NCBI GenBank assembly: GCA_902574205.1
Contig: CACGMS010000008.1
Span: forward strand, 1-45,707
Reading direction: 5' to 3'
Source: an uncultured Candidatus Hydrogenedens sp.
Lineage (GTDB): Bacteria; Myxococcota; UBA4151
Length of the DNA: 45,707 nt
Shown here: positions 1 to 45,707 of the stretch, one piece after another
How the letters are laid out: each line of letters opens with the position of its first letter
Position numbering within the stretch: the first letter of the stretch is position 1
The notes under the pieces: model-generated
Seen by the model: the letters and a program-made list of their open reading frames with translations, nothing else
Database searches by the model: none
Told to the model about the DNA's origin: nothing
Translations under genes and position numbers: made by a program

Positions 1-244
1 CCAAGCCAATCACTGCAATGCCGACGTAGGTTTGTGTTCCGACTAAGTCATAAAATTTTTCGGTGTGGTTGATCCATGCAGGGATGAAGGCGACCCATTG
101 AACGGCGACGATGAGGATCATCAAACCAACTAATGCCGGTACCGAACACATCAACCCAATCGAATCTTGGCCAGCTAGGAGACTGAGCGCACCAAGCGCC
201 AAACAAGCCACGAGCGTCGTTAGGTTTGCTTTTGTTTCGGTCAT
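1..244 (-). CDS. DUF1295-family membrane protein, N-terminal part only
   Basis: The reverse strand is open from an ATG at 244 to the window edge (81 codons), so the C-terminal part is missing. The translation starts MTETKANLTTLVACLA and has two hydrophobic segments, followed by WVAFIPAWINHTEKFYDLVG and THYVG-like text (TQTYVGIAVIGL). The phrase TEKFYDLVG...TYVGIA is typical of the DUF1295 family, which is related to steroid 5-alpha-reductase and isoprenylcysteine methyltransferase membrane proteins. The biochemical role is unknown. DUF1295 genes often sit beside photolyase and MerR light regulators in proteobacteria, which fits the genes to its right. It diverges from the TIGR01777 gene. Family call is fairly firm; function is open. 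Confidence 0.72.
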   Translation of the reverse strand, partial: MTETKANLTTLVACLALGALSLLAGQDSIGLMCSVPALVGLMILIVAVQWVAFIPAWINHTEKFYDLVGTQTYVGIAVIGL

Positions 245-391
245 CGAAACACCCTCCACTGGACGAAGTAAGACTGAAAGATTGTCGTCTGGAGCGACAA
301 AAAGGACGATCCTGTCAATTCATCATTGTTATGGTCGATTTATACCTTTTTTTGATATATAAAAGTCTAAATCGTTCTTTTGGGGTCTTAA
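245..391. promoter_or_regulatory. Divergent intergenic region between the DUF1295 and TIGR01777 genes
   Basis: This AT-rich 147-base gap must carry the promoters for both divergent genes. The stretch 341-372 is the most AT-rich part (TATACC, GATATATAAAAG) and probably holds the start region for the rightward epimerase-photolyase pair. At 329-344 the text TTATGGTCGATTTATA loosely resembles the repeated boxes ahead of the RudS-like gene (reverse strand TTTGGTCGT). No individual -35/-10 pair is convincing. Confidence 0.35.
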
Positions 392-1294
392 ATGAACGCT
401 GTAGTTTCTGGTGCGACGGGCTTAATTGGGCGCTTATTGGTTGACCAACTCGACCAGGTAACGATCTTAACACGCGCTGAACAATCCAACCAAAATGCGG
501 ACGAGACACGATCAACAGTCACCTGGAAACCATCGGATGAGCCGGCACCTATTGAGGCGCTCGAACATCGTGATGTCATCTTCCATTTAGCGGGAGAACC
601 CGTCGCTGCTGGTCGTTGGTCCAATGATAAAAAGCAGCGAATTCGCAATAGCCGCGTCACGGGTACTCGTCACTTGGTTGAGGGAATTGCCGCTTGCAAG
701 CATCCGCCAAAGATTCTGATCGCGGCTTCGGCGGTCGGCTTTTACGGCGACCGCGGCGATGAGGTTTTGGATGAGCACTCCGAGCAAGGTTCGGGCTTTC
801 TTCCTGAGGTCTGTAGCGATTGGGAACACGAGGCGATGAAAGCCGAGCGTTACGGTGTTCGGGTGGTCTGTCTTCGCATCGGTATTGTCCTCGCCGATGA
901 CGGCGGCGCACTCGAACAAATGGTGCCCATCTTTCGCCTAGGTGCCGGCGGCAAGCTGGGTAGTGGTCAACAGTGGATGTCCTGGATTCATGTCGATGAC
1001 GTCGTCGGCCTCTTGCTTTGGGCGGCGCAGAACTCAGAGATCAGCGGCCCCATAAACGCTGTAGCGCCTCACCCTGTTCGCAATTCGGAGTTCACGAAAC
1101 GTCTTGCTCAAGCACTGCAACGGCCAGCGTTTATGCCGGTCCCAGAATTCGGATTACGACTACTGTTCGGGGAGAAGACCTCGATCATTATGGCGTCACA
1201 ACAAGTCTATCCTAAAGAAGCTGAACGCAATGGTTTCGAGTTCAAATTCCCCGAGTTGAAGTCCGCGCTCGACAACATTTTTGGCGATCTATGA
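392..1294 (+). CDS. TIGR01777-family NAD(P)-dependent epimerase-like protein
   Basis: The 300-residue product is an extended short-chain dehydrogenase with the nucleotide-binding motif GATGLIG at residues 7-13 near the N-terminus. Other family features are VIFHLAGEPVAAGRW, the NSRVTGTRHLV segment, SAVGFYGDRGDE containing the YxxxK-region tyrosine, and a C-terminal tail with MPVPEFGLRLLFGE. This is the TIGR01777/YfcH family (E. coli YfcH, plant SULA relatives), whose substrate is unknown. The ATG at 392 is preceded by a GGGG ribosome-binding stretch. The stop overlaps the photolyase start by 4 bases (ATGA), so the two are translationally coupled. This pair is a common element of light-induced regulons. 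Confidence 0.9.
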   Translation: MNAVVSGATGLIGRLLVDQLDQVTILTRAEQSNQNADETRSTVTWKPSDEPAPIEALEHRDVIFHLAGEPVAAGRWSNDKKQRIRNSRVTGTRHLVEGIAACKHPPKILIAASAVGFYGDRGDEVLDEHSEQGSGFLPEVCSDWEHEAMKAERYGVRVVCLRIGIVLADDGGALEQMVPIFRLGAGGKLGSGQQWMSWIHVDDVVGLLLWAAQNSEISGPINAVAPHPVRNSEFTKRLAQALQRPAFMPVPEFGLRLLFGEKTSIIMASQQVYPKEAERNGFEFKFPELKSALDNIFGDL

Positions 1295-2685
1295 AACGCT
1301 CAATCTTATGGTTTCGAGGTAAAGACCTGCGCCTCGCTGATCACGAAGGTGTGCAGCGCGCTTTGAACAGCGACCAGGTCATACCGGTCTTCGTTCTAGA
1401 CTCATATTTCTTCGAGCCGGAGCGTGCTCAAGAGTTACCACACCGAATGCAATACTTGCTCGAGTCACTCCGTGAACTGGAACAAACCATTGCAGCTTGC
1501 GGTAGTGAACTTATCGTCCTGAGTGGGCGAAGCATTGACGTCATCCCCAAGCTGGCTGAGCGCTGGCATGTTGATGAGGTCATCGCTCAAGGCTGGACTG
1601 AAGCTTTTGGCCGCCAACGTGATCAGATCATCGCCAGTCGACTCAAATGCGACTTGACGCTCGTCACCGGCGAAACACTGATCATGCCAGGTACGATTCG
1701 GACACAGACGGGATCTTCATACTCGGTCTTTACACCGTTTTGGAAACGCTTCTTAGCTCAAGCCGAAATCAACGCCCCGCTGCCTTTGCCTAATGCGCTC
1801 CCACCGCTCCCCCAAGGCGTTCGAGGCACGGGTGAACGAATTCCCGAACTATCGGATTTAGGAATCACAAAAAACCCTGATTTGATCGCGGCCGGCGTGA
1901 CCCCAGCATGGGAACGTCTACACACTTTTTTAAACGGACCTGCTGCACGCTACTCGAGCGCGCGTAACCGGCCGGATAAGGAGGGAACCAGTCGACTGGG
2001 TCCTGATCTTAAATTTGGTACGTTGTCGGCTCGGCAAGTCTACGCCGAAGCGAGCCGAGCAGAACTCAAGGCACAAACAGGCGCTTTCAGAAGGCAGATC
2101 ATCTGGCGTGAGTTCGCTCATGATCTCATGTGGAATCATCCGGAACTTCTGCGCGAACCTTTTCGCAAGAAGTTTATCGGCTTTCCATGGACCGGTACGG
2201 AAGACCACTGGCAAGCTTGGGTGCATGGAATGACTGGTTATCCCATTGTCGATGCCGCCTCCCGCCAGCTGTTGGCGACCGGCTTCATACCGAACCGAGC
2301 CCGCATGATCACAGCAAGCTTTCTCACCAAGCATCTGCTGATCGATTATCGACGTGGCGAAGCCCACTTCATGAAATGGCTTACCGACGGCGACTGGATA
2401 CAAAACAACTTTGGCTGGCAATGGTCGGCAGGCTGTGGTTGCGACGCTCAGCCTTATTTCAGGGTGTTCAACCCTATTCTCCAAGGTAAAAAGTTTGACC
2501 CAACAGGCGCCTATGTCCGCCAGTGGGTGCCCGAGATCCGCGACCTGCCCAAACGATTCGTGCACACTCCATGGATGGCGGAAAAATCACTCTTCGACGA
2601 TGATTACCCCGACCCAATCGTGGATCACGCTGCCGCGCGCGCGCGCTTTTTGACGCACGCCAAGTCGTATTTATCCGGGAGCTAG
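1291..2685 (+). CDS. phr: Deoxyribodipyrimidine photolyase (class I CPD photolyase type)
   Basis: This 464-residue flavoprotein should use blue light to repair UV-made cyclobutane pyrimidine dimers. The N-terminal Rossmann-like antenna domain begins ILWFRGKDLRLADHEG. The C-terminal FAD-binding domain has the family signatures WREFAHDLMW, GYPIVDAASRQLLATGF, NRARMITASFLTKHLLIDYR, GDWIQNNFGWQWSAGCG and AQPYFRVFNPILQGKKFD. The tryptophans expected for flavin photoreduction are present in those blocks. Length is normal for class I. It is coupled to the TIGR01777 gene by a 4-base overlap, and its 3' end overlaps the end of the convergent gene at 2682-3191 by 4 bases. A repair role is more likely than a purely sensory cryptochrome role, but sequence alone cannot separate them fully. 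Confidence 0.93.
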   Translation: MKRSILWFRGKDLRLADHEGVQRALNSDQVIPVFVLDSYFFEPERAQELPHRMQYLLESLRELEQTIAACGSELIVLSGRSIDVIPKLAERWHVDEVIAQGWTEAFGRQRDQIIASRLKCDLTLVTGETLIMPGTIRTQTGSSYSVFTPFWKRFLAQAEINAPLPLPNALPPLPQGVRGTGERIPELSDLGITKNPDLIAAGVTPAWERLHTFLNGPAARYSSARNRPDKEGTSRLGPDLKFGTLSARQVYAEASRAELKAQTGAFRRQIIWREFAHDLMWNHPELLREPFRKKFIGFPWTGTEDHWQAWVHGMTGYPIVDAASRQLLATGFIPNRARMITASFLTKHLLIDYRRGEAHFMKWLTDGDWIQNNFGWQWSAGCGCDAQPYFRVFNPILQGKKFDPTGAYVRQWVPEIRDLPKRFVHTPWMAEKSLFDDDYPDPIVDHAAARARFLTHAKSYLSGS

Positions 2686-3191
2686 TTGCCCTTGCGACGA
2701 AAAACACGAACGGCGGTGACGGCTGCTTTCCCGGCTGCTTCGAACTTCAACTCCTCATGAAATGTACCTTGGTTTACCCGGCGGCGAACCGTGGTGAGGA
2801 GTCCCGTCTTGAAGCGATCTTCCGTGACTAAAACCGGTTCATTTTTCAGCCAACGGCTTCGACGCTGGGTCTGACCGCCGTCAATCGTCCGACCAATCGC
2901 CCAGCGATTGTCCGTCGGTAAAACGATGGTATCGTCTGTAAAGCGAGTCAGGACACGAAAAGCGATACCCGAGGGTCTACTTTGTATCACCTGGCGAACG
3001 GCTAGTGTGCCCATAACCTTGCGCGAAAACCAACCATAACCCATGCCCTTGAGTATCGGGTCTAGGGATTGCGATGCCTTGGCATCCAGTTGCCACGTGC
3101 CATCAAATGGCTTGGATGAACGACCAGCCAAGCTCTGCGCTGGCGTCATCATCAAAACACAAGAGACCCCCACTGCGATGAGATATCTCAT
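2682..3191 (-). CDS. Small exported hypothetical protein, last gene of the rudS-like operon
   Basis: The product has 169 residues. The start MRYLIAVGVSCVLMMTPAQSLAG is a plausible signal peptide with cleavage after a small residue, so the mature protein is probably periplasmic. The body begins with FDGTWQLDAKASQSLDPIL and is rich in alternating hydrophobic strands, as in small beta-barrel or lipocalin-like folds; no catalytic motif is visible. Similar small secreted proteins starting with a GxW motif occur in light-response clusters. Its ATG overlaps the stop of the upstream oxidoreductase gene (ATGA), so it belongs to the five-gene reverse operon. Function not recognised. Confidence 0.7.
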   Translation of the reverse strand: MRYLIAVGVSCVLMMTPAQSLAGRSSKPFDGTWQLDAKASQSLDPILKGMGYGWFSRKVMGTLAVRQVIQSRPSGIAFRVLTRFTDDTIVLPTDNRWAIGRTIDGGQTQRRSRWLKNEPVLVTEDRFKTGLLTTVRRRVNQGTFHEELKFEAAGKAAVTAVRVFRRKGN

Positions 3192-4045
3192 GGATTTACA
3201 CCTACGTCTTCCATCCCCGCAGAAACTATACGCTGGGTATGGTGCAAAATGTTGATCACTCGAGCAGGCGATACATAAGATGGCGCCTGATAAAGCACTC
3301 GCTGCATCATCTGCTCATGGTCTAAGGCAAACAAAGACTTTTGAGATTGAGCCAAAGGCACCGGTTTTTCATCGCAAAAGAGCTGGCGCTGACGGACACT
3401 CCAATGGTGATCACGATCATGCACATCTACTGTGGTCGCACGCTTAAAATCGGTACCTGCGCTGAGTTCTAGTCGTGCTCGGCCGGATTCGAGTTCAAGT
3501 TCAATCACGAGGGAACCGGGTTGAGCGTTCACCGAACTGACAGCGATGATAGGACTCAGATCAGCGATGTTGTGCAAGCGGGCAACGCAGGCCCCAAAGA
3601 ACTGCTCAGGGCGCTCTGTCCCGACGCCCCGCTTGGTCATGGTGACCTGTATATCGATGTTCCCTTGAAGCCGGGCTTTGAGTGTTTGGTGCCAAGCGAG
3701 TAACAACTCGATATGCTCGATATGCAAAACGAGTTGTTTCGTCTTCGCATGTTCGAACAGATCGCTCGCCTCTTGCGCATCAAGCGTCAAAGGGAACTCA
3801 ACAAGGACGTGACAGCCGTGATCCAGAGCAACGGAGACGTGCTCTGCATGGAGCGTGTTCGGAGAACACACCGCGATGGCTTCAACCCGACTGACGAGCT
3901 GCTCAAAGCCAAAGTTCGGAACGTCAAACTCGTCAGCGTAGCGACCACGCGCAACCCCGACCAACCGGCATCGTTGATCAGCCACGATCGCCCGAGCACG
4001 AGCTCGACCGGCGAGACCGACTCCAACGACACCCCATGTGATCAC
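3188..4045 (-). CDS. Gfo/Idh/MocA-family oxidoreductase resembling biliverdin reductase
   Basis: The product has 285 residues with an N-terminal NAD(P) Rossmann fold starting WGVVGVGLAGRARARAI. In ordinary Gfo/Idh enzymes a catalytic lysine sits in an EKP motif; here it reads VLVEFPLTLD, followed by VLHIEHIELL. Biliverdin reductases carry VEYP and EHVELL at the same places, so I favour a biliverdin-reductase-like enzyme (biliverdin to bilirubin with NAD(P)H) over a sugar dehydrogenase. This is comparison from memory, and no heme oxygenase is visible nearby. The likely start is GTG at 4045, with a GAGGCGG stretch upstream. It lies 20 bases after the SRPBCC gene and overlaps the next gene by 4 bases. 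A tetrapyrrole role would suit a cluster that also has ferrochelatase. Confidence 0.72.
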   Translation of the reverse strand: MITWGVVGVGLAGRARARAIVADQRCRLVGVARGRYADEFDVPNFGFEQLVSRVEAIAVCSPNTLHAEHVSVALDHGCHVLVEFPLTLDAQEASDLFEHAKTKQLVLHIEHIELLLAWHQTLKARLQGNIDIQVTMTKRGVGTERPEQFFGACVARLHNIADLSPIIAVSSVNAQPGSLVIELELESGRARLELSAGTDFKRATTVDVHDRDHHWSVRQRQLFCDEKPVPLAQSQKSLFALDHEQMMQRVLYQAPSYVSPARVINILHHTQRIVSAGMEDVGVNP

Positions 4046-4065
4046 GACTTCGTCCGCCTCTCGAC

Positions 4066-4572
4066 TTAGGCAGTCGAAGGTTTAGCGGTCTCTTTGCCAG
4101 GAAACAACTCGCGCATGCGCTCCAACCGATATCTAAAAATGCGATCGACATCTGAACGGACAAACAGCCGCTGGATCAAAGCACCACCAAAGACACGGTA
4201 CCGGACTCGGTCCGTACATAAGGTCCCGCCGTCTTGAGCGACAAACTCATGCGTGTGGTGCCACTGACGATAAGGCCCACGGAGTTGCTGATCGACAAAC
4301 GAATGCGGTGGATTCCAATCGGTGATTTCTGTTCGCCAACGCAACGGTATGCCGCGCAAGCGAATACGATAATCAATCAAAGCACCCGTCCTCATCTCAA
4401 CAGGCTTGGGCGTCAAAACCTCAAACTTGAGAAAGTCCGGGGTGAGCGCTTCGAGGTTGTGGGCATCTTGAAAGAAGCTAAAAACCTCATCGATGGGATA
4501 GTCGAGGAAGCAACTCGACTCCAACAACCATGATCCATCAGACTGGCGTACTTGGGTGACCTCTTCGTTCAT
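4066..4572 (-). CDS. SRPBCC-family (START/PYR-like) ligand-binding protein
   Basis: This 168-residue soluble protein has the classic pattern of bacterial SRPBCC cyclase/dehydrase-like proteins: SSCFLDYPIDEVFSFFQDAHNLEALTPDFLKFEV at the start, then IDYRIRLRGIPLRWRTEITDW, FVDQQLRGPYRQWHHTHEF, and a C-terminal helix with RLERMRELF. Such proteins bind hydrophobic ligands in a helix-grip pocket; the ligand is unknown. The ATG at 4572 has a good AGGAG site 6 bases upstream. It is the third gene of the reverse operon, and this SRPBCC subtype is a frequent companion of photolyase in light-response clusters. Confidence 0.85.
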   Translation of the reverse strand: MNEEVTQVRQSDGSWLLESSCFLDYPIDEVFSFFQDAHNLEALTPDFLKFEVLTPKPVEMRTGALIDYRIRLRGIPLRWRTEITDWNPPHSFVDQQLRGPYRQWHHTHEFVAQDGGTLCTDRVRYRVFGGALIQRLFVRSDVDRIFRYRLERMRELFPGKETAKPSTA

Positions 4573-4581
4573 AATATTCTC

Positions 4582-5127
4582 CTAAACCGTCGTTCGACGC
4601 GCATCATCTTGCCGTAATAAATTTTCGAGCATCCCAAGCACGACCGCCCAGGCGCAACCGACTGCGAACAGACCGAAAGCCCCGTGAATGGTCAGACAAC
4701 CTAACCGTTCACCGCCCCAGTACGCAGCAGGTCCGCCAAATGCTCCAATGATCAGAGCGAGGCGGCGATTTCTGAGCATAACTCGTTGACTATGAAGTAA
4801 TGTGGCACCGAAACCTGCCCACAAAGACACCATCCACAGGGGTACCCAGCCCAGACGTAATGCGCCTGTAAACTCAACCGCCCCGGCCGCGACCAATAAG
4901 GTATCAGCGCTTAGCCCGAGCACCGCCGCCCAGACGATCACTTTGACTTCACGCTTCCACTCAGCCCTTGTAAACCACAGATGCACCGCCACAAACGCTG
5001 CCATGGCTGACGGTCGAACCCAACCACTGCCGAGCACGCAGACCCACCAAGCCACCTGATGGCTCAACCATTGAGGCGCTTTGTTCCAAGCCAGGAGTTG
5101 AGGCGCCGTTCGAGTCAAGGCTACCAT
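4582..5127 (-). CDS. DUF2878-family inner-membrane protein
   Basis: The product has 181 residues and about five hydrophobic segments, for example WWVCVLGSGWVRPSAMAAFV, VIVWAAVLGLSADTLLVAAG and FGLFAVGCAWAVVLGMLENLL. The GLSADTLLVAAGAVEF...PLWMVSLWAGFGATL arrangement is that of the DUF2878 family, integral membrane proteins without a known reaction that commonly sit beside photolyase and SRPBCC genes. The ATG at 5127 overlaps the end of the RudS-like gene by 7 bases, showing co-transcription and likely coupling. Confidence 0.78.
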   Translation of the reverse strand: MVALTRTAPQLLAWNKAPQWLSHQVAWWVCVLGSGWVRPSAMAAFVAVHLWFTRAEWKREVKVIVWAAVLGLSADTLLVAAGAVEFTGALRLGWVPLWMVSLWAGFGATLLHSQRVMLRNRRLALIIGAFGGPAAYWGGERLGCLTIHGAFGLFAVGCAWAVVLGMLENLLRQDDARRTTV

Positions 5128-6074
5128 AGGCTCGACGGATACGGATCAAAGTAGACCTGCTTGACCAACCAAGGATGCGCGCCTTTATCCAACACCTGAT
5201 GCTTGAGAAGCGTGAGCGGTGCCAGCAAAGAGGTCTGTCCGCGGCTGTATGAATCGATCGCCTCACACGTGTGCCTGCGGCAAACTCGGCTCAGCTTCGA
5301 GGAGACATAACCAAACATGTGTTGCAAGACGTTGACGTGCCGACCCCGTGTCAGGCGGTGGCCCAAAACGCTTTGCGCTTGGTCTAAATGATCTTGCAGT
5401 TGGTCGGACGATAGCGAGCCCTTGAGCCCTGCAACCTGACGTCCGAGTTCACGCTGAGCGCCAGGATGGTGAGCCATGTAGAGAAGTTTGTGCGCAGCGT
5501 ATTCTTGCTGCAGCTCGCTCACTTTGGGACTGTTTCCCAGATTCTTCAGGCGGCGGCTCGTGAAGATGCGGTTGAGAAACTGTTGTCTAAGCATCGCATC
5601 TTTCAACCACCCCTCTTCAGCGAGGGCGAGTGTTTGAAAATCGGCAGCAAGTCGCTGGGTCAAAAAACCTGAACCCCGAGCCACGACCCGCGACTTCCGC
5701 TCAGTCCCCGTATAGATTTTGACGCCGCTAATCCCACACGTTGGAGAGCCTCTTTTGAGTAAGAAACCATCTAGATCAGCATCCAGAACCCGACGGCTGA
5801 TCTGGGTCAATGTGTCGCGCATGGCTTCCGAGTGATCCCTGCCGCTGGGCGACTCCAGCAAGAACTCGTGCTCATCACGACGAACAATCCGTACGACTGC
5901 TCGAGGAACACCGAGACCGGCTTCGACCTCAGGGCAAAACGGAACCAGTTCGACATGCTTAGCCAACACATCCATCACAAAGTTGTCGCGCTGATGACCG
6001 CCGTTGTAGCGAACCGTATCACCCATGAGACATGAGCTGATACCTACCCTAGGTTTGCTTGAATGGTGTTGCAC
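5121..6074 (-). CDS. TudS/DUF523 + DUF1722 fusion, RudS-like tRNA 4-thiouridine desulfidase
   Basis: The product has 317 residues. The N-terminal half is a DUF523/TudS domain with three cysteines (Cys15 in SSCLMGD, Cys47 in PFCPEVEAGLG, Cys113 in GSPTCGI) that in characterised thiouracil desulfidases hold a [4Fe-4S] cluster. The C-terminal half, from about residue 185 (QEYAAHKLLYMAHHPGAQ), is DUF1722. This two-domain arrangement is that of RudS, reported to remove sulfur from 4-thiouridine in tRNA. Since 4-thiouridine is the near-UV chromophore of tRNA, a photoprotective role beside photolyase makes sense. The start is GTG at 6074 with TAGGAG 7 bases upstream. It is the first gene of a five-gene reverse operon reaching 2682. 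Confidence 0.88.
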   Translation of the reverse strand: MQHHSSKPRVGISSCLMGDTVRYNGGHQRDNFVMDVLAKHVELVPFCPEVEAGLGVPRAVVRIVRRDEHEFLLESPSGRDHSEAMRDTLTQISRRVLDADLDGFLLKRGSPTCGISGVKIYTGTERKSRVVARGSGFLTQRLAADFQTLALAEEGWLKDAMLRQQFLNRIFTSRRLKNLGNSPKVSELQQEYAAHKLLYMAHHPGAQRELGRQVAGLKGSLSSDQLQDHLDQAQSVLGHRLTRGRHVNVLQHMFGYVSSKLSRVCRRHTCEAIDSYSRGQTSLLAPLTLLKHQVLDKGAHPWLVKQVYFDPYPSSLW

Positions 6075-6102
6075 GGCAATCTCCTAAACGTGGACAGAAA
6101 AT

Positions 6103-6182
6103 ACGACCAAAGCGTTCATCTAAACTAGTCTTTAGTCGAATAATCGGATAATCACAAGCAACAAACGACCAAAACGATCATC
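6103..6182 (-). promoter_or_regulatory. Pair of 19-base direct repeats ahead of the RudS-like operon
   Basis: On the forward strand ACGACCAAAGCGTTCATCT at 6103-6121 and ACGACCAAAACGATCATCT at 6164-6182 agree at 17 of 19 positions and lie 61 bases apart. Read on the gene strand they flank the AT-rich segment TTGCTTGTGATTATCCGATT that should contain the operon promoter. A repeat pair framing a promoter suggests two operator sites for one regulator; the PYP-linked regulator 1.7 kb away is the obvious candidate. The binding role is inference. Confidence 0.45.
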
Positions 6183-6220
6183 TCGATCGCCTCTATACCC
6201 TTTGACGCGGGCTTTCGGCC

Positions 6221-7450
6221 ATGGCTCTTGCGCTCTCCATCTTTTTGATCGCCTCAACGACGGCTCAGCCCACACGAATCGAGGTGGCGGGCTTACCTGC
6301 ACTGACGTACCGCAGTGATTCAGGCTTGGGCATGGGAGTACTCGCTTCAACCACCCAATTTCGACCGGACTGCTACCCTTTCTGCTGGCGCGCTTTAGGC
6401 CTACTGCAAGGTGTGATGCGCTGGGACGACGACGGGTTTCATGTACCGACACGCAACGCGATCGTCTTTTTGGATCTTCCCGAATGGCGTCGGCCGAATT
6501 GGCGGATGCTTATCGCTCTCGCCAACTTTGATGATGAAGAAACCGGCTACCGGGGGATAGGCACTCGGCAAATAGCGGGCGAATTGAGGGGAAGTACGCA
6601 CTATCGTTGGCATCGACGGGTCGCAGGATTCAAGTGGCGACAACGATGGATGGGGGAACCCGCGTCAAAGGTTGGTTATCTCGACGGCTACTTTGGATCC
6701 GAGTTTGGTTGGAATACTGTCGATGCATCACCGGGCAGTCAGCTGGCGCTGGATCATCAAGCAGCCCAATCATCAGTCGAACCTTGGGCCAAGGTCGTCA
6801 AAGAGCAAATTGGCCCCTTCGGTGATCACCTCGAGTTCGTTCTCAATGGGGGTGTTTTGTACGATCACAGAGACCACGAATTTACACCCCGTCGTGGTGG
6901 TTTTCACGAAGGTAGCCTGCGCGCAGGAAATGCGGGTGATGGACAAGGATGGGTCAGCGTCTATCTCAAAACCTCGTGGTTTCGATCGGTCGCACCTAAT
7001 CGACTGGTGCTGGCTGGTCGCCTCGTCCTCGACCACGCCATCGGCGATGTCCCGGTCTACAGACGGCCTGAAATGGGTGGTCTGGTTCCTAGTCTTGGTG
7101 CGTCGGGAGCCGAAGGTATTCGAGGGGTTCCAAGTTATTGGGAGGTAGGTAAAACCAAGGTTGTCACTAATTTAGAAGCCCGATTACGCTTTTGGGATCA
7201 TCGAATCGCTGGTCAAAACCTCAGCTGGCGCTGGGTCGCATTTAGCGACGCTGGCCGGGCCTGGACAGATATTCACAATCCAGGATTAAATTCACTCAAA
7301 CTCGATGGTCATTGGCACGAACTCCTCCTCGGTGTCGGCACCGGGTTGAGGCTCCGCTGGGGACAAGCTTTTGTGTTGCGCATGGATACCGCCTGGAGTC
7401 CCACCACGAGGACCCGAGGAATCTACTTCGGCACCGATCATATTTTCTAG
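6221..7450 (+). CDS. BamA/Omp85-like outer-membrane beta-barrel protein without visible POTRA domains
   Basis: The product has 409 residues. It starts with a signal-peptide-like segment (MALALSIFLIASTTAQ) and ends in Phe, as outer-membrane barrels do. The central phrase GGVLYDHRDHEFTPRRGGFHEG matches the Omp85 surface-antigen pattern (Y-D-x-R-D...P-x-x-G), and GIRGVPSYWEVGKTKVVTNLEARLRFWD matches the RG...K...NLE-R block containing the barrel-lumen RGF/RGY-like region. There is no room for several POTRA repeats, so it resembles short Omp85-type barrels rather than BamA. The substrate is unknown. The ribosome-binding site is weak and the start could be slightly different. It diverges from the RudS-like operon. 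Confidence 0.72.
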   Translation: MALALSIFLIASTTAQPTRIEVAGLPALTYRSDSGLGMGVLASTTQFRPDCYPFCWRALGLLQGVMRWDDDGFHVPTRNAIVFLDLPEWRRPNWRMLIALANFDDEETGYRGIGTRQIAGELRGSTHYRWHRRVAGFKWRQRWMGEPASKVGYLDGYFGSEFGWNTVDASPGSQLALDHQAAQSSVEPWAKVVKEQIGPFGDHLEFVLNGGVLYDHRDHEFTPRRGGFHEGSLRAGNAGDGQGWVSVYLKTSWFRSVAPNRLVLAGRLVLDHAIGDVPVYRRPEMGGLVPSLGASGAEGIRGVPSYWEVGKTKVVTNLEARLRFWDHRIAGQNLSWRWVAFSDAGRAWTDIHNPGLNSLKLDGHWHELLLGVGTGLRLRWGQAFVLRMDTAWSPTTRTRGIYFGTDHIF

Positions 7451-7550
7451 CGCGCGCACGTGCGGGAAATTGTGCCATAGCATCTAGCGTTAACGCGCTC
7501 GTTATGGAAAAGAGCGCCCACGCTTCAAGTGACTAGCCAAGGAGCATTCA

Positions 7551-7724
7551 ATGGACGCGATGACACGAAGTCTGACGCTTCAGTTAGAAAGCCTTTACGA
7601 AGAGCGCGCGTTTCTTGCCCAAGAAATTGGTATCAGCGACGCGCGAGATATCGTCGCCATGGTACGAAGTCTCGAAGCTCAACTGAACGATCTCTACGCT
7701 CAAGTTGATCGCGAAACGCAATAA
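7551..7724 (+). CDS. 57-residue charged helical protein just upstream of the PYP regulator
   Basis: A short gene with a very good ribosome-binding site (AAGGAG, 6 bases before the ATG). The product reads MDAMTRSLTLQLESLYEER, then FLAQEIGISDARDIVAMVR, then a tail with SLEAQLNDLYAQ. It is almost entirely amphipathic helix, with heptad-like leucines on both sides of a GISDARD turn, so a helical hairpin or dimeric coiled coil is likely. No cysteine or catalytic motif is present. It lies 78 bases ahead of the MerR-PYP gene on the same strand and could be co-expressed with it. I do not recognise the family. Confidence 0.72.
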   Translation: MDAMTRSLTLQLESLYEERAFLAQEIGISDARDIVAMVRSLEAQLNDLYAQVDRETQ

Positions 7725-7759
7725 AAAGAACTTTTTGTTCGTTTTCCCTTGTGATAAAG

Positions 7760-7775
7760 GTTCAAACAGTTCAAA
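7760..7775 (+). repeat. Tandem GTTCAAA direct repeat ahead of the MerR-PYP gene
   Basis: GTTCAAA occurs at 7760-7766 and again at 7769-7775, a period of 9 bases, inside the AT-rich leader 27 bases before the start codon of the regulator. Tandem half-sites are typical of operators for small helix-turn-helix proteins, and autoregulation is common for such regulators. No clear -35/-10 pair was identified, so the role is a guess. Confidence 0.25.
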
Positions 7776-7802
7776 ACGTGTAGCATCCTTTAGGGTTTCG
7801 CT

Positions 7803-8351
7803 ATGGCTGACCAACATTTAACAAGTACTCGTGTGGCAGAGATTCTCGGCGTGACGGCATCCACAGTGAAGCGCTGGGCCGACGATGGATCGCTTGCTTG
7901 CGAGCGCACCGCAGGCGGTCATCGCCGCTTCCTAGCCTCCGAAGTGGCTCGCTTTCGGCAACACGAGGCAGACACCACCGTCTCGCACCTCTCGACCCTA
8001 AGCGATGAAGAGCTAGATGCTCTGCCTTATGGTGTCATTGGTATCGATGACGAAGGAACGATCATTCGCTACAATGCGACCGAATCGAATTTTTCGAACC
8101 ACGCACCCAACCAGGTCTTAGGGAAAAGCTTTTTCACTCAAGTGGCCCCATGCACAAACAACCGCCTGGTCTATGGAGCGTTTAAAGAGGGCATGGCGTC
8201 AGGGTCGCTTGATATGAAGATCCCTTACACCTTCACCTATGTGATGAAGCCGACCAATGTGGTGATTCATATGGTCCGGTGCCAAGACTCGCGATCGAAT
8301 TGGCTGCTTATCCACCACAATACGGATTCCAACGGCGGATTAATAGTCTAA
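7803..8351 (+). CDS. MerR/excisionase-type HTH fused to a photoactive yellow protein (PYP) domain
   Basis: The product has 182 residues. Residues 5-52 are a MerR/BldC-like winged helix domain (TSTRVAEILGVTASTVKRWA, then TAGGHRRF in the wing). Residues 63-172 match PYP of Halorhodospira halophila as I recall it, with no gaps at a constant offset of 48. By eye about 47 of 106 positions are identical. All main chromophore-site residues are in place: Tyr90 (PYP Tyr42), Glu94 (Glu46), Cys117 in VAPCT (Cys69, the p-coumaroyl thioester), Tyr146 (Tyr98) and Trp167 (Trp119). Thr50 is Ser98, and Arg52 is His100. It is therefore predicted to be a blue-light-sensing transcription factor for the surrounding photolyase/RudS/ribA genes. 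Domain calls are strong; the regulon and light response are inference. Confidence 0.92.
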   Translation: MADQHLTSTRVAEILGVTASTVKRWADDGSLACERTAGGHRRFLASEVARFRQHEADTTVSHLSTLSDEELDALPYGVIGIDDEGTIIRYNATESNFSNHAPNQVLGKSFFTQVAPCTNNRLVYGAFKEGMASGSLDMKIPYTFTYVMKPTNVVIHMVRCQDSRSNWLLIHHNTDSNGGLIV

Positions 8352-8377
8352 GAGCGCCAGCACCAAATCAGGTGAAC

Positions 8378-9313
8378 ATGGGGCTCAACATGCGTAAATC
8401 AGTTTTTCTTCTCGGTGCAATCGCACTGACAGCTTGCGGCGAAGAACCCGTAAACAACGACAACAATGCACCGGATTTGAGCGATCTACTCGATGCAGGG
8501 CCAACTCCAGTAGCAGACGCGGGTCAACCCGAAGCAGATACGGGAGTCCAACCCACGCCTGATGCCGGTGAGCCCACGGCTGATGCTGGCGGACCAGAGC
8601 CGACGCCCGATACAGGCCCTCCTGCACCAACTCCAGTCGCTGAACTCTTCGCCATGAAGGCAGTTTCTGCCATTTTACAGCGCAATCCAGTCATCGGTCG
8701 CGGTGAAGCTCAGGTCGTGACGACTCAATATATGCTCGTGGATTCCGAACGCTTGGCTGACGACTTTAGTTGGACCGAAAGCCTCTGCAGCATTTCAACA
8801 AGTGAGGCGGTCTGGAATATAGCCGTTCGGGCTCGCACGAGTTATCCAGAAGCCTTTGTGACTCACTTTCCTGTTCAAGACCGTCAAGCGATATGGACGG
8901 AAAGCGGCGAATTTAACGCGAACAACCTAACCTCAGTGGTCGGCGCTCGATTGGCCAATCCGCTAACCGACCCATTACCAACAGAGGCCGGTGCAGCAGG
9001 AGAACTGGACTCGGATCGAGATGGTAACCCGGGTGTTACCGTCAATGTCGCCGGAGCGGTGTCTGGGTCAGTATATGTTGCCCAACGAAGCATCATCAAC
9101 CTGCGGGGCCGTGAACGTGACAACCGACGCATCGAAGGTTTATGGGAATCCAATGATCAACAAGTCGTGCTCGGTGCAAGCACTGGTATTTTGAACCGAG
9201 CCGTCGAAAACCGACGAGATCCCGATGCAGCTCGAAGCTTCTTCATTATGGTTCCCATCGCTGATGACTGGGACTGTAGCGACATCAACGCCAACATCGA
9301 CGACTTGTTCTAG
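8378..9313 (+). CDS. Surface lipoprotein with Asp/Ala/Gly/Pro/Thr linker
   Basis: The product is about 311 residues. The start MGLNMRKSVFLLGAIALTAC is a lipoprotein signal peptide with lipobox LTAC. I prefer ATG 8378 (AGGTGA upstream); ATG 8390 is also possible. Residues about 25-100 form a low-complexity linker of DAG, DTG and PTP units, a style common on Myxococcota/Bradymonadota surface proteins. The remaining 210 residues form a globular domain beginning VAELFAMKAVSAILQRNPVI, with a DSDRDGNPG loop that could bind calcium. No known family was recognised. The gene follows the PYP regulator by 26 bases on the same strand and may be read through from it. Confidence 0.75.
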   Translation: MGLNMRKSVFLLGAIALTACGEEPVNNDNNAPDLSDLLDAGPTPVADAGQPEADTGVQPTPDAGEPTADAGGPEPTPDTGPPAPTPVAELFAMKAVSAILQRNPVIGRGEAQVVTTQYMLVDSERLADDFSWTESLCSISTSEAVWNIAVRARTSYPEAFVTHFPVQDRQAIWTESGEFNANNLTSVVGARLANPLTDPLPTEAGAAGELDSDRDGNPGVTVNVAGAVSGSVYVAQRSIINLRGRERDNRRIEGLWESNDQQVVLGASTGILNRAVENRRDPDAARSFFIMVPIADDWDCSDINANIDDLF

Positions 9314-9318
9314 GCGCT

Positions 9319-9723
9319 CTATTCAAGCGTAGGCTGTCGCCAGCGGTACGCGCTGTGCGCAGCACTTGAGACGATCGCCGTCAGCGTGACACCCCAGGCG
9401 ATATCTACGGCCACCAGGCCGGAAGGCCACGCTTCGATCACCGCCCAGTTGGTTAGCTCGTAGGTGGCATATGCAAACCAACCCAGCAGGGCACCGCGAC
9501 CAGCCGCGCTTTTGAGCGACTTAGCCGGCAGGGCGCCAAAGAAGACGACCACCGCAATATACTGGATGTAGAACAATCCAGCAGCGAACCAGTTGGTCTG
9601 CTGCGCGCGCAGGGGTCCGAGCTGCTCGTTGTAGAACGAAAACGCAAAGATACCGAGCCAGATAAGGTCAACAACAACCATGATCAGCGCGGCTACCAGC
9701 ACCGCGGCACTTGCACGCATCAT
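9319..9723 (-). CDS. DUF2177-family membrane protein
   Basis: The 134-residue product has four membrane helices. Family signatures are the first helix with VVVDLIWLGIFAFSFYNEQLGPL, then GWFAYATYELTNWAVIEAWP and AVDIAWGVTLTAIVS, which match DUF2177. The function is unknown. ATG 9723 is chosen because the strong site GGGAGGTGA ends 4-6 bases upstream; a TTG at 9726 is too close. The gene diverges from ribA across a 110-base promoter region and ends 5 bases from the convergent lipoprotein gene. DUF2177 genes are another usual member of photolyase/MerR light clusters. Confidence 0.85.
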   Translation of the reverse strand: MMRASAAVLVAALIMVVVDLIWLGIFAFSFYNEQLGPLRAQQTNWFAAGLFYIQYIAVVVFFGALPAKSLKSAAGRGALLGWFAYATYELTNWAVIEAWPSGLVAVDIAWGVTLTAIVSSAAHSAYRWRQPTLE

Positions 9724-9775
9724 CAATCACCTCCCATCAAAAAAGAACCACCGTCGACAAAACCGACAAATTCAC

Positions 9776-9812
9776 TTGAACGAATTTTGCGTTTAAGTAT
9801 ATCTAAAACGCA
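9776..9812 (+). promoter_or_regulatory. Putative ribA promoter with an inverted repeat over the -10 region
   Basis: A possible -35 (TTGAAC, 9776-9781) and -10 (TATATC, 9798-9803) are separated by 16 bases, 30 bases before the ribA start. The perfect 7-base inverted repeat TGCGTTT (9788-9794) and AAACGCA (9806-9812) is centred on the -10 element. A dyad in that position is where a repressor of the MerR/LitR type would block the polymerase. The divergent DUF2177 gene could be controlled from the same site. Neither promoter element is close to consensus. Confidence 0.42.
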
Positions 9813-9833
9813 TAAAGCGACCAAGAGGCACCT

Positions 9834-10502
9834 ATGAACGATCAACACACCCCTTTTGAATCGACCATTTCGTTCAGCGCCTCGGCGATCGTACCCACGC
9901 GCTACGGCGACTGGGAGATGAGCACCTTCCACGATGTTCAGGGCAATGAGCATGTATGTCTTACCCATGGCAATGTGAGCGATATTGAAGGCATTCTATG
10001 CCGCTATCACTCGGCTTGTATGACCGGCGAAATTTTTGGCTCGCAAAAATGCGATTGCGGTGAACAACTCGATGCCGCGCTCAGACGCATTCAGAAAGAA
10101 GGGCGTGGCGTAGTGATCTACCTTGCTCAAGAAGGTCGAGGGATCGGGCTGACGAATAAACTGCGTGCCTACGATGTTCAAAGCCGAGGCTACGACACCG
10201 TCGATGCCAACCGTGCGCTAGGGTTACCTGACGACACCCGCCGATACGACGATGCGAACGCCATCTTGAAAATGCTGGGTATCAAGAGTGTTCGACTGAT
10301 GACGAATAATCCGGAAAAGCTGCGCAGTGTTCGAGAAGCCGGACTGCTCTTTGACCGCGAAGCGCATCTTCAGCCCGTCGGCTCCATAGCTCAACGTTAC
10401 GTGCAAACGAAACAACACCGCATGGGTCATCTCAATGGGTCGAACGAAGAAAGCCAGCCACTTTTCCATAGTGAGTTTGAATCCTTTCTTAATGCTTCAT
10501 AA
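9834..10502 (+). CDS. ribA: GTP cyclohydrolase II
   Basis: The 222-residue enzyme should catalyse the first step of riboflavin synthesis, GTP to diaminohydroxyphosphoribosylaminopyrimidine plus formate and pyrophosphate. The zinc ligands Cys62, Cys73 and Cys75 (HSACMTGE...KCDCGEQL) have the same 11 and 2 spacing as E. coli RibA. The blocks YLAQEGRGIGL, RGYDTVDANRALGLPDD and VRLMTNNPEKL are intact. It is a stand-alone RibA, not the usual RibBA fusion, and is placed with flavin-using proteins (photolyase, the renalase-like oxidase). Light-induced stand-alone GTP cyclohydrolases are known members of LitR-type regulons, so this may be an extra inducible copy. The next gene starts 15 bases downstream. 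Confidence 0.95.
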   Translation: MNDQHTPFESTISFSASAIVPTRYGDWEMSTFHDVQGNEHVCLTHGNVSDIEGILCRYHSACMTGEIFGSQKCDCGEQLDAALRRIQKEGRGVVIYLAQEGRGIGLTNKLRAYDVQSRGYDTVDANRALGLPDDTRRYDDANAILKMLGIKSVRLMTNNPEKLRSVREAGLLFDREAHLQPVGSIAQRYVQTKQHRMGHLNGSNEESQPLFHSEFESFLNAS

Positions 10503-10517
10503 GGATCTTCGCAGCAG

Positions 10518-11492
10518 ATGACGGGCGCCCGGGTCGCAGTGATTGGTGCGGGCGTATCGGGTTTGACCGTCGCACGACAACTGAAGCAGTTGGGTTACTC
10601 GACTGCGATCTTTGATAAGGCACGGGGCCCTGGCGGGCGACTATCGACACGGCGAAGTGCGTCGGGTGGTTTTGACCATGGCGCACCTTTCTTTGAAGCC
10701 AAGCCTTCGTTCATCAAGCCTTGGCTTGACCATGGTATCGTCGGCTTATGGACTGGTCGCTTTGGCCAGGTCTCCGATCAAGGCACCATTGAACGACTTG
10801 ATTCGACTCAGCGTTGGGTAGGCGTACCTAAAATGAGTGCCATCGGGCGATGGATGGCTAGAGATCTCGATGTTGGACTCAGCAGTCGCATCGAACGACT
10901 CGAAGGAGAGCCCGGACAGTGGATGCTGATCGATACGCAAGAGCGCGGCTTGGGTCCGTTCGACCTAGTGGTGGTCAGTTGTCCAGGGCCTCAAGCCGCA
11001 GACCTACTCCCCAAAACTAGTCACCTGTATTCCTTGGCTCGAAGTATGACCTATTCCATCTGCTGGGCGGCAATGATGGATTTTGACACGGATCTGGATC
11101 TTGAATGGGATGGACTCACGTTCGTGAATCCTCCGCTTGCGCACGCCTTCCGGAGCAACAGTAAGCCTGGCCGACGCGGTGCGGAGCGCTGGGTTATCCA
11201 TGCACAAGACGATTGGAGCGAAGCGCATCAAGACGACTCGCCCGAAACGGTCGGTCAAGCACTTGAACACGCATTTCGCCCCGTCGCCAAATGTCAAGCT
11301 GCTGATGTTCGTGTTCATCGTTGGTTGTATGCTCAATCCACGCAGGAGCACCCACGACTTGCGGTCATCGATGGCAAGCATCAACTGGGTTTATGCGGCG
11401 ATGGACTTACCGGAGGTGGCGTAGTTCAAGCCATGGCAAGCGGTGAGCACATGGCTGAGTTGATCATCGAAGCGAGCCACTCAACCAGCTAA
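10518..11492 (+). CDS. Renalase-like NAD(P)/FAD-dependent amine-oxidase family protein
   Basis: The 324-residue product begins with the dinucleotide motif VAVIGAGVSGLTVARQL (GxGxxG), followed by AIFDKARGPGGRLSTRR, the FAD-ribose and pyrophosphate signature of the renalase branch of flavin amine oxidases. GGFDHGAPFFEAKP and the C-terminal LGLCGDGLTGGGVVQAMASG, which contacts the flavin, are also typical. The substrate is unknown; characterised renalases oxidise misformed dihydro-NAD(P) isomers. Co-transcription with ribA (15-base gap) ties it to flavin supply and the light cluster. Confidence 0.88.
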   Translation: MTGARVAVIGAGVSGLTVARQLKQLGYSTAIFDKARGPGGRLSTRRSASGGFDHGAPFFEAKPSFIKPWLDHGIVGLWTGRFGQVSDQGTIERLDSTQRWVGVPKMSAIGRWMARDLDVGLSSRIERLEGEPGQWMLIDTQERGLGPFDLVVVSCPGPQAADLLPKTSHLYSLARSMTYSICWAAMMDFDTDLDLEWDGLTFVNPPLAHAFRSNSKPGRRGAERWVIHAQDDWSEAHQDDSPETVGQALEHAFRPVAKCQAADVRVHRWLYAQSTQEHPRLAVIDGKHQLGLCGDGLTGGGVVQAMASGEHMAELIIEASHSTS

Positions 11493-11547
11493 ATCCAATC
11501 GATTGCCAACACCTGATTCAAAGGAGCTCAGAGGTGGCATACGCGTC

Positions 11548-11970
11548 TCATTCATCGACTTCAGCAACGATTGGGTCTTGACCCATCATTTGACCGGGCT
11601 GCCAAATCTCACTCGCAATCAACACGCCCGCTGCGAAGACAAACTGCAGCGGCATGCGAACCCAAAGCAACCAGCGCTCACGTGCCATACCTTCCAAGTA
11701 AATATCATTGACCAACATGTGAATGTTGGCAGGGTAAACAGCGACCAACAAACCGATCAAACCCCATCCGGCCCATCGCCTTGATCGCGCCCACAACAGA
11801 CCAAGCCCACCGAGCACTTCAAAGACACCGCTGATATAGACAAGCAAAAGGGGGGCCGGAAGATAAGGCGGGACAATACCGACGAAAATTTGTGGCTGGC
11901 GAAAGTGCTCAACGCCAACGGCGACAAACGATAAAGCGATCAAGCTCCTTACAATTACCTGCTTTTTCAT
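11548..11970 (-). CDS. DoxX-family membrane protein
   Basis: The 140-residue product has four membrane helices. The N-terminal MKKQVIVRSLIALSFVAVGVEHFRQPQIFVGIVPPYLPAP and GVFEVLGGLGLLW...RRWAGWGLIGLLVAVYPANIHML are typical of the DoxX/DoxD superfamily, which is linked to quinone or thiol chemistry, often with unknown substrate. I take the ATG at 11970; the longer reading frame would need a TTG. It is convergent with the renalase-like gene and divergent from ferrochelatase. A strong nested stem-loop lies in its leader (11990-12036). Confidence 0.82.
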   Translation of the reverse strand: MKKQVIVRSLIALSFVAVGVEHFRQPQIFVGIVPPYLPAPLLLVYISGVFEVLGGLGLLWARSRRWAGWGLIGLLVAVYPANIHMLVNDIYLEGMARERWLLWVRMPLQFVFAAGVLIASEIWQPGQMMGQDPIVAEVDE

Positions 11971-11989
11971 AGCCCATCCCAACCCGAGC

Positions 11990-12036
11990 GCGCATGGTGC
12001 CCGTCAACCACAAGCGTGGTACTCACAACCATGCGC
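11990..12036 (-). promoter_or_regulatory. Nested stem-loop in the doxX leader
   Basis: GCGCATGGT (11990-11998) and ACCATGCGC (12028-12036) are a perfect 9-base inverted repeat. Inside lies a second perfect hairpin, ACCAC-AAGC-GTGGT (12007-12020). The two helices are separated by internal loops of 8 and 7 bases. Read on the doxX strand the structure ends 19 bases before the start codon, so it could act as a leader hairpin affecting translation or stability, or as a palindromic operator. No U-tract follows, so it is not an intrinsic terminator in either direction. Confidence 0.5.
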
Positions 12037-12206
12037 CAAGTACATCTAAGCGGTTGCAAGCGTCTAGCTGACAGAAGATGGGAATAACGAACGGTTTGTG
12101 CGATTTTTAATATACAAACCAAACCATAAACGGCAGAATCGACGCCGTAACCAAAGACGAACAGCGCATGAGTCTGCGGAACAAAAATGAGGGAGTACGA
12201 CCCGTT

Positions 12207-13235
12207 ATGAATACCAAACGCACGGGTGTTTTGCTGACACAACTCGGTACGCCCAAAGCAGCAACTCAGTCTGCTGTCCGTCCATTCTTGCGCGAGTTTT
12301 TATCGGATCCTCGAGTGATTGATATTTCAGGTTTGGCGCGTGCAGCGCTGGTGAACTTGATTATTGTCCCCTTCCGCACGCCAAAGTCGACAAAGATCTA
12401 TCAAGAGCTCTGGGAAGTTGCAGGCGGTGAATCACCGATCATGGTGCACACACAAGCTCTGACCGAGGCGCTCAACCAACGGCTGAATGATCAGCAGATC
12501 ACCGTTCATATGGCAATGCGTTACCAAGAACCATCAATGGATGATGTCTTAGAGACCATGCGCTTGGCGAATTACGATAAAATCCTCATCTTGCCGATGT
12601 TTCCCCACTATGCCTCATCAAGCACCGGCACGGCTATTCAAAAGGCGATGGAGATTATCGCCAAATGGTGGGTCATTCCCGAGATCGAGGTGGTCAATCA
12701 ATTCTATACTGAAGACTTTTATCTCGATACCCTCGTCGATCAGGCACAAAAGCACGATGTGGCTTCCTATGATCACATCATCATGAGTTATCATGGTCTT
12801 CCTGACCGGCACGTCGACAAAGTCTATGAGGGCGAGAACCTGTGCAAAGATCAGCATTGCGATGAGCGCGTCGATGACAACAACAAATACTGTTACAAAG
12901 CGACAGCCTATGAGACCTCAAAGCTTTTAGCTGAAAAGATGGGGTTGGACGCCAAAGACTATACCACAGCTTTTCAATCCAGACTCGATGATAAGTGGCT
13001 CACTCCTTTTAGTGATGAGGTCGTCGAAGAGTTAGCTAAAAAGGGTAAAAAGCGGTTGCTGGTCTTCTCACCCGCCTTTGTTGCTGACTGCCTTGAGACC
13101 CTGATCGAAATTGGTGTGGAGTACCAAGAAATCTTTGAAGAGCATGGCGGCGAAACCGTTCAACTTGTCGAGAGTTGCAATACAGAAACGCGCTGGATTG
13201 ATGGGCTCTCGGCGTTTATCCAAGCCAGAAGTTAG
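12207..13235 (+). CDS. hemH: Ferrochelatase, with an internal cysteine cluster
   Basis: The enzyme inserts ferrous iron into a porphyrin, the last step of classical heme synthesis. Starting at ATG 12207 it has 342 residues; an ATG 39 bases upstream is in frame but lacks a ribosome-binding site. Signatures are GVLLTQLGTPKA at the start, MRYQEPSM, PMFPHYASSSTG, the catalytic His196 in MSYHGLPDRH, and FSPAFVADCLETLIEI and ESCNTETRW near the end. Cys213, Cys218 and Cys229 (LCKDQHC...YC), plus Cys295 and Cys324, resemble the internal-cysteine [2Fe-2S] ferrochelatases described from Myxococcus-type bacteria. Heme supply placed next to light-stress genes is notable. It diverges from doxX. Confidence 0.95.
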   Translation: MNTKRTGVLLTQLGTPKAATQSAVRPFLREFLSDPRVIDISGLARAALVNLIIVPFRTPKSTKIYQELWEVAGGESPIMVHTQALTEALNQRLNDQQITVHMAMRYQEPSMDDVLETMRLANYDKILILPMFPHYASSSTGTAIQKAMEIIAKWWVIPEIEVVNQFYTEDFYLDTLVDQAQKHDVASYDHIIMSYHGLPDRHVDKVYEGENLCKDQHCDERVDDNNKYCYKATAYETSKLLAEKMGLDAKDYTTAFQSRLDDKWLTPFSDEVVEELAKKGKKRLLVFSPAFVADCLETLIEIGVEYQEIFEEHGGETVQLVESCNTETRWIDGLSAFIQARS

Positions 13236-13244
13236 CGGCTAAGC

Positions 13245-14480
13245 TTACAGCAAACCAACCCGATTAAGGGCTCGCTCCAGCTGCGACCAGCGCTGCTCGG
13301 CGCTACCGGTAAAACCAATCGACATGCGAAGTAAACCTGGCGAAATCCCCGCTTGCCGCAGCGCTTCATCGGTGAGCTCACTCGACGTCGAGCTGGCCGA
13401 ACACGACATGAGCGTATCAAAGTAGCCCAGACTGACCGCCATAAAGCCAAACCCTTCCGTATTTTGCAAATCGTCCATCAGTGCTTCGGCACGTTCTCGG
13501 CTACCCGCGTCAATCGTCAATAAGCCGCCAAAACCATATTCAGAGCGACCAATCGTCTTGAACAATTCATAATCAGGATGAGTCGATAATCCAGGATAGC
13601 CAACTTTGACTCCCGCTTGGTCGAGGCGATCCGCAAAAAGCTTCGCTCGACGAGCATGCTCGATCATACGAATCGGTAAATGCGGCACACGTAAACTGAT
13701 CGAATGCGCCACTTGAGGGTCCATCGTCGGTCCTAAGATCATCAATGGACCCACATGAAGGTCCATGAGTGAGCCGATAAATTCCGTGGTTCCACAGACT
13801 GCCCCTGCAATAAAATCGCTCGCTCCGTTCACGAATTTAGTGAGTGAATGAACGACCACATCAGCGCCGTGCTCTAAGGGGGTCATCGCGAGCGGTGTAA
13901 AAGTGTTATCGACCATCAATTGCGCACCGTATGCGTGCGCGACCTTGGCAAGTTCTGGGATGTTGGTCACACGCAACGTGGGATTGGACAACGACTCACA
14001 ATAAATAACCTTGGTGCGATCAGTACACGCCGCAGCGACCGCTTCTGAATCATTTACATCGACAAAAGTCGTCGTTATGCCGCATTTTTGAGGAAAGAAC
14101 TCAGCCAACATCGCCCAAGTTCCACCGTAGAGTGTATCCGAAGCCACCACGTGATCACCTTGGTTGAGCAAACCCAGCAAAGCACTCGAAATGGCGCCAA
14201 GACCACTACCTGTACAATAGCCTGCCTGAGCGCCTTCCATGGCAGCGAGTTGTCGACCAAGCACATAAACCGTGGGGTTAAAGTGCCGCCCATAAAGGTA
14301 ACAGCCGCCATCGTCCGGACCCAATTGACCTTGGAAAATTTCAGGCATGGTTCCAGCTTCCATCACCGTAAAGGTCGTCGAAGCTTCAATCGACATGTTC
14401 ACGCCGCCATGCTCGCCAAACTCGTGACGCAAAGCCGCAAGACGTTCTACCGGGTCTTTAGGGGTCATCTGATCGGTCAT
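13245..14480 (-). CDS. Cystathionine gamma-synthase / methionine gamma-lyase family PLP enzyme
   Basis: The product has about 411 residues and the Cys/Met-metabolism PLP fold. Visible motifs are YLYGRHFNPTVYVLGRQLA, CTGSGLGAISSALL, the ASDTLYGGTW phosphate-binding region, CESLSNPTLRV, MVDNTFTP and the cofactor lysine Lys215 in VVVHSLTKFVNGASD. The variant YxRHxNP and the long C-terminal domain point to the broad cystathionine-gamma-synthase-like family of uncertain specificity, with a lyase acting on methionine or O-acylhomoserine most likely. ATG 14480 has AAGGAG 7 bases upstream; the neighbouring ATG at 14483 is only 4 bases from it. The frame stays open upstream to 14543, but no ribosome-binding site supports that start. 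Confidence 0.85.
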   Translation of the reverse strand: MTDQMTPKDPVERLAALRHEFGEHGGVNMSIEASTTFTVMEAGTMPEIFQGQLGPDDGGCYLYGRHFNPTVYVLGRQLAAMEGAQAGYCTGSGLGAISSALLGLLNQGDHVVASDTLYGGTWAMLAEFFPQKCGITTTFVDVNDSEAVAAACTDRTKVIYCESLSNPTLRVTNIPELAKVAHAYGAQLMVDNTFTPLAMTPLEHGADVVVHSLTKFVNGASDFIAGAVCGTTEFIGSLMDLHVGPLMILGPTMDPQVAHSISLRVPHLPIRMIEHARRAKLFADRLDQAGVKVGYPGLSTHPDYELFKTIGRSEYGFGGLLTIDAGSRERAEALMDDLQNTEGFGFMAVSLGYFDTLMSCSASSTSSELTDEALRQAGISPGLLRMSIGFTGSAEQRWSQLERALNRVGLL

Positions 14481-14582
14481 CATCGCACTCCTTGTGAGCG
14501 CCCTTGAAGACAAATCCAAACCTTGTCGAGTGGGCTTTCTCATTTGGTGATTCTCGCGTTCACCGCACTGCGGGACGAGAGC

Positions 14583-16112
14583 CTAATTCCGCTCGCTAAG
14601 AATAGCCCGCTCAATCCAAGCGACTCGGTCTTCTACCGACAGCGCAGGAACCCGAACAACATCGTAACCAAGCTCCTGATAACGCTCTGCAATTTGAGCA
14701 CTTATTGACAGAGCGACTTCCTGAGACTCCTTACGGATTAGCGTTTGTTCGTAGGTCGCTAGGGGCTCACAAAAGAAGACCCGACGATAGCGATAGCGAC
14801 GTAACCAAGCCTGGGTATTGGGGCCAAAAGCTAATCCTGCACGCTCACCAAAAATCAGATTTTCAACACAGGACGTGTCGCAAAATACGAGATCATCAGG
14901 AGGAACCTGCATGGTCATCTCAACATCGGCGCGAAAGACCCGGCGTTGCCAGGAAATTGGATCTATTCGCATCGACTCACGCTCATGCGGGGCTGCCTCG
15001 TCTAGCCAGATCTTGGCCGTTTCCTGACGAGTCGTATAACCCGCCTTCGCAAGCGCAAGGAGTAAGGTTGTCTTTCCCGAGCAAGGACCGCCAGCGAGCA
15101 CATGGAGTTGCGTGTCCACTGGATCGGCATCGGCAAAGTGATTGGGCAGATCGCAGAGTAAGGCCGGCGTCTGCCCTGGGTAAAAAACATTTTTCCCCAC
15201 AAAAGTCTTCGTCCCGTTGATGTAACTTAAATATTTGCGACACTCGCAGGTCAAATACTCAACATCGATGGGCTGCAATGAACGTTTAGCATCTGGCCAA
15301 TACCGAGCCTGTAGAGCGATCATCTGCTCAGCCACGTCGTGATGACTGCTCGCGCCCAGATAATCCGCTAAAATATCCATAAACGGTTCTGCACCAATAC
15401 CCGTAGGCACTGGGCTCGCAGGGTCGATCATATCGGGGCGAAACCACGCTAAATCCATGACCGCCATAAAGATCGGAAAATCGTTATGCATACCCAACAC
15501 GTCATTAACCGCTTGGGTGGCGACCGTCACCTGCCCAGCCGATGCGCAAAGGACAGCTACGAGCTGTTCTTTAATATGATCAAACAGGTAGGTAGCTGCA
15601 TCCAAACGGCTGATCAACCGACCGTCAAAGTGTATCGGCTCCACCGGGTAAGCGGTCACATTGCACCAGGGCTGATTCGGTAGATTCTCGAGCGCACGAC
15701 GTAGAGCTTCGGGATCTAGTAATAGCGCAACATCAAGCGCCTCTAAGGTCTCCGACCGGTTGCACCAACGCGCAAAAAATACAGCTTGTACCAAACGGGG
15801 CAAATCATTGGCGACTGGCTCAACAAACCGCATCAAGGCTTGAGACGTTCGGTCATCCTCGCGAAAAACGTTTAAAAATCGACCTTTTTGAAAAACCGGA
15901 TCATCGCTCCAAGGCGCCGGCTGACCGTCTGAGCGGCGCTGTCGAATCGCCTCGCGTTCGCGACAAAAATCAAAGAAGGACTCAACAGGGTTGTCGAGTT
16001 CAAGACCAACCAGTGCTTGAGCATAAGGATTGTTCAAATCATCGCGCCCAATTGGGTTACAGACATCACTCCGAACAACTCCAATACCGACGACAACACA
16101 GCGTGCACGCAC
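14583..16112 (-). CDS. HMUDK_hel (thymine-hypermodification-type) helical domain fused to a P-loop kinase/ATPase
   Basis: The product has 509 residues. Residues about 44-305 carry the block FFDFCREREAIRQRR, PPWSDDP-like PAPWSDDPVFQKGRFLNVFRE and DVEYLTCECRKYLSYI. This is the pattern of the helical domain of 5-hydroxymethyl-dU DNA kinases and alpha-glutamyl/putrescinyl-thymine pyrophosphorylases. Residues about 336-509 form an NadR/AAA_28-like P-loop domain with Walker A GGPCSGKTT (342-350) and LVFCDTS (409-415). In phages such domains make hypermodified thymines; in a bacterial chromosome the role is unknown, possibly nucleotide or nucleic-acid base processing. The start is uncertain: GTG at 16112 is the longest frame and the first 40 residues look non-conserved. 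Confidence 0.8.
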   Translation of the reverse strand: MRARCVVVGIGVVRSDVCNPIGRDDLNNPYAQALVGLELDNPVESFFDFCREREAIRQRRSDGQPAPWSDDPVFQKGRFLNVFREDDRTSQALMRFVEPVANDLPRLVQAVFFARWCNRSETLEALDVALLLDPEALRRALENLPNQPWCNVTAYPVEPIHFDGRLISRLDAATYLFDHIKEQLVAVLCASAGQVTVATQAVNDVLGMHNDFPIFMAVMDLAWFRPDMIDPASPVPTGIGAEPFMDILADYLGASSHHDVAEQMIALQARYWPDAKRSLQPIDVEYLTCECRKYLSYINGTKTFVGKNVFYPGQTPALLCDLPNHFADADPVDTQLHVLAGGPCSGKTTLLLALAKAGYTTRQETAKIWLDEAAPHERESMRIDPISWQRRVFRADVEMTMQVPPDDLVFCDTSCVENLIFGERAGLAFGPNTQAWLRRYRYRRVFFCEPLATYEQTLIRKESQEVALSISAQIAERYQELGYDVVRVPALSVEDRVAWIERAILSERN

Positions 16113-16224
16113 CTAAGTTTTGTTTCAAGTCACTGCAACGTCTTGCGGGCGAACGGTTCAGCAACGGCAGATTGCTTTGCACAAGCTAGAATGCAGCTTA
16201 CACTCACGAGCGAGGAATTGATTA

Positions 16225-18513
16225 ATGCGCCGCATGCCAATCACAGCATTAGGAGTGCTCTGCACGATGGCCTGGCTGAGTAGCCCCGCTCGCGCTCAAA
16301 ACCTCGAACAACAGGAGGACGAATCCACTGCGCAAGCTGAAGCAGAAGCGGACAAAAAACCGACATCAAAGGAAATTCCTGCCATGGGAACTACGATTCG
16401 CGGCAAACGCTCACCCACGCACGGCAGCAGCGTTGAACGCGCCGCATCAGCGGTGACCCGTGAGCAATTGGTTGAGCGTCAACCGCGCTCGGCGCCCGAT
16501 GCCCTACGCTACGAACCCGGTGTCTTCGTCCAGAAGACCGCCCACGCTCAGGGCTCTGCCTTTATTCGCGGCGTCACCGGTCAACAGACCTTGTTGATGT
16601 TCGATGGTATCCGACTCAACAATTCCACCTACCGACAAGGACCTAATCAATACTTCTTTACGCTCGATGCCCAGACCATCGATTCGATCACTGTACAACG
16701 CGGCGGCGCTTCAACCCGCTATGGATCGGATGCAATCGGCGGTGTCATTCGCGCTCGCCCCTTGTTGGCTTTGCCGTCGACCCCAAAGACTTCATCTCTC
16801 AAGCCGGGGATCACGTTTTATGGAGCAAGCGCCGATCAAAGTTATGGAGGCCGTGTTCAACTCGCCTACAGCCAAGGACGAACGCTTCGCATTTTGGCAG
16901 GAATCGGTGGGCGTCAAGTCGATGAACTTGAGGGCAGCGGCGTCTTGCTTGCCCCGCAAACTAAAGAGTCCGCCTTGATTCCCATGATGCGCGACGATGG
17001 ACGAACTCAAGCAGGAACCGGCTTTGATGAACTCACTTTTGATTCACGCATGGACTACAAACCGCATCGATCAGATACGCTCAGCTTCGCCCTATATGGC
17101 TATCGGCAGTACGATGCGCCGCGCACCGATCAATGTCCGGCAGCCTATGCGCCTTTTAATGAGTGTTTGGTGTACGATGAACAATTCCGAACTCTCGCAT
17201 ACGCTACCTATCAAACCAAGCGGCTCACCGGTTTTCGGCGCTTGCGGATTACCGGGTCTTGGCAACAGCAACACGAACGTAAAACCTTGGATCGACCCAG
17301 TTCCTTTGTGCGCCATACCGGACGCGACGAGGTAAGCACCTTAGGCGTAAGCGTCGTAGGCTCACTGAAACCGTCTCGATTAACGCCTTCTCTTTTGTTC
17401 AAAACACGTCTTGGCGTCGATCATTACGCGGACACCGTGGCTTCCAAATCTTGGACCGAACTCACTGATCTTGAGGTCTTAGTTGAGCGCAGTCGTGGGC
17501 AATACCTCGATAATTCACGTTATCATCAAGGCGGAACCTTTATCGACAGCGAACTCAAATGGGGTCGAGTGGTCTCTTTACTCGGCGGCGCACGAGTCGC
17601 TTGGATCGATGCTCAAGCATTCGGCGATGCAGGGTCAGGGTCGGAACCGGTCGATACCTCGTGGTTTCCGGTGACTGGTCATCTTGGTGCACGCCTCAAA
17701 TTGAGCGCGATCGATGCGCTCAATCTCTCGTGGGACCACTCCTACAGAGCACCGAATCTTGACGATTTAACCAGCCGCCAGTTTACCGGGCCTGGCTTTC
17801 AGTTTGAAAACGCAGCCTTAGGACCGGAAGTCGCGCACACTCTTGAGCTCGGTCTAACCCGCCGCACGCGCCGACTGCAATGGGATCTGTGGGCTTACCG
17901 AACCGAGCTACAAGGCGCTATTGTACGACGACCAATGCCGCCTGAGGACTGTCCTCCGGATACACCGGGTTGCCAAGCGTCCTGGACGCGCTTTCAGCTG
18001 ATCAACGCCCAAGACCCGTCATGGATCTACGGACTTGAAGGCGGCGTTCTGGTCGGTTTTGCCGACGCCTGGCAACTTCGAGTCACGGCGGCATGGGCGA
18101 AAGGCGAAGGACCAAACCCAGCCCTCCTGAGCACCAACATCGCCGCTGATGAGCGAACGCGTGTACCTTTGTCTCGCATTCCTCCACTCAACGGCACCTT
18201 GGAGCTGCGCTGGCGACCAAGCGAAAAACGCGGTCCATACGCCGGACTGGGCGTGCGCGGTGCCATGCTTCAAGACCAACTGGCTTTATCCGACGTCTCT
18301 GATGAACGTATTCCCGCCGGTGGGACGCCCGGCTTTGTGGTCGGTGATCTTCGGTTGGGCTATCGTTTCTCTCGCCAACTGATCCTTGGACTGGTGATGG
18401 AAAACCTGACCGACCAAATCTATCGCTATCACGGCTCGGCGATCAACGGACCCGCTCGTGGCGTGCAAATGCGATTGCAATACCAGCCCAATTTTTCTAG
18501 AGGCAAATCATGA
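16225..18513 (+). CDS. TonB-dependent outer-membrane receptor
   Basis: The product has 762 residues with a signal peptide (MRRMPITALGVLCTMAWLSSPARA), an acidic/Ala-rich spacer, then the plug domain: TREQLVERQPRSAPDALRYE, FIRGVTGQQTLLMFDGIRLNN, ITVQRGGASTRYGSDAIGGVI. The 22-strand barrel follows with the usual SYRAPNLDDLTSRQF signature and a late YRYHGSAINGPARG segment near the C-terminus. The FIRGVTGQQTL..DGIRLNNSTYRQGPNQYFFTLD form resembles heme or cobalamin receptors, but the substrate cannot be fixed. GAGGAA lies 7 bases before the ATG. The stop overlaps the start of the following lipoprotein gene (ATGA). Confidence 0.93.
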   Translation: MRRMPITALGVLCTMAWLSSPARAQNLEQQEDESTAQAEAEADKKPTSKEIPAMGTTIRGKRSPTHGSSVERAASAVTREQLVERQPRSAPDALRYEPGVFVQKTAHAQGSAFIRGVTGQQTLLMFDGIRLNNSTYRQGPNQYFFTLDAQTIDSITVQRGGASTRYGSDAIGGVIRARPLLALPSTPKTSSLKPGITFYGASADQSYGGRVQLAYSQGRTLRILAGIGGRQVDELEGSGVLLAPQTKESALIPMMRDDGRTQAGTGFDELTFDSRMDYKPHRSDTLSFALYGYRQYDAPRTDQCPAAYAPFNECLVYDEQFRTLAYATYQTKRLTGFRRLRITGSWQQQHERKTLDRPSSFVRHTGRDEVSTLGVSVVGSLKPSRLTPSLLFKTRLGVDHYADTVASKSWTELTDLEVLVERSRGQYLDNSRYHQGGTFIDSELKWGRVVSLLGGARVAWIDAQAFGDAGSGSEPVDTSWFPVTGHLGARLKLSAIDALNLSWDHSYRAPNLDDLTSRQFTGPGFQFENAALGPEVAHTLELGLTRRTRRLQWDLWAYRTELQGAIVRRPMPPEDCPPDTPGCQASWTRFQLINAQDPSWIYGLEGGVLVGFADAWQLRVTAAWAKGEGPNPALLSTNIAADERTRVPLSRIPPLNGTLELRWRPSEKRGPYAGLGVRGAMLQDQLALSDVSDERIPAGGTPGFVVGDLRLGYRFSRQLILGLVMENLTDQIYRYHGSAINGPARGVQMRLQYQPNFSRGKS

Positions 18514-19649
18514 AAAAGAGCACGCATCTCCTCGCCCTATCTCTTAGCTCAATCGTTCTCCTGGGTTGTCCCCAAAAAGACCCCGAAGTTACCGATGCAG
18601 GGACCACGCCAATCGCCGATGCCGGAGCCAATTCGGACGCCGGCTCAAACTTAGACAACGGCACGGACTGCCAGACCGTACCCAACGAAGACATGGGAAT
18701 TTGTTCAGTCGCCAACGATGCCTACCTGCCGCGCCAAAACAACTCGGCGGATGACTCTTGGGATGCATGCATTAGCGATGACAACACCTACCACTTAGCC
18801 GGTGATAGCACACCTTCGTCGGTGGCTCGGGTCGAAGCTTTTGATCGTATCGGCGCGCTGCTTTGGGATCACTCGATCACGCCGCCAGCGGATAATTTTG
18901 TCCAAGCCAAACTGATTTACGCCGAAGACAGCGGCGTCGGCTCACGTGTGGCGCGTCGCTACGACACGCATTACCCCAAGCCACCCAACGGCGAGAGCTG
19001 CCAAGATGAAGGCGTACCCGCTCAATACCCCGACTATTGTGTCGGCCCAGCGACGCTTGAGCCGATCATCAACGAAGCCTTCTTACAAGGGGGTCAAGGC
19101 AACGACCCGGCGCTGAATTCCGCGCGTGTTCGCGCCGCGCTGATGTGGTTCTTTTATGTCTCAGCCGTCAAAGAGGGCATGAGCTGTGCCGCCAAGGCGA
19201 AAGACTGCGACAGTTCATGGGCGTACCACACGGGCGGCACAGACCGCGACAACCCCATCGGTTTGGGTCGCGCTATCAAGCGGGTGGCGCCCGAGACCTA
19301 CAACCAAGCCTTTGACGGCAACCTCGCCATTCGCTGCTGGCGCGACCTCGACAGTGCAGAGACGGCTGAAAATGAAGCGCTGCAGCTGCGTGCAGTCAAC
19401 CAGCTTGATGCGGCGCTGATTCAAGGCTTTGCGGCGATCATCAAAGACGAGCTTGACCATGCGGATTGCTCAACCGGCCTCTACCGTGATTCTGCGCTTG
19501 AATTTGTGCGCACAGTGGCACCCTTGTTCAATCGCCCCTTCGCCGAAAAAGATCCAACCGCTGCCGCTGCCTTTCTGTCTGGTTTAGAGGGTACGGTAAA
19601 CATTCCAACCCTCACCGGCTATGTGTTCAACGCGTTTAACTGCAACTAA
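18510..19649 (+). CDS. Lipoprotein translationally coupled to the TonB receptor
   Basis: The product has 379 residues. MKKSTHLLALSLSSIVLLGC is a lipoprotein signal peptide with lipobox LLGC, followed by a short DAG-rich linker. The globular part is mostly helical and contains ten or so cysteines and the patches WAYHTGGTDRDNPIGLGRAI and AIIKDELDHADCSTGLYRDS. I do not recognise the family; imelysin-like iron-uptake lipoproteins were considered, but their GxHxxE motif is not seen. The 4-base overlap with the receptor gene implies a shared transport task, perhaps as a surface or periplasmic ligand-binding partner. Confidence 0.8.
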   Translation: MKKSTHLLALSLSSIVLLGCPQKDPEVTDAGTTPIADAGANSDAGSNLDNGTDCQTVPNEDMGICSVANDAYLPRQNNSADDSWDACISDDNTYHLAGDSTPSSVARVEAFDRIGALLWDHSITPPADNFVQAKLIYAEDSGVGSRVARRYDTHYPKPPNGESCQDEGVPAQYPDYCVGPATLEPIINEAFLQGGQGNDPALNSARVRAALMWFFYVSAVKEGMSCAAKAKDCDSSWAYHTGGTDRDNPIGLGRAIKRVAPETYNQAFDGNLAIRCWRDLDSAETAENEALQLRAVNQLDAALIQGFAAIIKDELDHADCSTGLYRDSALEFVRTVAPLFNRPFAEKDPTAAAAFLSGLEGTVNIPTLTGYVFNAFNCN

Positions 19650-19675
19650 ACAAGTCCTTGGGCTAAGGTGACCGC

Positions 19676-21589
19676 CTAATCAAACACCACCTCAAGCGGG
19701 AGCGCGGAATAGCGCTTTTCACCGAGGCAGTTGCCGTTGTTATCGAATCCATCACAATGCCGCTCAGGTGCTTCTTGCGCCAAGCCCTCTTCGCTACCCC
19801 AGCAATACACAGCGCCGGCTTGCGTGAGTGCGCAAGCGTGGTTGGGTCCAGTCACCACCTTCTGCGATTCAGGTAGACCGCTAACCGGTTCGGTACTGGC
19901 TTGAGCGCGCACACCCACGCCCAGTTGACCGTAGGTATTATCGCCTGCACAAAACACTTCACCGTTGGTCTTCACCAAACAACCGTAACAAGCCGATGGC
20001 GAAGCGCAGTGGTAGGTTCTAGAAACGTCGATCACCTCATCGACGTGATGAGGCGTCATGCCCCAGCAGCGTAAAACTGATTCGCTATCGAGGCCGCAGG
20101 CGCCAAGACGACCCATGCCCCCACCTAACATCAGCTCCCTAAGACTCTCGGCATGGGCAACCACCTGAGGAATAGGTTGAGGCGCCAAAGCAGTGATCTC
20201 GACAGGCTCTAAAGTCAACAAACTGTCGCGCACCAGCCCCCAACAAGAGACCGAGCCGTCCGAACGTAAAGCACAGGTCGTCACGGCTGTAGCGACGATA
20301 TCAACGGCGTTATCGATACCCTGAACAGCAACCGGAAGCGCTTGATGGTGCTGCACACCCGCCCAGCCGTTACCCAACTGACCCGTAAAATTCGTACCCC
20401 AGCAATATACTCTGCCCGAGGTCACCACGACACAAGTGTGACCGTTATAGGGTTGTCCATCAAAGGCGCGCGCTAGGCGACGCGCACGATCAAGACCGGG
20501 TACATACGCAAGACCTTGCTGTCCCCAACGAGCCACTCGTCCATCCACCAAGACCACCGTATCCTCGACTATCTGCCGTACCGGCGGCAGCGACTGACGC
20601 GCGGGTGCGCCACCACTCCAACACCAGGTGCTGCCGTCGTTTCGATGGGCGCAATTCCCTGCGCTGTACGCGCTTAGATCATAAATTGCATCGTTCGTAT
20701 TCTGGCATTCGGCGCAGCCATCATGCGGCCAATCGTTGCCATCATCGCACTGCTCAAAGCCAGGCTCTGCAGGCAATAAATCGCTGCGCACAACCGCATC
20801 ACCGCAACGCGCCACCTGACAATCACTCAAGCACGCATCTGTATCAAGCTCGTTGCCGTCATCGCAGCCCTCATAGTCCACCGCACCTTCAGCAAGGTCT
20901 CGCCGCTGAACCGAGTCTCCGCAGCGAGCGCGCACGCACCCTGCAAGGCAGGCATCCGCTTGATCATTATTACCATCATCGCAGCTTTCAAAATCAGGAT
21001 GATCGGCTGCCAGATCGAGGCGCATAACACCGTCACCGCAGATCGCCTGCTGACAGCCATTGGTGCACGCATCATCATCAAGACTATTGCCATCATCGCA
21101 GGCTTCATAACCTACAGCAGAAGGGACTAAATCCGTACGCAATACGCCGTCACCGCAGCGAGCCGTCAAGCAGGCGTTTGAGCACCCATCGGCGTTGCTC
21201 TCATTGCCATCATCACAAACTTCAAAACCGGGTTCGCTTTGGTCTCGATCACGGCGCACAATCCCGTCACCGCAGCGCGCTCTTTTACAGGAATCCGTGC
21301 ACGCATCAAAGCGATCTTCGTTACCATCATCACACTGTTCGTAACCGTCTTGACCCCAGTTCAAATCGGTCCGAGTGACGCCATCACCGCAACGCGCCGC
21401 TTGGCACTTGTTCAAACACGCATCGGTATCGAACTCGTTTCCATCATCGCATTGCTCGCTCGAATCGAGTACGCCATCACCGCAAACCCCTTCCAATAGT
21501 CCGGCATCAGGCGGTTCTGGTCTCATTTCATACAACCCACTGTCGGCGCAGCCAGTTGAGAGCATGATCAGCGCGAGAAGCCGACGCAC
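19676..21589 (-). CDS. Lipoprotein with seven Myxococcus Cys-rich (DUF4215) repeats and an RCC1-like propeller
   Basis: The product has 637 residues and starts from GTG at 21589 (GAGGA upstream), 2 bases after the stop of the 2131-residue gene, so the two form one operon. MRRLLALIMLSTGC is a lipoprotein signal. Residues about 35-300 contain seven CDDGN units separated by CGDGV/RxDL spacers. Residues about 305-620 contain RCC1-type repeats with CALRSDGSVSCWG, CVVVTSGRVYCWGTNFTGQLGNG and CALTQAGAVYCWGS. Such proteins are typical surface proteins of Myxococcota; a binding or adhesion role is likely but unproven. Confidence 0.88.
   Translation of the reverse strand: MRRLLALIMLSTGCADSGLYEMRPEPPDAGLLEGVCGDGVLDSSEQCDDGNEFDTDACLNKCQAARCGDGVTRTDLNWGQDGYEQCDDGNEDRFDACTDSCKRARCGDGIVRRDRDQSEPGFEVCDDGNESNADGCSNACLTARCGDGVLRTDLVPSAVGYEACDDGNSLDDDACTNGCQQAICGDGVMRLDLAADHPDFESCDDGNNDQADACLAGCVRARCGDSVQRRDLAEGAVDYEGCDDGNELDTDACLSDCQVARCGDAVVRSDLLPAEPGFEQCDDGNDWPHDGCAECQNTNDAIYDLSAYSAGNCAHRNDGSTWCWSGGAPARQSLPPVRQIVEDTVVLVDGRVARWGQQGLAYVPGLDRARRLARAFDGQPYNGHTCVVVTSGRVYCWGTNFTGQLGNGWAGVQHHQALPVAVQGIDNAVDIVATAVTTCALRSDGSVSCWGLVRDSLLTLEPVEITALAPQPIPQVVAHAESLRELMLGGGMGRLGACGLDSESVLRCWGMTPHHVDEVIDVSRTYHCASPSACYGCLVKTNGEVFCAGDNTYGQLGVGVRAQASTEPVSGLPESQKVVTGPNHACALTQAGAVYCWGSEEGLAQEAPERHCDGFDNNGNCLGEKRYSALPLEVVFD
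20690..21484 (-). repeat. Seven tandem coding repeats (CGDG...CDDGN units)
   Basis: Within the 637-residue lipoprotein, units of about 38-40 codons repeat seven times, each carrying CGD(G/S/A)V, an RxDL spacer, CDDGN and two further cysteines before the next unit. The nucleotide text shows this as recurring GCCATCATCGCA and CCGTCACCGCA phrases on the forward strand. Repeats are diverged, so they are evolved protein modules and not a recent minisatellite. Confidence 0.85.
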
Positions 21590-21591
21590 GC

Positions 21592-24500
21592 TCAGTCCTC
21601 GAGCGGCCGGATGAAGAGGTGGATCGTTTGCTCGGTCATCCCGTAACGACTAAACCAGTTGTAGTTGCGGGTGTCACGCTGGTCGGTATTAACGTCTCCA
21701 AAGCAATATTCATCTCGGTTGTTCGTGCGACAAGCTAATCCACTGGTACACTGACCACTTTTGGTGCTTGTCGCTAGGCGACAGCCGTCGTCGCCGAGGT
21801 CGTAGTTGACGAGCAGGTGCGGCGGGTCATCAACGGTTGCGAAAGCGAGCGTGTTGTCGCCCCCCGCCAGAAGCTGCGTGCTCGCCAGCAGATCAGCGTT
21901 CGCAGGCGCTTGAGCGAGTTGAGCCATGGTGCCCGGCTGAGTCAGGCGAAAGACGCGCAGCCCCTCATACACTTGATCGTTCAAGTTTAGGTGCTCGGCG
22001 ATGAGCAGCTCGTCGCCACGTATGCGATCCCACCCCCTCGAGCGACAATCACGAGCCGTCGCCCCCGTCTCAAGCAAGGAACAGTCGCCGAAGCTGTGCT
22101 CACGCGCAGTCCAGTTGGCACCTCGCCATTGCGCCCCGTCTGCGTTCGCAAAGCGCGCCACGAGCTCATACCAAACACCGCTGGCTCGCTTGCAATAGGT
22201 GAAGCGAGCGTCACCCGGCTGACCTACCCAATAGCTCCCCGAAGCGGCTTCATCACTGAGCGCAGCGCATGAAGCGAGCGGCTCGTCCTGGCGCAAGCCG
22301 GCAAAGGTGCGAAGGCACCCCACACAGCCGTCACCTGCTTGGTTGTTGCCGTCATCGCAAGCTTCGCCGTCATCGACCACGCCATTGCCGCAGCTAGCCA
22401 CTAAGGACGCGCCGCAATCCCAGCGCCCGCGCCAAGGCTGCCCAGTATCGATCAACTCGCCCGGATCAAGCCTGCCGTTACCGCATTCGGGTCGCCAAGT
22501 CGTTGGACGCGCCACAATGATCTCGCCATCACCAAGTACAAACGTCGAGATGTCGTGGTGAGCATAAGCATCTGTGTAACCCCACTGAGCGCCATAATAG
22601 CGGTTGTCGTAAAACTGATTCGTGCGACCATGACGATAGCGCCGGCGAGGCAAAATCATGACGTCCCCATGATCCTGTTCTTGCGGCACGACATGCGTGC
22701 CGAAATAAAAATTAGAACTCTGCGGATGACGAGCACGCGCCGTGATCTGCTGCGGGCTGGCATATGACGTCCAGTACAGCCCGCCCGGTGTTTGATCGAT
22801 CGGATACACATGGAGGTTTCGCCTGCTATCAGCAAAACTGTGATGAGCCTCAGTCAAGAACATATAGCCGGCGGTGTTGGAGTAACCGCTAAACCGAACA
22901 TCATTCCAGGGGTCATGGGGAGTACCTCGCCACCATCCATTACTCGGACTGCCTGTCGTAGCATCCGAAGCCGTAAAAATTCGATGATCTGGACTGTAGG
23001 TTAGGCCATGGGTGTTCCAGCGCGAGTTGCATCCGGGATTGGCTCGATCATTACCCCGACAAACCTCCCAAAGGCGCTGCCCACTTGGCATAGCGACGTG
23101 CAGCGTATGATACGGCGCGTTGTGTACGTCATGGTAGACGCGCACAAAGGCGCGACTTCGATCGGCGTTAAAATACAACCATTGGATTGAGCGATTGTTG
23201 GTTTGCGCCAAATTGGGACTTAAATCAGCCAGTGTAAAATCAGCGAGCCGCTCACCTGTGCGGCCGTTGAGTCGTTGAACGTTGTACTTAGAGCGGTGCG
23301 CATACACCAGCTCGGCGCCCGCCGTTCCCTGAATACTCCAATGATTGTCTGTAGCGCATGAATGATTCGTGCGGGGCACCGCCCCAACAAACTCGTGCAT
23401 CAGCTCGCCGCTCGCGCTGTAGGTGCGAAGATCAAGCTGTGCGGACCTCGAATGATGATGGCACGACCCGTGAATCGAGACACGATCACCAGCGAGCAAA
23501 ACCGGATCAGGGTACTCAGCATTGGTCGGTGTCCAGCGCGGCAGATCTCCACGAACCGTAAACAAGACCGACCCATCGGCCGTCCGCCAAACATAAATCA
23601 CATTCTCAACAACCGTCGCCGCCATGCGACCGTCGGAAGTAAAAACAGCATTGCCAGACTCTTGCGGTGTTCGAAATTCTGCAAGCAGTGCGCCATGATG
23701 ATCCCATCGTCGCACTACACCCGCCTCACTAACCGTCGTAATGATGCGCGTGGTTTCATCGAAATGATTAGCCCGCAGAATCGCTCCGCTTTGCGACAAT
23801 GGCTGCTCGGGCCAGGGCTTGGACTGCCCCACCAGCGTTCCTTGACTCGTCACCGTCCCCAAGCCCTCAAAATACACCTGGTCAGCCACCTGAAAGATTG
23901 GAAGCACCGGATATTTCGGGTGGGCGGTTTGCGCGCCAAGCGCTTGATTGGGGTTCTCAGTAAAAGGATTGGACTGAATATAGACCGATTTAGCGCCATC
24001 ATTTTCGCATCCACCTTGATAATAAGTGGACAGCTTTAGAGCACCAAAACATACCCATATGCGGTTCGGTTGCTGACTCACCACCACTTGAGAGGGCGGA
24101 TAAGCAGGATACGCCGGCGCGCTAGTCAGCAAAATCACTACGGCGTTCTCAACATCAAAGAACGGCGCTTGCGCCAGACCGCGCAAGAGCATCATGCGCG
24201 GTACACGATTGTGCGCGCTTGTGGGTAAAGGGATCACCAGGTCCTTGCGTCCATCATCATCTAAATCACCGAGCGCACACGCTAAATCGGCGCGACTCGC
24301 TTGAGGCATCTTTGCATTCGAATCAAGCGACCAAAGCCGAATACCCTGAAGCGTCTGTGGATAGGGGTCTGAGCGATGTTGACGATCGATCACAGCAAGC
24401 AAACCACCTTGGTCATCGTTGCCGCAAAAGACGGCTTCTTGTGCTTCGTCGTCATCGAGCTGCAAACGATGCCCGCCCCAAATGCGCGCTTGCTCTTGCG

Positions 24501-27500
24501 GGTTATCCGGGTTGACCAAACGGGTCACCTGTCGATGCCAGCGAATTGGTGGCTGAATAAAAATCCCCTCAGGCGGACCAACCGTTTGACCGTCAGGCTG
24601 CACGACGCGCAAAGCCTTCTCTCGCCCATCTGCAACCAGCTGCTGAGGCATCATGACATGAAATTCTAAGGTGCGATTCGCATTCTGATCCGGACGAACG
24701 ACTCGCCAGCGTATGGGGATCGTCGCGATCGGCGCGTAGAGCTTGTCGCCGTTTTCGCCTTCTTCAACGTCGAGCACCTCGACTCGACTGCAGCGAGCGT
24801 AAGGATCCTCGAGATCGGGCTCAAAACAGATAGCGCTTTGTTGGGCGCGCAAGGTGTCAGGGCGAATGACCAGTTCATCATCGATACGCAGGACCACATG
24901 GTATCTGCGCTCGTTCTCTTCGGTCATCACCCAATGACCGCCGCGGATGTAACAACCGTTATTTTGGAAGGTGGTTCCTCTTGGGCAGTGATGCGAAGCG
25001 CTGTGCTCCACAACGAGACGGGAAAGAGTATGGATGATCGGTACCGGCAAGCCCTGAATAGGGATCACTAAGGGCTGCGCCTCCTGCCATTCACCACCGG
25101 CATAGCGCATGTGCAAAGTACAAGGCTGATTATGGTCACGACCGCCAGCAACTCGCCAAACACCCTCACCTTGGGCGTTCAAGCGTTGCAGCGGCTCTTC
25201 AATCCAGCAGTTGGTTGCGTTCAGCCACATGGATAAACCGACCTTGGGGTTTCCAAAGCGGTCGCGCGCTTGGACGCGCACTTCGGCGGTGAGGTTTCCG
25301 CCTTGATTCCAATCGGTCGGACTTTGCTGCAGCGCAGTCAGTACCGTACCTTGATCCATTTCGGGACGCCCACCAAAAGGAGCGCCAGCAACCTGTCTCA
25401 CGCGTAAAATCGTCTGTACATCAACGCCGGCGCTAAAACGCCACATGCAATCACCAAGGGCCATTCCCGCTTCCAAAGGAACGCCCTGGTCGCCGCCAAA
25501 AACAATCTCACCGGCTTCGTTGGTGACACGCCCTTCAAGCCCGATGCGACCGCATTGGTTAGGCTCGCCTTCAATAAGTGAAACGGCGATCCCCTCGTCA
25601 ACCACGCCGCCGCCCACGCGATTCTCTAGGCGCAATGCCAGCGGCTGCTCCAGTGCGCCACCGACCGGCACCTCGACCTGAGGCGCACCCAAAAGGGGAA
25701 CCAGCAAGCGATCGTCACGATAAAAGCCAAGCGCAGTCGCTGCGCCGACGCCAGCAACCACCGTCTTGGCTGTCACGCCCGACCAAGCGCCCTTCGAGGC
25801 ACGCAGCGTCAAATCATGCTCACCTTCGCTCGTGACTCGACTGATCCAAGCGGAGTAGCGACCAATGGCGTTGGTCACCCCTTCAAGGGTTGTGCATTGG
25901 TCTGCGCAGCCGGTAAGTTCGATACTTGGCGGTCGTACAATCTCAACGGCGGCGCCAGGCACCCCATTACCCGCCTCATCTTGAACCACGACATCCAAAG
26001 CACCCGCTGCTCCGCCCACCATCGTCGTCACCCGCCCAGGCGGATCGGCAAGCACGCGCACCGGGTCACCAGCGATTAACGTGATCGGCACCTGCAACTG
26101 AGTCAACTGGCCGTGTGCACGCACCACCAGCGACATTGGTCGCAGCACCGTACTCAAGCCTACCCCACACACGGCAAACCGAAAAACACCGTCAGCGTCA
26201 GTATACACAGAATGGTTATGGACGCTTCGTTCCGGCTGGGCGTCGCAACGATCGTTACTCAAAAAGAAGAGATCATTGTTGTCTTGGCTCGTCAGCACCT
26301 TTAAATTGAGCCGACTATCCGCAGCGGGCGTGCCGCGACTCCCCTCGGCGAGCACGCGAAAATACATGGGCTCAAAAGCCCGACCCCGCCCGAGGCTAAG
26401 CAACGCTTGTCCCGGTTGATCAACCATCAAGCGCAGGCGCTCAATTCGCTGAACTTCGAGGCGCACATAAAGCAAAGCTTGCTTACGTGTCTCACCAAGA
26501 GAAGCGCCGACAAGCTTGGCGCGAATAGTGCTCCGACTCGGCATCGTGATGGGGCAAGACACCTGCACCGCAATGCGTCCTTGATCATCGGACAGGGCAT
26601 TTGCAGACGAGAGCAAGCGCACGGCACCCTCGACCGATACATTCACTTCGGCACCCTCGACCGGGCGCCCACCTGCTGAGAGCACCTGAAAGTACTCAAG
26701 AGGGGTGACATCGCCAGCCTCACAGCGACTCAATGGCTCATCGCCTTCGTTCTCATGGCCCAATAGAATCAATCGGTCGGGATCACCCGCTCGAGTCCGT
26801 CCACTAAGGACAAATCCGTCCTGACTACGAGCCGCAATCGTTTGGGGGTCGATCAACTCGGCAAGCTTGATCACCAATTGCCAAGCCCCCAAAACCTCAC
26901 CGGCTTTGAGACAAAAAGTCGCTCGACCGAGCGGATCACTGAGCGCCTGATAACGTTCATCGTCGTAAGGCTCGGTACTGCAGCGCACGCCATCGTGGCG
27001 ATAAAGAAGCACGCGTCCATTAGCCAGCGCACCACCTACCGCTCCACTGCCGGCATCCTCAATGCCGGAATCAAAACTCGTGCCGCTATCCAAACGAGCC
27101 CAGTTCACATCAGCTGGGCTTGAAGCATCGCTTGCTGGGTTCGAAGCATCACGGATTACCGATGCATCCTGCGTATCACTTAGCGAAGCGTCCAAAAGCT
27201 GCGCATCTCGAGTCGATGCATCGCCTATACTCGCATCGAGATTACCCGCCTCCGCGAGCGAGGTATCGACCGAGCCCCCACCATCCACAACAGCCCCGGC
27301 GTCGGGCGCTGTCTCCACAGATCCTTGCGGCTCAAGCCAATCGGTCAACTCCACGCGTTGACCAACGAGCGGATTATCGTAGGCATCTTTGAGTTCCACC
27401 ACCAAAGGAACCGCTTGGTCTTCTTCGAGTGAAAGACCCATCCTCTGAAGCGCAGCTAACGGATCGGCATCGCCGGGTAGCCAAGTCGCGGTACCCACAC

Positions 27501-27987
27501 CAGGAACCACAAAGCGAAGACGCGCCGATGCAATATCTGCTTGCAAATCGAGGTCAATGCGGTCGGTCACTGCCAATGCGCGTTGCGCTCGAACCCTAAT
27601 CGCAACGTCTCTCACCAAACCTTCAGCATAAAAGACAATGGTGCAGACACCGCGCTCCGAATCGGATTCTGGCTCGGCGGGGGTGATGCAAGTGTCTCCG
27701 CGCGGAAAGCTGATGACCCGCTCAAAACTGTCGGATGCGATGCTGGCGACCAGAGGCTCGCTCGATAAAGGGCGGTCGCCCAACGCACGGACACGCACCT
27801 TGAGCTTATAAGCCTGACCCACCACGAGGACGGGCGGTCTGAGTTGCTCATCGCCATCGGTCGGCCAAATACCGATGATCTGGACTTGGTTGGGCGTAAA
27901 CTCGGTGGCTACCGGGGGCAATTCCGGAAGGGCGCCTGAGCTACAAGCCGACAAAAATCCAAGGACTAAACTGAGTCGCTTCATCAT
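21592..27987 (-). CDS. Giant (2131-residue) multidomain surface lipoprotein
   Basis: The start MMKRLSLVLGFLSAC is a lipoprotein signal peptide (lipobox LSAC). Order of parts: N-terminal beta domains (to about residue 215); a DAS/DAG low-complexity linker (about 220-310); a string of bacterial Ig-like modules with the Big-1/carboxypeptidase-regulatory pattern, such as VVVQDEAGNGVPGAAVEI and VQARDRFGNPKVGLSMWLN; a region with FG-GAP/WD-like propeller features (LACALGDLDDDGRKDLVIPL; WDHHGALLAEFRTP); then a DUF4215 unit (CGNGVVDDGEACDDGNNQAGDGC) and a C-terminal beta domain. It is probably a surface adhesin or prey/host contact protein. It is first in an operon with the DUF4215-RCC1 lipoprotein. 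No frameshift is needed over 6.4 kb. Confidence 0.85.
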   Translation of the reverse strand: MMKRLSLVLGFLSACSSGALPELPPVATEFTPNQVQIIGIWPTDGDEQLRPPVLVVGQAYKLKVRVRALGDRPLSSEPLVASIASDSFERVISFPRGDTCITPAEPESDSERGVCTIVFYAEGLVRDVAIRVRAQRALAVTDRIDLDLQADIASARLRFVVPGVGTATWLPGDADPLAALQRMGLSLEEDQAVPLVVELKDAYDNPLVGQRVELTDWLEPQGSVETAPDAGAVVDGGGSVDTSLAEAGNLDASIGDASTRDAQLLDASLSDTQDASVIRDASNPASDASSPADVNWARLDSGTSFDSGIEDAGSGAVGGALANGRVLLYRHDGVRCSTEPYDDERYQALSDPLGRATFCLKAGEVLGAWQLVIKLAELIDPQTIAARSQDGFVLSGRTRAGDPDRLILLGHENEGDEPLSRCEAGDVTPLEYFQVLSAGGRPVEGAEVNVSVEGAVRLLSSANALSDDQGRIAVQVSCPITMPSRSTIRAKLVGASLGETRKQALLYVRLEVQRIERLRLMVDQPGQALLSLGRGRAFEPMYFRVLAEGSRGTPAADSRLNLKVLTSQDNNDLFFLSNDRCDAQPERSVHNHSVYTDADGVFRFAVCGVGLSTVLRPMSLVVRAHGQLTQLQVPITLIAGDPVRVLADPPGRVTTMVGGAAGALDVVVQDEAGNGVPGAAVEIVRPPSIELTGCADQCTTLEGVTNAIGRYSAWISRVTSEGEHDLTLRASKGAWSGVTAKTVVAGVGAATALGFYRDDRLLVPLLGAPQVEVPVGGALEQPLALRLENRVGGGVVDEGIAVSLIEGEPNQCGRIGLEGRVTNEAGEIVFGGDQGVPLEAGMALGDCMWRFSAGVDVQTILRVRQVAGAPFGGRPEMDQGTVLTALQQSPTDWNQGGNLTAEVRVQARDRFGNPKVGLSMWLNATNCWIEEPLQRLNAQGEGVWRVAGGRDHNQPCTLHMRYAGGEWQEAQPLVIPIQGLPVPIIHTLSRLVVEHSASHHCPRGTTFQNNGCYIRGGHWVMTEENERRYHVVLRIDDELVIRPDTLRAQQSAICFEPDLEDPYARCSRVEVLDVEEGENGDKLYAPIATIPIRWRVVRPDQNANRTLEFHVMMPQQLVADGREKALRVVQPDGQTVGPPEGIFIQPPIRWHRQVTRLVNPDNPQEQARIWGGHRLQLDDDEAQEAVFCGNDDQGGLLAVIDRQHRSDPYPQTLQGIRLWSLDSNAKMPQASRADLACALGDLDDDGRKDLVIPLPTSAHNRVPRMMLLRGLAQAPFFDVENAVVILLTSAPAYPAYPPSQVVVSQQPNRIWVCFGALKLSTYYQGGCENDGAKSVYIQSNPFTENPNQALGAQTAHPKYPVLPIFQVADQVYFEGLGTVTSQGTLVGQSKPWPEQPLSQSGAILRANHFDETTRIITTVSEAGVVRRWDHHGALLAEFRTPQESGNAVFTSDGRMAATVVENVIYVWRTADGSVLFTVRGDLPRWTPTNAEYPDPVLLAGDRVSIHGSCHHHSRSAQLDLRTYSASGELMHEFVGAVPRTNHSCATDNHWSIQGTAGAELVYAHRSKYNVQRLNGRTGERLADFTLADLSPNLAQTNNRSIQWLYFNADRSRAFVRVYHDVHNAPYHTLHVAMPSGQRLWEVCRGNDRANPGCNSRWNTHGLTYSPDHRIFTASDATTGSPSNGWWRGTPHDPWNDVRFSGYSNTAGYMFLTEAHHSFADSRRNLHVYPIDQTPGGLYWTSYASPQQITARARHPQSSNFYFGTHVVPQEQDHGDVMILPRRRYRHGRTNQFYDNRYYGAQWGYTDAYAHHDISTFVLGDGEIIVARPTTWRPECGNGRLDPGELIDTGQPWRGRWDCGASLVASCGNGVVDDGEACDDGNNQAGDGCVGCLRTFAGLRQDEPLASCAALSDEAASGSYWVGQPGDARFTYCKRASGVWYELVARFANADGAQWRGANWTAREHSFGDCSLLETGATARDCRSRGWDRIRGDELLIAEHLNLNDQVYEGLRVFRLTQPGTMAQLAQAPANADLLASTQLLAGGDNTLAFATVDDPPHLLVNYDLGDDGCRLATSTKSGQCTSGLACRTNNRDEYCFGDVNTDQRDTRNYNWFSRYGMTEQTIHLFIRPLED
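27050..27320 (-). repeat. DAS/DAG low-complexity linker within the giant lipoprotein
   Basis: About 90 codons encode repeating Asp-Ala-Ser, Asp-Ala-Gly and Asp-Ser-Gly units such as SIGDASTRDAQLLDASLSD. The forward strand shows recurring GAAGCATC and GATGCATC words. It most likely acts as a flexible acidic spacer. Related linkers occur in the lipoproteins at 8378, 18510 and 29060. Confidence 0.8.
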
Positions 27988-28020
27988 ACTCTCTCAAACG
28001 CAGGGACAAACTAGCCTATG

Positions 28021-28120
28021 CCTTGGCGCATATCTAGGTACAACGACACCTGAAACGCGATCAATCTACGCCTGAGAGGCAGGTGTTTTTATCGGCGTGC
28101 CCCTGTACCCATCGCCAAGG
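28021..28120. ncRNA. Candidate structured element: three nested inverted repeats
   Basis: Three perfect complementary pairs are nested in order: CCTTGGCG (28021-28028) with CGCCAAGG (28113-28120); GGTACA (28037-28042) with TGTACC (28104-28109); ACACCTG (28046-28052) with CAGGTGT (28080-28086). This gives helices of 8, 6 and 7 pairs with asymmetric internal loops (8/3 and 3/17) and a 27-base apical loop, as expected for a folded RNA. It lies 33 bases upstream of the giant lipoprotein gene (reverse) and 46 bases upstream of the VOC gene (forward), so the transcribed strand is unknown. It matches no riboswitch class that I recognise. Chance cannot be excluded. Confidence 0.35.
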
Positions 28121-28166
28121 GCGTCTCATTTTACTTAGATAGCTACCCGGAAGGCAGGAGTGCATT

Positions 28167-28541
28167 ATGCAACGTTGGCACCAACAAATCACGTTTATCA
28201 ACGTCCTCGACCTTGAGCGCAGTCATAGCTTCTACCATACACTGCTTGGTCTCGACCTCGTCCTCGACCAAGGCGATTGCCGCATTTATCGAGTCACTGG
28301 TGATGCCTATGTTGGTGTGTGCAAACGCCCACAGAACATTCACGCGCCAGGAAGCTTTTTGTTCACCCTGATCACCCCCCAAGTGGAAGAAGAGGTCGAA
28401 CGTCTGGACGCGGTCGGGGTCACCATCGAAGTACCCACACACTATAATTCCACCTATCAAATCACTCAGGCATTCATCCTCGATCCAGACGGTTACCGTA
28501 TTGAAATTCAAAGATTTAATGATCCGAACTGGAATCAGTAA
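28167..28541 (+). CDS. VOC-superfamily (glyoxalase/bleomycin-resistance-like) protein
   Basis: The 124-residue product has the paired beta-alpha-beta-beta-beta layout of the vicinal oxygen chelate fold: HQQITFINVLDLERSHSFYH, TLLGLDLVLDQGDCRIYRV, then a second half ending QAFILDPDGYRIEIQRF. The metal-ligand candidates are the N-terminal His and the Glu of the C-terminal YRIEIQ motif. Substrate unknown. The 5' neighbour on the opposite strand is the giant lipoprotein; the gene stands alone with a GGCAGGAG ribosome-binding site. Confidence 0.88.
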   Translation: MQRWHQQITFINVLDLERSHSFYHTLLGLDLVLDQGDCRIYRVTGDAYVGVCKRPQNIHAPGSFLFTLITPQVEEEVERLDAVGVTIEVPTHYNSTYQITQAFILDPDGYRIEIQRFNDPNWNQ

Positions 28542-28593
28542 CGCCGAGACCCACTTCTCCAAAACTAGGCCGAATCGGTCAAATGTCGTATGA

Positions 28594-28654
28594 ATCTACT
28601 ATTTGGTAGATAACGACACGTTCCTGGTCTATTCGCCGACCCACTAACTAGTGG
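28594..28654 (+). promoter_or_regulatory. Two small hairpins ahead of the Cys-rich exported protein gene
   Basis: ATCTAC-TATTTG-GTAGAT (28594-28611) and CCACTA-AC-TAGTGG (28641-28654) are perfect 6-base inverted repeats in the 123-base gap after the VOC gene. The second ends 10 bases before the ATG at 28665 and would overlap the region where ribosomes bind. They could be an operator and a leader hairpin, or the first could be a weak terminator of the VOC gene; no T-run follows either. Confidence 0.3.
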
Positions 28655-28664
28655 TTTCAGGGTC

Positions 28665-28979
28665 ATGCTCCGTTCTTCAATCATCGTTTTGTGTGCATTC
28701 TTCGCAGTAACTTCATCGAATGCCTCTGCAAAAGATATGCAGTCCATGCCGCCGTCATCTGGCGTGCTTGCGCTGACCAAAGCCTGCAACACCAATGCCG
28801 ATTGCGCATCGACAGCAACCTGCGACACCATCACGAATCGATGCCGGCTCATGGATGCTGGCGAATGCCGCTCCGAAGACCCACAGACCTGTGCATGTGA
28901 GACGACCATCGACTGCCCACGATTCTTTGAGTGCCGCCGCGACAGCTGGCGCCCCATCGCGAGTTGTACGCCGTACTAA
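28665..28979 (+). CDS. Small cysteine-rich exported protein
   Basis: The 104-residue product has a signal peptide (MLRSSIIVLCAFFAVTSSNASA) and a mature part of about 80 residues with ten cysteines, such as ACNTNADCASTATCD and CACETTIDCPRFFECRRD. The spacing suggests disulfide-knotted modules of the kind seen in short Myxococcota surface proteins (CxxNxDC repeats). Function not recognised. The ribosome-binding site is weak (CAGGGT). Confidence 0.6.
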   Translation: MLRSSIIVLCAFFAVTSSNASAKDMQSMPPSSGVLALTKACNTNADCASTATCDTITNRCRLMDAGECRSEDPQTCACETTIDCPRFFECRRDSWRPIASCTPY

Positions 28980-29059
28980 GACGCCGCTGACTGTGCACGC
29001 CGCATTGCGAATTGGCTAGGCACAAGCTACCTTTGCTCCCTAGTCGTTGCGAGGTGGTT

Positions 29060-29800
29060 ATGAATCGCTCACTCCTTTGGTGTTCATTTCTCGTCTTCGC
29101 TTCATGCGGCTCAGACCCAAGCGCCTCAACATCAGACGCTGGAAACACGCCGTCCTTTGATAGTGGAAGCCTGATTGATGCAGGCGCTCAGACCGCTGCA
29201 GATACTGGAGCAACACCAGCCGATACGGGCAGTTCTTCGGCAGATGCTGGTAACCTCACGTTAGACAGCGGCGCAGCGAGTCCTGATGCCAGCCTAGCAT
29301 CCGATGATGCAGGGCCTAATGACCCCGCAAGCTGCGGTGGGATCGCTGGTCTTCAATGCCCTCAAGGATTAGTCTGCGATCGCAGTCAAAACCGCCAGTG
29401 CGTAGCCGATATGATGGGTGTTTGTGTCACGCCACGAGATGGACCTTGTCCTTTCGTTTATCAGCCCGTTTGCGGTTGCGACGGAAACACTTATGGTAAC
29501 GATTGTTTGCGGCGTTCTGCCTACATCGCTTTTCATCATGACGGTGAATGTGGCGCGCAAGTAGGAACCTGCGGCGGTGCCAATGAAACACGATGTCGTC
29601 CAGGACAGCGCTGCGATCTGAGCGCACACATGCAATGCGGCGATGAATTAGAAGGCATCTGTATTCCTGATGTGGACATCCGCTGTACTCGCGAGCTTCG
29701 ACCAGTTTGCGGATGTGATGGGGAAACCTACGATAACGACTGCTTGCGCCGTGCGGCCGGTGCCGCCTTTGATCATGACGGCCCCTGCGAGGACCGATGA
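29060..29800 (+). CDS. Lipoprotein with two Kazal-type protease-inhibitor modules
   Basis: I start at ATG 29060 (GAGGTGG upstream), giving 246 residues; the longer frame from 29012 lacks a ribosome-binding site. MNRSLLWCSFLVFASC is a lipoprotein signal peptide, followed by a DAG/DTG/DAS linker to about residue 88. Then come two repeats of about 73 residues, each ending in a Kazal-like core: residues 130-164 (CPFVYQPVCGCDGNTYGNDC...) and 209-243 (CTRELRPVCGCDGETYDNDC...). The PVCGCDGxTYxNDC pattern is characteristic. Such surface inhibitors may protect the cell from serine proteases of prey, hosts or competitors, or from its own. The fold call is strong; the target is unknown. Confidence 0.88.
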   Translation: MNRSLLWCSFLVFASCGSDPSASTSDAGNTPSFDSGSLIDAGAQTAADTGATPADTGSSSADAGNLTLDSGAASPDASLASDDAGPNDPASCGGIAGLQCPQGLVCDRSQNRQCVADMMGVCVTPRDGPCPFVYQPVCGCDGNTYGNDCLRRSAYIAFHHDGECGAQVGTCGGANETRCRPGQRCDLSAHMQCGDELEGICIPDVDIRCTRELRPVCGCDGETYDNDCLRRAAGAAFDHDGPCEDR

Positions 29801-29909
29801 GATGATGTTCCAATGAGCGCGCCTTTGAGGTTGCGGCTCGCAAATCGAAGACTATGAGTAGTCATCTACCTAGAACGAGAAAGCGAGCTGCTGACGTTGA
29901 GGTGGCCTC

Positions 29910-30377
29910 ATGACGACGATCGTGCGTCATCGCTACCTCTTTGTCGGCTCGGGATTTTTCGTCTCTGGAGTTGCCTGTGTTGATCTTTGGCTCGAGTTAT
30001 TCTGTGCTCGATTTCCTCTCCTTTTCTACCTGATCGCTGCGATCATCGGGCTTGGGGCCGGTCACAAACTCAAGACCTGGCTGATCGACCACGGTGCCCT
30101 CAAAAAAGTGCTCAAAGTCGTATCGCTGACTTGTTGCTTTGTGGGCTGTCTTAGCATTGCACAACTGACGCTCATGCAACCCAATTGGGGTACCAAGTGT
30201 TCATTTCGATATTGCGGTCGGGGTCTCAGCGGTTTGACACTATTAGCATCACCGTATCCGGTCGGAAAACTGAGTTGCAGTGCACTTTGGCTGTGCGCCA
30301 ACGAGTACCGACTCAGTTCGAGTCAAAAGAAAGAACTTGACCGCCTAATTGAGGTTCAAGGCTGTCCAGTACCCTAA
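29910..30377 (+). CDS. Small membrane protein of unknown function
   Basis: The 155-residue product has three hydrophobic segments (YLFVGSGFFVSGVACVDLWL, FPLLFYLIAAIIGLGAG, VVSLTCCFVGCLSIAQL), followed by a polar part with several cysteines (KCSFRYCGRGL, LSCSALWLC, GCPVP) that probably lies outside the cytoplasm and may form disulfides. No family was recognised. A GAGGTGG site precedes the ATG by 6 bases. It follows the Kazal lipoprotein by 109 bases and converges on the GH3 gene. Confidence 0.65.
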   Translation: MTTIVRHRYLFVGSGFFVSGVACVDLWLELFCARFPLLFYLIAAIIGLGAGHKLKTWLIDHGALKKVLKVVSLTCCFVGCLSIAQLTLMQPNWGTKCSFRYCGRGLSGLTLLASPYPVGKLSCSALWLCANEYRLSSSQKKELDRLIEVQGCPVP

Positions 30378-30464
30378 ATAATCAAGCAGACCGTCTCGAT
30401 CTGGTCGTCGATAAACTGCGGGTGATCAAGTGTTGTCGCTGACTCCTTTGAACCGCTCTCGAAG

Positions 30465-32129
30465 CTAGATACGCCGCAGAATTTCATCATCGGTGTCGTC
30501 GAACTGGTGGACACAGATGTACGGCCACTTGAACTGAATATCACGCTTGCCCGCCGCTACCGCTTTTTGGCGTAAGCGGTCAGCCCAACCTGCTTTCATT
30601 TGCACCACACGCGGAGGACCTAAACGATTCGATCGACGTTTGGTCGGATACTCGGGATTTTCATCCATCAATGCCGCATCAAAGGCTTGCGCAAATCGAT
30701 TCAGATCAGCGAGAGAAACCTGTTCATCAGCGGGTTCGACCAGCAGATGATAGCAGGACAATTCGGAGTCAGGAAGAACTTGAAATTGATACCAAATTAA
30801 TCCCGCTTTAGCCTGAGCCCTTCTCGCTGCAGCAAGCAATTGGTTAACATGCAGCTTTTCGCCAACAATACTCACCATATCTCGCCCTTTGCGTAAAAAT
30901 CTGATGACCGGAGCACGACGATACATGCCGGTGACTTCGATCACATCATTGATGTCGTAGCGATACAGTCCGGCTCGAGTCGTGATAAATAAGTAATACT
31001 CGCAGCCGACATCGAGTTCATGTGCACGAAGCACAGGTGCTTGTAGGTGCTCAATATCTTCCACGCGAATAAACTCATAAAAGTGGCTATCGAGCGCTAA
31101 AACGCCCGAGGCATCATCATCTTCGAGCGGCACCGTGAACGTGCCCTCGGTGGCACGAAAGCCTAAATCCCGAAGTCCCGTTTCGCCGTAAAGAGCAGCT
31201 AACTTTTGCGCATGAACGCCAGCTGAACCCCCAAGCCAGCAACCAATTAAAGACAGGTTCGGCCAGCAGACCTTTGGAATCAAAGCACCGTGCTTCTCAA
31301 GTCTATCTTGTAGCCATCGAGCGCGTTGAGGTAAGGGTTTGAGCCGCAAACTTAATTCCGACAACACCTGATGATCATTTCCGGAATAATCCTTGAGATT
31401 CACGCCTAACGTGCCGCTCGCTATCCCTTCAATCAACTCGCTTGCCCGCTCTCGCAAAACCTGCGCGAGCTGAATTAACGTACTCGGATTCGGCGTATAC
31501 ACGGATGAGAGCTTACCTTGAAGGGCAAAGCGAATAATCATGTAATAGCGCAGTTCATAAGAGGTAATCGCTGCCACCTCATAAGGCACAGCATAAATCT
31601 TTCGAACGACCCATGGTGCCCTACGTTTAGTCACCCCTGATATTGAGCCCACCGGCATACCGGTTTGCGTCAACTCCTCCACTGCAGGACTAGTGATGGT
31701 CAGAATCTGATGACTGAACATGCGCGGGTGCGACCAACTGGCACGAGCGATCCACAAGCGCAGCAAACTTGCCATCTTCTCCTGCCAAGTTTTCGTGATC
31801 GGAATCCATTTGGCTTGATTGGTCGTCCCTGAAGTAGAGCCCAGCATAAATGGCTCTTCCTGAGTCAGAGCATTCAACTCTCCACCGGCAATTCGGTCCA
31901 CATATGGCCGATGACCTTCATAGTCTTGAATCAACACTTTAGCCGCATAATCATCATAGGTCTCAATGGACTCAAAATCATGATCACGACCAAAAGCGGT
32001 GCGCTGATTCTCCCTAATTATTTCGCCAAGTAATCGGTCTTGAGCCCTCTGCGGATGACGCGCTGCTCGCTCAAACGAAAGCCCAGCAAACCAGCCACGA
32101 AGACGCGCAATCCACAACGCGATATTCAT
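30465..32129 (-). CDS. GH3-family acyl-acid amido synthetase
   Basis: The product has 554 residues and belongs to the GH3 branch of adenylate-forming enzymes, which activate a carboxylic acid as acyl-AMP and join it to an amine, usually an amino acid. ATP-binding motifs are visible: STSGTTNQAKWIPIT (motif 1), FRATEGTFTVPL (motif 2) and GLYRYDINDVIEVTG (motif 3). FLRKGRDMVSIVGEKLHVNQLL closes the hinge to the C-terminal domain. Plant GH3 proteins conjugate hormones; bacterial members are mostly uncharacterised. Its ATG overlaps the end of the enolase-superfamily gene by 4 bases, and it is last in a six-gene reverse operon, so it may do the final amide-forming step there. Confidence 0.9.
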   Translation of the reverse strand: MNIALWIARLRGWFAGLSFERAARHPQRAQDRLLGEIIRENQRTAFGRDHDFESIETYDDYAAKVLIQDYEGHRPYVDRIAGGELNALTQEEPFMLGSTSGTTNQAKWIPITKTWQEKMASLLRLWIARASWSHPRMFSHQILTITSPAVEELTQTGMPVGSISGVTKRRAPWVVRKIYAVPYEVAAITSYELRYYMIIRFALQGKLSSVYTPNPSTLIQLAQVLRERASELIEGIASGTLGVNLKDYSGNDHQVLSELSLRLKPLPQRARWLQDRLEKHGALIPKVCWPNLSLIGCWLGGSAGVHAQKLAALYGETGLRDLGFRATEGTFTVPLEDDDASGVLALDSHFYEFIRVEDIEHLQAPVLRAHELDVGCEYYLFITTRAGLYRYDINDVIEVTGMYRRAPVIRFLRKGRDMVSIVGEKLHVNQLLAAARRAQAKAGLIWYQFQVLPDSELSCYHLLVEPADEQVSLADLNRFAQAFDAALMDENPEYPTKRRSNRLGPPRVVQMKAGWADRLRQKAVAAGKRDIQFKWPYICVHQFDDTDDEILRRI

Positions 32130-33271
32130 GGGCGAACAAGCTCATGACGCGTTCGAGTGAAACGATCAAGACGCGCCTCGATAACGTCGATGCCTAATCC
32201 AGGACCGGTCAGCCTTGACGCCAAGCCTTGCTTACCAAACATAATGCTTTGCTCACTCAAATCCTCGCGTAACAATAGGGTTCCAAACGAACCTTCAATA
32301 AAGCGCGCCTGATCAAGATGGGCAGCTAAATGTCGCCCTGCAGATGACAAAATAGCGGTTTCACCAACATGAGCCCCTATTTGATACCAAAGCCCAGCCG
32401 CTTGAGCTTTTGCAGCAAATTCTAAACAGGGTCTTAGGCCACCGTTCTTTGACAGTCTTATATTCACCGCATCAATCGCCCGATGAGTAATTAAGGCTTC
32501 GAGATCATCCTGCGTGACAAAGGATTCATCAGCCATCAGCGGGATGGACACCGACTGCCTCAATTCAGCGAGCCCTTGCCAATCTCGAGGCGCCAAAGGC
32601 TCCTCACACGAGACCACACCGAGCGGTTCAAGGGCAGTCAGGTGATGCTTGGCCTGATCGAGCGTCCAAGCACCATTGGCATCCACGCGTAAATTCGCCT
32701 CATCACCCATGATCGAGCGCACCGTACTGACGGTTTCAAGCACATCGTCGACACCGACCTTAATCTTGATTTGCTGCAAGCCAAAATAACGCATTTGACG
32801 CGCTCTTTTGCTCACACCCTCAAGCGAGCTACCCCCAATAACGCCGCTGTAAGTCATCTGGTGGCGTCGCGCTGGCACAACCTTCTCAATGCCTTCATTT
32901 TGGCTCTTGAGCAGGGCATCAAGCGTTGCCAGTTCAAGCAAACAACGCGCCGAATGATGCGCATGGACTGCTTGGTTCGGCTCTAAATCCAACCCGCCAA
33001 GTGCTTGATCAATCGATTCAAGGGGGTTGTGCACATCCAAATCCGATTTGTGCAACGCAGGAGCGAGAACCGACCGAATCTGTTCAACTACAGTCTCGGT
33101 CGTTTCACCGGTCACATAAGACCGCGGCAACCCTTCGCCATAACCAATCGTTCCGTCATCGAGCATAACCGTGGCAACCATCGCATCAGAGGCGCCGCGA
33201 TCCTTCATACTGTGCTTAAAACGATCCACGAACGGGATGTCTAGAACACGAATTGTCAGTGAGCGAACGTT
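32126..33271 (-). CDS. Enolase-superfamily enzyme (muconate-lactonizing / dipeptide-epimerase subgroup)
   Basis: The product has 381 residues from the GTG at 33271 (CGGGA upstream); a longer frame from GTG 33322 is possible. The catalytic barrel has every residue of the MLE subgroup: the KxK pair in QIKIKVG (Lys169, Lys171), metal ligands in LRVDANGAW (Asp197), SCEEPL and MADES (Asp248), and the opposing lysine in RLSKNGG (Lys275). Members racemise or epimerise dipeptides and N-acyl amino acids, cycloisomerise muconate or make o-succinylbenzoate. Co-translation with a GH3 amide synthetase (4-base overlap) favours an amino-acid amide or dipeptide substrate. That preference is inference. Confidence 0.88.
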   Translation of the reverse strand, partial: NVRSLTIRVLDIPFVDRFKHSMKDRGASDAMVATVMLDDGTIGYGEGLPRSYVTGETTETVVEQIRSVLAPALHKSDLDVHNPLESIDQALGGLDLEPNQAVHAHHSARCLLELATLDALLKSQNEGIEKVVPARRHQMTYSGVIGGSSLEGVSKRARQMRYFGLQQIKIKVGVDDVLETVSTVRSIMGDEANLRVDANGAWTLDQAKHHLTALEPLGVVSCEEPLAPRDWQGLAELRQSVSIPLMADESFVTQDDLEALITHRAIDAVNIRLSKNGGLRPCLEFAAKAQAAGLWYQIGAHVGETAILSSAGRHLAAHLDQARFIEGSFGTLLLREDLSEQSIMFGKQGLASRLTGPGLGIDVIEARLDRFTRTRHELVRP

Positions 33272-33333
33272 CACATTAATTCCCGCAAACGATGAGCAGC
33301 GAGCGACAACGCGCCAAGCCACTGAACTGGCGC

Positions 33334-36084
33334 CTAATCAATCTTGAGCTCCATACGAACGAGCTTGCGCGCCGTTGCGACAACTCGCTCCATGAACTCA
33401 TAATGCCTAAACGTATGAGCCATCATATATAATGCCATGCGATTGACCGTCAGATCCATCAGTGCGTATTTGTATCCCTCACGCCAGATCGCTGGGTCGA
33501 TCGTGGTTTGAGCATGCTTCTCTAAGGTTTGCCTGTGTAATTCAACGTAGTGATCGACGTCTTCGACCGCTGGATTGACTCCGAGCACAAAGACTAAAAA
33601 CTCGGCTAAGTCATGCTGCGGCAACCCAAGAGTCGCTAACTCCCAATCATAGGCGCATAATCGCAGCCCATCGTCAGTCGGACGAAGGCAGATGTTGCGC
33701 GGGTTAAAGTCATTGTGAATAAGCGTACGGGGCATCGATTCAATCATCGGCCACCATTGCGGCAAACTGCGAACAAAGCTGAGATAGTACTGTAAGACGC
33801 GGCGCGGGACCAGGTCAGGAAACTCTTCGGCTGCGTGGACTTCAAGCGCCTCCCAAAGCGGAATCATTTCGGTCATGTCGGCACTCGTCATTACGGGACC
33901 AAGCCAAGGTTCTGCTTGAAGCTCATCCTCACGCCCGTACCAAACACTGTGCACCTCAGCGATCCCTTTGATCGCCGCTTCGATGTGCTCAGATTGCCAA
34001 CCACTCACATCATCGGCGCTGTCCATAAGCACCATACCATCGAGTAATTCCATGGTGAGGACGTACGCTTCGCGCTGGGGGTCTTCATGCAGTCCATAAA
34101 CCGTTGGCATATGCTTGATGAATCGCTCGTCGGTCTGAGCGAAAATCTCAAGTTCTCGCAAATGACACCCATTAAAACCGAGCTTATTTTTGTATTTATT
34201 GTGATTGGAAGCCAACTGCCCACCACACATCGACGCCATACTGTTGATCATCAAGACCACCTCTTCATCGAGTGGCTTGACTTTAGCAATGACCGCCGCC
34301 TCTTGGACCACTTGGTCCGCACCTTGGTAGCTCATCTTCAACGGGAAATGACCAACTAATTTATTCACTTTACGGGCTGTCAATTCGGTGATGATCGAAC
34401 TCCCCATCTGTAATCCATCGATCGCTTCAATCGACATGACCTCGACATCAGTTCGACGCAACGCACGCTGTAAACCTGGCGTAAAAAATTCCGGCGTCAG
34501 GTCTTCGGATTTAAGCCATTCGACGGGACGGTTTCTACCCATCTTCTCATGCGCTGTCGCAAATTGCCCGCTCGCAATTGCGCTCAGCGTTGAAAGATCC
34601 AAGGACAAGCAAAACCCAGCAATAATCTCAGCAAGCCGACGACTTTTACCCGCTCCTGCGCAGCCGAGTAAGTCGAGCAAGTCTCGCTGGTTGGCAACGT
34701 GGGTTCCACCACCAACAGTCCCCACAATCAGGCTGGGCATCAACATACTGGCATAGACACCCCCATCGACCGCTTCGAGATGGAGTTGCGCGAGGCTGGA
34801 TTCGTGCACACACGCGATGTCCTGACCGCAAGCGGTAAACAGCGCGCCCACTACATTGGCAACATTGATGTTGTAACCGACCATCCCCACTTGAATACTG
34901 CCAGCAACAAAACCGTGATGCGAGACCAGCAACTGTTTGCTGTCGACTTTGAGAACAGACTGTAAGACCTCTTCACTTAAGAACGCTTCGGCAAGCACGC
35001 GCGTCCCTCGACCACTAATAAAACTGTTGTAATTGACCTTTTTATCGCCTGACATATTGGCTTCAATGATGAAATTATCGAACGAAATCTCATCATAATG
35101 CTTCATTTGTCCCATCATCCACTGACAGGCTTTCCAGGTACAGGTCGTCGTCATGTTCTGTCCGGCTGCGTCCCCGGTTTCATAGACAAAAGCGACATGG
35201 ACCATATTGCCAAGCATTCTTGGCTCAAGACTGATCAATTTGGCGTACCGACTCACAGTGCTGACTTGTTCTCGAATTTCCTCGACGTGTTCGGCGATCC
35301 ATCGCCCAAAAAGCGCTGCGCCGGTCATATCCGAGACCACAAACAGCGGTACCCGCATCATCCGCTGACTGAGTACACGGGTGCTCACACCACCTGACCG
35401 AGTAATCGCTGTCGCACCGCGCGTTGCCGAAGCGACCAAAGCGCCTTCGGTCGTCGCCATCGGCGCATAAATGGGTCCTTCGACTTCTTCTCCCCAGAAC
35501 TGCAGGGGTCCCGCTATACCCACAGGGACAGCGACGCTACCAATGAGGTTCTCAATATTGCTCGTCAGTCGCTCTGCTTTGAGATTAAATTCCGTCAGTG
35601 TATCAAGCGGCGCCCCGCTCTTTTCGCGGGCAAACCCTAACCGTTCGATACGCGCCGCTTCAGTGTAGAGCCCACGTGAAGGTATCTTGGGAGGTTTTTC
35701 GATGGGCGCCTTGCGCGTAACCGGACCGCTAAGACCACCTCTTAGTTGAGCGAGAACCTTCCAAAGCCTTGCTTTGGCTGCGTCACTTGAGGGCGAAAGA
35801 TCTAAGGTCGCGCTGCTGGAATCTTTATGATGATGGATCTGGTTTAAGACGAGTTTAAGTTGAGTATCAAGCGCATGTTCATCATGCACAAGTCGAATAC
35901 TCGGCAACGAATTCCCCGTCTTCCACTCGTGAGCAACCGATTCGTCAGTCTCAACGGTAATCTTGCGATGACTGATGGTGAGGGTTGGTGCTTTGACCGT
36001 TTGTCCGTGATGCTTAAAAACCAAGTAAAAACCTCGACCGTCGCCGCTGTCTTCAAGTGCTTTGTGTTCCTCTTGGATAGCCAT
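33334..36084 (-). CDS. Class I HMG-CoA reductase fused to an APH-type phosphotransferase
   Basis: The product has 916 residues from ATG 36084 (AAGGA upstream). Residues 1-130 are an unrecognised N-terminal domain. Residues about 140-580 are a class I HMG-CoA reductase with ENLIGSVAVPVGIAGPL, catalytic Glu213 (ATTEGAL), Lys348/349 (GDKKVN), Asp422 (CGQDIA) and His512 (ATAHEKMG), plus GTVGGGTHV. Residues about 600-905 are an aminoglycoside-phosphotransferase/choline-kinase-like domain with the catalytic loop LIHNDFNPRN (Asp792, Asn797) and metal site AYDWE (Asp813). Both active sites look intact. The first domain makes mevalonate. The kinase may act on the product, on a cluster metabolite, or as a control domain. 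It is the fourth gene of the reverse operon. Confidence 0.92.
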   Translation of the reverse strand: MAIQEEHKALEDSGDGRGFYLVFKHHGQTVKAPTLTISHRKITVETDESVAHEWKTGNSLPSIRLVHDEHALDTQLKLVLNQIHHHKDSSSATLDLSPSSDAAKARLWKVLAQLRGGLSGPVTRKAPIEKPPKIPSRGLYTEAARIERLGFAREKSGAPLDTLTEFNLKAERLTSNIENLIGSVAVPVGIAGPLQFWGEEVEGPIYAPMATTEGALVASATRGATAITRSGGVSTRVLSQRMMRVPLFVVSDMTGAALFGRWIAEHVEEIREQVSTVSRYAKLISLEPRMLGNMVHVAFVYETGDAAGQNMTTTCTWKACQWMMGQMKHYDEISFDNFIIEANMSGDKKVNYNSFISGRGTRVLAEAFLSEEVLQSVLKVDSKQLLVSHHGFVAGSIQVGMVGYNINVANVVGALFTACGQDIACVHESSLAQLHLEAVDGGVYASMLMPSLIVGTVGGGTHVANQRDLLDLLGCAGAGKSRRLAEIIAGFCLSLDLSTLSAIASGQFATAHEKMGRNRPVEWLKSEDLTPEFFTPGLQRALRRTDVEVMSIEAIDGLQMGSSIITELTARKVNKLVGHFPLKMSYQGADQVVQEAAVIAKVKPLDEEVVLMINSMASMCGGQLASNHNKYKNKLGFNGCHLRELEIFAQTDERFIKHMPTVYGLHEDPQREAYVLTMELLDGMVLMDSADDVSGWQSEHIEAAIKGIAEVHSVWYGREDELQAEPWLGPVMTSADMTEMIPLWEALEVHAAEEFPDLVPRRVLQYYLSFVRSLPQWWPMIESMPRTLIHNDFNPRNICLRPTDDGLRLCAYDWELATLGLPQHDLAEFLVFVLGVNPAVEDVDHYVELHRQTLEKHAQTTIDPAIWREGYKYALMDLTVNRMALYMMAHTFRHYEFMERVVATARKLVRMELKID

Positions 36085-36094
36085 GTGTAAGTCC

Positions 36095-38392
36095 TTAGGT
36101 CGTGGAAGGCTTGGCTGGCCAAGCTTTGAGTAAGAGGGGTAAGACGAAAAGATCACAAAACAACGCGGCAAAGGCGGCTATCGTCGTGAGCAGTCCAAAG
36201 TAGAATACCGATTTGACCGACGCCAACATCAGCACGGGGAACCCAACCATCAAAAGGACGGTGGTAATCACCGCAGGGACGCCCGCGTGCTCATAGGTAT
36301 AATCGAGCGATTCATCCCAGTTCATTTGCGCTTCCTCGCAGCGCCGCCAATGATAAAGAAAATGGATCGTATCATCGATGGCAACGCCTAAAACAATCGC
36401 TGCGATTGTTGCGCTCGCTATGTCGAGGTTTTGACCCAAGCCATACATCACCGCGAGCATCATCCCCACCGGCAACGCGTTGGCAACGACGCTGATCAAA
36501 GCAAGGCGTATGGACCGAAGCCAAATCACCATGAGGACAAAGATAAGCGCCAGCGCAATCACAAAAGCCTGTCTTTGGCTTTGCAGGATGTAATCGACAA
36601 TCTGCACATACAAAGGAACGTACCCGGCAGCTTCTACAGTCGCGAGATCACCGTACACGTCTTGTGCGAGTTCAAGGATTGAATCGAGTTCACGGGCGAT
36701 CTTTGATGAACTTGCCATTCCGGCAATCAGCGTGATGCGCAGCATGGATCCGTCGGGTGTCATCAAACGAGCAAAGATATTATCCTCATAACCAGACTTA
36801 TCTGGCGACCATTCAAGCGGACCCACCGAGTGAGTGAGTTGCGCGTGAAGAGACTTGATTTGCTGATCATCAAAAGGCGTTTGCACCAACTGGGTTTTGC
36901 TCTGTGTACTCAACACTCGCCGGTAAATACGTGCCAAACTCAAACTGTTGCTGACGGTCGCACGTTTACTGACCTCACGCTCGAATTGTTCGGTGGCGTT
37001 GAGCACTGCTGCAGTGGGAATTAAATCGGATCTCCGAGGGCGAACAATCAGTTCAACCGGGAAATAATGACCCCATTGACTCTCGATGGTTTGATGGTCG
37101 TCAACCACCTGATGATCGTTGGGTAAATAACCTAGAGTATAGGTGTCGGCTTGGAGTTGACTGGTCCCATAGGCACTGAAACCGACAAACGCGAAGACGA
37201 CCACGACAAGCAATTGAGGACGCTGACGCAAAGCCCGAGCACACCAACCCATAAAAGGTTCAATCCCGCGATATTTCGGTAACTCAAGACCGTCTTTTAG
37301 ATAAAGAAAGGCAACGGACATCAATACCGTACACGCGAGCAGCGCTGAACCCACGCCAACCGCTGCAAAGATACCCAACTCTCGAATTGCCGCCATGGGC
37401 GATGTAGTTAACGCCAGAAATCCGACCATCGTGGTCAGTGTAGTCATCAGACAAGGCACCAGAATTTTACTCAAACCAGTGGTCAGCGCCTGGCGGCGAT
37501 CCGTTGTTTCTTTGAGTTCACCCAGTAAAGCCGCTGGAAAGTGGACAGCATCGGCGATTCCAAGAACGATCACCAAAGTCGGTAGGAGCACCGTCACCAT
37601 ATTGAGTCGATGACCCATCAACCCATAAGTTCCCAGACAAACGATGGTGCCCACCGCAATGACACCACCGGTCGCAACCACCAATTTGAGATTACGGAAA
37701 ATCAACCAAAGGGTGATAAACATAACGAGGTAGGTCATGCTCATGAACAGACCAAAGTCGTGTTCAAGAGCTTGATTCAAACCAGTATAGATAACCCCCA
37801 TGCCTGCGAGCGCATACGACATCTCGCCCAAATGCTTAGCGGCGCTCGCCCGCACCTGGCCAACAAACAGGTCGCGTTGGTTATCAAAATCGTCGGTCAC
37901 CGCCATTTGAATCCAAAGCATCGCTTGCTTCCCATCAGCCGACAACAAGCGATCACGAATTAGCGGGCTCTCGAGCGCCATATCCCCGATATGTTGCAGG
38001 TGCTTGGGATCGTCTATCATTGGCGATCGGATGATACGGGCAAAGGCTCGACCCGTCTTTGTCAGCACCATATCTTTGGCGTTGAGGAGCGAATCAATGC
38101 GCGCCACGCCAGCTTGCGCTTCAAGCTCTTTAACCAAACCGTCAAGCCGACGAAGTACGGCGGGCTGAACAATGCCGCCAGGCTCATGCACATGTAAAAG
38201 AATGACTTCGTCGTTGCCGAAGCGCTCGTGAAATTGATGATAATCCACAAGCTTTGGATCATCATCGAGAAACCAGACACGAATGCTGTTGTCCGGTACT
38301 ACTGCAGTCTTGAGACCGAGTCCTGCGATGCAAGTCGCTCCGATAAGCATACCCAGCAAAAGTAGACGATTGTCGATAAGGCGCTTGATCAT
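36095..38392 (-). CDS. MMPL/RND-family exporter
   Basis: The product has 765 residues from the ATG at 38392, which overlaps the DUF3419 stop by 4 bases (ATGA). The layout is that of single-gene MMPL/HpnN-type RND transporters: one N-terminal helix, a large periplasmic loop (SIRVWFLDDDPKLVDYHQFHERFGNDEVILLHV), a five-helix block with VIVLGIADAVHF, a second loop, and a second block with IVLGVAIDDTIHFLYHWRR. The acidic residues in both blocks suit proton-driven transport. No adaptor or outer-membrane partner is adjacent. Such proteins move lipids, hopanoids or polyketide-like products, so it probably exports the product of this operon. Confidence 0.9.
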   Translation of the reverse strand: MIKRLIDNRLLLLGMLIGATCIAGLGLKTAVVPDNSIRVWFLDDDPKLVDYHQFHERFGNDEVILLHVHEPGGIVQPAVLRRLDGLVKELEAQAGVARIDSLLNAKDMVLTKTGRAFARIIRSPMIDDPKHLQHIGDMALESPLIRDRLLSADGKQAMLWIQMAVTDDFDNQRDLFVGQVRASAAKHLGEMSYALAGMGVIYTGLNQALEHDFGLFMSMTYLVMFITLWLIFRNLKLVVATGGVIAVGTIVCLGTYGLMGHRLNMVTVLLPTLVIVLGIADAVHFPAALLGELKETTDRRQALTTGLSKILVPCLMTTLTTMVGFLALTTSPMAAIRELGIFAAVGVGSALLACTVLMSVAFLYLKDGLELPKYRGIEPFMGWCARALRQRPQLLVVVVFAFVGFSAYGTSQLQADTYTLGYLPNDHQVVDDHQTIESQWGHYFPVELIVRPRRSDLIPTAAVLNATEQFEREVSKRATVSNSLSLARIYRRVLSTQSKTQLVQTPFDDQQIKSLHAQLTHSVGPLEWSPDKSGYEDNIFARLMTPDGSMLRITLIAGMASSSKIARELDSILELAQDVYGDLATVEAAGYVPLYVQIVDYILQSQRQAFVIALALIFVLMVIWLRSIRLALISVVANALPVGMMLAVMYGLGQNLDIASATIAAIVLGVAIDDTIHFLYHWRRCEEAQMNWDESLDYTYEHAGVPAVITTVLLMVGFPVLMLASVKSVFYFGLLTTIAAFAALFCDLFVLPLLLKAWPAKPSTT

Positions 38393-39516
38393 CCGCAGAT
38401 CTGCTCGACGTGAAAGGCGCGATAAAACCACGATCGATCCTGGGCATGAAGTTTCTCGCTCAGGTCGCTCATCGGCTTTAAGAGATGGCGCAAACGATCA
38501 GAACTGGTTCGAGGAACCAGTAAGTTCCAATAGGCGATCCGTCCACCGGGGCGTAATTGACGCCCAAGCGCTTCGAAGACCGCTTCATTGAGTTCCGGAC
38601 TCATGTATTCAAAAATATCGCTGAGATTCGCTTTGCTAAAATAGCCTGACGACTTGCTATCCAAGACCTGTTCGAGTTCGCCGGTGTGAAGATGGACGCG
38701 ATCAATGAGCGCTTTGAGACGATGATAATTTTGGGGTCTCAAATAAGGCGGTGCCGTCTCTAAATTACGGTAACGACCCGTGAGAAAATACTCGATGTAG
38801 AAGTTCGTGTGGAGATCAAGCTCAGTGCACGCTCCGCAAAATCGCTGGTAGAAATAGCCGCCCACATCGCCTTCTTCAACGTGCTCAAATTGTGCAGGAT
38901 CACGCCCTTGTTCTGCCATTTTTTCTCGACCAAAATACCAGCGAAAACATCGCTCAAAATCAGGTAAACCGATCTGCTTAACCACAAAATCGCGTTGCTC
39001 TTCTAAGGGGCTTTGCTCAAAAAAACGGCTAAGAACATCCGGCGCCCAAAAGGTGGGCAGGTGATCCTGCGCAAAAGTTTGAATATAGCGCTCAAGTCGT
39101 CCCGTATCGATAAGTCCTTGATCAATATCCTCATGACGAGTCAGCCAAAATTCGCGAGTTTGCGGCGAAAGTTCGTTTTGTATCCGACCAAAGATTTTTA
39201 ACCGGTCCGTGCCAGGACGTACGCCCAGTAAACGGACAAAATCCTGATGATCGAGTACTCGAATCGCTGCTAATTTTAACTCGAGTAAAGCCGTTTGCGC
39301 CGGGTTCATATCGACAGCGGTCACCGAGCGAGGTTCAAGCAAAAGCAACGCGAGCACATTATCGCCTGCACTGCAGATGCTCAACACATCGTCATCGGGA
39401 TGAATATCGAGACCCCGTTCGAGCAACAGATGATCTTCCCATACTTGGGAGTAGCGCACCTGGTCTAAGGTCATTTTTTGAGCGATTTCACTCTTGAGTG
39501 TTTCGTTGGCGTTCAT
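38389..39516 (-). CDS. DUF3419 protein, BtaA-like SAM-dependent 3-amino-3-carboxypropyl transferase
   Basis: The 375-residue product matches the DUF3419/BtaA family: VRYSQVWEDHLLLERGLDI, SICSAGDNVLALLLLEPRSVTAVDMNPAQ (the SAM site) and ALGRQLRPGGRIAYWNLLVPR near the end. Family members move the 3-amino-3-carboxypropyl group of S-adenosylmethionine to diacylglycerol as the first step of betaine-lipid synthesis. The BtaB N-methyltransferase partner is absent here, so another acceptor or an unmethylated homoserine-type headgroup is possible. The start overlaps the ligase stop by one base (TGATG), and the stop overlaps the exporter start. Confidence 0.86.
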   Translation of the reverse strand: MNANETLKSEIAQKMTLDQVRYSQVWEDHLLLERGLDIHPDDDVLSICSAGDNVLALLLLEPRSVTAVDMNPAQTALLELKLAAIRVLDHQDFVRLLGVRPGTDRLKIFGRIQNELSPQTREFWLTRHEDIDQGLIDTGRLERYIQTFAQDHLPTFWAPDVLSRFFEQSPLEEQRDFVVKQIGLPDFERCFRWYFGREKMAEQGRDPAQFEHVEEGDVGGYFYQRFCGACTELDLHTNFYIEYFLTGRYRNLETAPPYLRPQNYHRLKALIDRVHLHTGELEQVLDSKSSGYFSKANLSDIFEYMSPELNEAVFEALGRQLRPGGRIAYWNLLVPRTSSDRLRHLLKPMSDLSEKLHAQDRSWFYRAFHVEQICG

Positions 39517-41141
39517 CAGTCCCTCAGTGAGGCTCGAAGCCCCACACGATCTATTTTACTCTGATGGCGATAATCCATGGGTATCTTCTGCCTGACAACC
39601 AAAGGCACTTCGTCTAGGCGATACCGCTTGAGCACCTTATGAATTGATTCTTGGGGCACTTGATGAGTCGATAATTCCAAAACTAAAATGGCGGAACCCG
39701 CGACTGTCCCTTGAATCAAAGCCGATCGAGTGACGCCGTCAAGGTCATCAAGGGCGGCTTCGATAGGCAAGGGTTGAACCGCGACGCCTCGGTGTTGGAC
39801 CAGGTCTTTAACGCGCCCCTGAAGCCAAATTCGTTGATGCTCATCAAAGCAGGCTACATCACCGGTTCGATGCCAAACGGTCCCGTCTTCGGCATAGATT
39901 TTGTTTGCCCGATTTGCGTTCGGGTTATCTAAATAGGAACGGTTGACATGCGGGCCCGACACCACCAACTCACCGGACATGCCTTGCTCAACACGATAAG
40001 GATCAATGCCATCGGCGCCAAGGTCGACTGGGTCGCTGGGGAGATGGACCAAAGCCACATCAGCAACATGAGCGACGGAACCAACGAGCAAGCCTAAATC
40101 GACTGCTCGTTCTCGTTCTGAGAGCACCTCAACCATCGATACGCTGGCGATGGGCTCAGCCTCAGTTGACCCATAGACCACTTGAGCTTCACACGCTGGG
40201 AAACGCTCAAGGATCCGCCGACATAAATGCATGGGGACGGGAGCGCCACCAACCGCCATTCGTTTAATCGAGTGGTTACGCTGATCTTTAGCCTCAAGAT
40301 GCTCAACTAGTCGTTCGATATAAGCCGGCGCTCCGCTCATTTGATTGATGCCCCAGCGCTGAATTTGCTCGACCAAGAAGGGCGCGTGAACAGAACCAGG
40401 CGCTTTGAAATCGACGGCAGGTAAGATCGTAGGAATACCGCAACACAGGTTGTGCAAGGTAACGACCGGGAAGCAGGGCATATCAATTTCGCCACCACGA
40501 TTCGGAAAGTGTTCGGCGAGCGCCAAATGCTGAGCTGTCAACAAACCATGCGTTCGGTCGGCTCCTTTAGGCCTGCCGGTGCTACCCGAAGTAAAAGTGA
40601 TCAGTGCATGATCGTCGGCTAAGGTTTTCCGAACAGTGGGCTCAGCGCCGGTTTCACGAAACAGCAGTCGGCTCGGTCGAACACCAAACCCTTTCGAATC
40701 CACACTAAAGCAGCGCAATCCCCAAAGCGCTGGAATCAACCATCGAAAGCGGAGCAGCGCGCCCACGCTCAAGATCGCTTGCGCTTTCGCGTCGCGAATA
40801 GCTTGAACTATTTTCGCTCGCGGCATGCCCGCATCGATCAACACCGCAGACAGACCCGAAGCGAATAAAGCTAAAAGTAAAGCATACAAATCAAGCGATA
40901 ACGGCGCCATCAAAATCATTCGATCGCCCGCCTTGAATCCATGTGCTTCAAGACCTGCTTGAAAGGAAGCTATGCGTTGTCCGAGTTCGCCGAAAGTCAG
41001 TCGCTCTTCGGTGTAGGCCGACCCTTCGCCATGCAATACAGCTACCACCAGTGCCAATTGATCAGGGTTTTGGCGCGCTTGATCGACCACACGCTCTGCT
41101 AAGTTTGGATTGTGGTTGGTCTGCAAAGGGGCTTGGTCCAT
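39516..41141 (-). CDS. Adenylate-forming (AMP-dependent) ligase, OleC-like
   Basis: The product has 541 residues. The ATP-binding motif ITFTSGSTGRPKGADRTH, the A5-like VVYGSTEAEPIASVS, the A7-like WHRTGDVACFDEHQRIWLQGR and the late lysine in YRHQSKIDRVGL are all present. The phrases AVLIDAGMPRAKIVQAI and DMPCFPVVTLHNLCCGIPTILP are closer to OleC (beta-lactone synthetase) and related fatty-acid ligases than to acyl-CoA synthetases. OleA, OleB and OleD are not in the window, so it is unlikely to serve hydrocarbon synthesis here. It is the first gene of the reverse operon and probably activates an acid early in the pathway. Confidence 0.88.
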   Translation of the reverse strand: MDQAPLQTNHNPNLAERVVDQARQNPDQLALVVAVLHGEGSAYTEERLTFGELGQRIASFQAGLEAHGFKAGDRMILMAPLSLDLYALLLALFASGLSAVLIDAGMPRAKIVQAIRDAKAQAILSVGALLRFRWLIPALWGLRCFSVDSKGFGVRPSRLLFRETGAEPTVRKTLADDHALITFTSGSTGRPKGADRTHGLLTAQHLALAEHFPNRGGEIDMPCFPVVTLHNLCCGIPTILPAVDFKAPGSVHAPFLVEQIQRWGINQMSGAPAYIERLVEHLEAKDQRNHSIKRMAVGGAPVPMHLCRRILERFPACEAQVVYGSTEAEPIASVSMVEVLSERERAVDLGLLVGSVAHVADVALVHLPSDPVDLGADGIDPYRVEQGMSGELVVSGPHVNRSYLDNPNANRANKIYAEDGTVWHRTGDVACFDEHQRIWLQGRVKDLVQHRGVAVQPLPIEAALDDLDGVTRSALIQGTVAGSAILVLELSTHQVPQESIHKVLKRYRLDEVPLVVRQKIPMDYRHQSKIDRVGLRASLRD

Positions 41142-41217
41142 AGCCTGTATCTCGCACGATTAGGAAGCTGTGAGGACCCCCCCATTCAAAAGACGACAGC
41201 GGCAAAATCTTTTATTT

Positions 41218-41247
41218 TTGTGACGGGCAAGCCAGACTCTCTATAAG
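41218..41247 (+). promoter_or_regulatory. Probable sigma-70-type promoter of the UbiA-dikinase operon
   Basis: TTGTGA (41218-41223) and TATAAG (41242-41247) are separated by 18 bases and lie 33 bases before the TTG start codon. The -10 matches consensus at five of six bases. The 138-base gap also has to carry the promoter for the divergent six-gene operon, so both halves may be controlled together. Confidence 0.5.
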
Positions 41248-41279
41248 CGTTCCATTACCGGCGCTCTAACGAGGTCTAT

Positions 41280-42236
41280 TTGGACACGAAATTATCGCCT
41301 CAAGCGCCACTGATTGTTCGATTACTGGCGTGGGCAAACGAACGCTTCCCACTCGCTAATGCGATCTTATTTTTCGTGCTCTACGCAGCGGCTTTGTTCC
41401 TTGGTCGCCTCACAACAACTGCCGGTGAAGTTAACGTTCGTGCATCCGACTTTTTAGGCTTCCTTGCGATCTGGGCATTCTTTTTGATGCTGCGTGTTTT
41501 TGATGAACATAAAGACTATGATCTGGATCTGCTCAATCATCCCGACCGAGTCCTGCAATCTGGCCTAGTGACGTTAGGTCACCTTAAGGTGCTCGGAGGG
41601 TTGGCTATATTGCTGCAACTTCTCGTTTCGTTGTATCTTGCAAACGGGACAGGGCTCATCCTTGTATTCTGGCTCATTTGCTTTGGCTGGAGCCTGCTCA
41701 TGGCAGTCGAGTTCTTCTGCGGTGAGTGGCTCGAGAAACGCCTAGTCCTGTATGCCTTTTCGCATATGATAGTCATGCCGATGGCGCTCGTTTGGATGGC
41801 GCAGATCGGAGCAGGAGATGCTGCTCTCCCCGCACCGATCCTCTGGCTGGCAGGTTTGTCCTTCCTGTCGGGCGCCGCATTTGAAGTCACACGGAAGATG
41901 AAGGCGCCAGAAGATGAGCGCGAGACCATCGATTCCTACACCAAAGTTTTTGGCACACAGCGCGCGCCTCTTGTGGTTATGTTTTTGCTGATCAGCGGCT
42001 CTGTATTCCTCGGTATACTGATCCAAACGATTACGCCCAACTCACCTTTTGCGCCTTGGATGGCGGCACTCGTCGCAAGTCTGTTGCCAGCACTTGTTGC
42101 CCTTAATCAGTTCAAAACAAGCGCATCTGCGCAATCAGCAAAGCGCTGTGAAGGCTTTGTGGCACTCACTATGCTTACCGGCTACGCCATGTTGATTTCC
42201 GCAGCGATCGTCGAGCGCGGAGTCGCTTGGGTATGA
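41280..42236 (+). CDS. UbiA-superfamily prenyltransferase
   Basis: The 318-residue product has about nine membrane helices and the two Asp-rich motifs of UbiA enzymes: LRVFDEHKDYDLDLLNHPDR (residues about 71-90) and the loop KMKAPEDERETIDSYTKVFG (about 206-225). Such enzymes attach a polyprenyl diphosphate to an aromatic or lipid acceptor. The start is TTG at 41280 with GAGG 6 bases upstream. The stop overlaps the dikinase start by 4 bases (ATGA). With an HMG-CoA reductase in the divergent operon, an isoprenoid-linked product is plausible. Confidence 0.86.
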   Translation: MDTKLSPQAPLIVRLLAWANERFPLANAILFFVLYAAALFLGRLTTTAGEVNVRASDFLGFLAIWAFFLMLRVFDEHKDYDLDLLNHPDRVLQSGLVTLGHLKVLGGLAILLQLLVSLYLANGTGLILVFWLICFGWSLLMAVEFFCGEWLEKRLVLYAFSHMIVMPMALVWMAQIGAGDAALPAPILWLAGLSFLSGAAFEVTRKMKAPEDERETIDSYTKVFGTQRAPLVVMFLLISGSVFLGILIQTITPNSPFAPWMAALVASLLPALVALNQFKTSASAQSAKRCEGFVALTMLTGYAMLISAAIVERGVAWV

Positions 42237-44959
42237 GCGATTCAGACCGACAAACGATCGTTGGCGCGCAACAAGCTTTAGCCCTTGGTGAATCCTTGGT
42301 CGGCGGTAAGGCATGGGGACTCGCTCGGCTTTGCGAAGTTAACTCCAACGTACCCGAATGGCTCGTGATACCAGCCTCGACATGCCTTACTGCGTATCAA
42401 ACAAGTGGCATAACAGACCAACTCGAACACCATTTAGAAGCGCTCAAACAACTCGATACACAAAACGCTTCCGGGCGAAGTAAATTCGACACGATAGCAC
42501 TGACCATGAGGAAAATGGTCGAATCCATCGATAACACGCTGCATTTCGCGACCGATCTAGCCGCGGTCTTGGACGCACTCGGGTCCGGTCCATGGGCAGT
42601 CCGCAGCTCGATGGTTGGCGAAGACTCGCAAGCTCACTCCTTTGCAGGCCAGCTCGACTCTTATCTGTTTCAGAGCACCCATGACGTGGCAAAAGCCACC
42701 GTTAACTGTTGGGCGTCAGCCTTCTCGTCTCATGCGTTGATGTATCGACTGCAAGCAGGATTAGAGGGCTTACCGGCAGTGGCTGTGGTCATTCAACGGA
42801 TGCTTTCGGGTACGGTTTCTGGCGTCGCGTTCACTGCGCATCCAGTAACCGGTCAACGCGATCATTGTTTGATCAGTGGTGCTTGGGGGCAAGGTGAAGG
42901 CATTGTCAGCGGTGTTTGTGATACCGACGAATATGTCTGGGCGCACTGCGGCGAAGAGGTTTCCGTACGGATCGCCGACAAAGATGTGATGATCACACCC
43001 GACCCTTCTGGCGCGGCTGGAACGATCGAGAACGAGGTGAGCCTCGATCAGCGACAGACACGTTGCCTCACCGCCGACCAAGTCGCCAAGCTCGGACACG
43101 AACTGGTCCGACTGCACCGCGCGTTCAAGGCGCCCATGGACATCGAATGGACGTTTGAGGCGAATACCCTCTACATTTTACAGGCGAGACCGATTACCTC
43201 CTTACCTCCCGAACCAGACCACGACGCGCCGCAGATCGTTTACGATAACAGCAATATTCAAGAGAGTTACTGCGGCGTCACCACGCCGCTCACCTTTAGT
43301 TTTGCGCAATCAGCCTATGCGAGCGTCTACGAGCAAACAATGCGCGTTGTTGGTTTGCCAGGGACCATTATCACGGCCCACCAAGACACCCTGAATAATC
43401 TGCTGAGTTTGGTGGCAGGGCGCGTCTATTACAACATCAACAACTGGTATCGAGGCCTGCTGCTCCTACCTTCCTTTGGTCAAAACAAGGCGGATATGGA
43501 ACGGATGATGGGTCTTGAAGAACCCGTCGATTTTGTCACCGGTGAGACCCTAAGTTGGAGTCAAAAACTTCGTCGTTTGCCCGTCGTCCTCAAGACATTA
43601 TCACGCCTTGTCCTGCATTTTCGTCGTCTCAAAGCCGAGGTACCCGCTTGGATTGAGCGCTTTGAGTTGCGCTATAGTCACATTGATCGAGAAGCGCTCT
43701 ACGACGCTTCGTTTAGCCAACTGATGGCAACGATTGATCAGATCGATAGCGATATGCTCAACGATTGGCATACGCCGATCATCAACGACTTTTATGTGAT
43801 GATGACGGTCGGTAAGCTCAGGCGCGCTTTAGACCGAGCAGGAATCGACGACCCTGATGACTTGGTTAATCGACTCTTATCCGGGGAAGAGGATATTGAA
43901 TCAACTCAGCCCGTGCGCCAACTCATGGGTATTGCCACGCTTATTCGAAACAGTCCGACTACGCGCCAACTCCTCAATCAGGTAGAGCCATCTGAGGTGG
44001 TCGCGACACTCTGTGAGCATGATCCTGAACTTGCAACGCGACTCGGTGACTATATTGAACGCTACGGTGATCGGTGCATGGGCGAACTCAAGTTGGAAAC
44101 GATCAGCTTACGCGAGGATACGACCTTTATTGGGGAAGTATTGGCAGGCTACGTTGAGCGCGACGATCTCGTTCCCGAAAAGCTCACTGCGCGCGAAAAA
44201 GTCCTACGCGCCGAGGCGGAACAACGCATGGCTCAATCCATGAGTTGGTGGTCATTGAGCAGAGCTCGTCGAGCGCTAAAGTCAGCTAGAGCGGCCGTAA
44301 AGAACCGTGAGGCGATGCGACTCGCCCGAACCCGCATGTTCGGCCTATACCGTTCTGTTTATCAACAACTTGGCAAGCGTTTGGCGCAGCATCGACAACT
44401 CCGAGACAGTCGCGATATCTTTTATTTATCCATCCATGAAATTCGCGCCTTTTATGAAGGGCGGGCCATCACCAGCGTACTGGCTCCAGTGGCTGAGGCA
44501 CGCAAGCAGGAATTTGCGACTTTTGAGCACCTCGACCCACCGCACCGAATTGTGGCTCCAGCATCGGTCTATTTGAACATGCCGCGCCCCAATACCGACG
44601 ATGCAGATATCGATAAAGATACTCAGGTGCTCAATGGCATCGGCTGTTATCCCGGTGTGGTTGAATCTGAAATTAAGGTGATTAAATCGCCGCAAGATGA
44701 ACTGAATCTACAAGGGCGTATATTGACTGCCCTTCGCACCGACCCGGGTTGGGCGCCCCTGTTCCCAACCTGTGGGGCTCTATTAATCGAGCGCGGCAGC
44801 ACACTCTCCCACTCAGCGGTCGTTGCGCGAGAACTCGGGATACCGGCGGTCGTCGGTGTGAAAAATCTGCTCAGCATTGTCGAAAATGGCGAGCGAGTGC
44901 GCATCAATGGTGAACTCGGTCAGGCGATAAGACTCGATGCGGTAAAGGAACCGGATTGA
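42233..44959 (+). CDS. PEP-synthase / rifampicin-phosphotransferase-like dikinase
   Basis: The product has 908 residues from ATG 42233. Residues about 20-325 are the PPDK-type ATP-grasp domain (VGGKAWGLARL, WAVRSSMVGEDSQAHSFAGQ, MDIEWTFEANTLYILQARPI). Residues about 820-908 are the swivelling phosphohistidine domain with GSTLSHSAVVARELGIPAVVG, where His860 should be phosphorylated. The long middle region (about 330-810) is not the pyruvate barrel of PEP synthase and is laid out as in rifampicin phosphotransferase, where the middle domain binds the acceptor. I infer transfer of the ATP beta-phosphate to a small molecule of the cluster. A helix rich in Arg and Lys occurs near residues 670-700. 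It is coupled at both ends to its neighbours. Confidence 0.88.
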   Translation: MSDSDRQTIVGAQQALALGESLVGGKAWGLARLCEVNSNVPEWLVIPASTCLTAYQTSGITDQLEHHLEALKQLDTQNASGRSKFDTIALTMRKMVESIDNTLHFATDLAAVLDALGSGPWAVRSSMVGEDSQAHSFAGQLDSYLFQSTHDVAKATVNCWASAFSSHALMYRLQAGLEGLPAVAVVIQRMLSGTVSGVAFTAHPVTGQRDHCLISGAWGQGEGIVSGVCDTDEYVWAHCGEEVSVRIADKDVMITPDPSGAAGTIENEVSLDQRQTRCLTADQVAKLGHELVRLHRAFKAPMDIEWTFEANTLYILQARPITSLPPEPDHDAPQIVYDNSNIQESYCGVTTPLTFSFAQSAYASVYEQTMRVVGLPGTIITAHQDTLNNLLSLVAGRVYYNINNWYRGLLLLPSFGQNKADMERMMGLEEPVDFVTGETLSWSQKLRRLPVVLKTLSRLVLHFRRLKAEVPAWIERFELRYSHIDREALYDASFSQLMATIDQIDSDMLNDWHTPIINDFYVMMTVGKLRRALDRAGIDDPDDLVNRLLSGEEDIESTQPVRQLMGIATLIRNSPTTRQLLNQVEPSEVVATLCEHDPELATRLGDYIERYGDRCMGELKLETISLREDTTFIGEVLAGYVERDDLVPEKLTAREKVLRAEAEQRMAQSMSWWSLSRARRALKSARAAVKNREAMRLARTRMFGLYRSVYQQLGKRLAQHRQLRDSRDIFYLSIHEIRAFYEGRAITSVLAPVAEARKQEFATFEHLDPPHRIVAPASVYLNMPRPNTDDADIDKDTQVLNGIGCYPGVVESEIKVIKSPQDELNLQGRILTALRTDPGWAPLFPTCGALLIERGSTLSHSAVVARELGIPAVVGVKNLLSIVENGERVRINGELGQAIRLDAVKEPD

Positions 44960-45707
44960 ACATTTTGGTCACCAACGGCGCCGACAGATTACCTGATGGG
45001 TTCTTAGCGTTGCCAGCTCAAGTCTATGGGGACGACCCACAATGGATCCCTGAGTCGAGCGAGAACACGAAGCGAATGTTCTCCAGAGAAAACCCGTGGT
45101 TCGAACGAGGTGAGGCGGCGTGCTTTTGTGTACCCGAACGAGTTCGCTGTGCCATTTTTATGAGTCCCGAGATGGTCATTGATGGCGCAGCCAGCGCATT
45201 CTTTGGTTACTTTGAGTCGACGGGTGATCCGCAAGCCGAGGCTTTAATCTTTGGTGCCTTGGAAACCTGGGCGACGAATCGAGGCGCAAAGCAGCTCTTT
45301 GGACCCATTAATTTTTCGACTTTTGGTGACTACCGCTTACGCGTTCAGGCCGAACCGGGCGCCCGAACCTTTCAAAGTGAGCCCTACAACCCGCCTTATT
45401 ATCCGAAATCGCTGGAGTCCCTTAACTACGACGTCAACCAAGAATACTTGGTTCAAATCGCTGATACGGCAACCAGTTTAGCAGTAGTTCAGCGCAGTCG
45501 TAGACTGCTTCAGAACTTAGAACAGGCTGGTTATCGCTTTGAGCCTCTCGCTGTTGAGCTTTGGATGAACAATTTGAGGACATTGCACGGACTCGTTGAT
45601 CAAACCTTTGCCCTGAACTTTGCTTATACGCCCATCAGCTATGATAGCTTTGTCCAAGCATGCGGCGAAGCTTTTGTGCGTAAGGCGTGTCCGCACACCA
45701 GCGTGCT
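44956..45707 (+). CDS. GNAT-like (DUF) acyltransferase protein, C-terminus beyond the window
   Basis: The frame is open from a TTG at 44956 (AAGGA 8 bases upstream, overlapping the dikinase stop as ATTGA) to the window end, 250 codons. The translation starts as NILVTNGADRLPDGFLALPAQ, then has QLFGPINFSTFGDYRLRVQ and SEPYNPPYYPKSLESLNYDV. The GPxNFST...YNPPYY pattern is that of a family of about 350-400-residue GNAT-like N-acyltransferase proteins found in many delta-type bacteria. The donor and acceptor are unknown. This is the third coupled gene of the forward operon and may acylate or otherwise modify the cluster product. Confidence 0.7.
   Translation, partial: MNILVTNGADRLPDGFLALPAQVYGDDPQWIPESSENTKRMFSRENPWFERGEAACFCVPERVRCAIFMSPEMVIDGAASAFFGYFESTGDPQAEALIFGALETWATNRGAKQLFGPINFSTFGDYRLRVQAEPGARTFQSEPYNPPYYPKSLESLNYDVNQEYLVQIADTATSLAVVQRSRRLLQNLEQAGYRFEPLAVELWMNNLRTLHGLVDQTFALNFAYTPISYDSFVQACGEAFVRKACPHTSV

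Follow-up and report, generated by a model that had tools for sequence, protein, structure and literature searches.

The locus examined here raises the question of whether a single protein can sense blue light through a photoactive yellow protein (PYP) domain and act on promoters through a MerR-type helix-turn-helix (HTH) joined to it. PYP is among the biophysically best understood photoreceptors, and reviews name the unknown downstream partners of most PYPs as the main gap (PMC12826048, PMC9664959). A sequence-only reading of the window (the whole stretch of 45,707 nucleotides that was analyzed) had proposed a candidate one-component blue-light transcription factor, and this proposal is supported by the domains, the pocket, a confident structural model, recurrence in relatives, a light-repair neighborhood, and a promoter motif. 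We consider it likely that the protein, here MerR-PYP, is a one-component blue-light transcription regulator with a LitR/CarH-like head, in which PYP takes the place of the B12 sensor and photoprotection genes are switched on by light. The LitR/CarH-like head, the LitR-type gene cluster, and a coiled-coil companion gene are additions to the earlier reading.

Domains, predicted pocket, and relatives of MerR-PYP

The open reading frame, its coordinates, and both of its domains had been called correctly from the letters, as judged by Pfam and phmmer (Table 1). The MerR/excisionase-type HTH placed in front of PYP was recovered at residues 6-53 by three Pfam profiles, each above its cut-off (HTH_17, 3.1e-09; MerR, 2.4e-08; MerR_1, 3.2e-08). 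The PYP match pairs residues 61-170, gap-free, with residues 13-122 of the Halorhodospira PYP structure 1gsx (phmmer against the PDB, 1.4e-29), and the NCBIfam profile TIGR02373 (photo_yellow) matches residues 62-171 at 9.5e-33 with 112.9 bits versus a curated cut-off of 143; this profile recovers only about 20% of PYPs (PMC9664959). MerR-PYP is 44.5% identical to Halorhodospira PYP over 110 columns, and a residue-by-residue alignment bore out the claim of a complete PYP domain at a constant offset of 48, with Tyr90, Glu94, Cys117, Tyr146, and Trp167 corresponding to PYP Tyr42, Glu46, Cys69, Tyr98, and Trp119. Also kept, in PYP numbering, are I31, F62, F63, V66, A67, P68, Y94, F96, and M100; the substitutions include F28Y and F92I as well as T50S and R52H, the latter two near the pocket. 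Since a serine at position 50 accompanies blue-shifted absorption (432-434 nm) in other PYPs (PMC12826048), MerR-PYP would be expected to absorb somewhat below 446 nm.

Table 1. Positions of the MerR-PYP gene, its neighbors, and candidate operator sites in the window
Feature	Position	Strand	Evidence or remark
Candidate operator GAACGATTTAGACT, upstream of yfcH-phr	364..377	-	2 mismatches
YfcH-type NAD(P)-dependent oxidoreductase, overlaps phr	392..1294	+	TIGR01777 3.1e-104
DNA photolyase (phr)	1291..2685	+	PF03441 8.1e-77, PF00875 6.5e-38
RudS-type TudS-DUF1722 (tRNA 4-thiouridine desulfidase fusion)	5121..6074	-	PF04463 + PF08349
Candidate operator GAACGCTTTGGTCG, rudS/omp85 divergent promoter	6104..6117	-	Conserved in congener
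Second candidate operator GATCGTTTTGGTCG, rudS/omp85 promoter	6166..6179	-	Conserved in congener
Omp85-like outer-membrane protein, divergent from rudS	6221..7450	+	PF01103; synteny kept in congener
57-aa coiled-coil ORF, AGGAG ribosome site	7551..7724	+	Members adjacent to PYP, or fused with it, in many phyla
Candidate operator GAACTTTTTGTTCG, between coiled-coil ORF and MerR-PYP	7728..7741	+	2 mismatches
MerR-PYP fusion gene, 182 aa	7803..8351	+	Four relatives with same architecture
MerR-type winged HTH, residues 6-53	7818..7961	+	Pfam MerR/HTH_17/MerR_1
PYP domain, residues 61-170, with Tyr90, Glu94, Cys117	7983..8312	+	Gapless versus 1gsx/1gsv; Foldseek
Cys117 codon, predicted p-coumarate thioester site (Cys69 of Halorhodospira PYP)	8151..8153	+	Alignment
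GTP cyclohydrolase II (RibA, flavin synthesis)	9834..10502	+	Profile match
Candidate operator GAACGGTTTGTGCG, upstream of hemH	12089..12102	+	Motif scan
Ferrochelatase (HemH)	12168..13235	+	Profile match

The AlphaFold model of MerR-PYP (mean pLDDT 91, pTM 0.74) has PYP crystal structures as its top Foldseek matches (7spv; probability 1.00, TM-score 0.84 by target). In the model, helix 45-58 closes the HTH and runs directly into helices 60-65 and 68-72, which are the counterpart of the light-labile PYP N-cap; in this monomer model, helix 45-58 takes the place after the HTH where the strict MerR family has its long C-terminal dimerization helix.

The same HTH-PYP order was found in four other assemblies when we searched for the HTH_MerR/HTH_17 plus PYP architecture, and a chance match or a mis-joined frame is ruled out by these relatives together with the gapless 110-column match. 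Within the Myxococcota phylum (195 genomes), fusions occur in a congener (G001; 79% identity, with a contig that ends inside the gene) and in G029 (46%) and G013 (45%), which represent two families other than that of the window genome. When GTDB contigs were scanned using the PYP portion of the alignment, 42 loci came up, among them a further fusion, L065, from an unclassified bin; more may exist, because the scan relied on two peptide patterns. The fusions keep the HTH motif KRW.D.G.L....TAGGHRR and the PYP motif APCTNNR. Most of the Myxococcota PYPs that were found are free-standing or PYP-V4R-like and belong to another PYP branch.

The HTH of MerR-PYP shares 46-60% identity with the heads of eight LitR/CarH B12-type proteins of the phylum and 38-44% with HTH-REC proteins, and BldC/RacA-type HTHs are also near matches. 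The HTH tree, built on 50 residues, is too short and poorly resolved, and the PYP tree is compatible with a single origin or several origins of the fusions. Pfam returned no B12-binding match in MerR-PYP; its C-terminal part is PYP, in place of a B12-binding domain or the four-helix remnant of one. Both a LitR-type protein and MerR-PYP are present in G013 and G029; no LitR head was found in the window's genus (window genome, 60% complete; G001, 85% complete), and MerR-PYP may therefore have replaced LitR there. Judged from these comparisons, the most likely course would be a sensor swap in a LitR-like repressor, with a PYP domain replacing the B12 sensor behind a LitR/CarH-like MerR head.

Light-repair neighborhood, chromophore supply, and a candidate operator

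MerR-PYP is surrounded by genes of the kinds expected in a light-inducible photoprotection regulon like that of LitR/CarH (Table 1); a FAD-dependent oxidoreductase gene also lies within the cluster. Pseudomonas LitR proteins govern photolyase, SDR, FAD oxidoreductase, and GTP cyclohydrolase genes (PMC9758184), and RudS genes have been reported in light-responsive operons (PMC11417400). The order and orientation of DUF2878-rudS-omp85-MerR-PYP are the same in the congener, and the gene reads as part of a LitR-like photoprotection cluster. The stretches read around the fusions of G029, G013, and L065 showed no counterparts of these light genes next to the fusion, and the regulon may accordingly differ in these three.

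Elsewhere in the window, a minus-strand run (30465-41141) encodes a GH3-type adenylating protein, an enolase-like protein, an RND transporter, a DUF3419 protein, an AMP-ligase, and an HMG-CoA reductase-like protein extended at its C terminus, and it is a possible lipid or secondary-metabolite cluster.

Chromophore genes were not found near MerR-PYP, and a search elsewhere in the window genome (60% complete) for a tyrosine ammonia-lyase (TAL), as had been suggested, detected no ammonia lyase. No TAL came to light either in three relatives, of which one is 98% complete; each has one ammonia lyase, which we take from its SH motif to be of the histidine type. Since the relatives carry only such lyases, cells may import p-coumarate or produce it by another route. 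The lack of TAL in these relatives would also fit a PYP domain that serves as a non-light (redox or ligand) sensor or that is not loaded with p-coumarate in vivo, and some PYPs have been proposed as turned to redox sensing (PMC9664959). We regard this as improbable: (i) PYPs proposed as function-changed have lost the cysteine, whereas the pocket Cys, Glu, and Tyr are kept in the five fusions; (ii) the surrounding cluster is photoprotective; and (iii) most PYP operons lack TAL, with p-coumarate uptake or other synthesis having been proposed (PMC12826048, PMC9664959).

The motif GAACGNTTTGGNCG emerged when the rudS/omp85 promoters of the window genome and its congener were compared; it occurs twice in each and was chosen partly by eye. 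Its enrichment figures are somewhat optimistic, because other promoters were viewed before the formal scan: at up to 2 mismatches, the window holds 16 sites versus 6.3 expected (none of 100 shuffles gave as many), five of which fall in the 927 intergenic bases of the cluster (2% of the window; P 1e-5), and without the two seed sites three of 14 are intergenic (P 0.0026; 0/2000 intergenic shuffles gave three). The intergenic sites stand in front of yfcH-phr, rudS/omp85 (twice), MerR-PYP, and hemH, that is, at four promoters, and the GAACTTTTTGTTCG site would make autoregulation possible. Genome-wide, at up to 1 mismatch, there are 35 sites versus 13 for a reversed control, and among the 30 loci examined only those of the MerR-PYP cluster lie clearly in promoters. 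This evidence covers the window genome and its congener, as distinct from the more distant fusions. The known operators of LitR (TGTACA-N12-TGTACA) and CarH (tandem nAnnTnnACAn) are absent from the window. Among the regions that had been proposed as targets, 6075-6220 and 7725-7802 carry GAACGNTTTGGNCG-like sites; 9727-9833 has no copy of the motif within 2 mismatches and contains other inverted repeats.

Upstream of MerR-PYP there is also a TTTG(G/T)TC-N19-G(A/T)(C/T)CAAA element, partly conserved in the congener. Classic MerR proteins activate at 19-bp spacers, and such an element would favor a light-dependent activator that, in its light state, untwists a promoter spacer of excess length and so activates the genes. 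Activation of this kind seems unlikely, though less so than a non-light role of the PYP domain, given that a clear -35/-10 pair with 19-bp spacing was not established and that the nearest heads, those of LitR/CarH proteins, belong to dark repressors (PMC9758184, PMC8156234).

A coiled-coil family that accompanies PYP

The 57-residue protein encoded directly upstream of MerR-PYP is predicted to form a two-helix coiled coil, and a search for a Pfam name gave weak, sub-threshold matches only. Among 193 genomes of the phylum, its family occurs only in the window genome, G013, and G029, all of which have MerR-PYP; no such gene was seen beside the fusion of the congener, where the contig ends downstream. 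In G029, the homologous gene and the start of MerR-PYP share an ATGA overlap, a sign that the two genes are translationally coupled, and the coiled-coil gene is divergent from the fusion in G013 and just downstream of it in L065.

We looked for this family, the signature of which is QLxxLYxExExLxxxLGxSDxxxIIxMVxSLExQLxxLY, at 44 loci from the APCTNNR-type PYP clade, 643 kb in all. At 28 of the 44, a member is fused to PYP or lies within 600 bases of it (E <1e-3); at five more, from Rhodothermota or Bacteroidota bins, the family appears in an adjoining gene, which encodes a long coiled-coil protein bearing a PYP domain that lacks the cysteine; and in several Bdellovibrionota a weaker match precedes PYP in the same chain. 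Only one match in the survey lies away from PYP (L067, 4.5 kb off). Examples of members beside PYP are those at L053 (9391-9540), L065 (8374-8520), and L073 (8401-8628), and no coiled-coil neighbor was found within 1.5-kb flanks of the free PYPs of other Myxococcota (L005-L052 except L031). L073 has the order aromatic ammonia lyase, PYP, coiled coil, AMP-ligase, and PAS histidine kinase, and at L075 an AMP-ligase/ammonia-lyase fusion lies downstream of the coiled coil and PYP; because these two loci hold chromophore-synthesis genes, the family appears tied to chromophore-loaded PYP. Moreover, since it accompanies HTH-less PYPs too, its first role would be with PYP rather than with DNA. For a natural coiled-coil-PYP fusion of Oligoflexus, AlphaFold modeled a hairpin (27-51, 57-75), at a pTM of 0.55 and with an unreliable arrangement. 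The family is without mention in the open-licence PYP surveys and operon tables that were read.

On this sequence evidence, the 57-residue protein is a candidate transducer or signaling partner of PYP. We suggest, tentatively and as something that may well prove otherwise, that the coiled coil is an unnamed cross-phylum transducer family of the APCTNNR PYP clade, and that the MerR-PYP locus is its simplest output form, with head and sensor in one chain and the coiled coil as a light-dependent partner that sets dimerization. Found beside PYP from Bdellovibrionota to Rhodothermota, the family offers a concrete, testable candidate partner and could matter more widely. A partner gene next to MerR-PYP, along with the near matches of its head to BldC/RacA-type HTHs, might also be taken to mean that the HTH has another role, for instance in tethering a light-regulated partner like the coiled-coil protein to the nucleoid or to DNA; this is very improbable in view of the LitR-like head and of a GAACGNTTTGGNCG motif localized to promoters in the light cluster.

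Several other features were seen at the surveyed loci. Long coiled-coil proteins adjoin a canonical PYP at L080, L081, L089, L091, L092, L098, and L101 (Rhodothermota/Bacteroidota bins) and end in a degenerate PYP-like domain that lacks the chromophore cysteine (e.g., VAPASNN), which makes them a possible hetero-partner of PYP. HDOD and CheW-type proteins, a possible output, are encoded downstream of the coiled-coil/PYP pair at L082 (Sphaerotilus natans, a cultured species; 8856-11352) and L083 (9283-10488). The L075 protein near PYP (10477-13386) combines an AMP-dependent CoA ligase and an aromatic amino acid lyase, and it is possibly a single-chain maker of p-coumaroyl-CoA.

Proposed mechanism and comparison with known systems

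For MerR-PYP as a blue-light regulator, we infer a chromophore-bearing, photocycling protein, the DNA binding of which would be switched by light. In the dark, a p-coumarate-loaded dimer, with or without the coiled-coil partner, would occupy GAACGNTTTGGNCG-like sites at the photolyase, rudS, and hemH promoters and at its own; by analogy with LitR/CarH, repression is the most likely sign of regulation. Blue light would isomerize p-coumarate on Cys117, and the PYP N-cap would be released. As the N-cap forms a continuation of the last HTH helix, its release would change the geometry of the two heads, altering dimerization or DNA affinity, such that repression is lifted and the photoprotection genes come on. 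The 57-residue protein would probably bind the PYP part and set its oligomeric or signaling state. Lying among sunlight-damage repair genes and beside a PYP-associated coiled coil, MerR-PYP is thus probably an undescribed light-operated gene switch with a candidate signaling partner. If this is true, (i) the signaling state of PYP could be read out directly from one protein in which PYP is wired to a DNA-binding domain; (ii) MerR-PYP would be a compact natural optogenetic regulator; and (iii) LitR/CarH-like heads could trade a B12 sensor for a p-coumarate sensor with the photoprotection regulon kept.

Two surveys, of 789 PYPs (Xing et al. 2022; PMC9664959) and of 984 PYPs, 153 of them multidomain (Dohmen et al. 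2025; PMC12826048), describe fusions to phytochrome-kinase, GGDEF/EAL, HATPase, V4R, REC, and MCP modules. The earlier statement that no PYP is known to have been described joined to a DNA-binding domain holds within the open-licence literature that was searched, both of these papers included. Only proteins longer than 200 aa were classed as multidomain in the 2025 survey, so that fusions of 182-188 residues would count there as single-domain (PMC12826048). Like Ppr, Ppd, PYP-V4R, REC-PYP, and MCP-PYP, MerR-PYP joins a PYP with an intact pocket to a signaling module; unlike it, none of the multidomain classes among the 984 PYPs has a DNA-binding domain (PMC12826048).

MerR-PYP shares with LitR/CarH (class I LitR; Myxococcus CarA/CarH) a MerR-type N-terminal HTH with TVKRW...TAGGHRR and, as predicted, one-component light sensing and targets such as light-inducible photolyase, RudS, and related genes. 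It differs from them in having PYP as its sensor, without the B12-binding domain, Wx9EH, or DxHxxG; in its length (182 aa versus ∼280-320); and in a candidate operator unlike TGTACA-N12-TGTACA of LitR or the 11-bp CarH repeats. In the Pseudomonas pair of class II LitR and short LOV (PmlR2/PmSB-LOV), a PAS-fold blue-light sensor acts on a LitR head, as proposed for MerR-PYP, and photolyase, GTP cyclohydrolase, oxidoreductase, and RudS are targets; that pair, however, divides sensor and DNA-binding protein between two genes and uses a flavin chromophore, whereas MerR-PYP is one chain with predicted p-coumarate. EL222-type LOV-HTH proteins also unite a blue-light PAS domain and an HTH in one component, but they pair a flavin-binding LOV domain with a C-terminal, LuxR-type HTH, whereas MerR-PYP pairs PYP with an N-terminal, MerR-type HTH.
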